Shown here: piece after piece, positions 1 through 64,000 of the stretch | Layout: each line of letters starts with the position of its first letter | How positions within the stretch are numbered: position 1 is the first letter of the stretch | NCBI RefSeq assembly: GCF_015999465.1 | Contig: NZ_CP065534.1 | Location: forward strand, 806,001 to 870,000 | From: Lonsdalea populi | GTDB taxonomy: Bacteria > Pseudomonadota > Gammaproteobacteria > Enterobacterales > Enterobacteriaceae | DNA length: 64,000 bases | Direction of reading: 5' to 3' | The notes under the pieces: model-generated | The model's input: only the letters and a program-made list of their open reading frames with translations | What the model was told of the DNA's origin: nothing | The model's database searches: none | Made by a program: the position numbers and the translations under genes

Positions 1-248
1 ACTACGAGGGGTATATCCGTGCGCTGGCCAACTGGCGTCCGAAGGCGCTTGCCGTACCGTTGCATCTGTTCCGCGTCCGCGATGATAAACCGCCGCTGTT
101 GGGATGGGACAACGTCAATGCGCCGTCGTCGATTCAGGTGATTCCGGTCGCGGGAACACACATGTCGATGGTAAGCCGACCGCATGTCAGCACGTTGGGC
201 AATGCGTTGACGTTGGCGCTGCAGGCCATTGAACAAGGTCCGCGGTAG
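1..248 (+). CDS. C-terminal end of a thioesterase domain, probably of an NRPS (partial)
   Basis: An open frame enters from the left edge (codons in phase with position 3) and stops at 246-248. The roughly 81 visible residues end in a GTHMSMV stretch, which fits the catalytic-histidine loop of alpha/beta-hydrolase thioesterases that release products from non-ribosomal peptide synthetases. The preceding WRPKAL and PLHLFR segments fit the strand before that loop. The stop codon touches the start of the MFS exporter gene, so the two are probably one operon. A stand-alone type II thioesterase is also possible, because the nucleophile and any upstream modules lie outside the window. Confidence 0.6.
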   Translation, partial: YEGYIRALANWRPKALAVPLHLFRVRDDKPPLLGWDNVNAPSSIQVIPVAGTHMSMVSRPHVSTLGNALTLALQAIEQGPR

Positions 249-1583
249 ATGGCGTCGGTTAACATGTTGATATCGCCAATGCTCCGGCTGGGTCGGCCCT
301 TTTTCCTGCTATTGCTGGCGGAAAATAGCTTTATTACCGGTGCGAATATTGCGAGTTTTTCCATCGGAGCCTGGGTGTATCGGCAGACCGGATCGCTGTT
401 CGATTTCTCTCTGGTATCGACGATTGGCGCCTTCTCCACGCTGGCGGTCTTGCCATTTTCCGGGGCGCTGGCTGACCGCGCCGATCGTCGTAAGGCGATA
501 TTGTTATCGGACGCCGGCGTGTTCTGCCTGCTGGCGCTGTTACTTATCGTGATGGAAAAAAAGGGCGTAGCGCTATGGCCGCTGTATGTATTCACCGTGG
601 TGATGGCGTTGGCGCAGGCGCTGAGAACCCCCGCATATCGGACGACGATGAGCGCCCTGTTGAGGAGTGAACAGATGCCGCTTGCCTGTGGGCTGATGGG
701 CGTCGTCACCGGGGCGGTCGGCATTGTGGTTCCGGTCATTGCAGGGATGCTGATGTATCGATATAGCCTGGACGGCATCTTCATTTTCAATCTGATCACA
801 CTGCTGTGCAGTTTGGCGCTGGCGGCTTTGGGGTTTTATCGGCTGCCGGCGTCAATACGAAAATCGCCTGGACTCGCGGGTTACACGGGCGGTTGGCTGA
901 GGGACATCCTGCGGGCGCTGGCCTATTTCAACCAGCATCGCACGATGGCGATGTTACTGGTCTACATACTGATTCAAAACGGCTTGGAGGCACTGGTATC
1001 TACTCTGGTCATCCCGCTGATACTCACTCACTACAGCGTGCGTGAATTGGGCGTGATTATGGCTTGGGGTGGTTTGGGGGCGGCGTTAGGCGCTCTACCG
1101 CTCTTTGTGCCGTGGCTGTCGTCGCGCCTGTCATTGCTGTTGCTGTCCTGCAACCTGCTACTTTCACTGTGCGTGGCGATCGTCAGTGTGGTCAATTCGG
1201 TTTTTGACTATGCGGTCTGCGTTTTTATCGCCCTGTTTGTCGGTAGCTTGTCGACCGTCTGCGCGTTGGCGCTATGGATGCGGAAAGTACCGCTCAATCA
1301 TCAGGGCAGCGTCTTTGCGCTGATGGGCTCGCTGACCATGCTCACGCTGCCGGTCGCCGTCCTGTTCGCAGGCAGCGCGGTGGACCGGTGGATAGTGCCC
1401 GCGTTTACCTCTGGCGCTAGTTGGACCCACGGCGTCAGCTATTGGCTGGGTGGCGCCGACGACGGGGGCGCCATTCGTGTGGTGTTGCTGTGTTGCGGCC
1501 TGGCGGGGACGATGCTCTCTCTGCTGGGGCTGACACACCGAGAGATGCGCGATCTGGATGGGAAAATCCCGGATGGACGCTGA
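249..1583 (+). CDS. MFS exporter (EntS/macrolide-efflux type)
   Basis: A 444-residue protein with about 12 hydrophobic segments. The loop between helices 2 and 3 carries ALADRADRRK, a version of the MFS motif A. The family includes EntS-like siderophore exporters and MFS_3 macrolide efflux proteins, which often sit beside NRPS genes and export the product across the inner membrane by proton antiport. The ATG directly follows the stop codon of the thioesterase frame, so translation is probably coupled. The substrate is inferred to be the product of the synthetase to its left; nothing in the sequence proves it. Confidence 0.75.
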   Translation: MASVNMLISPMLRLGRPFFLLLLAENSFITGANIASFSIGAWVYRQTGSLFDFSLVSTIGAFSTLAVLPFSGALADRADRRKAILLSDAGVFCLLALLLIVMEKKGVALWPLYVFTVVMALAQALRTPAYRTTMSALLRSEQMPLACGLMGVVTGAVGIVVPVIAGMLMYRYSLDGIFIFNLITLLCSLALAALGFYRLPASIRKSPGLAGYTGGWLRDILRALAYFNQHRTMAMLLVYILIQNGLEALVSTLVIPLILTHYSVRELGVIMAWGGLGAALGALPLFVPWLSSRLSLLLLSCNLLLSLCVAIVSVVNSVFDYAVCVFIALFVGSLSTVCALALWMRKVPLNHQGSVFALMGSLTMLTLPVAVLFAGSAVDRWIVPAFTSGASWTHGVSYWLGGADDGGAIRVVLLCCGLAGTMLSLLGLTHREMRDLDGKIPDGR

Positions 1584-1806
1584 GTTTTTCACAACAAGGA
1601 GGATGTCGTTCAAAGCGTTACGGCAATAGCGCATATAGGCAGGATTTTCTGTAAACCGTGCGGTGACTTACCGAGGGTTGGGGAAAGTGTTCAGGATCAC
1701 GACGTGCTTCTGGCGCGTTCTCCTCTGTCAGGCGCTGCCATCAGGCAAGTCGGGCAGGGAAAACACACAATTGGATGAAGTAATCATTAATGAAAAGGAA
1801 ACGCAT

Positions 1807-2874
1807 ATGACTGCTACCCACCGTTCCGCTAATTATTCCAAACCGGCTCAGCTGGATATGCCTGGATTGGCAAACCTGCTTTTTGGACATGCAGCGTTTC
1901 AATACCTGCAGGCCGCTTGTGAATTGAATGTGCTCGAGACCGTGCGTACTTTACCTGACCCCACAAAAGAGAAACTCCGTGAGGCGCTGGGGCTTGAGGA
2001 GCGCGCCGCGGATATTCTGCTGCTGGGCGTGACCGCATTGGGCCTGCTGGTGAAAGACAACGAGGTTTATCATGTCGCGGATGTCGTGCGGGAACTTATG
2101 GACACCGATGACTGGCAGCGTTTCAAAGATACGGTGGCCTTTGAGCACTACATTGTTTATGAAGGCCAGATCGATTTTACCGAGTCGCTGCAGAAAAATA
2201 CCAACGTGGGGCTGCGGCGCTTCCCGGGAGAGGGACGTGATATTTACCATCGCCTGCATCAGAATCCAAAACTGGAAAAAGTCTTTTATCGCTATATGCG
2301 CTCCTGGTCTGAGCTGGCCAATAAAGATCTGGTCCAGCATCTGGATCTCTCCACGACCCACCGTCTGTTGGATGCGGGCGGCGGCGATGCCGTTAACGCG
2401 CTGGCATTGGCGCAGGCCAATCCGAAACTCGAGGTCACGGTGCTGGATATTTCCCACTCCATCCCGGTGACGCAGTCGAAAATAGATGAATCCGGGCTGG
2501 GCGATCGGGTTAATGCCAAAGCGCTGGACATCCTGCATGAGCCGTTCCCAAGCGGCTATGACTGCATCCTGTTTGCTCATCAACTGGTGATTTGGACGCT
2601 GGAGGAGAACACTCATATGCTGAAGAAAGCCTACGATGCGCTACCGGAAGGTGGACGGGTGGTGATCTTTAACTCCATGTCCAACGATGAGGGCGACGGG
2701 CCGATAGTCGCGGCGTTGGACAGCGTTTACTTCGCCTGTCTGCCTGCCGAAGGCGGGATGATCTACGCGTGGGAGCAATATGAACGCTGCCTGGCAGAGG
2801 TCGGCTTTAAACATCCGCAGCGTATCCATGTGCCCGGCTGGACGCCGCATGGCATCATTATTGCGCACAAATAA
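1807..2874 (+). CDS. SAM-dependent O-methyltransferase (dimerisation domain plus class I fold)
   Basis: A 355-residue protein. The open frame extends upstream, but the ATG at 1807 has a good ribosome site (AAAAGGAAACGCAT) and gives the normal family start. The N-terminal ~110 residues resemble the winged-helix dimerisation domain of small-molecule O-methyltransferases (LLFGHAAFQYLQAACELNVLE). The C-terminal part has the SAM-binding loop LLDAGGGDAVNALALAQANP and the later acidic motif VTVLDIS. Such enzymes methylate hydroxyl groups on phenolic or polyketide substrates in the cytoplasm. It lies between the MFS gene and a terminator-like hairpin, so it is probably a tailoring enzyme of the locus. 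The acceptor is unknown. Confidence 0.75.
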   Translation: MTATHRSANYSKPAQLDMPGLANLLFGHAAFQYLQAACELNVLETVRTLPDPTKEKLREALGLEERAADILLLGVTALGLLVKDNEVYHVADVVRELMDTDDWQRFKDTVAFEHYIVYEGQIDFTESLQKNTNVGLRRFPGEGRDIYHRLHQNPKLEKVFYRYMRSWSELANKDLVQHLDLSTTHRLLDAGGGDAVNALALAQANPKLEVTVLDISHSIPVTQSKIDESGLGDRVNAKALDILHEPFPSGYDCILFAHQLVIWTLEENTHMLKKAYDALPEGGRVVIFNSMSNDEGDGPIVAALDSVYFACLPAEGGMIYAWEQYERCLAEVGFKHPQRIHVPGWTPHGIIIAHK

Positions 2875-2884
2875 GCGTTAATGA

Positions 2885-2924
2885 CCGTTCGGCCAAGCGG
2901 TTATCTCTATCGCTGGCCGAACGG
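2885..2924 (+). terminator. Long hairpin after the O-methyltransferase gene
   Basis: Perfect 11-base arms (CCGTTCGGCCA and TGGCCGAACGG) extended by GCG/CGC after one bulged base. The hairpin starts 10 bases after the methyltransferase stop. No run of T follows at once (a T-rich stretch begins about 12 bases later), so it may be a weak intrinsic terminator or an mRNA-stabilising hairpin. Confidence 0.5.
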
Positions 2925-3187
2925 CATTGCCGGGCTTTCTTTCATCTTTGGTATCGCAGCATAAGCAACGATAATGGACTCAGCAGGGCGAGCGTTTCCC
3001 ATGCTGTGACCTACAGGCTCCGTATTTGAAACGACAGATAGACACTTCCCCAGGTGGATATTTCGCCACAAGGTTCACGATGCAATCTGCATCCAGCCTT
3101 CAGCACTGGGAATTGTCTTCCTGGTGCTCGCCGCTCCCGTTCCATTCCTGAGAAAACATTTCCCCCTACAGAAAAGAGGTGACCCGC
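2925..3187. other. Noncoding gap between convergent genes
   Basis: About 260 bases between the hairpin and the stop codon of the condensation-type gene on the opposite strand. I saw no convincing coding frame, RNA gene or repeat in it. Confidence 0.5.
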
Positions 3188-4585
3188 TTACCCGCGTTCG
3201 GTGGCGATGACCGATGTCAGAAGATCTTTCGTCTGTGCGATATAGTCTGCGATTGTCGCGGCGGCTTGATGAGTGGCGGGGTGGCGATAGCTGATGAACA
3301 GGCCGTCATGCGTGCGTGCGCACCACAGGCACACTTCATCGGGGTCGATGCTGCGGCTACGGAAGATTCTGACCTGCCACGTCGCCCACTCGCGCGCGCC
3401 TGGAACACGCCGCAGCTCCATGTAGGAGATCATAAAGAGATCGCGCAGAGGCTGGTCAAGAAGTTCGGCCACGCGGGGCATCGGTATCTGGGCTAACGCT
3501 TTGACGCCGACTAGCCCGTCTGCCGCATCACGTATTGCCTCAGTCAAGGGGCGGTGTCCGTCGATGGGAAATGCCACCGGTCCTATCCCGACGTACCAGC
3601 CCACTGACGGCAGGCGATGCGCGGTCTGGGTCTGGAAGGGGATCATGGTACGAAAGACCTTCTGACCCGAGCGTTCATAGGCGGACTTCGCCAGACAGGC
3701 CAACAGCCCGGAAAAAATGTCCCCTCCGGCAGAACGGCAAATCTGCGCAAACGTGTGGGCGTCATTTTTATCGAGTACTTTGGCGTGTCCGCTTGGTTGC
3801 TCGGTCAGGCCATCGCCCACGGCACCCAGGGGGAGGGGAAATGACGGCAGGTGACCGTCCCCTTCAGCCACAAAGGTCTTCCAGCGCAGAATGTCTTCAT
3901 GGCTGGAGGTGAGCGCCTCCGATGCTTTTCGCTCCGCCTCGGCAAAGTCGAGATAGCTGGCGACAGGGGGAAGGACGGGCTGGGCGGCGGACGTCTCCGA
4001 TGCCGACAAGGCGGCGGCATACAGGGTATGGATCTCCCAGGGGATCTGGACGAGGGAGTAGCCGTCGATCAGCGTGTGATCCACCGCGAGACAGACGGTT
4101 GTCGCGTTAACATGGCTGAGGGTGGTGAAAAGATAGCCCGGCCAGTGAAGGGGGGTGACTTCACGGTCAAACAGCGCTTCGAGGGAATTCGCCAAAGACT
4201 GTGCGTCGGAAAAATCGCCGACTTCGCTGGGGCATACTTCTACGGCGCCGGGTTTTAACGTCATGCGAGCTAGCCTGCGGGCAGCGCCGACGGGGATCAG
4301 GTCGCTGCGCAAGGTTTCATGGCGGTCGACCCATTGACGGATGGCCGTCATGAAAGCCGACGCGTTCAAGTCAGCCGGCATATCAAAGGCGCAACCCAGC
4401 CAGGAGAACGTCGACCGGTTATTGTCCCTGTCATCAAGCGCACCCAAGATGCTCGCCTCCTGAAGGTAGGAGGCCCGGCGTGAGTCTTTGACCCAGTTTT
4501 CGTTGGTGACGGAAGGACCGCGTACGCGCCAGGCGGTGAGGCTTCCTGCAGGCAGATTAAGTGTTGATATATCCGTGAGCTTCAT
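3188..4585 (-). CDS. Free-standing condensation-domain acyltransferase
   Basis: A 465-residue protein with the fold-defining motif DHTLIDG at residues 169-175. This is the HHxxxDG motif of NRPS condensation domains and PapA-like acyltransferases, with the first His changed to Asp but the catalytic second His and the Asp kept. A condensation domain alone, without carrier or adenylation domains, usually moves an acyl or aminoacyl group from a carrier protein to a soluble amine or alcohol. The ATG is preceded by GGGAAACGATC. It is the last gene of a leftward operon after the sulfotransferase and MFS genes, suggesting a late coupling or capping step. Substrates are unknown. Confidence 0.7.
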   Translation of the reverse strand: MKLTDISTLNLPAGSLTAWRVRGPSVTNENWVKDSRRASYLQEASILGALDDRDNNRSTFSWLGCAFDMPADLNASAFMTAIRQWVDRHETLRSDLIPVGAARRLARMTLKPGAVEVCPSEVGDFSDAQSLANSLEALFDREVTPLHWPGYLFTTLSHVNATTVCLAVDHTLIDGYSLVQIPWEIHTLYAAALSASETSAAQPVLPPVASYLDFAEAERKASEALTSSHEDILRWKTFVAEGDGHLPSFPLPLGAVGDGLTEQPSGHAKVLDKNDAHTFAQICRSAGGDIFSGLLACLAKSAYERSGQKVFRTMIPFQTQTAHRLPSVGWYVGIGPVAFPIDGHRPLTEAIRDAADGLVGVKALAQIPMPRVAELLDQPLRDLFMISYMELRRVPGAREWATWQVRIFRSRSIDPDEVCLWCARTHDGLFISYRHPATHQAAATIADYIAQTKDLLTSVIATERG

Positions 4586-4619
4586 GATCGTTTCCCTGTA
4601 TCGGTGAAGGACGAAAGGT

Positions 4620-5912
4620 TTAGGTGCGGGCTGTTTCGTTCCGGAGTGCGGTAAGTTGAGGTTCGCGTACCGCCCATAACGGCGACATGACGATCCATAC
4701 AGCGGCGGCGGCGATCAGTACGCCCGTGACAAACAGCGTCGTTCGCGTTCCCAGCAGCATCCCGCAGGTGCCGCCGACCACGGCGCCTAACGGCGCAAGG
4801 CCCCAGACTAGCGTGCGGATGCTGGCGTTCACGCGCCCGTGGATCTCCGCAGGAGCCAACGCGTAACGGATGGGGACCTGATGGACGTTGTAGGTCTGTA
4901 TGCCGACCCACATGATGCATTGGGATAACCCGACGATGAGTATGTTCGGCAACAGTGGGCAGAGCATGGCACCGGCGGCGCTGATGAGGATCGCCGTGAC
5001 CAGCGTGCGGCCCAGGCCCAGAACGTTTGCCGTCGGGCGGGCCAGCAAGGCCCCCACGACGCAGCCGATCGCGGCAACGCTGGTCACAATGCCGATCTCG
5101 GTCGAGGTCAGCTTCAACTGGTCGGAAAGGTAAAGAATGAAAACGGCTGAATAGGCGCTATAGAAGAAAATCAGCGTGACGGTGGCGAAGGTCGACGCGC
5201 GCAGCGGCGGCGTATGGATCAAAAAACGCATGCCCTCGGCCGCGTCTTTCAACATACGCACCAGTGCGCCGCCCGTTCGCGAATGATCCTGAGGACTGAC
5301 GTTGAGCCGCCGACGTGCCGGCGTGGTGGCGACAAAGGGCAGCAGGGCCGACATCAGCAGGAAGGAAACGGAATCGGCCAGTATCGCCACGGCGGGCGAG
5401 GTGGCCGCGATCAGCCATCCGGCGATCGGCAGGCCGATGACCATGATGGCGGATTGCCCGAGTTCCAGTCTGCTTTGCGCCTTGGTCAGTTGCAGGTAAG
5501 GCACCAGCGCGGGCACCCAGGCGAGAAAGGTAACGTCGGCGACCACCATCGCCGCGCCGGTCAGCGTGGCGGCGGTATAGAGATGCGGCATACTGACCTG
5601 TCCGGACAGAAAAAAAGCGAGCGGCACGCTGGCCAGCGTCAGCGCCATGACGATGTTCGCCGTCATCAGCAGCAGACGGTGCGAGTAGCTGTCGACGAGC
5701 AGACCGGCAAACAGCCCAAGCAGCAGGTACGGCGTCCTGCTGCAGGCAAGCAGTACGCCGGTTTCGAACGGGCTGGCATGATTAAGCGTGATCGCCGTCA
5801 GCGGGACGGCGAGATGCGTGACCTGTGTGCCAAGCAGAGAGAGCGACTGGCCAGCGAGCAGTAGGTGAAAGCTGCGAGGCAGCCGCTGGGAGACATCCTG
5901 TAAACCCGGCAT
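4620..5912 (-). CDS. MFS exporter
   Basis: A 430-residue protein with about 12 predicted membrane segments. The FAGLLVDSYSHR segment is in the position of the MFS motif A loop. The start has a fair ribosome site (GGAGAGCATAGCG). It lies between the sulfotransferase and condensation-type genes on the same strand with short gaps, so the three are probably co-transcribed. It is distinct from the first MFS protein. Probably an inner-membrane exporter for the sulfated or acylated product; substrate inferred from context only. Confidence 0.75.
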   Translation of the reverse strand: MPGLQDVSQRLPRSFHLLLAGQSLSLLGTQVTHLAVPLTAITLNHASPFETGVLLACSRTPYLLLGLFAGLLVDSYSHRLLLMTANIVMALTLASVPLAFFLSGQVSMPHLYTAATLTGAAMVVADVTFLAWVPALVPYLQLTKAQSRLELGQSAIMVIGLPIAGWLIAATSPAVAILADSVSFLLMSALLPFVATTPARRRLNVSPQDHSRTGGALVRMLKDAAEGMRFLIHTPPLRASTFATVTLIFFYSAYSAVFILYLSDQLKLTSTEIGIVTSVAAIGCVVGALLARPTANVLGLGRTLVTAILISAAGAMLCPLLPNILIVGLSQCIMWVGIQTYNVHQVPIRYALAPAEIHGRVNASIRTLVWGLAPLGAVVGGTCGMLLGTRTTLFVTGVLIAAAAVWIVMSPLWAVREPQLTALRNETART

Positions 5913-5942
5913 CGCTATGCTCTCCGCGGATCGTTGATGAGC

Positions 5943-6881
5943 TTACAGTGCGTAGCCCAGACGTTTCAGTTCAGCCCCCGCAATGTGCTCAAACTCGGCA
6001 ATTTGCGTTGGGCTAAGGTCTTGCAAATAGCGTCCATTACGGCCCTGGTAGAGCGGTTGACGCGCCGTCTCAGCGGAAGGGTGGCCCCAGGGTTTGTCGA
6101 ACAGGGCATGGTGCTGATCCGCATGGCGCATAACCGCCTCATTCCACGGCAGCCCCAGAAAGTCCAGCATCTGCGCGATCGTCTCGCGAGGGCGGGTCAC
6201 CAGATCTTCATAGCGGATTTCCAAATAACGTGAGTCCGGTGCGGTGAGGCGAGCATGGGCGACGATCTCCAGCCAGCCGTTGGCGGCTTCCGCAATGGTC
6301 TGGTATCCCCAGTCGGGGACGGTTTTTAGGTGAGAGGCCGCCAGATCCCGCCCATCCCGGACGATGTGAATAAACCGGGCCTTGGGCCAGATCGCGGCGT
6401 AGGTGCCGATATCCTTGATTCTTCGCTGTAGTTTCAGCCCCCACCGCTGCGTCCCCGTTTGTTTGCGGCGGTGCTCTCCCATCAACTCGATAAGACGGCA
6501 GCGGTCTTCGAGTGCAAAAAGATCCCGGCCGCACTCGGCCATCAGGCGTTTCACCAATGATTTGACTTCGTGACGGCCAAGGCCGAAGCGTTCGCACTGA
6601 ACCACGAAGTGCGCGCCGTCATACCACTCAGGATCGAGCGTCTCCTTCGTGGCCCCGACGAGCCGGCTTTCGTTGGCATCCAGAAAGTCGCAAACGGCCA
6701 GGATATGCGGACCGAGGTTGACCGGCTCCGTGAAGTCGATTTCCGGGCCGACCACAAGATCCGGATGCGAATCGAGAATGACGCTGAGCAGCGTGGTGCC
6801 TGAGCGATTTTCCCCTCCCAGCAGCACCGGGTTAGTCGTCAGTAGTTCGCAAGGCGTGATTGTTGTGGATGGACCAGACAT
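5943..6881 (-). CDS. PAPS-dependent sulfotransferase
   Basis: A 312-residue protein starting at the ATG at 6881, chosen because a strong ribosome site (AAAGGAGCCGCC) precedes it; an upstream in-frame start at 6941 lacks one. Near the N-terminus, GGENRSGTTLL matches the 5'-phosphosulfate loop of sulfotransferases, and RFIHIVRDGRDLAASHL matches the 3'-phosphate-binding region. The family moves sulfate from PAPS to hydroxyl or amino groups. It is the first gene of an operon with an MFS exporter and a condensation-type acyltransferase, behind an AT-rich leader. Sulfation would make a product more water soluble and need dedicated export, which fits the next gene. Confidence 0.8.
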   Translation of the reverse strand: MSGPSTTITPCELLTTNPVLLGGENRSGTTLLSVILDSHPDLVVGPEIDFTEPVNLGPHILAVCDFLDANESRLVGATKETLDPEWYDGAHFVVQCERFGLGRHEVKSLVKRLMAECGRDLFALEDRCRLIELMGEHRRKQTGTQRWGLKLQRRIKDIGTYAAIWPKARFIHIVRDGRDLAASHLKTVPDWGYQTIAEAANGWLEIVAHARLTAPDSRYLEIRYEDLVTRPRETIAQMLDFLGLPWNEAVMRHADQHHALFDKPWGHPSAETARQPLYQGRNGRYLQDLSPTQIAEFEHIAGAELKRLGYAL

Positions 6882-7580
6882 GGCGGCTCCTTTCCGTGTA
6901 AGAATATGTCGAACGAATATTACCGGCTCACGGAATAACATGATCCTAATAACCAGCCGGTGGGCATATATGTTCAGTCATAAACAATAAACGTATTGAG
7001 ACGACATCGAGTCACCCCACGAGAATATTTACGCTTAGTACATAACTATCATTGGCTGTTCTGATAATCAACATGAAAACTGGTTAATTTTTTTATTTTT
7101 ATCAGGTGGAAAAAATAAATAACCAATAGGTATCCATGGAGGGTATGAATAGATAGGTTTATCGAGTGTATTTATAAAAATATATATAAAACAAAGAGGT
7201 TGACTTTATTTTTGTTGAGAATGAATTAATGTTATTTCTACAGTGAATAAATACACATTATCTTATGATTAAGTCATCGCTGATGTGATAAAAAACAGTC
7301 TATTCATTATTTATTTTTTTAATAAAAGGCTATTTTCAGGTTTTTCACAAAAGGCGACCTGATATTATCGTGGACGATGATTTTGATTATCTGAATTGTG
7401 CGTAAACACCGGGGAATATGACGTTGTTTTATTCGACATTATTCGCGAAGGTCTAGCGTAATAGCTCGCTGTTCGCAAAGTGCGATTCATGGTTCGAGGC
7501 GCGGCTTGCGTCAGCGCCCGATGGCTACACATATCAGCCGCTGACGGGAAAGGGCCACGGCGCATGTTCAGCGCAGGGCG
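6882..7580. other. AT-rich intergenic region with the probable sulfotransferase promoter
   Basis: About 700 bases between the sulfotransferase start and the stop codon of the GIN-domain gene. The part from about 7020 to 7350 is much richer in A and T than its surroundings, with runs of A, T and TA steps around 7160-7200 and 7300-7330. Such DNA in a GC-rich genome is typical of curved, H-NS-bound promoter regions and of junctions between acquired blocks. It separates the sulfotransferase operon from the end of the large biosynthetic operon. No credible gene was found in it. Confidence 0.5.
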
Positions 7581-8249
7581 TTATTGGCAATCGCGGGTCC
7601 GCACCGTTGCGCCCATCTCGCTGGTCAACGTGTTGCGCGTGTCTGTGCCTATATAGACGAGCCCGCCCATGGCGGCGCTGCCCGAGACTTCCCGCGCGCG
7701 GCACAGGTCCGCTTCCGCGCCCATCGCCACGCTTATATGGGCTGATTGGACTACCAGATCGTGGGTGTCGTTGACCAATTTCGCACCCATAGCCAGTTCG
7801 GCATCCAGGCGACGGATGTTGCCGCTCAGCGCTATCGTAGAACCCATGCTGCCATCCACCGTCACCTGTTCCGTGCTGAGGGCGCAGGCATCCGCTTTCA
7901 GGCTGACGCCAAAGGTGGTTTTAATCGACCGCACGGGTTTGTCCGTAAAAATCGTCAGGTCCGTTTTATTGTCTGAGAGATCCCACCCGTCTACGTCGCG
8001 GGTCACTCCCGTCATACTCAGCTTCTCGCTCGCCGAATTGACCTGCAATTGATCCAACACTTTTTGGGACGCACTGGCCACGGCGTAAGGCTTATCCGCG
8101 CATTTAAGGGTGACGGAAAGCCCTTTTGATAACTCAAGCTCGTTAAACGAAGATAGGGCTATCCGTTTCTCAACCTCGGTCGCAGAAGCGGAGTTGAGGG
8201 TAGCGCCAAAAAGCAACGCGAGGGGAAAAACAGTGTTCAAACGGGTCAT
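7581..8249 (-). CDS. Secreted GIN-domain (DUF2807-like) protein
   Basis: A 222-residue protein. The ATG at 8249 is chosen over an in-frame start 18 bases upstream because GGAGGTCAC precedes it and a clean signal peptide (ending near NSASA) follows at once. The mature part is a series of short beta repeats (VTVDGSMGSTIALSGNIRRL, AHISVAMGAEADL, VSGSAAMGGLVYIG), as in the head GIN domain/DUF2807 family, a beta-helical fold. Some members are called putative auto-transporter adhesins. It is the last gene of the biosynthetic operon, 20 bases after the P450. A periplasmic or surface protein here is unexpected; it could bind, protect or help release the product, but nothing shows this. Confidence 0.65.
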   Translation of the reverse strand: MTRLNTVFPLALLFGATLNSASATEVEKRIALSSFNELELSKGLSVTLKCADKPYAVASASQKVLDQLQVNSASEKLSMTGVTRDVDGWDLSDNKTDLTIFTDKPVRSIKTTFGVSLKADACALSTEQVTVDGSMGSTIALSGNIRRLDAELAMGAKLVNDTHDLVVQSAHISVAMGAEADLCRAREVSGSAAMGGLVYIGTDTRNTLTSEMGATVRTRDCQ

Positions 8250-8269
8250 GTGACCTCCATAGCGCATAT

Positions 8270-9607
8270 TTAAAAAGAACCAGTAGAAACCGGGATCGCC
8301 AGAGGCGTGACCGTCAGGGACACGTCGCCACGCGGCGCCAGGTTGAGACCAAACTCCGGGCGCAGGTCCACGGGTCGTGTTCCGGGCGCCAATTGAAAAC
8401 GGCAGCTTAACGAGAGTCGCGCCAGTGTTATCACCAAATGATGAAGCGTAAGTGACATCCCCACGCAGTGGCGCTTGCCCGTTCCAAAAGGAAAGTAGTG
8501 GTACGGCGGAATGGGGCCCTGAAGAAAACGATCGATATTGTACTGCATCGGTTCCGGCCAGATGCGAGCGTCATGCTGTACCAGCCAGGGAGAAAACAGG
8601 ATCGCGGTGCCGGCGGGAATGCCGTAACCCTCGATCTCAATGTCCTGTAATACCGTTCGTTCCACCAGCGATGAGACCGGCGTCAGCCGCAGCGCCTCCT
8701 TCACGGCGGCCAGCGTGACGGGGCATTTTTGCAGGCCGATCCCGTCGGGGGGAAGCGCGTGCGTTTCCTGAGCGATCCGCGCCTGCACGTCGGGGTGCCG
8801 GGCCAGATGGATCAGGCACCATTGCAGGCTGGTGGCCGGATTATCAATGCTGCCTGACAGATTGCCCATGACCAGATTCACCAGCGACGCTTTGCGCTCC
8901 GGGTAGTGGGCGACGTCGAGGGCATGGTAGAACTGGGCCAGCATCGTATCCGGCTCGTCGGCGATGCCGATCAGGCTCGCCTCCACCAGCGTATGCAGCC
9001 GCTGACGATAATTCAGCAGGAGGGGATCGTTGAGCAATGTCTCTCGATCGACGGTGGCGGCTTTCTGGATCAGCGCGTAAAACGCCCGATGAGTTTCCGT
9101 CGCGAAGCGCTGGCCTTCCCGTAACGTACAGGTATGGCCGATAAAGGGCGGCATCACCGCGCGCACCGCCCACTCGAGCGTCAGATCGCGTAATGCCACT
9201 GGGGCCGATGTAGCGAACTGGTCGGCTAGCCAGGCCGCACTTTCTGTGACGGACTGCTGCAACGGCGCGCATTTCGGATTGACCTGCGGCACGGTGAGTT
9301 TTCTGCCACGACGCCATTCATCACCCTCTTGAGCAAACGTGAGCGCATCTCCCAGCAGCAGGCGGCCAATGGCCGCGGAGGACGGCAGTGTCATGACGTC
9401 CTTGCCAAAACGATCGTCATTTTGCTGCCAGTAGCGTACCTGGCTGGCGCCCCCCAGCACGACCAGATCGGCGCTGTCTGCGAATCGGAGTCGGACCAGA
9501 TCGCCCGCGGCGGCGACCGCGTCCTCTACCGTTTTTAAGATACCGATTGTGCGTAGACGCTTTCCATCAACGTCAACGGTGGGTAGGGCTGTATAAGGTC
9601 GTATCAC
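8270..9607 (-). CDS. Cytochrome P450
   Basis: A 445-residue protein starting at the GTG at 9607, chosen because TAGGAGAAGAC lies just before it; the longer open frame has no such site and begins with low-quality sequence. The haem loop FPFGTGKRHCVG with its cysteine ligand is near the C-terminus, and the ExxR motif appears as KEALRL. The I-helix region reads GNLSGSIDNPAT where the usual acid-alcohol (A/G)GxDT motif would be, so proton delivery may be unusual. Bacterial P450s of this size are soluble and hydroxylate or oxidatively couple substrates, often carrier-bound ones. It follows a ketosynthase gene by 8 bases, so it probably oxidises the intermediate made by this operon. Confidence 0.85.
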   Translation of the reverse strand: MIRPYTALPTVDVDGKRLRTIGILKTVEDAVAAAGDLVRLRFADSADLVVLGGASQVRYWQQNDDRFGKDVMTLPSSAAIGRLLLGDALTFAQEGDEWRRGRKLTVPQVNPKCAPLQQSVTESAAWLADQFATSAPVALRDLTLEWAVRAVMPPFIGHTCTLREGQRFATETHRAFYALIQKAATVDRETLLNDPLLLNYRQRLHTLVEASLIGIADEPDTMLAQFYHALDVAHYPERKASLVNLVMGNLSGSIDNPATSLQWCLIHLARHPDVQARIAQETHALPPDGIGLQKCPVTLAAVKEALRLTPVSSLVERTVLQDIEIEGYGIPAGTAILFSPWLVQHDARIWPEPMQYNIDRFLQGPIPPYHYFPFGTGKRHCVGMSLTLHHLVITLARLSLSCRFQLAPGTRPVDLRPEFGLNLAPRGDVSLTVTPLAIPVSTGSF

Positions 9608-9615
9608 GTCTTCTC

Positions 9616-10560
9616 CTATCGTCCGGCGATGCGCTGTGGGTCTGGGATGACGCTGCAAGCCCCGATAAAGGCGCCTGCGCCGATGGAAAGCAGGCCGCAG
9701 CGTTTTGAGAAGGGCTGAGCATTTTGCAGCCGGCGGCTCAACAGCAGAAAGGGATCGGCCGCACAGCAATGGCCCACGTCAGGCAATAACCGGGTATCGA
9801 TACGCTGTTCTAATTCAGGGTTGAGCCGCGTGAAGTTGAGCCAGGCGAGACGGTTGATATTGTGTGGTAGTAACACGGTATGCGATTGAAGTGAAAAGTG
9901 AATTTCTTTCAGTGCGAGAGCCGTCATCGCGTTGTGTTCGGCATAAAAGGCGCTCTTTTGCTGCGATTCGATAAATAACCCGGGCCAGAATTCAGCGCGG
10001 TGTTTCACAAAAGGAGGCGTCAGTTGGATACCGTCATCCTGATTGTCCAGCAGCATGGCGACAAAGCCATCGCCGAGAATGGTGCAGCCGGGGATATAAC
10101 GTTCCCCCAGCGCAAACATGCTGAGCGAATCGCCCAGCACCAGCACCGCGCGCTGCGACAGTCCGGCCCGAAAGAGCGACTGGATCATCTTGAGTCCCCA
10201 GAACCCGCCGCCGCAGTTGTGCTGATCGATTTCGTAGCGGCGCTTCACCTGTTTTAACGCCGGATGGCGGCGGATCAGTTCCGTCGTCAGGCCTTCCCCT
10301 TCAGCGGGCTGAATCGGCAGGGCATGCACGTAAATCAGCGTATCCACCGGCGTCTCTTCGGCGTGAACCTCAAGTCTGTCCAACTGGGATAAAAAGGTTT
10401 CAAGGAGTGAGGCAGCGCGTGGAAGCGCGGCGACATGCTCGATACCGAAGAGTTTGCTGAACACGCGAGCCTCGCTGCGGCTGCCGCCGGCCGCTTGAAT
10501 GACATCGACCGCGTCTACGCGCTCCGAGGGGATGTCGTCCACCATGCGGGTTAGTCGCAT
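9616..10560 (-). CDS. Ketosynthase III-like acyltransferase (KS pair 1, Cys-bearing subunit)
   Basis: A 314-residue thiolase-fold protein of the FabH/PqsC/CerJ type. Visible active-site features are Cys116 in QHNCGGGF, His233 in LPHNINR, and GHCCAADPF at 263-271. In FabH the last region carries the Asn of the Cys-His-Asn triad; here His264 and a conserved Asp269 are found instead. Such enzymes load an acyl group on Cys and pass it to a carbon, oxygen or nitrogen nucleophile. The start overlaps the upstream partner gene by 10 bases, suggesting coupled translation and a heterodimer. No malonyl-loading acyltransferase gene is nearby. Substrates unknown. Confidence 0.75.
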   Translation of the reverse strand: MRLTRMVDDIPSERVDAVDVIQAAGGSRSEARVFSKLFGIEHVAALPRAASLLETFLSQLDRLEVHAEETPVDTLIYVHALPIQPAEGEGLTTELIRRHPALKQVKRRYEIDQHNCGGGFWGLKMIQSLFRAGLSQRAVLVLGDSLSMFALGERYIPGCTILGDGFVAMLLDNQDDGIQLTPPFVKHRAEFWPGLFIESQQKSAFYAEHNAMTALALKEIHFSLQSHTVLLPHNINRLAWLNFTRLNPELEQRIDTRLLPDVGHCCAADPFLLLSRRLQNAQPFSKRCGLLSIGAGAFIGACSVIPDPQRIAGR

Positions 10561-11414
10561 GCTTTATTCTCCGTTCCCTGAAAGGCCAGTGCGGTTATCG
10601 TCGTTTCTTCCTGTAGCAACAGCAGGTGATCGTGGCGCGTGTCGCCTTGCGCCAGGGCAGCAAACAGCGAGGTGCACAACAGGCGATCGTCCGCCGGGAC
10701 AGGGGAGTCGTGGGCAGGCAGCAAAGACAGCAAGGTGGGACTGGCCACGAGATGATAGTTATCCGCCAGCCCAAAAAGGTGTTTTATCCCTTCACAATGC
10801 GTTGCCAACCCCGAGGCGTTCAGCGCGCTGCGTTGATAGCCCAGATAGCGCCAGCCCTCGTCGTCCCGATTCACGGCGACGATGCAGGCGCTGTTATGCG
10901 GCGCGAGCGTCTCCATCAGCGGGGAGCGATAGAGCAGGTGCTTTTGGTCGGCAATCAACAGCAGGCCCCGTCGGGCGCCGTGCCGAAGGTAGCGATGCAG
11001 CGCGTCAAAGGCGAAAAGCGGAGCGGACAGCCCACGGTCGCTGATGGCCAGCGCAAAACTCTGTTCGCTGAGATTCAACTGGTGAATAACGTGATTGACG
11101 ACGGACGTGCCCAGATGCAGGTCAGGCGTCCAGTGCGCCAGCATCACCGCGTCCACATCCCGGCAGTCGGTGACTTGCTGAAGCGATGGCAACAGTTGAT
11201 CCATCATGCGCACGAACGGCGCTTTGTCTTCGGCGGTAATGCACTCGACGACGTGGCTTTGAGCGGCATCCCACGGCAGTCCGTTCGACTGAAAAAACGC
11301 GGCGATGTAATCTTCCCAGTGTTCGACTTCATCCAGCCAGGCGGGGTTAAATGGTTCAAGCTCGCCAAACGTATTCCAGATGATGTGCCGGGGATGCAGG
11401 CTAAGGCTCATCAC
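10551..11414 (-). CDS. Degenerate ketosynthase III-like partner (KS pair 1)
   Basis: A 287-residue protein with an overall thiolase-like pattern, but the position expected for the catalytic cysteine reads ISDRGLSAPL, with Arg127 instead of Cys. It shares the signature AHWTPD (residues 94-99) with the partner protein encoded at 21509-22342. It overlaps the dehydrogenase gene upstream by 4 bases and the Cys-bearing ketosynthase downstream by 10 bases. This layout recalls Pseudomonas PqsB/PqsC, where one subunit lacks the nucleophile and completes the dimer. I infer a structural or substrate-binding partner, not an independent enzyme. Confidence 0.6.
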   Translation of the reverse strand: MMSLSLHPRHIIWNTFGELEPFNPAWLDEVEHWEDYIAAFFQSNGLPWDAAQSHVVECITAEDKAPFVRMMDQLLPSLQQVTDCRDVDAVMLAHWTPDLHLGTSVVNHVIHQLNLSEQSFALAISDRGLSAPLFAFDALHRYLRHGARRGLLLIADQKHLLYRSPLMETLAPHNSACIVAVNRDDEGWRYLGYQRSALNASGLATHCEGIKHLFGLADNYHLVASPTLLSLLPAHDSPVPADDRLLCTSLFAALAQGDTRHDHLLLLQEETTITALAFQGTENKACD

Positions 11415-12520
11415 TGCTCCTTACCGGCAAGAAAGCCGCGCCAGCCGTTGAGCAACTGAATATGCGATGTTCCTTCCATGTATTCGAAGGCAAACGCATC
11501 GCGGTATCGTTTCATGAGGGCCGGCTGATTCACCCAATATTCCGTGGGCAGAACGTGAGGAAGCCGGTGAGCGACCCGCTCGACGAACGCCGTAGCCTGC
11601 CTTTTGATCTGACTGGTTTGCCAGACGCGCGAACGCTGCTGCTGAAAGTGTTCACCCACCTCCATCAGGCGGTCGTGCAGCGAGTGGTATTGCCGCCACA
11701 GATCGTTTTCATGGCTATTTTCCCGAGCGAGCGTTTCCAGAAAACCGCGTGCGGTGCCCAGCGCCATCGCGGCGACCAGGGGGCGATGCTTCTCGAAGAC
11801 CTGAGTCAACGCATTCATGCCCTGTCGCAGGGGGCTGGTCGTCAATCCCAGGATGTGTTCAGAACGAACGGGGAACGCGTCAAACGTGATCCGGGATAAC
11901 CCCGCACCAGCAAGCCCGTAGGCTGCGAGCGGTTCGATAGCGATCGCTTCCGGCGCTTGTTTCGGTTCCACCATAATCAGCCGCGTTCTGTCGCCGTGCC
12001 GCGCGAACACCAGACCGATGCTGGCAATTTGCGCGCCGCCGATAAACATCTTGCTGCCCGTCAGCGTGAGTCCCTGCTTACCGCTGTCGAGGCGCGTCGT
12101 AATCGACGCGGCATCAGAGCCGATCTCCGGTTCGCTCACGGCGAAAAAGGTCCATGACGGCTGCGTCAGGAAGCGGGAAAAGAAAAGCTCCTGCTGCGCG
12201 TCGCTGCCCAGCATCTGCACGGCCCGGCAGGCAAGAGAGGTGCCGGGCAGAGCCAGTAAACAGCTGGCGTCCGATCGCGAAATATATTCCACGACGCGTA
12301 AATAGGTGGGGAAATGACGCATATCAAACGGCAATGCCGCGGCAGAGTCTCGCCAGGGATTGTATTTATCGGGCAGCCCGGTATGCGATAACGTTAATAA
12401 TAAATCATCCTTGATATGAGATACGCCTTCCTGAACGTTATCTTCGATCATCAAACCTGCGGAATAAAATTTATCCAGGCTTTTATCCAATACGTTCAGG
12501 TGATATTCATCCTTTCTCAC
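11411..12520 (-). CDS. Acyl-CoA dehydrogenase-like flavoprotein (carrier-bound oxidase 1)
   Basis: A 369-residue protein starting with GTG at 12520 behind GAGGGATAAAC. It has the central FAD/substrate region FFAVSEPEIGSDAASI and the C-terminal EYMEGTSHIQLLNG, whose Glu is at the catalytic-base position of short-chain acyl-CoA dehydrogenases. Homologues in natural-product pathways (prolyl-carrier oxidases such as CloN3 and PigA) desaturate amino acids tethered to carrier proteins. With stand-alone adenylation enzymes and carriers in the same operon, an aminoacyl-carrier oxidase is a better guess than a fatty-acid catabolic enzyme. It is related to, but clearly different from, the second oxidase at 14488-15636. 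Confidence 0.75.
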   Translation of the reverse strand: MRKDEYHLNVLDKSLDKFYSAGLMIEDNVQEGVSHIKDDLLLTLSHTGLPDKYNPWRDSAAALPFDMRHFPTYLRVVEYISRSDASCLLALPGTSLACRAVQMLGSDAQQELFFSRFLTQPSWTFFAVSEPEIGSDAASITTRLDSGKQGLTLTGSKMFIGGAQIASIGLVFARHGDRTRLIMVEPKQAPEAIAIEPLAAYGLAGAGLSRITFDAFPVRSEHILGLTTSPLRQGMNALTQVFEKHRPLVAAMALGTARGFLETLARENSHENDLWRQYHSLHDRLMEVGEHFQQQRSRVWQTSQIKRQATAFVERVAHRLPHVLPTEYWVNQPALMKRYRDAFAFEYMEGTSHIQLLNGWRGFLAGKEQ

Positions 12521-12616
12521 GTTTATCCCTCAGCCGATCCATGATGCCGCTATATATCTCCTAAGGCAGTCTAATCTTTGTCGAATCATTGAATTGATTC
12601 AGATTGCGGTTGGCGC

Positions 12617-13561
12617 TCAATGAACATCAGGAACATATTCCACAATGGCGGAGGCCGCCGTAACGCCTAAGCCAATACTGATTAATAAGGCTTTGTCGCC
12701 GGGCTTTATTTGTCTTGTTTTTATCAGGTGCTGCAAATTGATAAAAGGATCTGCGCCGAAACAGTGGCCATACAGAGGGATGTTTTCCATCACTATTTTT
12801 CCGACTTGCAAAGACAACGTTCTTTCAATCTCTTTCCAGGAAGACAGGTTGACGTTATGGGGCGCAATATAAGCAATATCATTAAAGCCCAGACCGGCGT
12901 GTTTCAGACTTTCTGACATGTGACGGCACACAAAATCGGTATAGATATGCGGGAAAAGGCCCGGGCTGGTGTCCGTAAAGTGGCCGCTGTTGAGGCTGAA
13001 CCGGCCATCGCGCGTCGTCGTCGTACTGAGCAGTCGCACCGGGCCGGGACGTCGCGAGACCAGCAGCACGCAGGCGGCTTCGCCCATGATGGTGGTGTCG
13101 GCGATTAACTGAACTCTGGGGTGGAATGCCTTCTCCGCGATGATCACCAGCGCGTATTCCTCGTCACCGAGCCAGGTGGCGATCTGCTCCAGCGCCACGA
13201 GTCCGGTGGCGCAATGGCTCATGGTGTACCCCGCATACTCGACGTGTTCTCCCACTATCTGGCTGACGAGCGACGATAGGATCGGCGCGCCGAAGGGCGT
13301 GACGGAAGGTATGGTATGGCAGTGCACGCAGAGCCTGATTTTATCCACGATTGCCGCATGGCGCTGGACGATGTTGCGCAGCGCAGGCGTTATGAGACCG
13401 GTCAAATCCTGATGTTTGTCGTGAGGAAACTGCCGCAGCCCATAGAAGCGTTCAAACATTCTGGTCTCGATGCGCGTCAGCCCCAGCGCGCGCGCCGCTT
13501 CGACCAGCGTCTGCATCTTCGGCGCGAAGACAATGTCCATGTCGTTGAGCGTCAAGCGCAT
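12617..13561 (-). CDS. Ketosynthase III-like acyltransferase (KS pair 2, Cys-bearing subunit)
   Basis: A 314-residue protein with Cys117 in TMSHCATGL, His235 in APHNVNL and GHCFGADPF at 265-273. As in KS pair 1, the FabH-type Asn is replaced by His (266) with a conserved downstream Asp (271). N-terminal similarity to the pair 1 enzyme (both begin MRLT and have a matching RMFERFYGL/RVFSKLFGI segment) suggests gene duplication. The gene begins inside the end of a small open frame (10-base overlap) and is followed by a 96-base gap before oxidase 1. Probably a condensing or acyl-transfer step with its own partner at 13812-14495. Confidence 0.75.
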   Translation of the reverse strand: MRLTLNDMDIVFAPKMQTLVEAARALGLTRIETRMFERFYGLRQFPHDKHQDLTGLITPALRNIVQRHAAIVDKIRLCVHCHTIPSVTPFGAPILSSLVSQIVGEHVEYAGYTMSHCATGLVALEQIATWLGDEEYALVIIAEKAFHPRVQLIADTTIMGEAACVLLVSRRPGPVRLLSTTTTRDGRFSLNSGHFTDTSPGLFPHIYTDFVCRHMSESLKHAGLGFNDIAYIAPHNVNLSSWKEIERTLSLQVGKIVMENIPLYGHCFGADPFINLQHLIKTRQIKPGDKALLISIGLGVTAASAIVEYVPDVH

Positions 13562-13818
13562 CCGTGAGTCTCCCGTCCGGCAGGGGATAAAAACGCGTCA
13601 CCTGCCGCGCTGGCATCGCCTCCCTCGTCATGCAGGAGCAGCACCTCCGGTTCATGCTTCGCGCCCCGTTCACGCCGGCAGCCCTGCCCGTCGGCAATGG
13701 GCAGACGCGTGGATGCCGTCGCCTGCCGCCCCCCGGTTTCCTGCCTGCGCAGCGGGCGGGGACGAGGAGGCTCGAAATCCGACGGCAACGCCGCTAATTT
13801 CTCGTCCTTTATCAACAT
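13552..13818 (-). CDS. Small protein of unknown function overlapping both neighbours
   Basis: An 88-codon frame that starts with ATG at 13818, inside the last codons of the degenerate ketosynthase gene (stop at 13812), and ends 10 bases inside the start of the next ketosynthase. This fits the overlapping style of the operon and fills what would otherwise be a 250-base hole. The protein is rich in Pro, Arg, Gly and Ala (FEPPRPRPLRRQETGG) and has no recognisable domain, signal peptide or membrane segment. It may be a real small protein, a worn remnant, or only a translation-coupling frame. No function is proposed. Confidence 0.4.
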   Translation of the reverse strand: MLIKDEKLAALPSDFEPPRPRPLRRQETGGRQATASTRLPIADGQGCRRERGAKHEPEVLLLHDEGGDASAAGDAFLSPAGRETHGCA

Positions 13819-14495
13819 GTCTGACCCACTATTTTATTTATTTTCATCGCGATAGGCGGGTGGTCGCCCATGGCGTCGAGCAGGACGTCGCCTTCCGAGG
13901 GCGACGATAGCCAGTCGGTCAGGCTCCGGTGCTCCTCTTTGGGGAGCGCGGCGCTCTCCCAGCGCCAGCCACCGGCGTCGCGGATCGCCGCTTTGGAGGT
14001 GAAATGCAGATACAGCAGGTGGGACAGCGCCTGCCCAGGGCGGGGCGTGAAACGGGTCATAGCGTCCAACACCAGCCAGCAGCCGCCGTGCTCTTGCGCC
14101 ATTGCGGCCGCCAGTTGCAGTTCAGACCATCCCGGTGTCGGGTGATCCACCGCCAGTCCGAGCACTTCACGATAGTGGCCCGTCAGCCAGATAAAGCTGG
14201 GCAGCATGGCGGATTTGCACTCTTTGGCCAGACCGGTGTGCAGATACAGCAGCGCTTCCGTTTCGTCTGCTCTCAGATTCTGGATGCTCTCAACCACTGC
14301 CGGGTGATGGGGGATATGTACGTCGTCGAACGCATTAGGGCACGTCGCCATGCGTATGGCCTGTGCCTCGACATTCGGGTGCAATGCGTGCCAGCAACTC
14401 AGACCGGCCAGGTCAAAGTCGTTCGCCGTCCGCCAGGAGATACTGGGGTGCAATAGGCCCGCCTGATCGATCCAGAACCGGGAAATATCACGCAT
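13812..14495 (-). CDS. Degenerate ketosynthase III-like partner (KS pair 2)
   Basis: A 227-residue protein, shorter than the other partners. The part resembling the ketosynthase N-terminal half (YLHTGLAKECKSAMLPSFIW, then VLGLAVDHPTPGWSELQLA) has no cysteine where the nucleophile should be, and the C-terminal half with the His region is shortened. It overlaps oxidase 2 by 8 bases and sits just before the pair 2 Cys-bearing enzyme. I place it in the ketosynthase-like superfamily by its position and by the pattern shared with the two other partner proteins; this is weaker than for those. It probably serves as the non-catalytic half of a heterodimer. Confidence 0.5.
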   Translation of the reverse strand: MRDISRFWIDQAGLLHPSISWRTANDFDLAGLSCWHALHPNVEAQAIRMATCPNAFDDVHIPHHPAVVESIQNLRADETEALLYLHTGLAKECKSAMLPSFIWLTGHYREVLGLAVDHPTPGWSELQLAAAMAQEHGGCWLVLDAMTRFTPRPGQALSHLLYLHFTSKAAIRDAGGWRWESAALPKEEHRSLTDWLSSPSEGDVLLDAMGDHPPIAMKINKIVGQTC

Positions 14496-15636
14496 AAACC
14501 TGCTCGCTTTTGAAGACGTGGCTGGCGTTCAGCAGGTGGATATTGCGTGTCCCTTCCGTGTATTCGAAACCGCTGATATCGCGCCAGGCTTTGCAAAAGA
14601 AAGGATCGCAAACCACCGCAGGATCGCAGGCGTGAACCAGATCATGCACCAACTGCTCCGCCAGCAGGGTGGTCTCTGCTTTGACGAGGCCGATGTGCCG
14701 GCTGATGCGCTCTCCGCGATCCATGCGTTCCGCGATGGTCAGAAGACGATGAAGTCCGGCGGATAATCGCCTGCGCATCGCCCGCAGGCGCGCGGCCTGA
14801 GCGCGCGGTAAATAGCCCGCGTCGACGACGTGATCCAGTAGCGCCCTGACCCCGCCCAGCGCCAGCGCGCCGACGCAGGGGCGCAGATTATCGAACGTCG
14901 CGAGCGTGGCGGAAGAAAAGCGCTGGGCGGGGTTCAGATGCGCGCCGACCAGCGCCTCCTCCGGCAGCCACATGTCTTCAAAGCGCAGGTGCGAAATATT
15001 ACTGCCGGGAACCCCAAAGACGGGCAGGCGGGTGGCGTGAAACCCATCAACCTTGGCCGGTTCAAACAGAAACATATTTAGACCCAGAGGACCTTCCGCC
15101 GTGCGGGCGAAGACAATGCCGATATCGGTGATGTGTCCGTTGCCGATGAAATATTTTTCCCCGCTGATACGCCATCCGCCGTCGATCTGGGTCGCCCGCG
15201 TTTGAATATCGCCCGCGTCCGATCCGCGTGCCGGTTCGCTCATGGCAAAGCAGCTGCGGCTTAATTTGGTTTTGAAATGGGTGAAAAAGATCTCCTGCTG
15301 CGCATCGCTGCCGATGGCCTCAATCACAAATCCCGACATACCGGGCGTGGGGCTGGCGAAAATAAGATTGGGATCGATATATCCCAGCGCTTCATAGAAA
15401 TAACAGCGTTGAGAAACCGTTAATTCATATAAAACGTCGCCATTTTCCAAAACCAATGGCGTGGGGTTCCACTTTTCAGGCAGCCCTAAACGATTGAGCT
15501 GCGGCGCTAACGCATAGTCATTGGTACGCAGGTAATTGTTGGCATCGGCCTCCAACAGCCGCCCGATATACCGGCCCGAATCGAAAGCCGTCATCGCTAA
15601 TACCCGAAGCGCATGATGTGTCGAACTGATTTCCAT
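14488..15636 (-). CDS. Acyl-CoA dehydrogenase-like flavoprotein (carrier-bound oxidase 2)
   Basis: A 382-residue protein with a good start (AGAGGAAATGTC before ATG). It shows CFAMSEPARGSDAGDI, the FAD/substrate segment of acyl-CoA dehydrogenases, and EYTEGTRNIHLLNAS, with the catalytic Glu before Gly-Thr. The overall plan matches oxidase 1, and both end with the LLN motif, so they are probably ancient duplicates that act on different carrier-bound substrates. It sits directly after the two adenylation enzymes (78 bases), so a likely role is alpha,beta-desaturation of an aminoacyl-carrier thioester. Substrate not visible. Confidence 0.75.
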   Translation of the reverse strand: MEISSTHHALRVLAMTAFDSGRYIGRLLEADANNYLRTNDYALAPQLNRLGLPEKWNPTPLVLENGDVLYELTVSQRCYFYEALGYIDPNLIFASPTPGMSGFVIEAIGSDAQQEIFFTHFKTKLSRSCFAMSEPARGSDAGDIQTRATQIDGGWRISGEKYFIGNGHITDIGIVFARTAEGPLGLNMFLFEPAKVDGFHATRLPVFGVPGSNISHLRFEDMWLPEEALVGAHLNPAQRFSSATLATFDNLRPCVGALALGGVRALLDHVVDAGYLPRAQAARLRAMRRRLSAGLHRLLTIAERMDRGERISRHIGLVKAETTLLAEQLVHDLVHACDPAVVCDPFFCKAWRDISGFEYTEGTRNIHLLNASHVFKSEQVYA

Positions 15637-15713
15637 GACATTTCCTCTGTCTGTTCAGGCGGCACGCTCATCACCCTTGAGACGTGCAGAATAGAGAGTA
15701 AATAAATTTTTTT

Positions 15714-17267
15714 TTATCCGGCTTGCAACGAGCGGGGATGCTGACTTTCTTCGGGCGTGGCGGTGATGAGAGGCAATAACGCCTGACGATCTATTTTTCC
15801 GTTTTGATTAAGGGGGAATTCAGCAATAAAGCGAATGCTCGTGGGAATCATATATTTGGGCAGCTGTTGGGATAAATGGACCCGAAATGCCTGCTCGCCG
15901 TCGGCGGCGTGTGGATTGAGCTGTACGAATAAAATCACGTCGGCCAATTTATGCTGCTGGTAGAGGGGCAGCGTTGTCGCCATGACCGTGTGAGCGAAAC
16001 TGCGCGCCGCGGCATCGATATCCTGTAAATCAACGCGGTTGCCATGCCATTTGACCTGTGAGTCGCGGCGTCCTTTGATGAACAAGTTACCCTGTGCATC
16101 CAGCCAGCCGAGATCGCCGGTGCGGTAGAACGCGACGCCGTGACGTGAGCCAAAAGCGGCATTGTTCGGGGGAGACGCCGGAAGATAGCCCAGCCCAACT
16201 TGATTGCCGTAGACGACGACTTCCCCAATGTCGCCTTGCGGCAGCGGCTTGTGATGCGCATCTTCGACGGCGACCCGCAGCGTGCCGCGAGGCCGACCCA
16301 GCGGGAGCAGGCCCGCGTGCTGCACGCTTGCGCCGTCTAGCGGATGCAGATGCGTCAGACAGGTTGTCTCCGTCGGGCCGTAGGCGTGTAGGATGTTGAG
16401 CGACGGAAAGCGGGCCAACAGGCGATCGATCAGCTGCGGGGAGACATATTCGCCTCCGACCATCAGGGTTTGAAGATGCGGTAGCGTCTCTGCGTTAAAA
16501 CGCGGATCGTGGCACATGATTTCCAGAAAGCTCGGAGTGGAGAACCCGCTCGACAGTCTGACGGCAGGCTCGGAGACCATCAGATTGAGGTTCAGACGGG
16601 GCAGCGCGTTGTACTCGTGCGGCAGCATGATGAGCGGCCGGCCTATGGCAAAAGCGGTGAAGAAATCCAGCAGCCCCATATCAAACGACAGCCGGGCATG
16701 ATTGAAATGCCCCTCATCATCCGCGCCCGCCGCGTGCAGTACGCGGTGATACCAGCCAAAAAACGCGCCGAAATTATCGCACCCGATCTGCACGCCTTTG
16801 GGTTGCCCGGTGCTGCCGGAGGTGGAGAGCACATAAAAGAGCGCATTGACGGAAGAGGGCGGGGCATAGCCGCCCGTGAAGCCGCCGTCCGGCAGGGCGG
16901 GCAGCCACAGGCAGCGATAGTGCTGATGGACTAACGGCGCGGTTTCCGGCTCTTCCCGCCCATCCAGAATCAGTTCCGTGCCGTAGAGCGCGGCGATACG
17001 CGCCACACGCAGCGGCGGGTTGACGCTGTCGACGACGGTAAACGGGATGCCGGACCAGGCGCAGGCCAGCAGCGCCGCCGCCGTGTCGCGCTCTTTGTGA
17101 CCGTAGATGAGGACCCGTTTCGGTTGCATACGCGCCAACTCGCCGCAGATCGCGCCGACCCGCGAGGCCACGTCGGCGTAACGCCAGCTTCCCTGCGCAT
17201 TAACGATGGCAATCCGGCGGTTGCTGAGAAGCTGTCGGCCGATCATCTGCATCATGGACGTAAACAT
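15714..17267 (-). CDS. Stand-alone amino-acid adenylation enzyme 2 (DltA-like)
   Basis: A 517-residue AMP-forming enzyme. The ATG at 17267 is chosen because AAAAGGGAAATACT precedes it; an upstream in-frame start at 17297 has no ribosome site. Core motifs are visible: STSGSTGQPKG (P-loop), YGPTETTC, YRTGDLGW and the catalytic lysine in NQNGKIDR. The FDMG segment keeps the Asp that binds the alpha-amino group in amino-acid-activating members. There is no fused carrier domain, so it must load a separate carrier, as DltA or CloN4 do. The gene starts 68 bases before the end of adenylation enzyme 1. Amino-acid choice cannot be read reliably by eye. Confidence 0.8.
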   Translation of the reverse strand: MFTSMMQMIGRQLLSNRRIAIVNAQGSWRYADVASRVGAICGELARMQPKRVLIYGHKERDTAAALLACAWSGIPFTVVDSVNPPLRVARIAALYGTELILDGREEPETAPLVHQHYRCLWLPALPDGGFTGGYAPPSSVNALFYVLSTSGSTGQPKGVQIGCDNFGAFFGWYHRVLHAAGADDEGHFNHARLSFDMGLLDFFTAFAIGRPLIMLPHEYNALPRLNLNLMVSEPAVRLSSGFSTPSFLEIMCHDPRFNAETLPHLQTLMVGGEYVSPQLIDRLLARFPSLNILHAYGPTETTCLTHLHPLDGASVQHAGLLPLGRPRGTLRVAVEDAHHKPLPQGDIGEVVVYGNQVGLGYLPASPPNNAAFGSRHGVAFYRTGDLGWLDAQGNLFIKGRRDSQVKWHGNRVDLQDIDAAARSFAHTVMATTLPLYQQHKLADVILFVQLNPHAADGEQAFRVHLSQQLPKYMIPTSIRFIAEFPLNQNGKIDRQALLPLITATPEESQHPRSLQAG

Positions 17268-18744
17268 AGTATTTCCCTTTTGACTGAGTTGCGGCACTGA
17301 CCGCGTGTCGATCCAGCTTGCTGTTGAAATTCAGGCACGGTTCACGGATGGCGTACCAGCGTCGGGGGATCATCCAGGGCGGCATGCGCGTCGCCAGCGT
17401 TTTCCCCAACTGCGCAAAGTCCGCGCCTTCACCTTCACAAAGCACAAACGCGCAAATCCCTTGCAGATAGCCTTGCCGGCTCCAGGTATCGACAAACGCC
17501 TCGCGCACGCCGGGCAGACTCAGAAGAACCTGTTCAATGTCGTTGAGATCGATGCGATACCCCTGCAGTTTGATCTCGCGATCGCCTCGGCCCTGAAAAT
17601 AGAAAACGCCGTCCCTGATGACGCCTCGGTCCCCGGTCCGGTAGGCTCTTTCGCCCCGGTCATTGATGAAAAAACGGGCCTGCTGTTCAGGCGGTGCGTT
17701 CAGATAACCAGAGCCCACCGCATGGCCGCTGATGATTAGCTCCCCAACCGCGCCTTCGTTCGGCGATAGGGTTATATCAGTGCCGGGACGGGCGACGCCG
17801 AGCGGCAACGGCCATGCCTCCTCGAAATGACGAGGATGGATGTCGATGGCGGTGACGGCGACGGTGCATTCGGTCGGGCCGTAAGTATTGGTGATCCGCG
17901 CGCCGGGAAAGCGTTGCCATAGCGCGGTGACCAGCGCTTTCGTCAACACTTCGCCGCAGAAAATAAAGTGCCTGAGCGCCGGAAGGGCGTCGGCATTAAA
18001 CTGCCGGTCGTTGAGATAACAGCGCGTGAGGCTTGGGGTCGAGACCCAGCAGGTCGTGCCCGCCGCCGCGTGGCGTTGGATCGCCAGGCGGGTGTTGAAA
18101 AAATGCTGGTGGTCGAGGACGACCATCGGTTTCAGGAACAGCCAGGAGAGCCATAGCTCGTAGAGCGACACGTCAAAGCAGTAGCGGATATTGCCGCTGA
18201 CCGCGCCGTCCAGCGAAAAGTCACGACGTAGCCAGCCGGTGAAGTCGGCGACATTGGCGTAGCTCACGCCAATGCCTTTGGGGTGTCCCGTCGTGCCGGA
18301 CGAAAACAGGATGTACATGTTTTCGTCCTCGGCGACGGTTCTGACGGCGTGGCAGAGGTCCGGCGCCGCTGACATATCGCCTTCTTCCCGCACCGTGAGC
18401 TGCCGGCACGCCGCCGGATTAGCTCGTTCGGTGGTATTGAGCAGGAGAGACGCCTGCGCGCCGTGCTGGATCTGCTGGATCCGTGCGTCGCTGTTGTCGG
18501 CTTCTACGGGGACAAACGTTCTGCCCGCCAGAATGCAGGCCCACATCGCCGTCAGATAGCGTAAGTCCTTGTGACCATAGATGAGGACGGGCGCGCCGCC
18601 CTGCGCGCACAGGGTGACGGCCAGCCGCGCCGCGCCGCGGTAGAGCGCGTCAAACGTCATACTGCGCTCGCCCAGCAGTGCGGCGGGCCGGTGACAGCCG
18701 TTGAATCGGGCGAAAATCGCCAGCAGCGCCGACTGTCCTTTCAT
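17200..18744 (-). CDS. Stand-alone amino-acid adenylation enzyme 1 (DltA-like)
   Basis: A 514-residue AMP-forming ligase. It shows LFSSGTTGHPKGIG (P-loop), FDVSLYELW (with the Asp typical of amino-acid activators), NTYGPTECTVA, YRTGDRG and the catalytic Lys in FNSKLDR. It starts in a TGATG junction with the carrier-protein gene upstream, so it and that carrier are made together and probably work together. The C-terminus runs about 30 residues past the catalytic lysine into the start of the next gene. The paired single-domain adenylation proteins resemble in layout the VfmO/VfmP proteins of the Dickeya Vfm signal locus; this is from memory, not from a search. Confidence 0.8.
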   Translation of the reverse strand: MKGQSALLAIFARFNGCHRPAALLGERSMTFDALYRGAARLAVTLCAQGGAPVLIYGHKDLRYLTAMWACILAGRTFVPVEADNSDARIQQIQHGAQASLLLNTTERANPAACRQLTVREEGDMSAAPDLCHAVRTVAEDENMYILFSSGTTGHPKGIGVSYANVADFTGWLRRDFSLDGAVSGNIRYCFDVSLYELWLSWLFLKPMVVLDHQHFFNTRLAIQRHAAAGTTCWVSTPSLTRCYLNDRQFNADALPALRHFIFCGEVLTKALVTALWQRFPGARITNTYGPTECTVAVTAIDIHPRHFEEAWPLPLGVARPGTDITLSPNEGAVGELIISGHAVGSGYLNAPPEQQARFFINDRGERAYRTGDRGVIRDGVFYFQGRGDREIKLQGYRIDLNDIEQVLLSLPGVREAFVDTWSRQGYLQGICAFVLCEGEGADFAQLGKTLATRMPPWMIPRRWYAIREPCLNFNSKLDRHAVSAATQSKGKYYVYVHDADDRPTASQQPPDCHR

Positions 18745-19007
18745 CAGGCCGATGCCGGAGAAGGAATGCGGGTGGCGATGTAGTCCGCGATGGAGCCGAT
18801 GGACTCGAAATGCTTGATGTCCAGCGTCGCGGGATCCAAATGCAGCGTATCGATCGCGTCTTCCAGATACATGATTAGTTCGATGTACAACCCGCTGTCG
18901 AAGCCCAAATCGCGTTCTATCTGGGTATCCCGGTGCAGCTCTGAGGTATCGTCGATATCCATCACCAGCGCGATAGCGGCGATGACCTGAGATTCATAGT
19001 TCGGCAT
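18744..19007 (-). CDS. Carrier protein 1
   Basis: An 87-residue acyl or peptidyl carrier protein. DLGFDSGLY contains the serine (Ser38) expected to receive the 4'-phosphopantetheine arm, at the start of helix II, followed by an acidic helix (ELIMYLEDAID). It overlaps the acyl ligase gene upstream by 14 bases and the adenylation enzyme 1 gene by one base (TGATG). It is one of three free carriers in the locus. No phosphopantetheinyl transferase gene is seen in the window, so activation would depend on one elsewhere. Confidence 0.85.
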   Translation of the reverse strand: MPNYESQVIAAIALVMDIDDTSELHRDTQIERDLGFDSGLYIELIMYLEDAIDTLHLDPATLDIKHFESIGSIADYIATRIPSPASA

Positions 19008-20550
19008 GTTTCTCTCCTGAAAGACCGGCCGTGGGGGATGAGGTCTGGCTGAGCGCGCATAACCGCAGGCGATCGATTTTTTGGTTGCTGTTTTTGGGCA
19101 ATGCGCCGCAAAAAAGGAAGCGATGGGGGATCAGATGATGCTCCATTCTGTCCTTACACCAGTCGTGCATCTGTCGGGGTTCCATCGCCTGTTGGGTTTC
19201 AATCCACGCGACGATTTCGTCACCGTAAACGGCATGCGGGATGCCGACGACGGCCACCTGAACGACGTGCGGATGGGTGGAAATGATGCTTTCTACTTCT
19301 CGTGGGGCGACCTTCTCGCCGCAGGCGTTCAACACGTCGTCCATCCGGCTGAGGAAATAGAGAAAGCCGTCCTCGTCAAGGCGACAGCGATCTCCCGTAT
19401 ACAACACGCTCTCGCCGGGGAATCGCCCCGGACGTAACTTTTCGGCCGTTTTTTGCGGGTTGTTCCAGTAGCCCCGCATCACGGTTTCGCCGCGTATCAC
19501 CAGCTCACCGATCGCGTTGCAGCGGTGCGCTTCTCCGTCGGCGTCGACGACCCACAGTTCCGTCCCGGGGATCGCCTTGCCCACGCTCTGCGTTCGGACG
19601 CTGAGTTCACTCGGATCCAGCCAGGTACAGCGATGGCACTCGGTCAGGCCGTACATGGAAAAGAGGCGCGCCTGGGGAAACACCGTCGTCAGCGTGGCGA
19701 TATCGCTGGGATGTAACGCCGCCGACGTGCTGGTCACCGTTTTGACGGAGGAGAAGTCGAAACGCCGACTCAATCGGGCAATCAGGCTGACCATTGTCGG
19801 CACCAGGGGAAAGACGTTCGCGCCTTGCTGGACGAGCCGGTTGAGCGCGAACAGCGGGCGACTGAAGTTTTTTTCGATGATGACCGTCGCGCCGGTCAAT
19901 GCCGCCATCGTGATTTGATGCAGGCCATAGTCGAAGCTGAGCGGCAGAGCGCAGTAAATGCGGTCACGGGCATCCAACTGCAAATAGTGGGCGACGGACT
20001 GCGATGCGGCGATCATGTTGCGCTGGGTCAGCATGACGCCTTTGGGATGCCCGGTGGAGCCGGAGGTGTAAATGATGCTGGCCAGATCGAGGCTTAACGG
20101 CAGCGCCAGCGTGCAGGCGTATGCGGCGCGGGCGATCTTAGCGAATGCGGCATCATTCGCCACCCACCGCTGTGGACGGCTTTTCATTGCAGAGGCCGCG
20201 CGCAGGGCTTCCTCCTCACGCTCGGCATCCACGATCATCAGACTGGCCGTGCAGTCGTCGGCGATCCACGCCAGTTTTTCTGCTTTGGTTTCGGGATGGA
20301 GCGGGACATAGACGGCGCCGCAGCGCTGGGTCGCCCAGAAGCAGGCGACCAGATCGATGCTGTTGCTCATCAGCACGATCACCCGGTCGCCGCGAGCAAG
20401 CGCGAGATGCTGCATCCAGCCCGCGAGCACTTCCACCCGCTGGCGTAGGGCGGCGAAGCTGATGGCGGCGCGATCGTCGATGAGCGCGACCTTGTCGGGA
20501 TCCTGCTGACTGCATTCGTCCAGATATTGACTGAGAGACTGAACATTCAT
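18994..20550 (-). CDS. AMP-dependent acyl ligase (exosortase-associated ligase type)
   Basis: A 518-residue ligase. The start at 20550 forms an ATGA overlap with the upstream ketosynthase gene and gives the family N-terminus; the longer frame upstream is that gene read in another phase. Motifs: YTSGSTGHPKGVM, LPLSFDYGLHQI, MYGLTECHRC, YTGDRCRLDEDG and Lys in NSNQKIDR. The FDYGL segment is like that of AMP ligases found with PLP decarboxylases and carrier proteins in exosortase-A loci. Here too a decarboxylase and carriers are in the same operon. The enzyme probably charges a carrier with an amino or acyl acid, the first step of one branch. Confidence 0.75.
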   Translation of the reverse strand: MNVQSLSQYLDECSQQDPDKVALIDDRAAISFAALRQRVEVLAGWMQHLALARGDRVIVLMSNSIDLVACFWATQRCGAVYVPLHPETKAEKLAWIADDCTASLMIVDAEREEEALRAASAMKSRPQRWVANDAAFAKIARAAYACTLALPLSLDLASIIYTSGSTGHPKGVMLTQRNMIAASQSVAHYLQLDARDRIYCALPLSFDYGLHQITMAALTGATVIIEKNFSRPLFALNRLVQQGANVFPLVPTMVSLIARLSRRFDFSSVKTVTSTSAALHPSDIATLTTVFPQARLFSMYGLTECHRCTWLDPSELSVRTQSVGKAIPGTELWVVDADGEAHRCNAIGELVIRGETVMRGYWNNPQKTAEKLRPGRFPGESVLYTGDRCRLDEDGFLYFLSRMDDVLNACGEKVAPREVESIISTHPHVVQVAVVGIPHAVYGDEIVAWIETQQAMEPRQMHDWCKDRMEHHLIPHRFLFCGALPKNSNQKIDRLRLCALSQTSSPTAGLSGEKHAEL

Positions 20551-21512
20551 CGCGGTGACCGCTCCTCTTTTCGATGGAAGACCCGTGCGCCAAAGGTGCC
20601 CGCGACGCCTGCCGCCACCGCCAGAAAGTAGCCCGAACGAGGGGCCGACGGGCTGAAACAGCAATCGTGCAGGTTGATAAAACCGTCGCCGCAAAAACAG
20701 TGGCCAAGCCGATAGAGATGGGTACGGAATACCCGATCGCGCGGCACATTCAACTGGTCGGTAATGCGATCAAACGTGATCGGGCTCATGTGATAGGGAA
20801 GGATGCCGTCGAGCCGATCGGCGCTGATTCCGGCGTCGGCCAGCGCCCGATGGATGGCTCGCATCATCGTCGGCATAAATTCATGGTCGTAACGGTTTTC
20901 GAGCGACGGACTACTGTGGTAGGTGCGGCTGCCGATGCCGCCGATCATCGCCTGTCCGACGCCTTGCACCGTACAGCCCGGCAGCGTGTCATCCTCCGCC
21001 AACAGCAGCGCAGTACAGCCCTCGCCGAAGATCCCGTTTTGATTGGCGTACTGAATCGTTTGATGAAAACACTTCTCGCCCGTCAGCAGGACGGCATAAC
21101 GCGGGCCGTTCTCCTCCTCGCCCGACAATAAGCTCGTCAGCAGTGAAAGCGCGTTAAACGAAGAGGCGCAGGAGTTTTGCGTCGCGGACAAAATCTCCGC
21201 CTGAGCGGGCAGGAGGGGCGCCGCCATTTTTCTCAAGCCGTCAGCGCCGAAGGGAAAGGTGCCGTTCAGCGAGTGCGCATAGGCCAGATAGCGTATCCGT
21301 CCGCGCTTGTCGGGATGCCGGGAGAGCAGCTTTTCAAGACAGCCTTTTAGCAACTGGGGCAACGAGGCGTCGGGGAACAGGCAGGCCGACTCCAGCTTCA
21401 AAAACCGGGAGAAAATCTTGTGATTGCGTTCACCCCACCGGTAGCGCGCCTGGAGCGCATTCAGGGGCGTGAGCTTCGGGTTGATGAGGGTGGCGATATC
21501 AACAATGTTCAT
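20547..21512 (-). CDS. Ketosynthase III-like acyltransferase (KS pair 3, Cys-bearing subunit)
   Basis: A 321-residue protein with Cys115 in TQNSCASSF. The region where pairs 1 and 2 read PHN reads LPYHMSP here, so a His (241) is present but one position later. GHCFCGDGF at 270-278 repeats the G-H-C-x-x-x-D signature that replaces the FabH Asn region. It overlaps its partner gene upstream by 4 bases and the acyl ligase gene downstream by 4 bases. Its position between the decarboxylase and the ligase suggests it joins the product of that branch to another carrier-bound unit. Confidence 0.75.
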   Translation of the reverse strand: MNIVDIATLINPKLTPLNALQARYRWGERNHKIFSRFLKLESACLFPDASLPQLLKGCLEKLLSRHPDKRGRIRYLAYAHSLNGTFPFGADGLRKMAAPLLPAQAEILSATQNSCASSFNALSLLTSLLSGEEENGPRYAVLLTGEKCFHQTIQYANQNGIFGEGCTALLLAEDDTLPGCTVQGVGQAMIGGIGSRTYHSSPSLENRYDHEFMPTMMRAIHRALADAGISADRLDGILPYHMSPITFDRITDQLNVPRDRVFRTHLYRLGHCFCGDGFINLHDCCFSPSAPRSGYFLAVAAGVAGTFGARVFHRKEERSPR

Positions 21513-22342
21513 GCCGTTTCCCTCTTTGCGCTGTAAATCACGGGGGATGTTTGCCCATGGGCAATTGACAGCAGCATCGTCGGCCCCTCGGGATTCGCCC
21601 GCAGAGAGTCCGCCAAGGCATAAAACGGAGCGGCGCTGAGGCGCGAGGGGTCAGGCGTGATCGTCGAGATAACCGCCTCTGGCGGAAAGCCGGGCGGCAG
21701 CGTGCCAATCACCACGACCGGCTCCGGCGGCGTGTCGTCCCGATCCGCACAGTGTGGCGTCCACGGATAAGGCGATAGCGCGATGCGTCTTTCGCCAGGC
21801 TGCCGGTCAAGCCACAGCGCCGCGCCGCTGGCCCTGATCGCTCCCGGACTGAAACAGGCGGTGGGGTGGAGTAGCAGCGGTTGGTCGAGGCTCACCAGCA
21901 GGGCTTTCCCCCGGTGGGGTGGAAGGTAGCGGTCGATGAGCGCGAGCGCCTGAAAGGGCGCGGTTAACCCGCAGTCGCTGACGGCAAAGGCATAGGCGCG
22001 AAGGGCTCCGATGCGGTGCAGAATAAAATTGGTGACCGAGCCGCCCATCACGCAGTCTGGGGTCCAGTGGGCGACGACGACGATATCTACCGTCTGCAGA
22101 TCGTGGTTTGACGCCAACGTGTCAATCAGGTGCGAGGCAATTTGCTGAAAGCTGACTCGCTCCAAAGACGCCAGCCAGGTCTGGACTTCCGTCATGGCGC
22201 CGTGTGCTTTCCCATTGGAGGTATAGAAGCCTTCCAGCCAGTCGGTCACGATCTCCGGCGCGTCGGCGACGGCATCGCGCCAGAGATGAACGCGATCTTC
22301 CTGAAAACACTGAATGCCTGCGACATCGAAATACAAAGGCAT
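21509..22342 (-). CDS. Ketosynthase III-like partner (KS pair 3)
   Basis: A 277-residue protein sharing the signature AHWTPD (91-96) with the pair 1 partner. Unlike that protein it keeps a cysteine (Cys124 in VSDCGLTAP) at the place aligned with the nucleophile. The C-terminal half has no clear His motif, so it is unlikely to be a complete enzyme. The ATG lies 2 bases after the decarboxylase stop and the end overlaps the Cys-bearing ketosynthase by 4 bases. It is probably the second subunit of a heterodimer; the retained Cys may be a relic or an acyl-holding site. Confidence 0.6.
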   Translation of the reverse strand: MPLYFDVAGIQCFQEDRVHLWRDAVADAPEIVTDWLEGFYTSNGKAHGAMTEVQTWLASLERVSFQQIASHLIDTLASNHDLQTVDIVVVAHWTPDCVMGGSVTNFILHRIGALRAYAFAVSDCGLTAPFQALALIDRYLPPHRGKALLVSLDQPLLLHPTACFSPGAIRASGAALWLDRQPGERRIALSPYPWTPHCADRDDTPPEPVVVIGTLPPGFPPEAVISTITPDPSRLSAAPFYALADSLRANPEGPTMLLSIAHGQTSPVIYSAKRETA

Positions 22343-22344
22343 GA

Positions 22345-23673
22345 CTACGCTCGCTGTTTCTCAAGTGACGGGGATAGCAAGACGGGTTCGGCCTGTTGCT
22401 GACGCAGCAGATGGGCCATATCGTCAGGCCGACGGATCATGACGGCGCGATCGCCATCGACCAATACTTCGGCGGGGTAGCCAAAACTCAGAAAATAGAC
22501 GGGAGAGGCGGTGGGGCCGTATGCGCCCGAGTTGAACAGGCCGATGAGATCTCCCGCCTCAAGCGTGGGTAACAGCACATTTTCGCCGATGATGTCGGTG
22601 GGCGTGCACAACGGGCCGGTCAGATCGTAACGCTGCAGCGCTACGCCCGGTTGTTCCGCGCCAAGTCGCTCCGTGGGGAAGTTTTTTCGGATCACCGCGC
22701 CCAAACCGGCGGCAGCGCCGTGACAGTTGGAGCCGCCGTCACAAATGGCAAATCGCTTATCCCGCGACGATTTGACGTAGCGGACACGGGTCAGAAAAAC
22801 GCCGCTGCGAGCCACGATGAATCGCCCCAGCTCCATCACCAACTTTACGCGTGGATAGTGTTGCTGAAACCGGCTGATAGGCTCCTGCAACAACCGGCCC
22901 AGTAAGGCAAGATCCAGCGGCGTCTCCTTCTCGTAGTAGGCGATCCCCAGCCCGCCGCCGATATCGACAAACTCCAGTTCAACGCCGGTTTCTTGCTGAC
23001 ATTTTTCGGCGGTGCGCAGGATATTGAGGGTGTTGTGGGCAATGGCTTGCGCATCCAGAATCCGCGTACCCAGATAGATATGAATGCCGCACAGCCGCAA
23101 GTGTGGGTAGGCGTGTCGCTGCGCCATCAGGCTCAGCGCCTGTGATTCATCTAGGCCGAACTGTCGCGGCTTGCCGCTCATGACGAGACGGGCTTTAGCG
23201 GGCGCAAAGTCTGGGTTAATGCGCAGTGCAAAACGCTGCCGTTTACCCTGTTCAGCGGCAATCTGATTAAGCATCTCCAGTTCATGCCGGGACTCCACCA
23301 CCACCGCGTGGATCCCCAGTTCGACGCTTCTCCGGAGTTCCGCATAAGATTTTGCCGGCCCTACGAAGATGATGTCGTCGGGTTGGACGCCGGCCGTCAA
23401 CGCGGTTTCAAGTTCAGGCAGCGAACACACTTCACAGCCTACCTGCTGTTGGTGGATCAGGCTGACCAATGACAGATTCGGGTTCGCTTTGAGCGAATAG
23501 AAAAAATGAAGTTCGGGCGGCAAAACGGCTTTAAGTTGTCGCAGATCGTCCTTGATTTGATTGGCGCTATAAATATAACAGGGCGTACCAACGGTATCGG
23601 CGAGTTTATTATACTCGACCCCTTCGATATTATTTTTTGTTATGTATGTGCTGTCGTATTTACAGTGGCGCAT
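22345..23673 (-). CDS. PLP-dependent decarboxylase, alanine-racemase fold (LysA/BtrK/exosortase-associated type)
   Basis: A 442-residue fold-type III PLP enzyme. FFYSLKANPN carries the PLP lysine (Lys62), followed by HIYLGT, the phosphate-binding GGGLGI, ELGRFIV and GPLCTPTDII (the Cys-containing active-site loop). In diaminopimelate and ornithine decarboxylases these form a dimeric active site. Two related groups act with carrier proteins: BtrK, which decarboxylates glutamyl carrier in butirosin synthesis, and decarboxylases of exosortase-A loci. The gene overlaps the carrier gene upstream by 14 bases, which favours a carrier-bound substrate. Expected outcome: an amino acid becomes an amine or shortened omega-amino acyl group. 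Confidence 0.8.
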   Translation of the reverse strand: MRHCKYDSTYITKNNIEGVEYNKLADTVGTPCYIYSANQIKDDLRQLKAVLPPELHFFYSLKANPNLSLVSLIHQQQVGCEVCSLPELETALTAGVQPDDIIFVGPAKSYAELRRSVELGIHAVVVESRHELEMLNQIAAEQGKRQRFALRINPDFAPAKARLVMSGKPRQFGLDESQALSLMAQRHAYPHLRLCGIHIYLGTRILDAQAIAHNTLNILRTAEKCQQETGVELEFVDIGGGLGIAYYEKETPLDLALLGRLLQEPISRFQQHYPRVKLVMELGRFIVARSGVFLTRVRYVKSSRDKRFAICDGGSNCHGAAAGLGAVIRKNFPTERLGAEQPGVALQRYDLTGPLCTPTDIIGENVLLPTLEAGDLIGLFNSGAYGPTASPVYFLSFGYPAEVLVDGDRAVMIRRPDDMAHLLRQQQAEPVLLSPSLEKQRA

Positions 23674-23959
23674 GCTGAATGCTCTCTGCCAGGTAATGGC
23701 TCAACGCATTAATATTTGAAAAGTTGCCGAAAAACTCATTATCCATTCGCTCAAAAAGATCAATATTCTTTCCGGTAATTTTCTCAATGCGATCATTCAG
23801 TCCGGCAATCAGCTCGACCAATTTTACTGAGTCGAGTATGCCGGAAAAACCATATAATTCGCGGCCGGATAGGACCAGGTTGATTCGGTGCTCATCCAGA
23901 CCAAGACTCTCAAGCTCGCTGGTGATTATTGTTATTAAATCATTAATAATGTCAGCCAT
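23660..23959 (-). CDS. Carrier protein 2
   Basis: A 99-residue carrier protein. FSGILDSVKLVELI places Ser44 at the phosphopantetheine site, with Asp before and a hydrophobic helix after. GGGAGAGGC precedes the ATG. It is the first gene of the large leftward operon, transcribed from the divergent promoter region at 23960-24218, and overlaps the PLP decarboxylase by 14 bases. That tight pairing suggests this carrier holds the substrate of the decarboxylase, as BtrI does for BtrK. Confidence 0.8.
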   Translation of the reverse strand: MADIINDLITIITSELESLGLDEHRINLVLSGRELYGFSGILDSVKLVELIAGLNDRIEKITGKNIDLFERMDNEFFGNFSNINALSHYLAESIQHAPL

Positions 23960-24041
23960 TGCCTCTCCCTGATGAATGAAATCACCCTTTGTTTCTTAAT
24001 ATTGCTATTAGGCCGAAGACTACGCTGTCATTTTTAATTGA

Positions 24042-24051
24042 ATTTGACTGA
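24042..24051 (-). promoter_or_regulatory. Candidate operator half of an inverted pair (left)
   Basis: ATTTGACTGA on the plus strand is the exact reverse complement of TCAGTCAAAT at 24097-24106. Centres are 55 bases apart (about five helix turns), and each copy points toward one of the two divergent operons. This fits a regulator that binds once per promoter or loops the DNA. The binding protein is unknown. Confidence 0.45.
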
Positions 24052-24096
24052 AATTGTCATTAAATGAAAGTGGCGCAACTTAATTTACAGGCAATC

Positions 24097-24106
24097 TCAG
24101 TCAAAT
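24097..24106 (+). promoter_or_regulatory. Candidate operator half of an inverted pair (right)
   Basis: TCAGTCAAAT, mirror of the site at 24042-24051. It lies just before TATAAA, a fair -10 box for the rightward operon, and takes the place of the -35 element. This is the usual position of an activator site. Confidence 0.45.
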
Positions 24107-24173
24107 GCCTACTATAAAAGATGATATTTTCGCCATCACAAATCTAATAGGTTTCAAGCGAAGGAGACTTTTT

Positions 24174-24215
24174 GTGAAGCGCTGTTTATCGGATGAAATT
24201 AAACAGGGATGGTGA
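24174..24215 (+). other. 13-codon leader frame before the fourth ketosynthase-like gene
   Basis: GTG at 24174 with a strong ribosome site (AAGGAGA, 6 bases upstream) opens a frame reading MKRCLSDEIKQGW, then TGA. TAG follows at once and then the ATG at 24219 of the next gene, all in the same phase. The gene's own ATG has a weaker site, so ribosomes may load at the leader and restart. It may be a leader peptide for translational control, or the gene may once have started here and been cut off by stop codons. Confidence 0.4.
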
Positions 24216-24218
24216 TAG

Positions 24219-25136
24219 ATGACGCTCTTCATAAAGGATATTCAATGTAGCGATATGCGTTATCAGCAGTGCTGCAATCTGGATGATCTCAGGGTAACGC
24301 ATCAAGTTAACGATAATAATATCAAAGTCCTAAATCGTATTTTCTCGCTTGAGAGCGTGGCGATGAATAGGCTTCATCATAAGCAAATGCATCTGGAAAC
24401 GATGACCGAATTATTGAATAGATATCCGGAAGTTCGTCATGATTCCGGAATGATTATTTATACAAAAACTCAAACGCATAATACCTTTTTCGATGATGAC
24501 TGGCTGGGTGAAATTGCAAATGAATGCGGGGTTTCCCACTGGCGATATTTTACGCTTAGCATGAATCATTGTGCGTCAGGCCTGAGCGCCGTTAATCTGG
24601 CTTGGCATATTAACGATAATGGTTATCAATTTCCTGTTATTATTTTGAGCGGGGAAAAAAGCTTCAGTGCTTCATTTAATCGTATGCCTGTGGGTTTGCT
24701 GGGTGAATTGTCCACCGCCTGTTTATTAAGTCCCATAGAGGGCATTTGGGAAATTAAAGATACACGAGTAGAACATGTTCATCGCTACTACAAAAACCAG
24801 GATGAGATGACGCAGCAGGAGCGGGGCGAATTACGTACTCAGTTTTTTGAGGAATTAAATCGGTTTTTAGCGAATTTTTCTGGTGCCAATCAGGAACCTG
24901 ATCTTGTTATTCCTTATAATTTGAATATTCCCTTGTTAAAAAGAGTGGCGCAGGCACGAGGATGGACGTCGGTTATCGATATTTCTCAAATCTCTTGCAT
25001 GGGGCACCTGTGGTGTTCAGATATTTTTCATCATCTTTCTCTTAAAAAAAATGAACCTTCCCACCAAACGGTGTTGGCATTTTCCGCCGGAATGGGAATC
25101 ACCTTGTCCGCTATTAGTCTCGTAAAATCTCATTAA
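24219..25136 (+). CDS. Ketosynthase III-like protein 4 (unpaired, His lost)
   Basis: A 305-residue thiolase-fold protein. Cys118 in MNHCASGLSAV is kept. The PHN motif seen in pairs 1 and 2 reads PYN (232-234), so the usual catalytic His is absent, and the last region reads GHLWCSD (262-268), matching the family G-H-x-x-x-x-D pattern. It has no partner gene beside it and lower GC than its neighbours. It opens the rightward operon, 10 bases before carrier protein 3. It may be a Cys-dependent transferase that does not need the decarboxylative His, or may dimerise with one of the other subunits. Confidence 0.65.
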   Translation: MTLFIKDIQCSDMRYQQCCNLDDLRVTHQVNDNNIKVLNRIFSLESVAMNRLHHKQMHLETMTELLNRYPEVRHDSGMIIYTKTQTHNTFFDDDWLGEIANECGVSHWRYFTLSMNHCASGLSAVNLAWHINDNGYQFPVIILSGEKSFSASFNRMPVGLLGELSTACLLSPIEGIWEIKDTRVEHVHRYYKNQDEMTQQERGELRTQFFEELNRFLANFSGANQEPDLVIPYNLNIPLLKRVAQARGWTSVIDISQISCMGHLWCSDIFHHLSLKKNEPSHQTVLAFSAGMGITLSAISLVKSH

Positions 25137-25146
25137 GGTCGTTTAA

Positions 25147-25401
25147 ATGGAAACTCTAGACATTATTAAGCAAGCTCTTCAGGACGTCCTCGAAACGTCG
25201 TCGCTGAACGTGACGGAAAAGACGCGTTTCGAAGAAGATCTGGATCTGGACTCCGTGAACTTTGTTCAATTTCTTTTGACGCTTGAGGACAGCATCGAGG
25301 GGCTGATGTTCGACCCCGATCACATCAGTCAACACTCTTTTTCCAGCGTCGGTTCGCTGATCGCGTGGCTTGACGCCTGGCAAGGCGCAGAATCGGCATG
25401 A
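25147..25401 (+). CDS. Carrier protein 3
   Basis: An 84-residue carrier protein. EEDLDLDSVNFVQFLLTLED has the phosphopantetheine Ser36 in DSV and an acidic helix II. It lies 10 bases after the fourth ketosynthase-like gene and overlaps the next gene by 4 bases. It is the only carrier in the rightward operon, so it may serve the fourth ketosynthase and the dehydrogenase-like protein that follows. Confidence 0.85.
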   Translation: METLDIIKQALQDVLETSSLNVTEKTRFEEDLDLDSVNFVQFLLTLEDSIEGLMFDPDHISQHSFSSVGSLIAWLDAWQGAESA

Positions 25402-26087
25402 GGGCGTTAAGCGAGCAACACCTCACCCAGGCCATGTTCTGTGGCCGTCGCCTTGAACCTGCCGAGGCGTTATCCCAGTTCACCGGACTGGTCACGGGAA
25501 CGCCTGGCGGCCTGGCCTGTCACGGGATTGGGCTGCTGCCTGGGGACGCGTCTGCGCGCCTCTACCATCCCGATGGATCGGCCATTGCGCTCGACGGATG
25601 TACGGCACTGCCTACGGATCGCGTTTTATCGTTTATGAATCTCCGTAAGGTCGCCGTGATGGAATCACTTCCTGCGCCTCACTGGCTTTCTCTGATTGCC
25701 GCCGCGCTGCGGCTAGGCGTGATAGCCCGCATGCTGGATATCTCCTACGCCCATTTGAACTCACGCAGCAGCTTTGGTCAGAAAACGACGCGGCATCAAT
25801 TGATCAAGGCCAGTTTCGCCAATATCTACGGGGAGATCGCCCAGCTTCAGGGCCAGTTGAGCGTGCGGTTGGAGCAAGAGGATTATGAGGATCTGGAGCA
25901 GGAGCATCTCGCGATAACCCACCTCAGCGGGCAGGCCGAAAAATTGATGGGGGGACACGGTTACCTGCTCGGCAATACCCATACCCTCAGCCACTTTTCC
26001 ATGATGGTGTACTGTGTGCTCGGCAAAACCGGCTCGGCGCCAGCGGCGCTCAACCAGGCGAATGAAGCATGGCAAAGCCGTCGCTGA
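25398..26087 (+). CDS. C-terminal half of an acyl-CoA dehydrogenase-like protein
   Basis: A 229-residue protein, about 60 percent of the usual length. The C-terminal ~130 residues fit the helical domain of acyl-CoA dehydrogenases: RLGVIARMLDISYAHLNSRSSFG (the Arg/Phe-Gly turn that contacts FAD), a Gln/Lys-rich helix, and KLMGGHGYLLGNTHTLSHF, the GGxGY turn. The N-terminal helical and beta domains are missing, and a short unrelated-looking segment replaces them. The usual catalytic Glu motif is not seen. It begins in an overlap with carrier protein 3 and ends inside the MATE gene, so it is well placed as a real product, perhaps a partner or dehydratase-like derivative. Confidence 0.6.
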   Translation: MRALSEQHLTQAMFCGRRLEPAEALSQFTGLVTGTPGGLACHGIGLLPGDASARLYHPDGSAIALDGCTALPTDRVLSFMNLRKVAVMESLPAPHWLSLIAAALRLGVIARMLDISYAHLNSRSSFGQKTTRHQLIKASFANIYGEIAQLQGQLSVRLEQEDYEDLEQEHLAITHLSGQAEKLMGGHGYLLGNTHTLSHFSMMVYCVLGKTGSAPAALNQANEAWQSRR

Positions 26088-27421
26088 TCGGCGCTGCGGC
26101 TTATGCGCCCGGTGGGGAGCTCCGCCAGATCCTCACTTTGGCCTGGCCCATGATCCTGACGGCTGCCGTGGTCTCTTTGTCGCAAAATGGGCCGATATGG
26201 CTATTGGGTACGCAGAGTGGGGGGCAACGGGCGCTTTATATTTTGTCCATGCTCCAGCCTTTTTATTTTATCTTCATCGCGTTGTTGGAAGGGCTGACCA
26301 TTACCAATCAGATTTTCAGCGCACGTTCGGCAACGAACTGGGCCCCCTGCCGGGTATGGCACAGCAGTGCGATTTTCTCGGTCGGCGGCGGCCTGCTGCT
26401 CGTCGTGCTCGCGCTTGGGAGTCGGTGGGGCGACGCCGGATTGCAGGTGATTTACCCGAACGATGAACCGGCGCTGTTTTCCCATTTTCTTCCTGCTTAT
26501 CTGCTGTCGGTGATACCGCTGTTGATGCTGGAACTGTGTAACGCCGGTTTAAGGGGGCAGGGGAAAACCGCCGCCAGTATGGGGTTCGTCTGCCTGTTTA
26601 TCGTCCTCAATTTGACCAGTTGCTTTATCAGCCTGCATTATTATCAGAACGGTTTTATGGCGGTCATCTATGCCAATCTGATCGCCGCGCTTGCCGTTTT
26701 ACCGCTCTCGGCGCTGTGTTTATTCACCTCGGTCGCGGGGAAAGCGGACCCCCAGCCGCGCGTGTTTTTGCCCAGACTGCTTGCTATCACGGCCGACGCC
26801 GGGGTGCCTATTTTCCTGACCATGCTGTTCGCATTTGCCAGCTCCGCCGTGCTTTTTCCGCTGCTCAGTCAGCTGGGCGCGGCTTATGCCAGCGGGTTTC
26901 TCATCGTGGTGAAGCTGCGCGCCTTTTTCATTATTCCAGCCGTGGCGCTGGGGTCGGCCATCGCAATTGGAATCAATCAGCGGCTATCCACCTCGTCGTC
27001 GCAGCAGCTTAGCCGGCTTCTGCGCCAGGGTCTGGGGGGCATCGCGCTGGTGTATGCCGGTCTAACGTTGGCGGTGTATCTCGCCCAGACCGAGCTGGTC
27101 GATATGATGTCCGTCGACGGCGCGGTGCGGGTGAGCGCCAATGCGATCATGTTCTGGCTGCTGCCCACGTTTTTCATCACCTCGCTGATTGCCAGTATCC
27201 AGACAATGCTGGAGCAGTTGGGCAGGGGAAAACGGGTGCTTCTGATCACGTTCGTCATGGAAAGCCTGATGGTGGCTATTGTGCTCTATCTGGCCACGCA
27301 GCCGGAGGCGCTGGTGAGGCTGATGAAGAGTATTCTGATTTTTAATGTCTTGTATTTAGCGGTTTTCACGTATGAGTACGGGATATTGTGCCGCAGGCTG
27401 GGTCAGCGACATGCTCTATGA
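26069..27421 (+). CDS. MATE-family efflux transporter
   Basis: A 450-residue protein with about 12 hydrophobic segments in two similar halves. The N-terminal LTLAWPMILTAAVVSLSQNGPIWLLG fits helix 1 of MATE (MatE/NorM) exporters, which move cationic or amphipathic compounds out using a sodium or proton gradient. It overlaps the truncated dehydrogenase gene by 19 bases and the hydrolase gene at its end, so it is part of the rightward operon. It is the exporter most tightly tied to the carrier-based pathway, while the MFS proteins lie in other operons. Confidence 0.75.
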   Translation: MAKPSLIGAAAYAPGGELRQILTLAWPMILTAAVVSLSQNGPIWLLGTQSGGQRALYILSMLQPFYFIFIALLEGLTITNQIFSARSATNWAPCRVWHSSAIFSVGGGLLLVVLALGSRWGDAGLQVIYPNDEPALFSHFLPAYLLSVIPLLMLELCNAGLRGQGKTAASMGFVCLFIVLNLTSCFISLHYYQNGFMAVIYANLIAALAVLPLSALCLFTSVAGKADPQPRVFLPRLLAITADAGVPIFLTMLFAFASSAVLFPLLSQLGAAYASGFLIVVKLRAFFIIPAVALGSAIAIGINQRLSTSSSQQLSRLLRQGLGGIALVYAGLTLAVYLAQTELVDMMSVDGAVRVSANAIMFWLLPTFFITSLIASIQTMLEQLGRGKRVLLITFVMESLMVAIVLYLATQPEALVRLMKSILIFNVLYLAVFTYEYGILCRRLGQRHAL

Positions 27422-28379
27422 TTTTTTTCTGCCGGTATTGAAAATCACGGCGAGATTGCACCGTCGTTATCATCTTTTTCTGGTCCGTCGACAGCGGCGG
27501 CCCGCGCTATTGCTCAAGAATCCGATCATTCCTGAAAGCCACTACGCGCCGACCTGTCGCCGATTGCGCAGGCTGGACCTGTACCTGCTGCGCTGGCTGG
27601 CGCCCGGCAAAGCGGCCTCCTACGCCTTGGACCTGTTCGAGCATCCACACCGGATGCCCTGCAAGAAAACCGATGCGCGTTGGCTGAGTTCGCTGCGACA
27701 GGATGAAGTGATTTGCGCCGGACAGCGCGTCGTAGTGTATTGTTCCGGGGCGTCTTCTCCGGCCCGGCGGGTATTGCTGATACACGGTTGGGAGGCGCGG
27801 GCCGTCATGTTGCGCCCGCTCATTGAGTCGCTCACTCAGGCAGGATGCGAAGTGATGGCCCCGGATTTGCCCGCTCATGGAGAATCCGGGGGGGAGCGAT
27901 GTTCTTTCGGCGATCTGGTGGAGGCCATACGGCGGCTGGGCGATCGATACGGCGTCTTCTGCGCGGCGCTAGGCCATTCGTTTGGGGGAACGGCGTTGCT
28001 GCATGCCGCCACGCGGGGATTTCAGTGCCGGCGGCTCGTCATCCTCAGTAGTCCGGAGTCTCTGCCCTGCGTGCTTGAGGCTTACATCGCTTTTCATCGC
28101 GTGCCGGTGGCGCTTACCGAGCGGATTAAACGGGTTTATCTCAAACGCTACGGCCATCATCCGGACTCGATTTCCTATACCCGCTGGCCGCCGATCGCCG
28201 TTCCCACGCTGGTTTGTCACGATCGGGACGACCAGAATATCGAGCTGACGCAGGCTTTCCATCTGCTGAGCGCGACAGCGGCGGGTGAACTCTACATAAC
28301 CCAGGGCAGCGGACATCGCGGGATTGTCCGGGATCGGGGGCTGATCCAACGCGTGATCGACTTCGTTCAGGCGCCGTGA
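27411..28379 (+). CDS. Alpha/beta hydrolase (thioesterase or esterase type)
   Basis: About 322 residues from the ATG at 27411; a start at 27372 inside the MATE gene is also possible. VLLIHGWEAR is the oxyanion strand, LGHSFGGTALLHA holds the nucleophile Ser, HDRDDQNIEL the acid and GSGHRGIVRD the His. This is a complete Ser-Asp-His set of the alpha/beta-hydrolase fold. The N-terminal ~90 residues before the fold are basic and may form a cap or membrane-associated extension. As the last gene of the rightward operon it may release the product from a carrier or trim a protecting group. It converges with the two-component operon. Confidence 0.75.
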   Translation: MLYDFFLPVLKITARLHRRYHLFLVRRQRRPALLLKNPIIPESHYAPTCRRLRRLDLYLLRWLAPGKAASYALDLFEHPHRMPCKKTDARWLSSLRQDEVICAGQRVVVYCSGASSPARRVLLIHGWEARAVMLRPLIESLTQAGCEVMAPDLPAHGESGGERCSFGDLVEAIRRLGDRYGVFCAALGHSFGGTALLHAATRGFQCRRLVILSSPESLPCVLEAYIAFHRVPVALTERIKRVYLKRYGHHPDSISYTRWPPIAVPTLVCHDRDDQNIELTQAFHLLSATAAGELYITQGSGHRGIVRDRGLIQRVIDFVQAP

Positions 28380-28484
28380 GCGCATCAGAAAAAAGCGCTG
28401 AGCGTTTTTCTCCATGCCGCAGGTTTTCGCAGTGCTACAGCCGTTGCGTACAGAGAGGCATCATCACGCCGGTGATCTTAACAT

Positions 28485-29795
28485 CTACTCCGTCGGGAAT
28501 TTGATGGTGACCTTACAGCCCGACCGGTCTTCCCGGTTCGCCAGGCTGAAATAACCGCCGTGGGACTCGACAATCTGGCGAGAGAGCATTAAGCCGATGC
28601 CGCTCCCATTCTTCTTCACGCTGTAAAACGGGACGAAGATATTTTCCGTGTTGCCGATACCGCAGCCTTCATCGAGGATTTTCAGGCAGAACTCGTTGTC
28701 TTTGACTTTCCAGCTCAGATAAATGGCACCTTCGGGTGAGGTCATGGCTTCATCGGCATTCTTTAAAATGTTGATCAGCATCTGTTCTATTTGAACGGCA
28801 TCGATATTGACCACGACACTCTCACTGGAAAGGATGTGCGTTTTTCGGTGTTCAAATAAGGTGAGAATTTTTCTGATGAGCGAGTCGATATTGTGCGGCG
28901 CTTTCTGAGGGAGGGGAAGCGAGGTGAGTTTCCGATAGCTGTCCACAAAACTTCTCAGATTTAAGGCCCGTTCATGAATGATATCCAGCCCATCGCGTAA
29001 ATCCTGATTCTCCTCCTTGCCATCGTCAGGTACGGCCGACAATAACATCTGGCTCAACGAGGCGATGGGCGTCAGCGTATTGTTGATTTCATGGCTCATG
29101 ACGCGCAGCAGGTTTCGCCATGCGCGGTACTCTTCCTCACGAAGCAACTGGCTCACATCGGTGATGAACAGTAGCTGCTGCTTCTTGCCATTTTCGAAAT
29201 ATTTTTCCAGGACGATTTTGTAGCGTCCGCGCCGTTTTGGAAACTGGTACTCTACGACGCTGTTGGCCGGTAGTTCGAAGAGCGAGCGGAATGACAGGCC
29301 ACTCAGTGCGAGGCCTTTGAGCTCGTTGGCCGACTGGCCGAGCAAGGAAACGGCGGTTTCGTTCACGAACGCGATTTCCTGCTCGCTGTTCAGCGCCACG
29401 ATGGCGACGTCAATATTGTTGAGCACCTTGCGCACCAGATACTGCTGCTGTTTGATGTGCAGACGCTGTTTTTGCATCGAGGAGGCGAGCTCGTTGATCA
29501 TATCAATCAGGCCATTGAGCTCGCTGTCGGCCTTCTGACGTTTTCCCCGCAGGCTGAAATCGTTATGCGTGATGGCTTCGATCAGATTGGTCAGCGTTGT
29601 CAGCTGAAAATTCAGCACCTGCCGGGTCATCAGCGAACAATAGCCGATCAGCGTCAGACAAATCAGCGCCACCAAGGCGATCAGATAACCGGAGTAATCA
29701 TTCCACATCATTAGCACGACAATCGCCAGCGACGAGGGCAGTGAGGCGATGATCAGCAGCCGTTGCTGTAATGACTCCAGTGAGTGCCGGCACAT
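28485..29795 (-). CDS. NtrY-like sensor histidine kinase
   Basis: A 436-residue kinase. Two membrane segments lie in residues 12-55 with almost no periplasmic loop, followed by a HAMP-like linker, a PAS domain (about 125-215), the H-box VMSHEINNTLTPIAS (phosphorylated His235), the N-box NILKNADEAM and the G-box DEGCGIG. The very short external loop suggests that it senses a membrane or cytoplasmic cue, or transporter activity, instead of a soluble ligand. The ATG sits behind AAAAGGACCGG at the end of the response regulator gene. It is the last gene of the operon with an ABC exporter. Confidence 0.85.
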   Translation of the reverse strand: MCRHSLESLQQRLLIIASLPSSLAIVVLMMWNDYSGYLIALVALICLTLIGYCSLMTRQVLNFQLTTLTNLIEAITHNDFSLRGKRQKADSELNGLIDMINELASSMQKQRLHIKQQQYLVRKVLNNIDVAIVALNSEQEIAFVNETAVSLLGQSANELKGLALSGLSFRSLFELPANSVVEYQFPKRRGRYKIVLEKYFENGKKQQLLFITDVSQLLREEEYRAWRNLLRVMSHEINNTLTPIASLSQMLLSAVPDDGKEENQDLRDGLDIIHERALNLRSFVDSYRKLTSLPLPQKAPHNIDSLIRKILTLFEHRKTHILSSESVVVNIDAVQIEQMLINILKNADEAMTSPEGAIYLSWKVKDNEFCLKILDEGCGIGNTENIFVPFYSVKKNGSGIGLMLSRQIVESHGGYFSLANREDRSGCKVTIKFPTE

Positions 29796-29800
29796 AGAAT

Positions 29801-31219
29801 TCAGCCGGTCCTTTTAAGACGACGATAAAAGGCGCTGCGGCTTAGCCCCAGAGATTCGGCCGCTTCAGAAGCGTTGCCGTTGTATACCGCCAGGCGTTTT
29901 TGCAAGGTTTCCTGCTCGATGTCTTCCAGCGTCATTAATCCGATTGGCTGAGCGCTCTGCGTGTCAGGCTGCGCGCTTTCCACCCTTTTTTGCGGCTCAC
30001 CTTCCAGGTCGCCAGGCAGGGCGAGCCGGAGGAGATGCGGGTCCAGCACGTGACTGCTGCTGAGCAGCACCGTGCGCTCCAGCGTGTGATTAAGCTCTCG
30101 AATGTTCCCCGGCCAGGGATAGCCTTGCAGCGTCTGCATCGCCTCTTCGGTAATCGTGAAGGTGGGTTTGCGGTAGCGTTCTGTGAGGCTTTTCAGCTTC
30201 CGTTTGACCAGCTCGGGGATATCCTCTTTCCGTTCGCGCAGTGCGGGAATGCGCACCTCGAACGTGTTCAGGCGATAGTAGAGGTCTTTGCGGAACTCGC
30301 CGGCCTCGATCATCGTCGCCAGGTCGGCATTGGTGGCAGAGATAATGCGGACATCCGCCGACTGGGTTTTACTCGCCCCGACTTTTTCAAACTGGTGCTC
30401 TTCCAGCATGCGCAGCAGTTTCGCCTGCTGATTGATCGGCACATTGCCGACTTCATCGAGGAACAGGGTGCCGCCGTCCGCCAGTTCGAAGCGCCCGATG
30501 CGCTGCGTTTTGGCGTCGGTAAACGCGCCTTTGACGTGGCCGAACATCTCGCTTTCGAACAGGCTGTCAGGAATGCAGCCCATATTGACCGAGACAAAGC
30601 TGGCGTCGCTGCGGGTAGAGTGTTGATGAATGTAGTTGGCCAGCATGCTTTTGCCCGTTCCGTTTTCACCGGTGAGCAAGATGCTGGCGTGACTCGGGAT
30701 CACCTGCTGCAAAATCGCCATCACCTGCTTCATCGATGGGGATTGCGCCACCAGTTCATCCTGCAAACAGGGGTGAAGCTGCTGCTGGAGCAGGACGTTT
30801 TGCTGCTGCAACGAGCGCTGCTTTTTCAGGACTTCCACCAGTTGCAACTGCACATTCAGCGCCTGCACCAGGCGCTCGTTGTCCCAGGGCTTTTGGATGA
30901 AGTCGGCGGCCCCTTTCTTCATCGCTTCCACGGCGATATCGATAGACCCCCAGCCGGTCATGACGATAATCGGCAAATCGGGCTCAATCCGTTTGATGTC
31001 CGCGATAAGCTCCAGTCCCTCGTTACCTGAGGTGGTATCACGCTGATAATTTAGGTCAAGTAACGCGATATCGGGCTTGCCTTCCCGGACTTGCATGAGC
31101 GCCTCATCCGTCTGGGTGGCGGTGATGACATCGAACTGATGCAGCTTGAGCATTAGTTTCAATGTCTTGATGATGCTGATGTCATCATCCGCCACCATTA
31201 CCTTGTAACTCGACTTCAT
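29801..31219 (-). CDS. NtrC-family sigma-54-dependent response regulator
   Basis: A 472-residue protein with three domains: a receiver (DDD at 11-13, phospho-acceptor Asp55 in LLDLN), an AAA+ domain with Walker A GENGTGKS, the sigma-54 contact loop GAFTDA and Walker B LFLDEVGN, and a Fis-type helix-turn-helix at the end ([22 protein letters not shown] region). It should activate sigma-54 promoters after phosphorylation by the kinase next door. A candidate target lies just upstream of the same operon at 35701-35715. Confidence 0.9.
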
Positions 31220-31244
31220 GAGGCCCTCACTCTTTCCTGCTTGG

Positions 31245-33677
31245 TTATTGATGTCTTAGCGCATCGATTGGCTGTATCTGGATAGCGCGTCTTGCCGGAA
31301 TCAGCGTGGCCACGGTGACGACGACGGCAATCGGCAATGCCGTGGCGACAAACAGCGCCGTCAATGCAATACCCTGACTGCCGAAGATGCGTAATATCAT
31401 CGGCGTGACGACTGCAATCACCGGCAGGCTGATCGCCAGCCCGATGGCCAGTTGCCACCATCCCTGCATCAAGATCAACCTGATGATATTGGCGGGGGTG
31501 GCGCCTAACGCGCGCCGCGTACCCAATTCGGCATAGCGTTGATGAATCGTCTTCGCCATCACCCCATAAATACCGCTGCCGGCAAGCAAGACGGCCATAA
31601 TTCCAAATACATTGAATAATATAGAGATGTAACTTAAGCCTACAGTATTTCTTCCCACCACTTCCTGCAAAGTTTTCTCCTGATAGGCTGGAAGCTGGTT
31701 ATCTATGCGGCTGACGCTGGACTGAATGATATGGCTGAGATCTTCGTGATTCACCCCTTTGACGATAATCGACATCTGATCCTGCGGCGCTTGCAGCATG
31801 GAGCGGTAGGCCGTGGGCATCTCTTTGCTGTGGCCGAAAGGTCGCCCCTGAATGATATGAGGAATAACGCCAACCAGGGTATACCAGTCCCGATCGCCGC
31901 CCTCGATCCATCGAATCTTTTTGCCGATAGGCATCGGCTCGTCGGGCAGGTAGCGATCGATAAACGAGCGGGTGACGACAACGACCTTTTGCGAGCGGAT
32001 GTCATCATTCAGATTGAGCAAACGGCCGGTCTCCGCTTTGACGCCTAAGGCTTCCAGCGTGCCGGGATAGGCAATCACATCATTGACGAGCGGATACTGA
32101 TTGCGGTTGGAGCGCAGATAGCTGGCCCCTTCGATTTCGATATTGCTCGTCGGCGTGAATTCGCCGGGCAAGCGGCTGATCAAACCGGCCTGCTCCACCG
32201 ACGGCTGAGATTTCAGCTCAGCGACGACGCGATTGTCGAAATTATAGCCGTCCAGCGCGGTAGGGTAGGTTCTTTCCGTCAGGCTGACCTTGGCTGACCA
32301 GATGTTCTGTATCTGAACGCCGTAGTCGATTTTGGACGCCTGCGCGACAACCAGCGACAGCAGCGCGCCGATACACAGCACCGCACAGGAGAGAGCGACT
32401 TCGAAAATCACCAGAGCGCGGCTGATCCGGCTGCTGCTGCGGCTTTGCGCGCCGCGAGTTCCATCGCGCAGCACGTCGTTAACGTTGCTGTTGACCATTT
32501 TCCAGGCCGGCAGCGCGCCGGTAATCAGGCTGGCCAGCGCCACCAGGACGAGCGTTTTTGCCACCGTGCCGATATCGATACCCAGGTGCCACCAGAAGGG
32601 CGGCTGGTCCGGCACGATTCTGACAATCAGTTTATTGGTGAGAGACAGCCCCCAGCCGGCCAGCAATAGCCCAATCAGTCCGCCCATGCAGCAAATGATC
32701 GCGCTTTCCCACATCATCTGCAGGACGACGCGCAGGGGAGGCGCGCCATGCGCGATACGAATTGCGGTTTCTTTGCTGCGTTCGATGGCGCGAACCAACA
32801 GCATATTGCCGACGTTACAGCAGGCCAGAAGCAGGACGAGCCCCACCGCTAACAGCATGATCAGGAAGATGGGTTTGGAGTCTTCTCCCATGAAGCTGTC
32901 CATGAAGGTAATGGCGAAGGCCGACCGGCCTCGGTTGATCTCCGGGAACTGTTGCGCTCGCGCGTCCATGATGTTTTTCAGTTCCGCGTCGACGTCTTCC
33001 ATTGAAAAACCGCGCTTGATTTTGCCGAAGACCTGAATCGATGGCGCATTCTCCACGGTGATGTGGCGCAGGTTTAGCGTGGAAGGTTGCCAAATCTGGT
33101 TATTCATCGGAAAGGCGAACCCTTTGGGCATGACGCCGATGATCCGGGTGCCGATGCCGTTCACGCTGAAGGATTGATTCAGGATGTCCTCACGTCCGCC
33201 AAAATAGTTTTGCCATATCTCATGACTGATCACAGCGACGGGATTGGCGCCTTCTCCGGTATCTTGCTCATTATAAATTCGCCCCAGCTCGGGTTGTACG
33301 CCCGTGTAGCTAAAGAGATCGGGTTCTGAGCGGATGGCGATGTACCGTGATGTCTGTCCATCCAGGCTGATGTTGGCGACATCGCCATAGTAGTAGCCCA
33401 ACTGCTCCAGACGCTGGCTTTTCTCCTTTAAATCCATGAAGTCCATGTAGCTGATAGGCGAGTCGCCTAACCGCACGCCATTAATACTCGGGCTGACCGC
33501 CACCATGCGTTCGGCATCCTCGAAAGGCAGGGGTTTCAGCACCAGTCCGTTGATGACCGAATACATGTAAATGCACATGCCCAGGCCAATCGCCATAATC
33601 AGCATGGTGAACACGGAAAAACCGGGGCGCTTTAGCAAGAGGCGACAGGCATAGCGCAAATCAAAAATCATCGACAT
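31245..33677 (-). CDS. ABC transporter permease, MacB/FtsX type (duplicated)
   Basis: An 810-residue inner-membrane protein. The N-terminal segment (LLLKRPGFSVFTMLIMAIGLG) is the first helix of the MacB periplasmic-core family. A large external domain follows, then three helices (about 275-400), a further N-terminal-like helix near 420, a second external domain, and three more helices with GTRRALGATPANI. This two-fold FtsX plan on one chain (like ADOP-type permeases) means a single chain can replace the usual permease dimer. Such systems are mechanotransducers rather than classical pumps. The gene lies 10 bases after the ATPase gene. Confidence 0.85.
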   Translation of the reverse strand: MSMIFDLRYACRLLLKRPGFSVFTMLIMAIGLGMCIYMYSVINGLVLKPLPFEDAERMVAVSPSINGVRLGDSPISYMDFMDLKEKSQRLEQLGYYYGDVANISLDGQTSRYIAIRSEPDLFSYTGVQPELGRIYNEQDTGEGANPVAVISHEIWQNYFGGREDILNQSFSVNGIGTRIIGVMPKGFAFPMNNQIWQPSTLNLRHITVENAPSIQVFGKIKRGFSMEDVDAELKNIMDARAQQFPEINRGRSAFAITFMDSFMGEDSKPIFLIMLLAVGLVLLLACCNVGNMLLVRAIERSKETAIRIAHGAPPLRVVLQMMWESAIICCMGGLIGLLLAGWGLSLTNKLIVRIVPDQPPFWWHLGIDIGTVAKTLVLVALASLITGALPAWKMVNSNVNDVLRDGTRGAQSRSSSRISRALVIFEVALSCAVLCIGALLSLVVAQASKIDYGVQIQNIWSAKVSLTERTYPTALDGYNFDNRVVAELKSQPSVEQAGLISRLPGEFTPTSNIEIEGASYLRSNRNQYPLVNDVIAYPGTLEALGVKAETGRLLNLNDDIRSQKVVVVTRSFIDRYLPDEPMPIGKKIRWIEGGDRDWYTLVGVIPHIIQGRPFGHSKEMPTAYRSMLQAPQDQMSIIVKGVNHEDLSHIIQSSVSRIDNQLPAYQEKTLQEVVGRNTVGLSYISILFNVFGIMAVLLAGSGIYGVMAKTIHQRYAELGTRRALGATPANIIRLILMQGWWQLAIGLAISLPVIAVVTPMILRIFGSQGIALTALFVATALPIAVVVTVATLIPARRAIQIQPIDALRHQ

Positions 33678-33687
33678 CGGTTTCTCC

Positions 33688-34395
33688 TTAAACCACTCTG
33701 GCGAGGTGCTTCAGCTTATGGTCGTCAATCACCATACCGTCAAAAATTTCTATTTGTCGCAATGCGCGGGCTGCTGAACGAGGATCATGGGTCACCATGC
33801 AGATGGTTGAACCGGCCTGATGAAGATTATCGAACAACGACATCACGGCATCGGCATTACGCGAATCCAGGTTACCGGTCGGTTCATCCGCCAGCAGCAG
33901 GGATGGGTTGCCGACAATGGCGCGCGCCACCGCGACGCGCTGCTGCTGTCCGCCGGAAAGCTGGGAAGGGTAGTGTCGGCCCCGGTGTTTCATGTCCACC
34001 TTTTCCAGCGCGGCATCCGCCATGGCTTTCATTTGCTTGTTGCTGATGCCCTTGCGGTAGGTGAGCGGCAGCATGACGTTTTCATCAACAGTCAGATCGC
34101 TTATCAGGTTAAAAGACTGAAAGACGAAACCTATCTCAAGGTTACGAATTTCCGCCTGCTGCTTTGCGGTCAGTTCATTGACGTTATGACCGTTAATCAC
34201 GTATTCGCCCTCCGTTGCCTTATCCAGTAATCCGAGGATAGACAGGAGCGTGGATTTACCACATCCCGACGGGCCGGAAATAGAAACATAATCCCCTTGT
34301 TTGATCGTGAAGCTCACATCACTCAGAGCATGGGTTTCCATTTCCTCAGTAAAAAACACTTTTTTGATGTTTTTAAGCTCGACAACTGCTGACAT
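33688..34395 (-). CDS. ABC transporter ATPase, MacB/LolD type
   Basis: A 235-residue ATPase with all canonical motifs: Walker [10 protein letters not shown], signature [14 protein letters not shown], Walker [13 protein letters not shown] and the His switch VTHDP. Length and motifs fit the LolD/MacB group that drives FtsX-type permeases. It is the middle member of the fusion protein - ATPase - permease set. It contrasts with the degenerate ATPase at 44110-45174. Confidence 0.9.
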
Positions 34396-34409
34396 ACAAG
34401 AATCCTTTA

Positions 34410-35663
34410 TTAGCGAGTGATGCTGATTTGATCGACGTGTTCCCAGGATTGATAGCTCGATAAGATGATGTGATCCGAGGCTATCAGCCCTGACGAGATA
34501 GCGATTTCATTCGCCGATCCCATCCCGAAGGTCACGGGTACTTTTACCGCACTTTTACCATCTGCCGAGAGCTTGTACACGATCCCTGGGGTATTGCTCT
34601 GGGCGTACACAGGCCGCGGCGCGTAAATCACATTTTTCAGGTTCGCCACCTGTACGCGACCTTCGATACTGAGATCCGGCCGCGCTTCATTGGGCAGTGG
34701 TTCCGTGAACTCGACGTCAACCTGCACCGTGCCATTGATGACGGCGGGATCGATTCGGGAAACTCTGCCGTGGATCTGGTTGGTGTGGGTGTTGATCAGC
34801 ACGGATTGATCGATCGCAACGTCTCGGATCTGTCGCTCAGGCACTTTTAATTCAGCGATGAGCTGGTCCTTACGTGCGACGCGAGCGAGGCTAAATCCAT
34901 TGGTGATGTGTTGTCCCACTTCAATATTGATTACTTGAATAATACCGGCTTCGCTCGCTTTTACCGTCAAAGAACGTATCTGCGTTTCCGCCCGCGCCAA
35001 CATATTTTTCAATTTGCTGAGCCGCGCGTCGTCCGCCTCTTTATTTTCCTTCTGCACGACGGCCAGCTTTTCAAGCTGCTCTTTCGTGTACATCAGGCTT
35101 TGTCTGGTCTGCTCGGTGGCAAGCTTTGAGCGATGCAGGACCAAAAGGGGGACAGATCCATCGTTTCGCTTATTCAGCATTTCCGCGACGTCATATTCGA
35201 GTTTAGCGTGACGGTACTCCTGCTCCGCTTTGACAATGGCTATCTTGGCGGCCAGATAAGCGCTTTCCTGCTGGCCTTGCAGCGCTTTGTTTTCGGCCTC
35301 TTTCGCACCAAGCTCCCAACGCAGTTCTTCCGTGGTCTGGATCAGCTCCGGATTGACCAATACCGCGATAACGTCTCCGGGCTCTACGGCTGTGCCGGGT
35401 TTGACTCTTACGGACTCGACAATGCCGTCGATATTGGAGGATATCCAGGTTGCATTGCGCGGGGCAAGAATGCCGTTGCCCTGAACCTCGATGACCATAT
35501 CGCCCTGTTTAACCTGACCCATCAATAGTTTGGAAGCGCTGACCTCGAAGCCTCCCGGATCAAAACCGATCAGAAAATACCCTGCAATAAGCACGAACAG
35601 CGCGCCCCCTGCGATTAAAAAAGGTTTAATACGCCCCTTTTCAATTGTTCTTTTAATATCCAT
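34410..35663 (-). CDS. Periplasmic membrane-fusion protein (HlyD/RND-MFP type)
   Basis: A 417-residue protein. A single membrane helix near residues 15-35 (PFLIAGGALFVLIAGYFLI) anchors it in the inner membrane. It has a barrel-sandwich segment (GNGILAPRNATWISS, VKPGTAVEPGDVIAVLVNP), a long coiled-coil hairpin (about 115-230), and the second half of the sandwich (EAGIIQVINIEVGQHI). It should link the ABC permease to an outer-membrane channel of the TolC type; no such gene is in the window. It is the first gene of the operon, about 27 bases downstream of the predicted sigma-54 start point. Confidence 0.85.
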   Translation of the reverse strand: MDIKRTIEKGRIKPFLIAGGALFVLIAGYFLIGFDPGGFEVSASKLLMGQVKQGDMVIEVQGNGILAPRNATWISSNIDGIVESVRVKPGTAVEPGDVIAVLVNPELIQTTEELRWELGAKEAENKALQGQQESAYLAAKIAIVKAEQEYRHAKLEYDVAEMLNKRNDGSVPLLVLHRSKLATEQTRQSLMYTKEQLEKLAVVQKENKEADDARLSKLKNMLARAETQIRSLTVKASEAGIIQVINIEVGQHITNGFSLARVARKDQLIAELKVPERQIRDVAIDQSVLINTHTNQIHGRVSRIDPAVINGTVQVDVEFTEPLPNEARPDLSIEGRVQVANLKNVIYAPRPVYAQSNTPGIVYKLSADGKSAVKVPVTFGMGSANEIAISSGLIASDHIILSSYQSWEHVDQISITR

Positions 35664-35700
35664 TCCGACATACTCATTCCAATAAACTCGGGCTGATAAA

Positions 35701-35715
35701 GCAGGTTTTATGCCA
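35701..35715 (-). promoter_or_regulatory. Sigma-54 promoter of the ABC exporter/two-component operon
   Basis: On the minus strand TGGCA-N8-TGC gives GG at -24 and GC at -12 with the required spacing. The match to the consensus TGGCACG-N4-TTGC is 4 of 4 in the first block plus A, and 3 of 4 in the second. It ends 37 bases upstream of the fusion-protein ATG. The operon encodes its own NtrC-type activator, so self-activation is likely. Confidence 0.65.
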
Positions 35716-35786
35716 GTTATTAACTAATTGATTAATATCATTTTTTATTTTATTGGTTTTTAATAATTCTCACTTTTGGGATTAAA

Positions 35787-35803
35787 TTAACTGCTTGAGT
35801 TAA
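35787..35803. promoter_or_regulatory. Inverted repeat upstream of the sigma-54 promoter
   Basis: TTAACT-N5-AGTTAA is a perfect 17-base inverted repeat lying about 70 bases upstream of the -24 element. Outer arms CTCAC (35769-35773) and GTGAG (35814-35818) surround it. Position and size suit a binding site for an NtrC-type activator dimer. Confidence 0.45.
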
Positions 35804-36130
35804 AAATGGGACAGTGAGATAGGTGATTGAAAAATGTAATTAACTTCACGCCTGACCGAAAGCGCGCCGTTGAAGCGACTATCGAGATATCATCGTCGGT
35901 TCGGTGTGGATGTTCGGCGTTAAGATCTTCGCGTTGGCATTCGATCCGGAAATATGCGGCATCGCGGGTTTCAGATAGGGTTGGCGTCAGGAATGGGGAA
36001 GTGAGGTTTTCAGAGCCAATGCCGCCGCTGAATTCGCCGTGCGGCGGGATCGCGGGAAGCGCGGTTTTATGACTCTCCTTTTTGAGAGCCTTCAATCCAT
36101 GGGGAGTTGAAGGCGTCGTGGCGTAGAGAA

Positions 36131-39245
<3,115 letters not shown>

Positions 39246-39267
<22 letters not shown>

Positions 39268-39653
39268 AGGTTGACTCCTTTACGCACGTTTTCCACATCT
39301 TCAGGGGTGCCGGATAGCTCAAAGCGGTACAGGCAGGGCACCTGGCATTTGCGTGCGATAATGTCGCCCGCAATACCGTAGGCTTCACCGAAGTTGCGGT
39401 TGCCTGCGGCGATAACGCCCCGGAGAAGATGTCGATGGGAAGGGTTGTTGAGAAAGTGGATCACCTGACGGGGGACCGCGCCAATCACCGTGCCGCCGCC
39501 ATAGCTGGGAACCACCAAAATATAGGGTCGCGTGACCTCTTTCATTACCGCACTTGGCCGAACAGGGATACGGATGGCCGGGAGCCCCACCCGGTCGATG
39601 AAACGACTCGTGTTCTCCGACTGGCTGGAGAAATAGATCAACAACGGATTCAT
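39246..39653 (-). CDS. nrdI: Flavodoxin-like NrdI
   Basis: A 135-residue flavodoxin-like protein. [20 protein letters not shown] is the FMN phosphate-binding start, VPSYGGG and GNRNFGEAY are further flavin contacts. NrdI supplies the oxidant that assembles the dimanganese-tyrosyl cofactor of NrdF. Second gene of nrdHIEF; 9 bases after nrdH and overlapping nrdE. Confidence 0.95.
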
Positions 39654-39662
39654 GCGTTGGCC

Positions 39663-39896
39663 TCAGACGGCAATGGCACGCAGCGCATGGATTTTGTCCG
39701 GGCGAAAGCCGCTCCAGTGTTCCTGCCCTGCCACGACCACCGGCGCCTGCTGGTGACCCAGCGATCGCACGAAAGCCAGCGCCTGCGAGTCCTGAGTCAG
39801 ATCGATTTTGTTATAGCCAATCTGGTGCTTGTCGAGCGCCCGGCAGGTGGCATCGCACTGCGGGCAGTTGGATTTGCTGTAAACAGTAATGCTCAT
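39663..39896 (-). CDS. nrdH: Glutaredoxin-like NrdH
   Basis: A 77-residue thioredoxin-fold protein with the CPQC redox pair (residues 11-14) and the family WSGFRPDKI motif near the C-terminus. It is the electron donor to NrdE, reduced by thioredoxin reductase. First gene of nrdHIEF; a candidate NrdR site lies about 106 bases upstream. Confidence 0.95.
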   Translation of the reverse strand: MSITVYSKSNCPQCDATCRALDKHQIGYNKIDLTQDSQALAFVRSLGHQQAPVVVAGQEHWSGFRPDKIHALRAIAV

Positions 39897-40001
39897 GATT
39901 CGTATTTACCTCTGGGCGCAAAAAAAGGGGGCGAAACGCCCGTTCAAGAAGCGATGGCGGTCTCCCGCCGTGGCACACGTTGTGTCGTCTTCTGAAAGGC
40001 A

Positions 40002-40017
40002 ATACTAGATATAGTGG
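40002..40017 (-). promoter_or_regulatory. Candidate NrdR box upstream of nrdHIEF
   Basis: The 16 bases contain CTAGATATAG, a near match to the palindromic NrdR consensus (acaCwAtATaTwGtgt). A weaker second copy (CGCAATATATGG) lies at 40031-40046. NrdR represses ribonucleotide reductase operons and usually binds two boxes about three helix turns apart. The spacing here (29 bases) is slightly short, so only the first site is called with some trust. Confidence 0.5.
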
Positions 40018-40105
40018 TGAAAAATATCAACCACGCAATATATGGGATTTCTATGGAAGTTAAGCGCTAGAAAAGCCTAAAGGCAGGCGCCCTTAGGCTT
40101 GGCGG

Positions 40106-40900
40106 TCACATGGCGGGGATGTTTCTGCCGTAATAAATTTCCTGCATTTCGCGGTACAGCAGATCGGTAATCCGATGATGCTCGTCTGGGCTCAGCGCAT
40201 CCGGACTGGCGTTGAACAGATAGTGCTTCAGATCGAAATCTTTCAGCAGCATTTTGGTATGGAAGATATTTTCCTGGTAAACGTTCACATCCATCAGGTG
40301 ATACAGCGACTTCATATCATCCGACATAAAATTTTGTATTGAATTGATTTTATGGTCGATGAAGTGTTTAACGCCGTTCACATCGCGGGTAAATCCGCGC
40401 ACGCGGTAGTCGATGGTCACAATATCTGATTCCAACTGGTGGATCAGATAGTTAAGCGCTTTGAGCGGGGAAATGACGCCGCAGGTGGACACTTCGATAT
40501 CGGCACGGAACGTACACAAACCGCCTTCAGGATGGCTTTCCGGATAGGTGTGCACGCAAATATGGCTTTTGTCCAAATGGGCGACAACCGAATTCGGCAG
40601 CGGGCCGGGATGTTCGGAGGTATCCACGTCGCGCGGATCTACGGGTTCCTCGCTGACCAGAATGGTCACGCTCGCGCCCTGAGGCTCATAATCCTGACGG
40701 GCTATGTTCAGGACGTTGGCGCCGATAATAGAACAGGTTTCGGTCAGGATTTCTGTCAAACGGTTCGCGTTGTATTGCTCGTCGATGTAGGCAATATATC
40801 CATCGCGATCGGCTGGCGTTTTGGCATAACAGATATCGTAGATACAAAAACTCAGGCTCTTGGTCAGATTGTTAAAGCCATGTAGTTTCAGCTTTTGCAA
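40106..40900 (-). CDS. speD: S-adenosylmethionine decarboxylase proenzyme
   Basis: A 264-residue proenzyme nearly identical in pattern to E. coli Spe[21 protein letters not shown] holds the Lys-Ser self-cleavage site that creates the pyruvoyl cofactor. Decarboxylated SAM is the aminopropyl donor for spermidine. The start is TTG at 40900 behind AAGGGGGTGAAC. It lies 29 bases after speE, with which it should form an operon. Confidence 0.95.
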
Positions 40901-40929
40901 TTTAGTTCACCCCCTTATGGATGCGATGA

Positions 40930-41793
40930 TCAGCGCGCGGCCGACAAAGCATTCAGCAAATACTGCGGCAGGGCAAAGCTGCCTACGTGGATGGCCGGAT
41001 TATAGTAGCGGCAGTCGATTCCCGTCGCGGCGAAACGTTCTTGCAGATGTTCCGGGTTCAGTTGGCGTAAGGCTGGGTTGTTGCTCGCCCAGGCGAAGGT
41101 CATGATCCCGCCGTAATAGGTGGGGATCGCCGCCTGATAGAAGCTGACGTCGCTAAAGTAGTGGCTCAGCTTGTTATGGCTGGTGACCGACTCATCCTGC
41201 TGGAGGAAACAAACGCCGTTTTGCGCCACGAAAATACCGCCGTCGTTCAGGCAGCGTGCGCAACCCTCATAGAAGCCGGAGGTAAACAGGCTTTCTCCGG
41301 GACCAATCGGGTCGGTGCAGTCGGAGATAATGACGTCGAATTTTTCCTGGCAGGCTTTAACGAAGTTCACGCCGTCCTCGATGACCAGACGGAAACGCGG
41401 GTCGTCATAGGCGCCCGCGCTGTGGTTCGGCAGGTACTGACCGCAGAACTCCACCACGCCGGCGTCGATTTCGACCATCGTGATCTGTTCTACGCCGTGA
41501 TGACGACAGACTTCGCGCAGCATACCGCCGTCGCCGCCGCCAATAATCAGGACGCGTTTGGCATTGCCATGCGCCAGCAGGGGCACGTGAGTCAGCATCT
41601 CATGATAGATAAACTCGTCACGTTCGGTGGTCTGCACCACGCCATCCAGCGCCATCACCCGGCCCAGCGCGGCGTTTTCGAAAATGATCAGGTCCTGATG
41701 GTCGGTCTTTTCGTGATAGAGCACGCTGTCTACAGCAAAGTACTGACCGAAGTTGGCATGGAGTGTTTCATACCAAATTTCTTTCTGGGACAT
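40930..41793 (-). CDS. speE: Spermidine synthase
   Basis: A 287-residue aminopropyltransferase. [18 protein letters not shown] is the nucleotide-binding loop, and [18 protein letters not shown] carries the catalytic Asp. It adds the aminopropyl group from decarboxylated SAM to putrescine. GGAGGAAGCAC precedes the ATG. First gene of the speE-speD operon. Confidence 0.95.
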
Positions 41794-41901
41794 GTTAGTG
41801 CTTCCTCCGCGATAACAGCCATGAAAATTGGCGCGCTATGATAGCTAACTCTTATTAGGCTTGCACGGTCAAATTTCACGCAGTGCGGAGGATTTAGACA
41901 A

Positions 41902-42249
41902 TTACTGGGTATTCGCCAGCAGACTGAGCGAATTTCGGGCCAATGACTGGCATTTTTTGGGGGTAGGAATGGCGATGCCGCTTAAATCGCGATAGCTGGA
42001 TTCGCCCAGTTTGATCATGTCGTAGGTGTTGTAGTTGCTCAAATCCCAGCGGTTCTGCTGAGCAAATCCCACCAGCGCGCGTCGAATTTGTTCATTGGGC
42101 AGATCCTGGTAGCCGCAGTTATTTTTCAGATACACGAAGATGGCCGTCAGATCGGCAAGGTCTTCGGCTTCAAATTCGTTAAGTGCTTTACTGGCGGAGG
42201 AGACACTCAACAGACTCAGCAAGAGTAGCGCCAGTGCGGATTTTTTCAT
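41902..42249 (-). CDS. yacC: YacC family periplasmic protein
   Basis: A 115-residue protein starting at 42249, where a signal peptide (KKSALALLLLSLLSVSSASKA) begins; the frame extends upstream without a good start. The mature part (EAEDLADLTAIFVYLKNNCGY, QQNRWDLSNYNTYDMIKLGE, SYRDLSGIAIPTPKKC) matches E. coli YacC, also found beside speE. It has a PilS/YacC-like fold with two cysteines. Exact role unknown. Confidence 0.9.
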   Translation of the reverse strand: MKKSALALLLLSLLSVSSASKALNEFEAEDLADLTAIFVYLKNNCGYQDLPNEQIRRALVGFAQQNRWDLSNYNTYDMIKLGESSYRDLSGIAIPTPKKCQSLARNSLSLLANTQ

Positions 42250-42413
42250 GGTTAGACCTGTTTCATACTGCCGTTGGTGAGACGTTACCACAGTTATTAT
42301 CGCGGATTCCAAGTTTTATTATGCGGTTAAGATGTCCTCCGCCTGCCACGATCAACGCTGGCGCGCAGGCCTCGACCGACCGTCAGGCTAAGTATTGACC
42401 AGTAGCCGGATTA

Positions 42414-44102
42414 GTGCCTTTTTCCCGCAGATTGATTTCACGCCGGCTGAGTTATGCTCTGTTATTAATCGTGTTATCTGAAACTTTTTTTATGCTTTTA
42501 CCTATGAATCTCAGTATCTGGCGCGTCAGTAGCGGGTGGTTGGCGGGGTTGCTGCTGTTTCCTGTAGCGGCGGTAGCGGTGCTGGCCGGGGTTGAACCGG
42601 GCATGAGCATGGCTTCCCTGTGGGCGATGTTGTCGCGCTATGGGGGAAACACCTTGACGATCATGGCGGAGAGTGCGGCAATCAGTTTATTGCTGGCGCT
42701 GTCGTTCGCCCTGATCATGGCCCGCTATCGTTTCAGCGGACAGCGTTGGCTACACCTGGCGCTCCTGCTGCCTTTGGCCATGCCCGCCTATCTGCTGGCG
42801 GCCGTGTACGGCGAACTGCTGGAGTTCGGCGGTCCGGTCCGGCAGACCTTCTATGCGCTCTCGTTCGTCCGCCCGTCCGGATGGGGCTTCGACTGGAGCC
42901 AATCTCTTCGTCAGCTCAGCTGCAGCCTGTGTCTTGCGCTGACGTTGTTTCCCTATCTCTACCTGCTGGTGCGCGCCACGCTAATGAGCCTGCCGGAGAG
43001 CGTGATGCAGTCCGGGCAGCTGCACAGTCCCCCTGGACTACAGATGTTTTTTCGCGTCCGTTTTCCCTTGCTTCGCCCGACGCTGTGGCTGGGGCTGGCG
43101 GTGGTGGCGCTGGAAGCCGTGTCGGATTACGGCGCGGCGAGTTATTTTTCTGTGCCGACGCTGACGACAGCGAGCCTGGATTTCTGGCGCGACAAGGCCC
43201 AGTTCGGGGCGGCGGCGCGCATGGCGCTGGCGCTGTTGCCGCTGATCGTGCTGCTCGGCGCGATCGCGCGTCACGGTCGTCTCTGGCAAGTGCGTTACCA
43301 ACGTCCCGCATCGCCTTACCCGGTCGAACGACCCGAGGCGCCGGTCTGGCTACGCCGCGTCACGCTATCCGCCGGTTGGGGACTGGTGCTGCTGGCGTTC
43401 GGCGTGCCGCTTCTTTGGCTGGCCCGCCACTGGCTGACGACGACGGTCACGCTCTGGACGTTTCCGTTGTTACTGGCGACGATTAATAGTGTGCTGGCGG
43501 CCACATGCGCAACCCTGATTTCGCTGGGACTGGCGATGCTGTATCTGTTCGACAGGCGGACCGCGGACAATCCCGCGTTTCGGCACCCGCTGCGCTGGCT
43601 GGGTTTCAATCGTGTGTTGCCGGGCAGCCTGGCGGGCATGGGCGTGCTGGTAGCGCTCATGCTGTTCGATTCGCGCGGCATGCCGCTGGCGATGGGCGTC
43701 TTGTCCGGCTCGGTGCTGATGTTGATCCTGGTTTATAGTTTGCGGGGCGCCAGCCTCATCATCGCCCCGATGCACCAGCAGTTGCGTCAACTGCCGGCGG
43801 GCATGAATGCCATGAGTCGAACGCTGGGCTATTCAACGGCGCAAAACATATGGCTGAACGTGTTTCCGTCCGTACGCGGTACGCTGCTCGTGGGTGCGCT
43901 GCTGGTCTGGAGCGAGAGCCTGCGGGAGCTGAATGCTTCGCTGCTGTTGCAGCGCGTCAACGTCGATACCCTGTCGACCTATGTGTTTGGCTTTGCCGAA
44001 TTCGACCAACTACCATGGGTCGCCGCGCCGGCGTTTCTGCTGGTGTTGCTCGGCGTGCCGCCGGTATTAGGACTTCATCGTCTGCTACAGAGGGAAGGAT
44101 AA
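42414..44102 (+). CDS. ABC transporter permease, fused two-domain (FbpB/ThiP type)
   Basis: A 562-residue inner-membrane protein with about 12 helices in two similar halves, like ferric-iron or thiamine permeases. The first coupling-helix region (SGQLHSPPGLQMFFRVRFPL) has lost most of the EAA-type motif; the second (SRTLGYSTAQNIWLNVFPS) is closer to normal. The start is uncertain: GTG at 42414 gives the full first helix but has a weak ribosome site, and ATGs at 42492 and 42504 are alternatives. The ATPase gene follows after 7 bases. No binding-protein gene is nearby, and the ATPase looks inactive, so the pair may be a decaying importer. Confidence 0.75.
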   Translation: MPFSRRLISRRLSYALLLIVLSETFFMLLPMNLSIWRVSSGWLAGLLLFPVAAVAVLAGVEPGMSMASLWAMLSRYGGNTLTIMAESAAISLLLALSFALIMARYRFSGQRWLHLALLLPLAMPAYLLAAVYGELLEFGGPVRQTFYALSFVRPSGWGFDWSQSLRQLSCSLCLALTLFPYLYLLVRATLMSLPESVMQSGQLHSPPGLQMFFRVRFPLLRPTLWLGLAVVALEAVSDYGAASYFSVPTLTTASLDFWRDKAQFGAAARMALALLPLIVLLGAIARHGRLWQVRYQRPASPYPVERPEAPVWLRRVTLSAGWGLVLLAFGVPLLWLARHWLTTTVTLWTFPLLLATINSVLAATCATLISLGLAMLYLFDRRTADNPAFRHPLRWLGFNRVLPGSLAGMGVLVALMLFDSRGMPLAMGVLSGSVLMLILVYSLRGASLIIAPMHQQLRQLPAGMNAMSRTLGYSTAQNIWLNVFPSVRGTLLVGALLVWSESLRELNASLLLQRVNVDTLSTYVFGFAEFDQLPWVAAPAFLLVLLGVPPVLGLHRLLQREG

Positions 44103-44109
44103 ATTCCGC

Positions 44110-45174
44110 ATGACCCTACCTGATATTTTGTCGGTGCGCGAACTGCACTGCGGTTACCCCTCTCATCCCGTCCTGGACGGCATCACCTTTTCCATTCATG
44201 AAGGCGAACTGGTCTCCCTGCTCGCGGAAAGCGGGGAGGGCAAGAGCACATTGCTCAAGGCGATTACCGGGCTGATCGCGCCGACGCAGGGCCAGATTGT
44301 GCTGGCGGGAACGCCCGTCAACGGCCAGCCCCCGTCTTCCCAGTCCGTTGGGATGGTGTTTCAGGATGATGCGCTGTTCCCGCATCTGACCGTGATGGAG
44401 AACGTCCGCTTCGGGATGCAGCACATCCCCGGCGACGAGTCCCGCCGCGTGCTGGAGGTGTCTCTGGCGCTAATGGGCGTCACGGACGTGGCGCAGCGTT
44501 ACCCGCACGAATTGTCGAAAGAGCAGTGCCTGCGGGGCGCGCTGGCCCGTACGCTGGCCTGTCGCCCCTCGCTTTTGCTGCTGGATTCGCCGTTCACCGG
44601 CATAGACAGCCAGCATCGCTACCCGTTGCTGACGCAGCTGCGTCGATTACTGAAGCAGCGCCATATCGCGGCTCTGTTTGTGACCACCGAAAGAGAAGAC
44701 GCCTTTGCCTTCGCCGACCATCTGATGCTAATGCGCAAGGGCCATCTGGTTCAGCAGGGCGTCTCCGCCGACCTGTATTACCGACCGGTGAATCGTTACA
44801 CCGCGGACTTCATGGGCTATGGCAATTATTTGCCGGTGAAGATTACGGGGGACAAAGGGTGGAAGAGCTTTCTGGGCGAGCATCATGCGGCGCGCTCGCT
44901 GGGGCTGGAGCCGGGGATGATGCGCGACTGGCTGGTGCGCCCGCAGGAAATCGCGCTGGCGCTGGACCCGGAAGGCACGGCGGTGATAGAGGATCGCTTA
45001 TTTCTGGGAACGAATAACCTATATCGGGTGAGAGTGGGGGACGATGTGCTGCAGGTGCAGACCAATAACTGGTTCGAGCCTGACCAGCCGGTCAGGCTCA
45101 GTATTCGTACCGAACAACCGATCTTTTTCCCTCAGCAAGAAGGAAAGACCGTAATTACAGGCCCGGCGGCCTAG
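44110..45174 (+). CDS. Degenerate ABC transporter ATPase (FbpC/PotA-like)
   Basis: A 354-residue protein with the FbpC/PotA plan: ATPase domain plus C-terminal regulatory barrel (WLVRPQEIALALDPEG onward). Key motifs are altered. Walker A reads AESGEGKST with Ala for the first Gly. The signature reads LSKEQ instead of LSGGQ. Walker B ends LLLLDSPF, so the catalytic Glu is Ser. The switch region reads VTTERED with Thr for His. The Q-loop (VFQDDALF) and D-loop are near normal. The frame is intact, so the protein is probably made but unlikely to hydrolyse ATP well. The last 20 bases overlap a gene fragment on the other strand. Confidence 0.8.
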   Translation: MTLPDILSVRELHCGYPSHPVLDGITFSIHEGELVSLLAESGEGKSTLLKAITGLIAPTQGQIVLAGTPVNGQPPSSQSVGMVFQDDALFPHLTVMENVRFGMQHIPGDESRRVLEVSLALMGVTDVAQRYPHELSKEQCLRGALARTLACRPSLLLLDSPFTGIDSQHRYPLLTQLRRLLKQRHIAALFVTTEREDAFAFADHLMLMRKGHLVQQGVSADLYYRPVNRYTADFMGYGNYLPVKITGDKGWKSFLGEHHAARSLGLEPGMMRDWLVRPQEIALALDPEGTAVIEDRLFLGTNNLYRVRVGDDVLQVQTNNWFEPDQPVRLSIRTEQPIFFPQQEGKTVITGPAA

Positions 45175-45319
45175 GCACTTCGATGTAATCGCCCTCAACG
45201 GTGTGGCGGTAGTAGCGGCCGTCTTTGATGTAGAAACGTTCGCCGTTGACGTCCAGCACCGTCATTGTGTTCGTGGTTTCGACGTTCTCCGGATTATTGA
45301 CGACGACATACCCTTCCGA
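45155..45319 (-). pseudogene. 3' fragment of a DUF6515-like gene cut by the group II intron
   Basis: On the minus strand about 54 codons encode the end of a protein with the repeated pattern VNGERFYIKDGRYYRHTVEGDYIEVPRPPG, then TAA at 45155-45157. The Tyr-rich, NG-x-x-YY-x-DG-x-YY layout resembles C-termini of DUF6515-type envelope proteins. Upstream the frame runs into intron sequence and stops. The N-terminal part is not found beyond the intron, so the gene is truncated, not simply split. It overlaps the end of the ABC ATPase gene by 20 bases. Confidence 0.55.
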
Positions 45320-47328
45320 GTGGACTGAAAAGCTGCTCGATTACTTGCAGGTGAGAGTCCTGCCACGGTAGTTGGTTAATTTGACCGTGTAGCTATGGCG
45401 TACGTGTGGATGGTGACTGAAACGCGGGAACAACGTCGGATAAACGTGGCCCCCGATCCAGACAGTGGGCGCGCGCAAATACACAGCCCGTAACTGACAG
45501 TGAACTCAAATCCGCCTCGTAAATGTCAGCCATACGGTAATGCTGGAAGAGTATGGTGTAGGGTGGTCTTGCCGAGCCTCTGGAATGGGGGCGAAGGCCA
45601 GTGCAGTCCGGTGGATTAATTAACCACGTGAAGCCGGATGAGGGACCCGGGGTATTGGAGATGGGATGTGTAGAAAGTGTCGAGCGGAACAGTCGAGACC
45701 TCTACCCGTCGCGGTTTAACCCACCGTGTAATTGAAGGTATAAGGCGTCCACCGAAATCCGGAAAGACGCGGGATAGAGGAGTCGGAGGAGGCCATAGTA
45801 CTGATGATGGTTGAGACAACAAAACTCAGCCGAAAGGAAGGGCCTCTGCTTCTGTCAGGCTTGGTGATGCAGGAGGTACTACGTGATTGCGAAAGCTCAA
45901 AACACGGCATTTGAAAAGGTACGAGTACTGCAACGCAAGCTATACCTGGCCGCCAAGGCGGATCCGAAACGTAAGTTTGGTGTTCTGTATGACAAGGTAT
46001 GCAGTAACCAGGTTTTAGGCATGGCATGGACTCAGGTCAGAGCTAACAAAGGTGCGCCGGGTATCGACCGGCTCTCGATCGAACAGGTTGAGAAAGAGAT
46101 CGGTGTTGGTAATTTCCTGCGGGATATCCAGAAGAAACTTGTTGCGAAACGGTATGTTCCACAGCCTGTACGGAGGGTTTATATCCCGAAGTCGGATGGA
46201 AAGGAAAGGCCGCTTGGCATACCTGTTATAGCAGATCGTGTAGTACAGGCAGCAGTAAAGATCGTCATAGAACCGCTGTTCGAAGCGAGTTTCAAGGACT
46301 TCTCATATGGCTTCCGGCCACGCAGAAGTGCGCAGCAGGCGCTAAGAGAAATCTATAAATGGCTGAACTTTAAATGTCATTGGGTGGTGGATGCCGACTT
46401 GAAGTCATACTTCGACACCATTCCCCACGACAAACTGCTGTTGTCGGTGAGGACCAGAGTCATTGACCGCCCGGTCATGAAGCTGATTGAAATGTGGCTG
46501 AAAGCTGGAGTTATGGGTGACGTTCGTCAGAAGAGCAGCGATACGGGGACTCCGCAAGGAGGCGTCATATCGCCACTACTGGCTAATCTGTACCTCCACT
46601 GGCTTGACCATGCCTGGGAAAAGCAGGGATTCAACCAACGATGGCATGACGCTCATTTAGTGCGTTATGCCGATGACTTTGTCATTTTGTGCAGAAAACA
46701 ACCGAAGTTTTATCTGGAGCAGGCCCGGAGGATATTGGGTCGGCTTGGGTTAACACTTAACGCAGATAAGACAAAAGTCGTTAACGCGACTAAATCACCG
46801 TTTGAATTTCTCGGTCACAGGTTCGCAGTGCAGCCGTCCAAAAAGGACGGAAAGCTGAAGACCTACTATTACCCCTCACCGAAATCAATGAAAACCGTAA
46901 AGCGCAAGATCCGCGAAGTCACACAGAAAGGTCAGCACTGGGATCTGCCGGTGTTAATCAGAATGAAGATAAACCCAATCCTCAGAGGTTGGGGAAACTA
47001 CTTCAGGATGTGTAACTCCCGGATGCACTTCCGGAGCATTGCAAACTACACGACATGGGCACTTTGCATCATGTTAAGGAAGAAACACAAGAAGCGGGCT
47101 AAAGGATGGAGGGACCATCCGCCAAACTGGTTCTACGAATATCAAGGGCTGTTCAAATTATACAGCCTGTCGATAACCGGGGATGAAATCAGTCGGTATG
47201 CACGCCCTGTGACGCCGTAATGTGGCAGGAAGAAGACAGTCGGAAAGCCGTGTGCGGGAAAACCGCACGCACGGTTTGACGAGGGGCCGCTGGGGAGATG
47301 ACTTCAAACCAGAGGCCTACTCTACTTG
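45320..47328 (+). mobile_element. Group II intron
   Basis: A structured RNA surrounding a maturase/reverse transcriptase gene. Near the 3' end a domain V hairpin is clear (about 47244-47277, stem AAAGCCGTGTGCGG with GAAA loop region and CCGCACGCACGGTTT), followed by a domain VI-like stem ending near CTCTAC at about 47325. Before the gene, the 5' ribozyme domains fill 45320-45880. The 5' end reads GTGGACTG, not the usual GTGYG, so the exact left edge is uncertain and may be truncated. The left flank is the cut gene at 45155-45319; the right flank is unrelated. Confidence 0.75.
45883..47220 (+). CDS. ltrA: Group II intron reverse transcriptase/maturase
   Basis: A 445-residue intron-encoded protein. 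It starts with GTG behind GGAGGTACTAC. Reverse transcriptase blocks are seen in order: KSDGKERPLGIPVIADRVVQ, SYGFRPRRSAQQAL, VVDADLKSYFDTI, GTPQGGVISPLLANLYLH and YADDFVIL (catalytic YADD at residues 262-265). The C-terminal maturase (X) domain includes INPILRGWGNYFRMC. No HNH endonuclease domain follows, so the element would use nicked or single-stranded DNA targets. The reading frame appears intact. Confidence 0.95.
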   Translation: MIAKAQNTAFEKVRVLQRKLYLAAKADPKRKFGVLYDKVCSNQVLGMAWTQVRANKGAPGIDRLSIEQVEKEIGVGNFLRDIQKKLVAKRYVPQPVRRVYIPKSDGKERPLGIPVIADRVVQAAVKIVIEPLFEASFKDFSYGFRPRRSAQQALREIYKWLNFKCHWVVDADLKSYFDTIPHDKLLLSVRTRVIDRPVMKLIEMWLKAGVMGDVRQKSSDTGTPQGGVISPLLANLYLHWLDHAWEKQGFNQRWHDAHLVRYADDFVILCRKQPKFYLEQARRILGRLGLTLNADKTKVVNATKSPFEFLGHRFAVQPSKKDGKLKTYYYPSPKSMKTVKRKIREVTQKGQHWDLPVLIRMKINPILRGWGNYFRMCNSRMHFRSIANYTTWALCIMLRKKHKKRAKGWRDHPPNWFYEYQGLFKLYSLSITGDEISRYARPVTP

Positions 47329-47402
47329 GGCATGGTTATGGCATATGTCGAAAAGCCATTTATGCAATTTCATAACGGATTCAGATAATTATACCCTCTC
47401 TC

Positions 47403-47427
47403 GCGCCAGTTTGACTGGCGCTTTTTT
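47403..47427 (+). terminator. Intrinsic terminator downstream of the intron
   Basis: Perfect 8-base stem (GCGCCAGT/ACTGGCGC) with a TTG loop and six T residues. It lies about 75 bases past the intron and 37 bases before the DUF4160 gene, and probably ended transcription of a gene that has since been lost at the junction. Confidence 0.8.
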
Positions 47428-47464
47428 ATTCAGGATAATCGTGCGATATGTGAGGTAGTGGTTA

Positions 47465-47707
47465 ATGCCGGTTATACTCAGACTAAACGGATTTGAATTT
47501 TTCTTTTACTCCAATGAGGGCAATCCTCGCGAACCTGCCCATATACATGTCCGCAATACAGAGAACGAAGCAAAGTTTTGGACAGAAAACGGAGTGAAAT
47601 TGAGCCGAAATGATGGTTTCGATGCTCGGACGCTTCGGGAATTAACCAAAATGATAGAGCAAAACCAGACGTTGTTTGTGGAGGCCTGGTATGACTATTT
47701 CAGCTAA
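47465..47707 (+). CDS. DUF4160 family protein
   Basis: An 80-residue protein with the family pattern GFEFFFYSNEGNPREPAHIHV and a C-terminal LTKMIEQNQTLFVEAWYDYF. DUF4160 genes are usually followed by DUF2442 genes, as here, with a 17-base overlap. The pair is often found on mobile or accessory DNA and is suspected of being a toxin-antitoxin-like unit, but no activity is established to my knowledge. Confidence 0.85.
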   Translation: MPVILRLNGFEFFFYSNEGNPREPAHIHVRNTENEAKFWTENGVKLSRNDGFDARTLRELTKMIEQNQTLFVEAWYDYFS

Positions 47708-47939
47708 AAATGTGAAATTTGACGAAACCACGATGTGGGTTGAATTAAGCGATGGACGGGTTATGGGGGTTCCTCTGGCCTGGTTTCCAAAACTTCTCAG
47801 CGCCTCTGAATCTGCTCGTGGAGATTTTGAACTCAGTAAACGCGGTATTCATTGGGATTCCCTGGATGAGGATATTTCCATTGATGGTTTACTTGCTGGC
47901 CGTGGTGATGTGACACATATTCCACACTATGTGGCCTGA
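47691..47939 (+). CDS. DUF2442 family protein
   Basis: An 82-residue protein starting at ATG 47691 inside the DUF4160 gene. VELSDGRVMGVPLAWFPKLL and LDEDISIDGLLAGRGD are the family marks. It is the second gene of the pair, with an intrinsic terminator 30 bases after its stop, so the two form a closed bicistronic unit. Confidence 0.85.
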   Translation: MTISAKNVKFDETTMWVELSDGRVMGVPLAWFPKLLSASESARGDFELSKRGIHWDSLDEDISIDGLLAGRGDVTHIPHYVA

Positions 47940-47969
47940 TTTACTTATCAGTCATCCTTGACTACCGAT

Positions 47970-47993
47970 AAAGCGCCTTTGTGGCGCTTTTTT
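47970..47993 (+). terminator. Intrinsic terminator after the DUF4160/DUF2442 pair
   Basis: AAAGCGCC/GGCGCTTT stem with a TTTGT loop, running into a T tract. It is nearly symmetric (A run before, T run after), so it could act in both directions. Confidence 0.75.
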
Positions 47994-48030
47994 ATTGGGG
48001 GCTTGGATGAAATTTTTTCTGATGATAACG

Positions 48031-48083
48031 CCGTCAGGCTATAAAACTTGTTTTTATGGCCTGACGGGGTTGCCCCGAAGGGG
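48031..48083 (+). ncRNA. Strong hairpin with overlapping GC-rich alternatives before pilL
   Basis: As RNA, 48031-48046 pairs with 48052-48067 in a 16-pair stem (one G-U pair) with a 5-base loop. Directly after it, GGGG (48066-48069), CCCC (48073-48076) and GGGG (48080-48083) can form two mutually exclusive small hairpins, the first of which would break the base of the long stem. This sits about 210 bases upstream of pilL in an otherwise empty 300-base region. It could be part of a leader control element, a small RNA, or a DNA structure for transfer. Confidence 0.4.
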
Positions 48084-48295
48084 AATCGTTGGTTCGTGAA
48101 GAAAGGTTGTAAGATGTTTCCTGCCTACGAATGAAACAAGATTGTCAGTCTCATTACCGTATTTTGGACGCCTGATGCTGATGAAATCTACGATTCTGTT
48201 TTTCTTGAGTTTCGGGAAAGAGTTTCACGTTGCCCGCTTTTTCATCACCGCCAGAATAGCCCCTCTGACTAAAACTATTTCTGGGGTGAATCCTG
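48084..48295. other. Noncoding leader of the pil operon
   Basis: About 210 bases between the hairpin block and pilL. It probably holds the operon promoter, but I could not pick a convincing -35/-10 pair. A frame at 48142-48372 overlaps pilL in another phase and is not convincing. Confidence 0.4.
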
Positions 48296-49582
48296 ATGGC
48301 AGTACCTTCAAGACGCACAGCAACGGGAGCCGGACTGCTTGCCTGCTCGGTAATGCTTGCTGGTTGCACTAACCCGTCTTCCGATGCAGCGCCAAATCCA
48401 GCAGGGCGTTATCAGCAGCCTGCCCGTTTCGATGACATTTACCGTAACCGTGCCCCTGAAGTGGTACGTTATGATCGCTACACGCTCGCCAGCACACGCC
48501 CTGACGATGCACAACGTGACCCGCTTAATCAGATTATTGATGTCACCATGCCAGCTCAGCTGGCGAACTCCGTGGGTGACGGGTTTCGGTATCTGCTGCT
48601 GGAATCAGGCTATTCACTGTGTTCAGCCACTTCTTCAGCGCTCTCTGAGCTCCTCGCTCGTCCGCTTCCTGCCGTACAGCGCGATATCGGTCCGGTGAAA
48701 CTGAGCGAAGCCCTGCAGATCCTGGCCGGCCCCGCCTGGCGACTGAGAGTGGATGAGGTTAATCGCGAAGTCTGCTTTGAACTGCGGGACCAGTATCGCA
48801 GCTTCACCGCCCCGTTGACGGTACCTGTTTCACCAGCGCCGCAGCATGCTCCGATCAGCCCCTCATCTGACATTAAGCCAGCTCAGACTGCGAAGGTAGC
48901 TGACATAGTTGATGCGGTGTCGCGTAATCCCTTTACCGGTGATATGCGCATGAACAACACACCGGGCATCGGACAAAAACCTGCACTTAAGCCGGAGAGT
49001 CTGGCCGTCCCGTCGCCGGTACTGACGACGGCGAAGACAACGGCAGGACAGAAATCCGTTGAGCTTTCGCCTGCCGGAAGTTCGCCGATGACATCACCTG
49101 ATGCTGGACTGAAAGCGTCCTCATCTCAGAAAAAACCAATAACCGCCGGTCCCTCGGTTCCTGTACAGCCGACGACAGTGAACGCTCTCCGGCAGGCTGA
49201 GCCCGTCCGTCCTGCCATCTCACTGCCGCTGGCTTCGCCGGTTTCAAGTCAGACCGCATCTTCATATATTCCGGGTGCCCCGGTCGCTCCCCTGCCTGTC
49301 GGACAGACGTGGCGAGCCGAGCCTGGCTCCACGCTAAAAGAGACCCTAACCGGCTGGGCAGCTAAGGCACCGTGCAGCAACGGTGGGAGCTGGGTAGTCA
49401 TTTGGCCCGTGGCGCTTGATTACCGCATTGAGGCACCTCTGATGTTTCACGGCAACTTTGAATCGGTGATGGTTCAGGTCTTTGATCTGTACCGCAAGGC
49501 CGAAAAACCGTTGTTTGCTGAAGCCAACCGTATCCAGTGCCTAATTTCCGTGGGTGATTCACCAACTGGTGGGGGACGATGA
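48296..49582 (+). CDS. pilL: Type IVb pilus lipoprotein PilL
   Basis: A 428-residue lipoprotein. LLACSVMLAGC is a clear signal with lipobox, and GGGGTGAATCC precedes the ATG. The N-terminal third (QLANSVGDGFRYLLLESGYSL and following) and the C-terminal segment (AEPGSTLKETLTGWAAKAPCS, a TcpQ-type domain) match PilL of ICE-borne thin pili; the Pro/Ser/Thr-rich middle is a linker. It assists the secretin PilN at the outer membrane. First gene of pilL-V. Confidence 0.85.
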   Translation: MAVPSRRTATGAGLLACSVMLAGCTNPSSDAAPNPAGRYQQPARFDDIYRNRAPEVVRYDRYTLASTRPDDAQRDPLNQIIDVTMPAQLANSVGDGFRYLLLESGYSLCSATSSALSELLARPLPAVQRDIGPVKLSEALQILAGPAWRLRVDEVNREVCFELRDQYRSFTAPLTVPVSPAPQHAPISPSSDIKPAQTAKVADIVDAVSRNPFTGDMRMNNTPGIGQKPALKPESLAVPSPVLTTAKTTAGQKSVELSPAGSSPMTSPDAGLKASSSQKKPITAGPSVPVQPTTVNALRQAEPVRPAISLPLASPVSSQTASSYIPGAPVAPLPVGQTWRAEPGSTLKETLTGWAAKAPCSNGGSWVVIWPVALDYRIEAPLMFHGNFESVMVQVFDLYRKAEKPLFAEANRIQCLISVGDSPTGGGR

Positions 49583-49583
49583 A

Positions 49584-50027
49584 ATGGAATTCGCGCTGCC
49601 AGTTCTGGTTTTCTGCCTGGTCATCGCGCTGATGGCCGGTGAGGCACAGCGCCATTCAGTCGAGCATGTCCGTTCATCCATCCAGCAGACTCTTCCCGAT
49701 CAGCTTGCCGTTGACATGCTGCGTACGGCGGATGCCATCAACCACTGGCGCCACGGGCGCACAGTGACGGATGGGCCCGTCTCTCCTGCACAGACCGGCA
49801 TGATCCCCGTGCCGGACAGTCGTATTCAGACAGTGATCCAGAGCGGGCGTCTCTGGATTTGGGTGCCAGCCACTGATGGCGTATTGACAGCCCTCAGTAC
49901 ACAGTCCGTGACTTCCGCGTTGACGCTGACGGTAAACGGCGGACGTCTGCGGATGGTTGACGGGACTGATATGAACCTGCCTCTGCCGTCCGGTGTGACG
50001 GAGGGCAGCATTGTTTATCTTAATTAA
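49584..50027 (+). CDS. pilM: Type IVb pilus protein PilM
   Basis: A 147-residue protein with one N-terminal membrane helix (FALPVLVFCLVIALMAG) and a periplasmic domain. Size and place between pilL and pilN fit PilM of the R64/SPI-7 pilus. The ATG at 49584 follows GGGGGACGATGA, which overlaps the pilL stop. Its exact role in the machine is not established; it is needed for pilus formation in R64. Confidence 0.75.
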   Translation: MEFALPVLVFCLVIALMAGEAQRHSVEHVRSSIQQTLPDQLAVDMLRTADAINHWRHGRTVTDGPVSPAQTGMIPVPDSRIQTVIQSGRLWIWVPATDGVLTALSTQSVTSALTLTVNGGRLRMVDGTDMNLPLPSGVTEGSIVYLN

Positions 50028-50046
50028 TCACCTCAGGGAGCTGCGG

Positions 50047-51720
50047 ATGCCGCGTTTACCTTTCTGCCTGACAGCGATGGCAGCCGTGTTTGTACTGTCA
50101 TCCTGTTCGCTGAATGAAATCAATAAAATAGATAAAGAGGCCACGGATCACGCCGATACCGCACAGCGCGTGCTGCAAAGCCGTCAGGCGGTGTCCCAAC
50201 CGACAGTGGTCTGGTCTGATAAGCCTTGGGTCAATCTGCAGCCGGTTGCGCCGGTTATATCCACGCCCGATGAAAAAAATCTGCCGACCTGCCAGATAAC
50301 GATAAACCGGCCGGAGGGTATTTCGCTACCGGAGTTGGGTCAACGGATCACGGCATTGTGCGGGGTACGTGTCTCTATCACACCGGATGCTTTTGCGGTA
50401 CTAAGCCATGTTTCTACGAGTAACGTGGTGACATCTCAGATGAGCGGTCAGTTGCCTACCCCTGACGATAATGGCCGTGTGCCGTTGTCACAAATGGGGA
50501 CCACAACGGCACAACCGGTCTCCGTTCCGGCATCTCCTTCGCTCATCCGTGGTCTTAAATATCAGGGGGACCTCCGTGGCTTACTGGATATGGCGGCCAG
50601 CGGTCTGGGATTGTCGTGGCGAAGTGACCGTAGTGGCGTGTACTTCTATCAGCAGGACACTCGCACTTTTCAGCTTGTTATCCTCAACACGAAAGTGAAT
50701 AGCAGCGCTTCTATCAACTCAGGTTCTGGGAGTCAGTTGGGAAGCGGCGGTGGGACGACTGGCGGGACCTCCGGCGAAATCAGTTCTAACCAGAAGACCG
50801 ATTACGGTATGAACAGTGACCTTTACGATGATATTCGTAAAACGATCGAGCAGATGCTGACACCGAAGTCCGGCCGGTTCTGGTTGTCGGCGGCCACCGG
50901 TACGCTGAGTGTGACTGACACGCCAGACGTGCTTGACCGAATCGGTCGCTATATCGAGTACCAGAACAAAGTGCTGAGTCGCCAAGTTCAGCTAAATATT
51001 CAGATTGTCAGTGTTAGTCAGACACGTAACGAACAGTTGGGTCTGGACTGGGGCGTGATTTATAAGTCTCTTAACAACTTTGGTGCCAATCTGACGGGCT
51101 CGATGGCAAATGCATCTACGTCCGCGGCCAGCGCCGGTATTTCGATCCTCGATACAGCCTCCGGCAATGCCGCGAAATTCTCAGGTTCCAGCCTGCTGAT
51201 TAAAGCGTTGTCTCAGCAGGGCAACGTCAGTATGGCGCTTAACCAGACTGATCCAACTGCCAACCTGACGCCAGTGGCATATCAGCTTTCCAACCAGAAA
51301 GGCATTCTGACCAGCTCTAGCTCGACAGCTACGGCCAACGTGGGCGTTACTTCTTCAATGAGCACAACGACCATTACTACCGGGCTGTTTATGACCATGC
51401 TGCCGTTTATTCAGGAGAACGGCGACGTACAGCTACAGTTCGCATTCAGCTATACCAGTCCACCGCAAATTGAGAAATTTATCAGCGCTGATGGCAATAC
51501 CCGTAATGACCTACCGACAACGTCTACTGAAGGGCTGGCTCGCAAGGTCAACCTGCGCTCTGGTCAGACGCTGGTATTGACTGGTTCAGAACAGCAAAAC
51601 GTCTCCGCAGATAAGCAGGGCACGTTCACTCCGGGCAACTTTATCCTCGGCGGTGGTCAGACCGGGACACACGGCCGAACTACTCTCGTCATTATGATCA
51701 CTCCTGTTTTGTTGAGGTAA
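50047..51720 (+). CDS. pilN: Type IVb pilus secretin PilN
   Basis: A 557-residue outer-membrane lipoprotein. The ATG at 50047 (AGGGAGCTGCGG before it) is followed by a signal ending in the lipobox VLSSC. The N-terminal domains include a Ser/Gly-rich stretch near residue 230 typical of PilN. The C-terminal secretin domain ends GGGQTGTHGRTTLVIMITPVLLR. Its multimer is the outer-membrane gate for the pilus. Confidence 0.9.
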   Translation: MPRLPFCLTAMAAVFVLSSCSLNEINKIDKEATDHADTAQRVLQSRQAVSQPTVVWSDKPWVNLQPVAPVISTPDEKNLPTCQITINRPEGISLPELGQRITALCGVRVSITPDAFAVLSHVSTSNVVTSQMSGQLPTPDDNGRVPLSQMGTTTAQPVSVPASPSLIRGLKYQGDLRGLLDMAASGLGLSWRSDRSGVYFYQQDTRTFQLVILNTKVNSSASINSGSGSQLGSGGGTTGGTSGEISSNQKTDYGMNSDLYDDIRKTIEQMLTPKSGRFWLSAATGTLSVTDTPDVLDRIGRYIEYQNKVLSRQVQLNIQIVSVSQTRNEQLGLDWGVIYKSLNNFGANLTGSMANASTSAASAGISILDTASGNAAKFSGSSLLIKALSQQGNVSMALNQTDPTANLTPVAYQLSNQKGILTSSSSTATANVGVTSSMSTTTITTGLFMTMLPFIQENGDVQLQFAFSYTSPPQIEKFISADGNTRNDLPTTSTEGLARKVNLRSGQTLVLTGSEQQNVSADKQGTFTPGNFILGGGQTGTHGRTTLVIMITPVLLR

Positions 51721-51723
51721 TCC

Positions 51724-53004
51724 ATGCCAGCAATGAAAAAAACCTCCCTCCGTGCCGGTGTCCGGATTGCTCATCAAAGACGAGACTGGATAGCCGGTAT
51801 GCATTGGGAGACGCAGCGTAACGCGATCACCACGCGTTTGCGTAACCAGTCCTCGCCAGACACACATTACGTGCTGGCTGGCAGAGGCGTTAAATCTATG
51901 CGAGGTCTCGTTTCTCCCGGGCGTGTACGGCGTCACCTTTATTCTCTTGCCGTTGCGTTTCTGTTGTCTGAGGGGGGAAAAGCCTGGGGGATCTACCGTC
52001 TGAGCCACAGTGAGGATCAGTGGGTTTTCTTTGCCGCTGTCGGCGGGCAACTTTCTGTGATGGGCGACGTGACCGGCCCTCGCTCGGTGATTGAACTGGC
52101 TGCAAAAAACTTCCTCCGGTTTAACGATGTTGATGCTCCGGGATTACGGTGTGCCGCCACGGCGGATGATGATTATCACGCCAACACGCTGATTGACGCG
52201 TTAAGCCGTTCACAGTTGAAACGCTGCCAACTGCACAAACGTGTGACGACGTTGTCATTGGTTCTGCCGGTCGCCGTCGTGGCGATTTCGGCGGCTTCAG
52301 CTGCTTACTGGTTCGATACTGCTGCGCAAAAAGCTGAGCAGGCGGCGTCGATGGCGGCGTACCACGCCCGCATGGCGTTGAAAACGGAAACGCCTGACAT
52401 TCCAATGCGAGCTCCTCACCCGTGGGCCTCTCAACTCCCCGTTTCGGTGTTGCTAAGCAACTGCTGGTTCACTCGTGAGCCTGTCTTTGCTTCTGTCGTG
52501 GGTTGGCGTTTTACCGACGGTGAATGTGTACCAGAGGGGCTGAGGTTGCGCTTTATCGCCACGCCTGGAGCAACCGTGGAAGATTTTTCCCACCGCGTCC
52601 GTGAGCTGCTGGGGCACTCGGCGGTTTTTAACTTACAGGATGGTGGTAAAAACGGTGATGTTTTCATGCCATTCAAAAAAACATCTGCCACTGAGCTTAC
52701 GGATGAAGTTGTGCCTGGCGCAGATCCTCAGTTGATGCGTTTTATCTCCCATTTGCAACGCCGCAATCTTGACGTGAAGTTTACTGAAGTGAAACCGCCG
52801 GCGGTTACGCCGGGGCAGGAGAAAACGCTCCCCGTACAGGATTGGCGCGAATTTGCATTCTCTGTCAGCTCACGCCTGCTACCTGAGAGCCTGCTTCAAG
52901 ATTTCGATCCCACTGGACTTCGCCTGACCAGCGTGTCAGTCACCATGAGCCCTCAGGGCCAGTTCAACTACATCATGAAAGGTAGCATCTATGCGCAGAA
53001 TTAA
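51724..53004 (+). CDS. pilO: Type IVb pilus accessory protein PilO
   Basis: A 426-residue protein with one internal membrane helix (about 175-195, LSLVLPVAVVAISAASAAYW), a cytoplasmic N-terminal domain and a periplasmic C-terminal domain. This is the PilO pattern of ICE and R64 pili (unlike the small PilO of type IVa pili). GAGGTAATCC precedes the ATG, 3 bases after pilN. It overlaps pilP by 14 bases. Confidence 0.85.
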   Translation: MPAMKKTSLRAGVRIAHQRRDWIAGMHWETQRNAITTRLRNQSSPDTHYVLAGRGVKSMRGLVSPGRVRRHLYSLAVAFLLSEGGKAWGIYRLSHSEDQWVFFAAVGGQLSVMGDVTGPRSVIELAAKNFLRFNDVDAPGLRCAATADDDYHANTLIDALSRSQLKRCQLHKRVTTLSLVLPVAVVAISAASAAYWFDTAAQKAEQAASMAAYHARMALKTETPDIPMRAPHPWASQLPVSVLLSNCWFTREPVFASVVGWRFTDGECVPEGLRLRFIATPGATVEDFSHRVRELLGHSAVFNLQDGGKNGDVFMPFKKTSATELTDEVVPGADPQLMRFISHLQRRNLDVKFTEVKPPAVTPGQEKTLPVQDWREFAFSVSSRLLPESLLQDFDPTGLRLTSVSVTMSPQGQFNYIMKGSIYAQN

Positions 53005-53482
53005 TCCCGCTGGCACGAGCCTGCTGCTGTCCGTGTTGCTCTGCGGCGCGTCTCTGGTTGCAGGGGCCAGCGATGCTTTGCCACCCAACGTCACGTTGGG
53101 TGAACTCGAAGCTGCACAGGCGCGCAATCTGCTCCTTGAGCAGAAAGTTCAGACAGCTCGTCTGGAGCAGCAACTGCGGGAAAGCCAGTCTGCGCAGAGT
53201 CCCGAGCGCACCTATATGTCCACGCCGTCTACCTTGCCCCTGATGGGGCAGCCGGTTCCCGCGCAACAGACGGCCGGTACAAACCCGGAAAAGCGAGCAG
53301 GAGGCGTGCGTTTGCAGGAGATTTACGGGCGCGGTACCCAACTGCGAGCACGCATTGTGCTGCCGGATGGGGGCGTTACGGAGGTGGTAAAAGGTGATCA
53401 AGTTCCTGGCACCTCTAAACGCGTCATGGAGGTGACGTCCACATTCGTGCGTCTCAGCGATAATTCTGAACTCTCCTTTTGA
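52991..53482 (+). CDS. pilP: Type IVb pilus protein PilP
   Basis: A 163-residue periplasmic protein with a signal peptide (SLLLSVLLCGASLVAGASDA), a coiled coil (LEAAQARNLLLEQKVQTARLE region) and a C-terminal beta domain (ARIVLPDGGVTEVVKGDQVPG). Order and size match PilP of ICE pilus operons. AAAGGTAGCATCT precedes the ATG. Confidence 0.85.
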   Translation: MRRINPAGTSLLLSVLLCGASLVAGASDALPPNVTLGELEAAQARNLLLEQKVQTARLEQQLRESQSAQSPERTYMSTPSTLPLMGQPVPAQQTAGTNPEKRAGGVRLQEIYGRGTQLRARIVLPDGGVTEVVKGDQVPGTSKRVMEVTSTFVRLSDNSELSF

Positions 53483-53486
53483 GGCC

Positions 53487-55070
53487 ATGATGACACCTGA
53501 TAAAGAGATTATGGATTTTGTGTTCGCCGAACTCCATCCATCAGGTGGCGTGACGCTGCTTATTGATGGTAATAGGCGAAAAGAAGCGGCGATCCAGCGA
53601 TGGGTGATGGATGTCACACGGACACACCCGACGGCAAAAACCGAGTTTGTGACACTGAGCGAGCTGAATCGTCGTCGTGAAGTTGCAGAACAGCAAGGGC
53701 TGGGGCTGCTGACACAAGGGGTCAGCGAAGACGACTTGAATCATCGTGATATCAGCGTATCGCAGGATAAATTGATCAGTTATATGCGGCTGGGCCATGA
53801 GTTCAGTGCGTCTGACATCCATTTTGAGATCAGTGCTGACCGAAAACTAACGATCGTTCAGCTGCGCGTCCACGGTGAACTTGAGGTCGTTGATGAGGTG
53901 AAAGATGTGGAAGGTATGACGCTGGCTTCCACGGCCTATCTGTCAATGTGTGACGTACGTGAGCAATCCTTTTTTGCGGGTCGCGAACAGTCCGGGCGTG
54001 TCGATGCTAAGTTTGCCCGCCGGGCCGGTCTGTATGGCGCCCGCTATGAGCATCGTCCCACGCCGGACGGACTGATTGTGGTTATGCGTCTTATCCCGGA
54101 CGACGGAGATAATGTCCCCACACTGCCGCAGCTGGGTTTTCTGCCTGAACAGATAAAGCTCATTATGCAGATCCTGCGCCTGCCGGAGGGTATGGTGCTG
54201 CTGACCGGGCCAACCGGTTCAGGTAAAAGCGCCACCCTGCGCGTGTTCAGCGATATCTGGCTGAAGCTGACGGGAGGCAAAAAGCGCCTGCTGACGCTGG
54301 AAAATCCGCCTGAAGGGCGCATTCCTGGTGCGATCCAGACGCCCGTGATGCCCGCTGATAATTCACCGGAAGCCATCAGCCGCGCCTGGAATAACGCTAA
54401 TGCCTCGGCACTGCGTCTCGACCCGGATGCTATCCTGAACGGTGAGATGCGTGACCTTCATTCACTGATTGCGGCCATTTACGCGAGTGAAACCGGGCAT
54501 GCACTCTTCTCTACCTTGCATACCCAAAGTGCCATTGGCTCATTGCGCCGTATGGAGCACTTTGGCGTCGATCGTCACCTCCTGGCAGATGCAGCACTCA
54601 TCACCGGTCTGATAGGCCAGCGGCTTGTGCCACTGCTCTGTGAACACTGCCGGGTGCCTTGGCAGGTTAAAGCCCCTGAGATGGATGCCGATACGCGTGC
54701 CCGTCTCGAACGGTACTGCACCGTTGAAGGCTTCTGCGATACCAGCAAACTCTTCTTCCGTAATCATGAAGGCTGCTCTCACTGTCAGAAAACGGTGCCC
54801 CTAACCGGACGTATCATCAGTCGCGGCGTGACGGGGCGTACGGCGGTTGCCGAGGTGATCAGGACCGATGCGCGCCTCATGCTGCTTTGGCTGTCTCACG
54901 GGCCTGCTGTTGCCCGCCAATATTGGGTGAATCAGGGGGGGATCACACGGCGAATGCATCTTATGCGTTATCTCGCAGAGGGGCGAGTCGACCCGCTGGA
55001 AGGCGATCTTATCTGTCCGCTGGATGAGGATGCGATGATGGAATGTGAGGTACCTGATGGTTTTCAGTAG
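53487..55070 (+). CDS. pilQ: Pilus assembly ATPase PilQ
   Basis: A 527-residue secretion ATPase of the PulE/VirB11 type. GPTGSGKSATLRVFSD is Walker A, LLTLENPPEGRIPGAIQTP the Asp-box region, and SALRLDPDAILNGEMRD Walker B, followed by the His box region (TGHALFSTLHTQSAIGSL). A CxxC set follows (CEHCRVPW, CSHCQKT). It powers pilin assembly from the cytoplasm. It overlaps pilR. Confidence 0.9.
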   Translation: MMTPDKEIMDFVFAELHPSGGVTLLIDGNRRKEAAIQRWVMDVTRTHPTAKTEFVTLSELNRRREVAEQQGLGLLTQGVSEDDLNHRDISVSQDKLISYMRLGHEFSASDIHFEISADRKLTIVQLRVHGELEVVDEVKDVEGMTLASTAYLSMCDVREQSFFAGREQSGRVDAKFARRAGLYGARYEHRPTPDGLIVVMRLIPDDGDNVPTLPQLGFLPEQIKLIMQILRLPEGMVLLTGPTGSGKSATLRVFSDIWLKLTGGKKRLLTLENPPEGRIPGAIQTPVMPADNSPEAISRAWNNANASALRLDPDAILNGEMRDLHSLIAAIYASETGHALFSTLHTQSAIGSLRRMEHFGVDRHLLADAALITGLIGQRLVPLLCEHCRVPWQVKAPEMDADTRARLERYCTVEGFCDTSKLFFRNHEGCSHCQKTVPLTGRIISRGVTGRTAVAEVIRTDARLMLLWLSHGPAVARQYWVNQGGITRRMHLMRYLAEGRVDPLEGDLICPLDEDAMMECEVPDGFQ

Positions 55071-56172
55071 CCGTTTCTACCCATCCCGCGACATGACATT
55101 CGCAGAGAGCCTACGTTACCGACTGGTGAGAGTCACTTTTACCGGTCAGTACCGTCAGCCGTTTTACGAAACCCTGCGCTTCCTGCTGGAGAACCGTAAA
55201 GCGCTGAAAGAATCATTGGTCATGATTGGCGAAGTGCATACCGACTTTGGCCAGTGTTGGCACCCCTATCATGAGCTGGTTCAGGACTGTCTTGAAGGGG
55301 TGAACGATAATCGTCCCGGACGAGCCCTGCAGGATGTTCTTGCTGCTTGGGCGCCTTATGAAGAAGCGGCGCTGATCAGCGCCGGGATGGAAACCGGCAA
55401 TATTCCAGGGGCGTTGATGCAGGCAGACAAACTGATCGTCGCACGTCGCCGTATTCTTGGTCAGGTAGTTTTTGCTTCGGTATTTCCGGTGGTCCTTGTT
55501 TTCCTAAGCACCGGCTTGTTGTTGGCCAATAACTTGGCACTGGTGCCCACCCTGAGCAAAATGTCCGATCCGGCTACTTGGACCGGAGCTCTCGGACTGA
55601 TGAATGGCGTTGCTCAGTGGACAGGAGAGTGGGGGCTGACCGCCGCCGGCGCAATGGCAGGGCTGGTCGTTATGGCGTTCTGGTCCCTACCTCGTTGGCG
55701 TGGGCGATTGCGGCGTGTGGCGGATTATCTGATGCCTTGGTCGGTTTACAAAGACCTGCAGGGGGCCGTGTTTCTGATGAACATTGGCGCATTGCTGGGT
55801 GCCGGTGTGCAGGAACTCAAGGCGTTGAGGATCCTTGATGGGTTTGCCCCCCCTTGGCTGCAGGAACGCATCGAGGGCGCTATGGAATGCATGAGCGAAG
55901 GCGACTCTCTGGGCCGAGCGCTGCGTAATAGCGGTTATGACTTTCCCAGCCGTGAAGCGGTGAACTATCTCTCGTTGCTGGATAAAGGCAACAGCGCCGC
56001 GTCGCTCATCACAAACTATGCCGACCGTTGGCTGGAACAGGCGTTGGCGCGTGTTGCCCGCAAAGCCAACGTGACCAAACTCTTTTCTCTCGTTCTGATT
56101 ATGAGTTTCTTCTTACTCATCCTACTGATGGTGATGCAAATTCAGGACATGAACACCTTCAGCACACATTGA
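55057..56172 (+). CDS. pilR: Pilus inner-membrane platform protein PilR
   Basis: A 371-residue T2SF-type platform protein starting at 55057 (GAGGTACCTG before ATG, inside the end of pilQ). Two T2SF repeats are visible: YETLRFLLENRKALKESLVMIG and FLMNIGALLGAGVQELKALRIL, with helices at about 145-165, 200-220 and a last one near 350. It works with PilQ. Confidence 0.9.
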   Translation: MVFSSRFYPSRDMTFAESLRYRLVRVTFTGQYRQPFYETLRFLLENRKALKESLVMIGEVHTDFGQCWHPYHELVQDCLEGVNDNRPGRALQDVLAAWAPYEEAALISAGMETGNIPGALMQADKLIVARRRILGQVVFASVFPVVLVFLSTGLLLANNLALVPTLSKMSDPATWTGALGLMNGVAQWTGEWGLTAAGAMAGLVVMAFWSLPRWRGRLRRVADYLMPWSVYKDLQGAVFLMNIGALLGAGVQELKALRILDGFAPPWLQERIEGAMECMSEGDSLGRALRNSGYDFPSREAVNYLSLLDKGNSAASLITNYADRWLEQALARVARKANVTKLFSLVLIMSFFLLILLMVMQIQDMNTFSTH

Positions 56173-56182
56173 GGAAAATATC

Positions 56183-56779
56183 ATGTCATCAAAGACATTA
56201 GCGGAACGTAATCACCAATCTGACCGGGGATGGGGCATTCTTGAACATGGCTCCATTGCTATTGGTACTGTAATTGTTATCTGTGTCGTCGGCGCTTTGC
56301 TCTGGGGGCTATGGGGGAAAAAATCCGTCGGATTGGAGGGGTCTAACCTTCAAGCCATTGTCACAAATGCTCAGCAACTCAAGCAGACTCAGGGGGGGTA
56401 TAACTTCACCAGCGGCACAACGATGACCGGCACGCTCATTCAACAGGGTGGGGCACCGAAAGCTGGTTGGACGATCCAGGGGACTGCCAGCGCTGGCTCT
56501 GCGACTTTGTGGAATAGCTACGGTGGCCAGGTGGTGATGGCACCGGTGGCAACCGATGGATTTAATAACGGTTTCTCCGTAACGACTCAGAAAATCCCAC
56601 AGGCTGACTGTATCTCAATCGCGACTCAGCTCGGTTCCGGCGGTGCATTCAGTGCCATCACAATTAACAGCACAGATTACAGCGACGGAGTTGTCAGTGC
56701 GGAAGCGGCGGGTAAGTCTTGCTCGGCTGACAGCGGAATGATCGGCAACAATAAGCTTGTCTTCACTCATAACGGCTAG
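56183..56779 (+). CDS. pilS: Major type IVb prepilin PilS
   Basis: A 198-residue prepilin. HQSDRG-WGILEHG marks the prepilin peptidase site: cleavage after Gly leaves Trp1 and the conserved Glu5, followed by the hydrophobic assembly helix SIAIGTVIVICVVGALLWG. Two cysteines (in QADCISI and GKSCSAD) can form the D-loop disulfide. TGAGGAAAATATC precedes the ATG. Main subunit of the thin conjugative pilus. Confidence 0.9.
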   Translation: MSSKTLAERNHQSDRGWGILEHGSIAIGTVIVICVVGALLWGLWGKKSVGLEGSNLQAIVTNAQQLKQTQGGYNFTSGTTMTGTLIQQGGAPKAGWTIQGTASAGSATLWNSYGGQVVMAPVATDGFNNGFSVTTQKIPQADCISIATQLGSGGAFSAITINSTDYSDGVVSAEAAGKSCSADSGMIGNNKLVFTHNG

Positions 56780-56783
56780 TGAC

Positions 56784-57263
56784 ATGCTGCGCCTGTTCAC
56801 GTTCTTGTCGCTGCTCCTGCTTTGCCCCCATGCGGGGGCTTTTTGCTTTGAGGCGGCAGGGATGAAATACCATATTGAACCCCTGCTGCTGAAAGCTATT
56901 GCCACAGGGGAAAGCCGACTCCAATCCAAAGCGACCAATATCAACCGCGATAAAAAAACAGGACGGACCTTGAGCGTTGACTACGGGTTAATGCAGGTCA
57001 ACTCAACGCATATCCCGGTGCTGATGGCAGAGGGCATCATCCGTAACTCACAGGATTTACTGGTCCGTCCTTGTCTAAATGTGCAAATCGGCACCTGGAT
57101 CCTGGCGAAACATTTTCAGGTTTGTGGCATCAGCTGGAACTGTCTGGGTTCTTATAACGCGGGTTTCCGGAAAGATCGGCATGAAACGCGCGAGTCTTAC
57201 GCCAACCGGATATATGCCATTTATTGCGAGCTTTTATTAAAAGAACGAGGGGTGAAACTGTGA
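56784..57263 (+). CDS. pilT: Pilus-associated lytic transglycosylase PilT
   Basis: A 159-residue secreted muramidase with a signal peptide ending near HAGA and the transglycosylase fold: ATGESRLQSKA (catalytic Glu), DYGLMQVNSTH and LGSYNAGF. It opens peptidoglycan for the pilus. It is not the retraction ATPase also called PilT in type IVa systems. Confidence 0.9.
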   Translation: MLRLFTFLSLLLLCPHAGAFCFEAAGMKYHIEPLLLKAIATGESRLQSKATNINRDKKTGRTLSVDYGLMQVNSTHIPVLMAEGIIRNSQDLLVRPCLNVQIGTWILAKHFQVCGISWNCLGSYNAGFRKDRHETRESYANRIYAIYCELLLKERGVKL

Positions 57264-57949
57264 CGCTGCTGACGTTGAGCATGCCCTGGCCGGTGTTTAT
57301 TCTCCTTTTCCCGCTGTGCATCGGTATTTTCGATTTTATTGCGCGTCGGGTTCGTCTGAGCCTAATCACCTCAGCCGATGAGAAGGAATGGGGAAGGGAG
57401 CTTTTCAGCTCGGCCTCTGTGGGCATTACTTGGATTTTCGCCGCGATTACCTGCCTTTTCGCGGCAGCTGCAACCTGCCTACTTTTATCACCGGCCCCAG
57501 CATTGGAACGGTTGGTGGCGCTGTTATTCAGTCTCTACCTATTCAGAATGACGCTTATCGATGCGATTACCGGCTTTTTACCCCGAGAAATGACGACCAG
57601 TTGCCTGATAGCCGGTCTGGTTGCTGCCCTCATAACACCTGGTTTTACTGGTCATCTTCTCGCAGCTGTGACGGCATTATCCGTCTTCAGTGCCTGGCGT
57701 TACGCCACTTTCAAAATTTACGGCTGTGAGTGTCTGGGGTTAGGTGATGTCTTGCTGGCAGGAGCGATCGCCGCCTGGCTGGGAGAAGCAAACGGACTGT
57801 ATGCCTTGCTGGCCGGTGTGAGTTTTTTTGTTCTCTGGCAACTCTTGAACCATCGATTCAGAGAAGGGGGACCGATGGGCCCCTGGTTATGTGCCGGCGC
57901 AATATGGGGCGTTCTTATCAAACTTTATCAGCCACTCATCACATGGTGA
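57260..57949 (+). CDS. pilU: Prepilin peptidase PilU
   Basis: A 229-residue membrane aspartic protease. The GTG at 57260, in a GTGA overlap with the pilT stop and behind GAGGGG, is the best start. The two catalytic Asp residues are in LIDAITGF and in CLGLGDVLLAG (GxGD). It is shorter than type IVa peptidases because it lacks the N-terminal methylase domain, as usual for this group. It processes PilS and PilV. Confidence 0.9.
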   Translation: MTLLTLSMPWPVFILLFPLCIGIFDFIARRVRLSLITSADEKEWGRELFSSASVGITWIFAAITCLFAAAATCLLLSPAPALERLVALLFSLYLFRMTLIDAITGFLPREMTTSCLIAGLVAALITPGFTGHLLAAVTALSVFSAWRYATFKIYGCECLGLGDVLLAGAIAAWLGEANGLYALLAGVSFFVLWQLLNHRFREGGPMGPWLCAGAIWGVLIKLYQPLITW

Positions 57950-59250
57950 AATCTGTGAAACAAAACCACAAAAATGATAGGGGCTGGGCCATTCTCAGCA
58001 CCGGTGCTGCCTTAATTATCCTGCTGCTGGTCAGCGTATGGGGTTATTCACTGATTAATGACTGGATGCAGAGACGTACTTGGATAAACACGTCTGCGCA
58101 GACCTCCCGTTTTACGCAGGCCGTGAAGCGTTATACCGGACATTATTACGATACGTTACTGTCCAGCGCAACCTCGACAGCACCAGTCATTGTGACTCCC
58201 ACCATGTTAAAAAATACAGGGTTTCTGGAGCAAGGATTCAGTGAAACGACCATTGAAGGTCAGGTTTACCGTGCTGCGTTGGTTCGTCATGCGACGAATA
58301 CCGATCAACTTCAGGCGCTTGTTTATACACAAAACGGCGTTCCATTGCCCTTTCTGGCTCTGCGTCAGATATCGATGGATATCACGGCAGGCATGGGCGG
58401 TTACATCTGGACGTCTGGCTTGGCGACCGGTGCGATGGGGAGCTGGAACATACCGATATCCCAGTTTGGCATCAGCACCACGCAGGGGCATATCGCCGTG
58501 CTGCTGACCACGGATGAGCTGGGGATTGCGCGTGGTGAAAGTGACCGACTCTATCGCTTTTCTGTCACAGGTAAGCCCGACCTGAATACGATGCATACCA
58601 GCATTGATATGGGGGGAAACAACCTGAACAACACGGCAACGGTGAATGCGGTGACGGGCACATTCAGCGGTGATATCACCGCAGGCAACACGATGACGGC
58701 CAACAGCGATATACGTTCTAACAACGGTTGGTTTATTACGCGTGGTAGTCAAGGTTGGCTGAATGAGACGTATGGCGGTGGTTTTTACATGTCTGATAAC
58801 GACTGGGTCCGAGCCATTAACGATAAAAACATATACACCGGTGGTCAGGTGCGTGGTGGAAACGTAAGGTCCGAAGGCCGGCTGTCTACAGGGGATGTTC
58901 TCCAGCTTGATGGGGTTAACGCGGCAGGCGCAAGTTGTTCACCCAATGGTTTGGTCAGCCGCGATGCGTCTGGTGCGAGCATGTCCTGCAAAAATGGCGT
59001 GTGGACCTTACCGCAACCAGAGACTCAAATAGTGAGCGCGAGAGTTAACGCTTTCCGGTGGCCACATGCTTATGCCACGTGTCCTACGGGGAAAAAAATC
59101 ATCTCAGGAGGCGGATGGTGTGAGGGCACGTCCATAGGATGGGCAATGTTGGTGGGGAGCGCCCCGTTAGGAGATAACACTTGGCAGGTATGGTGTGACA
59201 CACCAGAAAAACAGAATGTGAGTGCGGTGAGTTATGCCTATTGCCAATAA
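57943..59250 (+). CDS. pilV: Minor tip pilin PilV
   Basis: A 435-residue minor pilin. KNDRG-WAILSTG is the processing site with Trp1 but Ser at position 5 instead of Glu, then a hydrophobic helix. The long C-terminal part (GGGFYMSDNDWVRAINDKNI and following) is the adhesin-like tip, ending in a Cys-rich stretch (GGGWCEG, WCDTPE, AYCQ). In R64 the C-terminus is varied by a shufflon; here there is one intact ending, and no inverted repeats or recombinase gene follow. Confidence 0.85.
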   Translation: MVKSVKQNHKNDRGWAILSTGAALIILLLVSVWGYSLINDWMQRRTWINTSAQTSRFTQAVKRYTGHYYDTLLSSATSTAPVIVTPTMLKNTGFLEQGFSETTIEGQVYRAALVRHATNTDQLQALVYTQNGVPLPFLALRQISMDITAGMGGYIWTSGLATGAMGSWNIPISQFGISTTQGHIAVLLTTDELGIARGESDRLYRFSVTGKPDLNTMHTSIDMGGNNLNNTATVNAVTGTFSGDITAGNTMTANSDIRSNNGWFITRGSQGWLNETYGGGFYMSDNDWVRAINDKNIYTGGQVRGGNVRSEGRLSTGDVLQLDGVNAAGASCSPNGLVSRDASGASMSCKNGVWTLPQPETQIVSARVNAFRWPHAYATCPTGKKIISGGGWCEGTSIGWAMLVGSAPLGDNTWQVWCDTPEKQNVSAVSYAYCQ

Positions 59251-59355
59251 CTTTACTGAAATTTTCATCATTGAGTGAAGAGTTAATCATCGTCAATCAA
59301 TACTCGTTTTTGCACCTTATGGGCGTTCTGCTGTGCAGCCATAAGGAAACCCTGT

Positions 59356-60213
59356 ATGCCATCCAGTCATGCTTCACTCGACGAGCTGCTTCCTGACGCT
59401 CCTGAATATCAGGAGGTCGCACAGGAAGCACCGCCAGTCTCTACGGTTAAGCCGCGGCCGCGGCTTCCGTTCCCTTCTCGAAAAATTCTGCGAACCGGCA
59501 GTCTCGTTTTATTGACATTAAGTCTAGCTGGCTCCCTGACGGCATTGGCTGTCATGGGGCGCGCGCTCTCAGAACTGACCGTCCGCGTCGAAACGCTTGA
59601 TGCCGTCTTCCGTAGCGGACAAATAGGTCGACTTACGTCAAACGTATCTGCATTGGAAACGCGCCTTCAAACGCTCGAACAACAGGTGGCGGCGTTGGCA
59701 ACGCTGCCTGCCGCCGTGCAATCCGCCAATGATGAGCAGGCCAGCTTGAAGAGTGCGGTAAGCCAACTTCAAGATTCGGGTAATCGTGGTAGTCAGACTG
59801 TAGATCAGCTGCAGACGCGTGTTAGTTCACTTGAGCACGATGTACAGCAATCTTTGGGCGCATTGGAGGAGATCAACCGAAAGGTCGAACTTGAGAAAAA
59901 AACGGCAGAATCCGAAAAAAAACGAACGTCTTCTGAATCAGTCAAAACAGGTTCTGTGCCCGCCGCAAAAAAGATTTACCGGTCAGTTCGGCGCCCGGTG
60001 ACGCCGACTGCACCGTTTGTACTGACCGGCATTGAACGTCGTGGCGGTCAGACCTTCGCCGTCGTAATCCCTCGGGGGGATTCGCAAATATCCACTATGC
60101 GCCTGCTTTCGCCTGGCGACAGCCTGATGAATTGGACGTTGAGATCAACGGAGTCCGGTCGTGCAGCCCGGTTTTTGGTTAACGGTACTGAGCACCTGCT
60201 GCAGGTCGAATAA
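59356..60213 (+). CDS. Coiled-coil membrane protein of the conjugative element
   Basis: A 285-residue protein. AAGGAAACCCTGT precedes the ATG. One membrane helix (about 50-70), then a long periplasmic coiled coil (about 75-190), a Lys/Glu/Ser-rich linker, and a C-terminal beta domain (FVLTGIERRGGQTFAVVIP, MRLLSPGDSLMNWTL). The final domain recalls PilP-like or TraP-type beta domains. It lies between pilV and the TIGR03759-like gene, so it is probably part of the transfer machinery. Function unknown. Confidence 0.6.
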   Translation: MPSSHASLDELLPDAPEYQEVAQEAPPVSTVKPRPRLPFPSRKILRTGSLVLLTLSLAGSLTALAVMGRALSELTVRVETLDAVFRSGQIGRLTSNVSALETRLQTLEQQVAALATLPAAVQSANDEQASLKSAVSQLQDSGNRGSQTVDQLQTRVSSLEHDVQQSLGALEEINRKVELEKKTAESEKKRTSSESVKTGSVPAAKKIYRSVRRPVTPTAPFVLTGIERRGGQTFAVVIPRGDSQISTMRLLSPGDSLMNWTLRSTESGRAARFLVNGTEHLLQVE

Positions 60214-60227
60214 ACGGAGAAACAACC

Positions 60228-60944
60228 ATGATGAAAAAAACATTACTTGTTGGGTTGTGCTTGTCATCACTGACGACCTTGGCTGCCAACGTTCAGACAC
60301 CGTCAGCACAGCAGAGCATCTTACCTCAGCAGGAATCTTCCTCGAACGTATTGAATACGTATGTGCAGGCGCAGCAGTGGGGGTTATCCAACAGTGACTG
60401 GCTCCGTTATCAAATGCTGATGAACGGGGAGCGAGGCATTATGTCCCCGGGGCTTGATCCACTGACTGCATTGGGTGTTGAGACTGACAATAGTACAGAA
60501 CGCCGGCGACTCGCTGAACTGTGGGTCAGGCACGAGTACCTACGCAGTGAGAAAGAATTGGCTTTTCAACGTGAAATTAATGCGGCGTGGTTGAGGCTGT
60601 ATCCAAAGATGTTGGCCGTGAACATGGGCAGCAATATGGCGGGGATCGCCCACGATACGCAGGGACGTCTTGCCTTGTTTGTGAAGGAAAATTGTTCCCG
60701 CTGCGATGCACGCCTTGCTGCAGTCTTAGCCGATGATCGTCCGGTCGATATTTATTTGGTCGGCGACAGTAGCGATGAAGCCATCCGTGCCTGGGCCATA
60801 CGTCACAACATCCCGGTAGAAAAAGTTCGTAGCCGGCAAATAACGCTCAACCATGACAGCGGACTGTGGCTACGTTACGGGCAGGGTCAGATGCCGGTCA
60901 TTCTGCAGCAGGGGGAAAACGGATGGCAGCTCGCCGCATTTTGA
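60228..60944 (+). CDS. TIGR03759-type integrating conjugative element protein
   Basis: A 238-residue secreted protein with signal peptide (ending TTLA). QWGLSNSDWLRYQMLMNGERG and SPGLDPLTALGVETD match the family of ICE proteins of this name as I recall it. A CxxC-like pair (KENCSRCDA) in the C-terminal thioredoxin-like part suggests disulfide handling in the periplasm. It overlaps the transglycosylase gene by 22 bases. Confidence 0.8.
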   Translation: MMKKTLLVGLCLSSLTTLAANVQTPSAQQSILPQQESSSNVLNTYVQAQQWGLSNSDWLRYQMLMNGERGIMSPGLDPLTALGVETDNSTERRRLAELWVRHEYLRSEKELAFQREINAAWLRLYPKMLAVNMGSNMAGIAHDTQGRLALFVKENCSRCDARLAAVLADDRPVDIYLVGDSSDEAIRAWAIRHNIPVEKVRSRQITLNHDSGLWLRYGQGQMPVILQQGENGWQLAAF

Positions 60945-61534
60945 TACTGGTTTCTGTACTCCTTTGCTTTGCAATTAACGCGGAGGCTACAGAGCGCCAA
61001 TTTGTCCCAGAGGCTTACCGGCAGATTGCCGCCGCTGAACGGGTGCCAGCAGAGTCACTCTATTCGTTGGCGATGGCAGAAAGCACCCGTAAAGCATCTT
61101 GGGGCTCGAAGCCGTGGCCCTGGACTATCAATGTTGCGGGGAAGGGATTCCATTATGAAACGAGAGAAGAGGCTTTCTCTGCGTTGCTCCAGTTTATTAA
61201 GCGCTGGCCACTGAAGAACATCGATGTCGGTGTAGCGCAGGTGAACCTCGGATGGAATGGGCATTTTTTCCCAACGTTACATGATGCTTTTGACCCTTAC
61301 ATCAACCTTCGCGCTGCTGCTCGTATCCTGAGGGCTTGTTACGACGCCCGGCCCGGTAGCTGGATTCAAGCGGCGGGTTGCTACCATCATCCGGCAGGCG
61401 GTCGCCACGCCGCGACCTACATGGCTATCGTCCGGCGCAAACTCAGTCAGATTGCGCCAAACGACACTCCGGTTCGCAGCGGAAATTCTGTCGCGCTGGC
61501 CCGTTCCTCGCTTACCTGGATTGAACCTCAATGA
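60923..61534 (+). CDS. Lytic transglycosylase of the conjugative element
   Basis: A 203-residue secreted protein with a signal peptide (LILVSVLLCFAINAEA). AESLYSLAMAESTRKAS holds the catalytic Glu, and VGVAQVNLGW and AAGCYHHPAG are further SLT-fold motifs. The start at 60923 follows CAGGGGGAAAACGG. It is a second wall hydrolase beside PilT, here serving the mating-pair apparatus. Its stop overlaps the next gene (ATGA). Confidence 0.85.
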   Translation: MAARRILILVSVLLCFAINAEATERQFVPEAYRQIAAAERVPAESLYSLAMAESTRKASWGSKPWPWTINVAGKGFHYETREEAFSALLQFIKRWPLKNIDVGVAQVNLGWNGHFFPTLHDAFDPYINLRAAARILRACYDARPGSWIQAAGCYHHPAGGRHAATYMAIVRRKLSQIAPNDTPVRSGNSVALARSSLTWIEPQ

Positions 61535-62061
61535 AAACTTTCTTTCGTCAGGCCCTTTCGATCACGCTTGTTTCAACACTTCTGGCAGTAGCTTTAAGCG
61601 CATATGCCGCCCTGACTGTCGTGGGGGATTTTGGGGGGGACCCCACCGCCCCGTTCTTTGAAGGCATCAATGCTGAGAATGATACCGGGGGCGAAGTACC
61701 GCAGACACTTTCTCCTCGGTCTGCGCCGGTGCTTATTTCTGACATGTTGCCAGTGAGTACACCGGAGATGTCTCCAGGAAAGGTTGACGCCCGGGCGTTA
61801 AATCTTATCGGAATGCCGCCGGTGTTCGTACTGGGCGATGATGCAGCTTCACGCCAGTGGCTGCTACGGCATGCCCCCGAACTTCGTCGTATGCAGGCGA
61901 CCGGCATGATTATCAGCGTCAGGGATGAAAGAGGATTGGAATCTTTGCGCCAGCTGGCACCTGATTTAGTGATGGTTCCCGTAAGTGGAGGAGTGTTGTC
62001 ACACCGGCTCTCACTTGACCATTACCCTGTCCTGATTACCGCTACAGGTATATCGCAGTAA
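61531..62061 (+). CDS. TIGR03765-type integrating conjugative element protein
   Basis: A 176-residue secreted protein with a signal peptide ending near SAYA. LTVVGDFGGDPTAPFFEGIN, VSTPEMSPGKVDAR and FVLGDDAASRQWLLRHAPEL agree with the ICE family of this name (PFL_4695 type). It follows the transglycosylase gene by a 4-base overlap. Exact role in transfer unknown. Confidence 0.85.
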   Translation: MKTFFRQALSITLVSTLLAVALSAYAALTVVGDFGGDPTAPFFEGINAENDTGGEVPQTLSPRSAPVLISDMLPVSTPEMSPGKVDARALNLIGMPPVFVLGDDAASRQWLLRHAPELRRMQATGMIISVRDERGLESLRQLAPDLVMVPVSGGVLSHRLSLDHYPVLITATGISQ

Positions 62062-62113
62062 AGGCAACTCCATACTCTTGCTGCTACTTACTTCTTTTAA
62101 AAGGAAATTTGCT

Positions 62114-62503
62114 ATGCGTAAAATGTTTGAATCTATCTCCATTTTATTCGTTGAACGAACCTTCTCTCACAACACGAAAACGGCCTGGATGTGCGTCTGT
62201 GCCCTTCTGCTGTGTATGATCCGGGTAACCATCCTGCGTCCACTATTTCTCCTCTGCTGCGCGATGTGTGCGGTGATGGCCGCTGTGCCGGTCGCTGTCT
62301 TCGTCAGTCCTTCCTTTACCACTGACGTACTGGCTGAGGGCGTATTACGGACAGCCTCATTGCTGCCCAGCGCGTATGTCCCACTGTGCCTTGCTGGATT
62401 GCTTTTTGAGGTGATCCATGTCGTGCGCGGTCTCATGAGTATGGTGGGATATTGGTCAGATTATGCCGTTAAGGATTATACCGCTCAGGGGAGGGGGCGA
62501 TAG
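62114..62503 (+). CDS. Membrane protein of the conjugative element, unknown function
   Basis: A 129-residue protein starting at 62114 (AAAGGAAATTTGCT before ATG). Three hydrophobic segments lie at about 25-65 and 95-115, with several cysteines in the first. It sits just before the coupling protein gene. Position suggests a part of, or helper to, the coupling complex. I do not recognise the family with certainty. Confidence 0.6.
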   Translation: MRKMFESISILFVERTFSHNTKTAWMCVCALLLCMIRVTILRPLFLLCCAMCAVMAAVPVAVFVSPSFTTDVLAEGVLRTASLLPSAYVPLCLAGLLFEVIHVVRGLMSMVGYWSDYAVKDYTAQGRGR

Positions 62504-62604
62504 CCGATGAGGTATGTTCTGGTGACGATAGGCGGTAATTCGCCCTATAGATCAGCGTATGTGTACCGTCGTTTTCTACGCACACTGAATACCGAGGGGG
62601 GGTT

Positions 62605-64000
62605 ATGAGCGATCGTTATGTGATGGAATCTTTGCTGCGTCCCGCCGTGGAGTTGTACTCGGCGACCGTGGCTGCCAGCGCGACCTGTATTTGCCTGACA
62701 GCCCCGTGGGCAGTGGCGCTTGCGCCTTCTGTCAGTTGGGTGACTGCGGCTGGTTTTGGTGTGCTGGCCCTGAAACGGACTCAACAGGGCCTGAAAATTC
62801 TGCGCTATCGGCATAATATTCGCCGCCTCCCCCGTTATGTGCTGACCAGTGAGCAGATACCGGTCAGCCAGCGGCATCTTTTCCTCGGGAAAGGTTTCCG
62901 ATGGTCTGCACGTCACACGCAACGGCTGATGGAAGCCCGCCGTCCAGAATGTGAAGTATATGTGCAGCCCGCTGTGTTGTACCGCATGGCACGCGAGATG
63001 GAGAAAAAGATGGAATACAGTCTCCCCTGGTTGTGTCGTATGACCCGCACGGATTCCGCCTTAAATCCTTTCCGTCCATTGCCACCAGTCGGCGGCAGTG
63101 CGGTGTATCACGGCGTTGAACCGGATGAGACCACTGTAACATCTGATCTCGGCGAACGTGTCGGGCATACGTTAGTTATCGGTACTACCCGCGTAGGCAA
63201 GACCCGACTGGCAGAGCTGCTGATCACCCAGGATATCCGTCGCAAAAACGCCGCTGGTGAGCATGAGGTAGTCATTGTGTTTGACCCCAAAGGGGATGCC
63301 GATTTGCTCCGCCGGATGTATGCCGAGTCACATCGTGCAGGCCGTCAGAATAACTTCTGGGTATTTCACCTAGGTTGGCCTGACATCAGCGCCCGCTATA
63401 ACGCGGTAGGACGCTTTAGTCGTATCTCTGAGGTTGCATCGCGCGTGGCGGGCCAGCTCTCTGGTGAAGGAAACTCCGCCGCCTTCCGTGAGTTTGCCTG
63501 GCGTTTCGTCAACATAATTACGCGTGCGCTGGTTGCTCTCGGACAACGTCCGGACTATAGCCTTATCCTTCGTTATGTCACCAACATTGGTGAACTGTAT
63601 GAAACCTATGTTGATAATCTGCTTAGCGCAAAGGCCCCGCAGTTGATGAATACGGCAGAGGCCATGATGCAGAGTGGGATCGACGATAGGGATCTCCCTC
63701 GTCACCTGCAAGGCAGACCCAATGGTGCAAAAATTTGGGTCTCAGAGCAGGTGCTGGCAAGCCCCGAAGGGAAAAAGTTGTGGGACCCGGTGTTGGATGG
63801 GTTACGCAGTGCGGTGCAATATGACCGTACTTATTTCGATAAAATCGTCGCATCCCTGTTAACGCTGCTTGAGAAGCTTACCACGGGTAAAACTGCAGCA
63901 CTTCTTGCTCCCGATTACACTGACCTTGACGATCCTCGTCCGATCTTGGACTGGCACAACATCATCAAGTCACGCGGTGTGGTGTATGTTGGTCTTGATG
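62605..64000 (+). CDS. traD: Conjugative coupling ATPase TraD (partial, runs off the window)
   Basis: The first ~465 residues of a type IV coupling protein of the SXT/TOL TraD group. GAGGGGGGGTT precedes the ATG at 62605. Two membrane helices lie within the first 60 residues. LVIGTTRVGKTRLAELL is Walker A, and VVIVFDPKGDADLLRRM the segment after the next strand; the frame is open at the right edge. It docks the relaxase-DNA complex to the transfer channel. It confirms that this region is a conjugative element. Confidence 0.9.
   Translation, partial: MSDRYVMESLLRPAVELYSATVAASATCICLTAPWAVALAPSVSWVTAAGFGVLALKRTQQGLKILRYRHNIRRLPRYVLTSEQIPVSQRHLFLGKGFRWSARHTQRLMEARRPECEVYVQPAVLYRMAREMEKKMEYSLPWLCRMTRTDSALNPFRPLPPVGGSAVYHGVEPDETTVTSDLGERVGHTLVIGTTRVGKTRLAELLITQDIRRKNAAGEHEVVIVFDPKGDADLLRRMYAESHRAGRQNNFWVFHLGWPDISARYNAVGRFSRISEVASRVAGQLSGEGNSAAFREFAWRFVNIITRALVALGQRPDYSLILRYVTNIGELYETYVDNLLSAKAPQLMNTAEAMMQSGIDDRDLPRHLQGRPNGAKIWVSEQVLASPEGKKLWDPVLDGLRSAVQYDRTYFDKIVASLLTLLEKLTTGKTAALLAPDYTDLDDPRPILDWHNIIKSRGVVYVGLD

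Follow-up and report, generated by a model that had tools for sequence, protein, structure and literature searches.

A Lonsdalea populi gene cluster with ketosynthase-III-like genes and pseudo-ketosynthase partners is most likely a cousin of Burkholderia antifungal pathways

The closest described systems are the afc pathway, which makes the light-sensitive lipopeptide AFC-BC11 in the Burkholderia cepacia complex, and the bolagladin pathway; what we say of these and of vicenistatin follows the available portions of the respective papers. In the afc pathway, Asp is converted to carrier-bound beta-alanine and then to dehydro-beta-alanine, and a KAS III-like enzyme makes the peptide bond (PMC12186527; PMC7756342 for bolagladin). 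The KAS III-like Cys/His/Asp protein AfcL accepted and stored (beta-Ala)3 supplied as a surrogate thioester and then delivered it to the Lys-S-CoA amine, which is the one reconstituted case of KAS III-like peptide-bond formation in the available afc and bolagladin literature, and AfcR is a KAS III-like protein with a Thr/His/Glu triad (PMC12186527). The word 'heterodimer' is absent from the available main text of the afc paper (PMC12186527). Removal of the dehydrogenase gene bolQ yielded beta-alanine instead of dehydro-beta-alanine (PMC7756342).

We analysed a stretch of 64,000 nucleotides from Lonsdalea populi (the window), in which the cluster extends from about 7581 to 28379, with regulators to 31219 (Table 1). 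Gene content, families, KS motifs, the fold of the 21509 partner, conserved adjacency and conserved pockets were established directly. We estimate a probability of roughly 55% that the cluster encodes a non-ribosomal pathway of the afc/bolagladin type that is dissociated and has no condensation domains, and its likeliest chemistry is that of a condensation-domain-free dehydropeptide pathway rather than Claisen condensation. The dissociated assembly line of the preliminary description is supported, with free carriers and adenylating enzymes encoded by separate genes. The A, carrier and KS functions lie on separate genes, so the cluster differs from a modular NRPS, in which C is joined to A and carrier domains; no modular NRPS was found in it, and the single C-domain-like ORF found (3188) is isolated and outside the conserved core.

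Like the window, afc has a VinN-type ligase, a PLP decarboxylase, a free carrier, dehydrogenases and several KAS III-like proteins, and no condensation domains (PMC12186527). A single carrier, a fatty acyl-AMP ligase (AfcA), a citrate synthase and an O-methyltransferase belong to afc (PMC12186527). The window differs in having two firm carriers and a probable third, a pair of DltA-like enzymes, four KSs with Cys, the two partners, a half acyl-CoA dehydrogenase, a P450 and a MATE exporter. The two more DltA-like enzymes, the extra carriers, the half dehydrogenase and the conserved KS/pseudo-KS pairs go beyond the available portions of the afc and bolagladin papers. Bolagladin shares a VinN-like enzyme (BolO), a BtrK-like enzyme (BolN), a carrier (BolC), the KAS III homologues BolM and BolP and the dehydrogenase BolQ, which makes dehydro-beta-alanine in bolagladin, but it feeds a tetramodular NRPS, and BolM has Ser and BolP has Thr in place of the Cys that all four window KSs keep (PMC7756342). 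VinN, VinL and VinO of vicenistatin match the window in Asp-type side-chain activation and decarboxylation, both on a free carrier, but the vicenistatin starter genes feed a modular type I PKS (PMC11284099). Identity to the Burkholderia counterparts is low, at 32% for the ligase, 27-36% for the decarboxylase and 19-26% for the KSs (matches covering at least 140 residues). For the putative afcL gene, the match is limited to 70 residues (30%, E 5e-4), and the KS profile missed it; the AfcO-like gene is closer to the window KSs (3.5e-32), and nothing in the afc-like Burkholderia locus matches the partner profile. Because citrate synthase is absent among the 40 Pfam-scanned ORFs, the cluster does not encode the pathway of AFC-BC11 or of bolagladin itself, and it has no evident dedicated acyl starter. 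The earlier remark that the arrangement was not a familiar one has to be narrowed: the pathway type is largely matched by the available descriptions of afc (PMC12186527) and bolagladin (PMC7756342), whereas this cluster and its product are not, and neither is named in any title or abstract opening found in open-licence PMC, to which the literature search was limited.

Table 1. Features of the cluster and its flanks in the window
Feature	Position	Strand	Basis or remark
DUF2807 protein	7581..8267	-	Pfam; 32-33% matches in related loci L021, L023
Cytochrome P450, tailoring oxidase	8270..9769	-	Pfam p450 2.4e-47
KSb, KSIII-like acyltransferase, Cys/His/Asp	9616..10560	-	
PTb, degenerate thiolase-fold partner of KSb	10551..11414	-	same family as modelled 21509
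Acyl-CoA dehydrogenase	11411..12520	-	Glu of EGTSHI motif present
KSc, KSIII-like acyltransferase, Cys/His/Asp	12617..13561	-	Pfam ACP_syn_III_C 3e-17
88-aa ORF	13552..13818	-	truncated remnant of alpha/beta hydrolase gene, full-length in several relatives
Small conserved protein	13812..14495	-	own profile matches 19 ORFs, the window's included
Acyl-CoA dehydrogenase	14488..15636	-	Glu of EGTRNI motif present
DltA-like adenylating enzyme, pocket DMLSMGACLK	15714..17297	-	
DltA-like adenylating enzyme, pocket DVYSICTVAK	17200..18744	-	
Free carrier protein	18744..19007	-	Pfam PP-binding 4e-6, above cut-off
VinN-type ligase, pocket DYHLTTMRCK including Arg	18994..20550	-	PDB 3wvn 3.9e-65
KSd, KSIII-like acyltransferase, Cys115/His271/Asp276	20547..21512	-	
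PTd, degenerate thiolase-fold partner of KSd	21509..22342	-	predicted structure
BtrK/VinO-type PLP decarboxylase (aminoacyl-carrier decarboxylase)	22345..23673	-	best PDB match BtrK 7ru7/2j66, 1.5e-79
Probable third carrier, LDS motif	23660..23959	-	Ser kept in 15/15 rows
KSa, fourth KSIII-like acyltransferase	24219..25136	+	Cys/His/Asp kept, FabH-type PHxxN His lost
Free carrier protein	25147..25401	+	Pfam PP-binding 1.3e-5, above cut-off
Half acyl-CoA dehydrogenase, C-terminal domain only	25398..26087	+	EGTxxI motif absent
MATE-type exporter	26069..27421	+	Pfam MatE
Alpha/beta hydrolase, candidate chain release	27372..28379	+	Pfam
Histidine kinase and sigma-54-type response regulator	28485..31219	-	Pfam

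The ligase 18994 has 3wvn as its best PDB match, linear gramicidin synthase aside; we take 3wvn to be VinN, the PDB listing reading 'Non-ribosomal peptide synthetase'. The first ATG of this gene lies at 20550, and the listed ORF begins with TTG at 20694. The alpha-carboxylate is held by Arg331 in VinN and by Arg311 in AfcQ (PMC12186527, PMC7756342); the pocket Arg is present in all 14 compared ligases, including the putative afcQ of Burkholderia arboris, and most other pocket letters of 18994 differ from the Burkholderia DASGATMRSK. No NCBIfam model for 18994 attains its cut-off, exosortase-associated acyl ligase (389 bits) scoring above long-chain fatty-acid-CoA ligase (323.5) and amino-acid adenylation (274). 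As to a counterpart of the fatty acyl-AMP ligase AfcA, there are just three adenylating enzymes: 18994, which also scores, below cut-off, on the fatty-acid-CoA ligase models, and the DltA-like 15714 and 17200, whose pocket letters (positions assigned by eye from printed alignments) are largely conserved. The decarboxylase 22345 exceeds the NCBIfam lysA (DAP decarboxylase) cut-off (308.4 versus 297.9 bits), but we rejected a plain DAP decarboxylase, which is second-best in the PDB (9.9e-55) behind BtrK. An exosortase-A cluster has the same ligase and decarboxylase families and was rejected on the KS content of the compared plasmids: those of Aureimonas, Sinorhizobium and Sphingomonas have no gene annotated as KS in the approximately 21 kb shown. 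The probable carrier 23660 has no Pfam match and matches the profile of carrier 25147 weakly.

The same logic could also run on glutamate, with a GABA-carrier as in butirosin and dehydrogenases giving 4-aminocrotonyl units, and we regard this version as unlikely. A GABA product is possible because BtrK, the closest match of the decarboxylase, itself uses a glutamyl-carrier, and an ATP-grasp protein, as BtrJ is, replaces the VinN-type ligase in three examined Gram-positive loci. The VinN-type ligase with its Arg points instead to Asp-type substrates. Moreover, AfcP, as shown, and BolN, as proposed, serve Asp, though they are placed with BtrK or VinO (PMC12186527, PMC7756342, available portions).

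The KSs bear on the bond that would be formed in the afc-like pathway. The preliminary description counted three KSIII-like genes; those at 9616, 12617 and 20547 are present, and the one at 24219 had been missed, making four. The genome scan used two peptide patterns taken from KSd and is therefore no census; from 85 KS ORFs we selected 38 for comparison, each named after the window KS that it matched best, apart from KSe, which was assigned from its position, with four L056 rows (without clade label) and the B. arboris AfcO-like protein kept outside this number. KSa, KSb and KSd each form one clade in the tree, with support of 100/99 or better. In all four window KSs, His occupies the place of the catalytic Asn of FabH, so that the FabH-type Cys-His-Asn triad is missing; the same replacement is seen in 38/38 compared KSs, all of which retain Cys and the His and Asp of GHxxxxD. 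Of the KSa proteins, 7/8 have lost the FabH-type PHxxN His, which in 9/9 KSd lies one place later. Four FabH alignments (two apparently of one enzyme) show GN, and ChlB3 and the window KSs show GH....D, with GHxxxxD where FabH has GNTS; the Cys/GHxxxxD pattern of ChlB3-type acyltransferases is present in all four window KSs. In glycosylated antibiotics, ChlB3 and CerJ acylate hydroxyls, and we know of no pseudo-KS partner for them. Judged by sequence, the active-site residues indicate acyl transfer, with an amide formed as AfcL does, rather than ketosynthase condensation.

PqsBC of Pseudomonas aeruginosa makes a quinolone from octanoate and 2-aminobenzoylacetate, and the pairs could likewise be, as the preliminary description implied, C-C condensing enzymes acting on carrier-bound units, with malonyl supplied by the cell's FabD. 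We consider this slightly less probable than the glutamate version, since, beyond the exchanged Asn and the ChlB3 pattern, the window KSs, unlike PqsBC, carry GHxxxxD and have beta-amino-acid enzymes as neighbours, and no ketoreductase or dehydratase occurs among 30 Pfam-scanned ORFs. A type II polyketide was rejected on the loss of the FabH Asn and the same absences.

Partners are demonstrable for KSb and KSd and not for KSc or KSa. It had been claimed that each of the three KSs then listed stands beside a degenerate partner. Structure prediction gave a thiolase fold for 21509, with ChlB3 ranked first for its model by VIA-align. An adjacent thiolase-fold subunit without a nucleophile, as in a PqsBC-type heterodimer, is thereby identified in 21509 by model and in 10551 by family, whereas the fold of 13812 was not established. 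The latter, with a low-confidence model (7-row alignment) and weak profile matches, is possibly a truncated partner of KSc or KSa. As the KS genes number four and just two pairs can be demonstrated, the three joining steps proposed earlier are unsupported. PTb and KSb overlap by 10 nt, and PTd and KSd by 4 nt. The gene-neighbourhood search bore out the pairing of the genes: the partner precedes the KS in 37/38 countable cases from two phyla, a count that leaves aside five partner ORFs truncated at locus ends and partner matches with E above 1e-6 (the L056 match). Since 48/85 KS ORFs have no same-family partner directly upstream, only certain KS types are paired. To our knowledge, vicenistatin has no KS/partner pairs. 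These 48 ORFs, a freely varying partner nucleophile region and an A. vitis KSd with no partner of its own would suit functionless, decaying paralogues kept by operon hitch-hiking, but this is very improbable given partner frames open at full length, Asp123, Gly125, Asp153 and Gln154 invariant in 31 sequences, exactly two matches in each of the 6/198 genomes having any, and the conserved adjacency.

The dehydrogenases 11411 and 14488, by their retained Glu, appear to be acyl-CoA-dehydrogenase-type desaturases, with beta-alanine units as the putative substrate. Prodigiosin-type oxidation of a prolyl-carrier was rejected, since other acyl-CoA dehydrogenase models score at least as well as those of PigA and RedW. 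The true start of the P450 probably lies inside the listed TTG ORF; in Rahnella, the P450 gene comes after KSb, and the DUF2807 gene adjoins the cluster there too. MATE matches occur in Bacillota loci and in L022, L024 and L026-L032, where matches of the hydrolase 27372 adjoin them. The histidine kinase and response regulator are probable cluster regulators; both are 67% identical in locus L030, and the kinase is also matched in L021, L023, L031 and L032.

We infer the substrates, bond type, in-cell pairing, step order and product of the afc-like pathway as follows. The ligase 18994 would activate the side-chain carboxylate of L-Asp and load it on a free carrier, and the decarboxylase 22345 would yield carrier-bound beta-alanine. 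Two further amino acids would be loaded or attached by 15714 and 17200. The Cys of a KSIII-like protein would then accept the acyl or peptidyl chain as it grows, and the His/Asp pair would assist its transfer to the amino group of the carrier-bound unit that follows, forming an amide bond, with the pseudo-KSs 21509 and 10551 completing heterodimers with KSd and KSb. Units would be desaturated (dehydro-beta-alanine type) by 11411 and 14488, perhaps with the half-subunit 25398, before hydrolase release, P450 tailoring and MATE export. That KSIII/pseudo-KSIII heterodimers replace NRPS condensation domains, each pair forming one amide bond of a polydehydropeptide desaturated by a full/half acyl-CoA dehydrogenase pair, is a tentative proposal.

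Most likely, the cluster is an enlarged, uncharacterised cousin of the Burkholderia antifungal pathways and builds an unusual unsaturated peptide. If the heterodimer proposal is true, this would be a fully dissociated non-ribosomal peptide system in which active/inactive twin complexes carry out both joining and oxidation, with a sparse distribution across Pseudomonadota, Bacillota and Actinomycetota. A conserved four-KS family with dedicated pseudo-enzyme partners would then be a wider alternative to condensation domains, recognisable from sequence by the combination of GHxxxxD, a partner and a BtrK/VinN-type pair, and it points to a possibly bioactive product in Lonsdalea, Rahnella, Pseudomonas, Xenorhabdus and Paenibacillus.

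Gene calls made here on bases 806001-870000 of the genome (3.86 Mb, a single contig) agree with the gene coordinates of the preliminary description. The three ketosynthase-III-like (KSIII-like) genes that it named, KSb (9616), KSc (12617) and KSd (20547), score weakly against family models as single sequences, and a profile of 15 KSs identifies them as KSIII relatives by matching solved FabHs (2ebd, 1.9e-21), ChlB3, CerJ and PqsC in a PDB search; a fourth such gene, KSa, lies outside the range it covered. All 38 KSs compared retain the Cys, the GHxxxxD His and the Asp. Among the same 38, the FabH-type PHxxN His is retained in all 21 of types KSb, KSc and KSe (the last a further KS type of relatives), absent in 7 of the 8 KSa and shifted one place later in 9/9 KSd. 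In printed alignments, the GHxxxxD site reads GN in four FabH chains (two apparently the same enzyme); ChlB3, an acyltransferase, has GH....D there. Published work on the Burkholderia afc pathway superposes the Cys/His/Asp triad of the KAS III-like AfcL on ChlB3, and reports (beta-Ala)3 loaded onto AfcL from a surrogate thioester and then transferred to the amine of Lys-S-CoA (PMC12186527). The conserved triad, the ChlB3-like motif and the AfcL activity together favour acyl transfer to amines, rather than decarboxylative condensation, as the predicted reaction of the KSs.

Coordinates of features in the window and in homologous loci
Feature	Locus	Coordinates	Strand	Remark
KSa	window	24219 (start)	+	fourth KSIII-like gene
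Half acyl-CoA dehydrogenase	window	25398-26087	+	C-terminal domain only; adjoins carrier
Alpha/beta hydrolase remnant	window	13552-13818	-	truncated, 88-aa ORF
Regulator and exporter genes	window	28485-35663	-	kinase, sigma-54-type regulator, FtsX/MacB permease, ABC ATPase, HlyD adaptor; adjoin cluster
Other flanking genes	window	249-6941		MFS exporters, O-methyltransferase, lone condensation-domain-like protein, sulfotransferase; adjoin cluster
Intron and pilus genes	window	45883-53004	+	group II intron reverse transcriptase, then TcpQ-, secretin-, PilO-like pilus genes
Pre-ATP-grasp/ATP-grasp protein	L042	10941-12338
Pre-ATP-grasp/ATP-grasp protein	L025	10946-12331
Pre-ATP-grasp/ATP-grasp protein	L054	10946-12334
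Mini-cluster, unannotated	L056	8684-18858		Burkholderia cenocepacia replicon

The KSs had also been assigned three degenerate thiolase-like partners. This stands for 21509 (by KSd) and 10551 (by KSb), which form one family, the confident model of 21509 having a KSIII/thiolase fold by structure comparison; thiolase likeness was not demonstrated for 13812. In the loci compared, a KS ORF directly follows 37 of the 38 complete partner ORFs (the two partners of the window and numerous close relatives are among the 38), and 37/85 KS ORFs have a partner of this family directly upstream. The likeness of the pairs to PqsBC is limited to the inactive twin, and a complex is putative here. The hydrolase of which a remnant is left in the window is full-length at this position in Lonsdalea loci L027 and L029, Xenorhabdus, Vibrio, Rahnella and Pseudomonas; a comparable loss is seen in L026, and no hydrolase match occurs at this position in L030 of Prodigiosinella.

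The PLP decarboxylase 22345 has BtrK as its nearest PDB match and also exceeds the NCBIfam cut-off for DAP decarboxylase (lysA). The best PDB match of ligase 18994, linear gramicidin synthase aside, is 3wvn, which we take to be VinN. Acyl-ligase models of NCBIfam rank above amino-acid adenylation for this ligase, all below cut-off, and its pocket has an Arg, present in 14/14 proteins compared, that matches the Arg of VinN and AfcQ. In those two enzymes the Arg binds the alpha-carboxylate, which directs activation to the carboxylate of the side chain (PMC12186527, PMC7756342). In vitro, AfcQ/AfcP load Asp on a carrier, where it is decarboxylated to beta-alanine (PMC12186527); the same route is proposed for BolO/BolN, and beta-alanine desaturation in bolagladin is indicated by deletion of bolQ, after which beta-alanine replaces dehydro-beta-alanine (PMC7756342). 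The pockets of the two DltA-like enzymes (15714 and 17200) are largely conserved across genera, and each therefore probably serves defined amino acids. The cluster has two firm carriers and one probable, and two acyl-CoA dehydrogenases that retain the EGT Glu. Halves resembling 25398 occur in the Agrobacterium vitis and Gemmobacter clusters, perhaps also in Paenibacillus (a weak match, E 0.035) and Streptomyces decoyicus (a 202-aa product, similar on inspection), which suggests a full/half dehydrogenase pair. In the three Gram-positive loci examined, a protein combining pre-ATP-grasp and ATP-grasp domains takes the place expected of the VinN-type ligase, and this ligase has no match there as a gene of its own.

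KSd is 88-92% identical to counterparts in same-genus genomes and named Lonsdalea records, with matches in 4/4 other same-genus genomes searched; on this identity we take the genus to be Lonsdalea. Two KSd-derived peptide patterns, run against a species-genome collection, gave 30 loci: 4 Lonsdalea, 7 Pseudomonas, 13 Paenibacillus and one each of Prodigiosinella, Xenorhabdus, Vibrio, Rahnella, Bacillus and Actinoplanes; 18 plasmid records also match, adding A. vitis, Gemmobacter, Tritonibacter, Rhizobium, Streptomyces, Burkholderia and more Rahnella. Partner genes are present in 6/198 family genomes, two in each, and the KS profile (E<=1e-25) matches 2/369 class genomes, one being the present genome; the distribution is sporadic. 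In the stretches retrieved, gene order is common to Lonsdalea, Prodigiosinella, Xenorhabdus and Vibrio, and is also kept in Rahnella and Pseudomonas, where the KSa block was not seen. KSa, KSb and KSd are each a single clade in the tree (support 100/99 or better), and the Pseudomonadota KSc form one clade (100/99), outside which Bacillota and Actinomycetota KSc fall; this fits four KS types that arose before the cluster spread across these genera. Among the flanking genes, the two-component pair has counterparts of 67% identity next to the Prodigiosinella cluster, an adaptor/ABC/FtsX exporter also adjoins the A. vitis and Gemmobacter clusters, and the genes at the start of the window may be tailoring genes or a separate cluster.

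Locus L062 of Burkholderia arboris has the order KS, KS, decarboxylase, ligase, KS-like, which matches that implied by the letters afcL, O, P, Q and R, and we infer this locus to be the afc cluster. Identity to 18994 is 32% for its ligase, and identity to 22345 is 27% for its decarboxylase. The window KS profile detects its AfcO-like (3.5e-32) and AfcR-like (7e-10) genes and not its AfcL-like gene, which matches KSc over 70 residues only (30%, 5e-4); the AfcL analogy therefore rests on the common triad, not on near kinship. The partner profile has no match anywhere in L062. In L056, two KSs each directly follow a KS-like ORF that lacks the Cys, suggesting that pairing extends beyond the window's own subfamily; these pairs surround a VinN-type ligase, a BtrK-like decarboxylase, a carrier and two dehydrogenase-like ORFs.

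Gene content, folds, motifs and adjacency are direct observations, and the cluster shares the VinN-type ligase, decarboxylase, carrier, KAS III triad and dehydrogenase with the afc and bolagladin pathways. The likeliest account, with a probability of about 0.55, is an enlarged pathway of this type, from which we infer the substrates, amide formation, complexes and product; the last would be a dehydro-beta-alanine-containing peptide made without condensation domains. We set the value no higher, and weighted two rivals slightly up, because the AfcL match is weak and the lysA cut-off is passed. Unlike the AFC-BC11 and bolagladin pathways, the cluster shows no citrate synthase among 40 ORFs scanned with Pfam, and no fatty acyl ligase is evident among its adenylating enzymes. 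Therefore, this cluster, uncharacterised in the open-licence papers searched, is a variant beside those two pathways and not either one. The pathway type itself has already been described.
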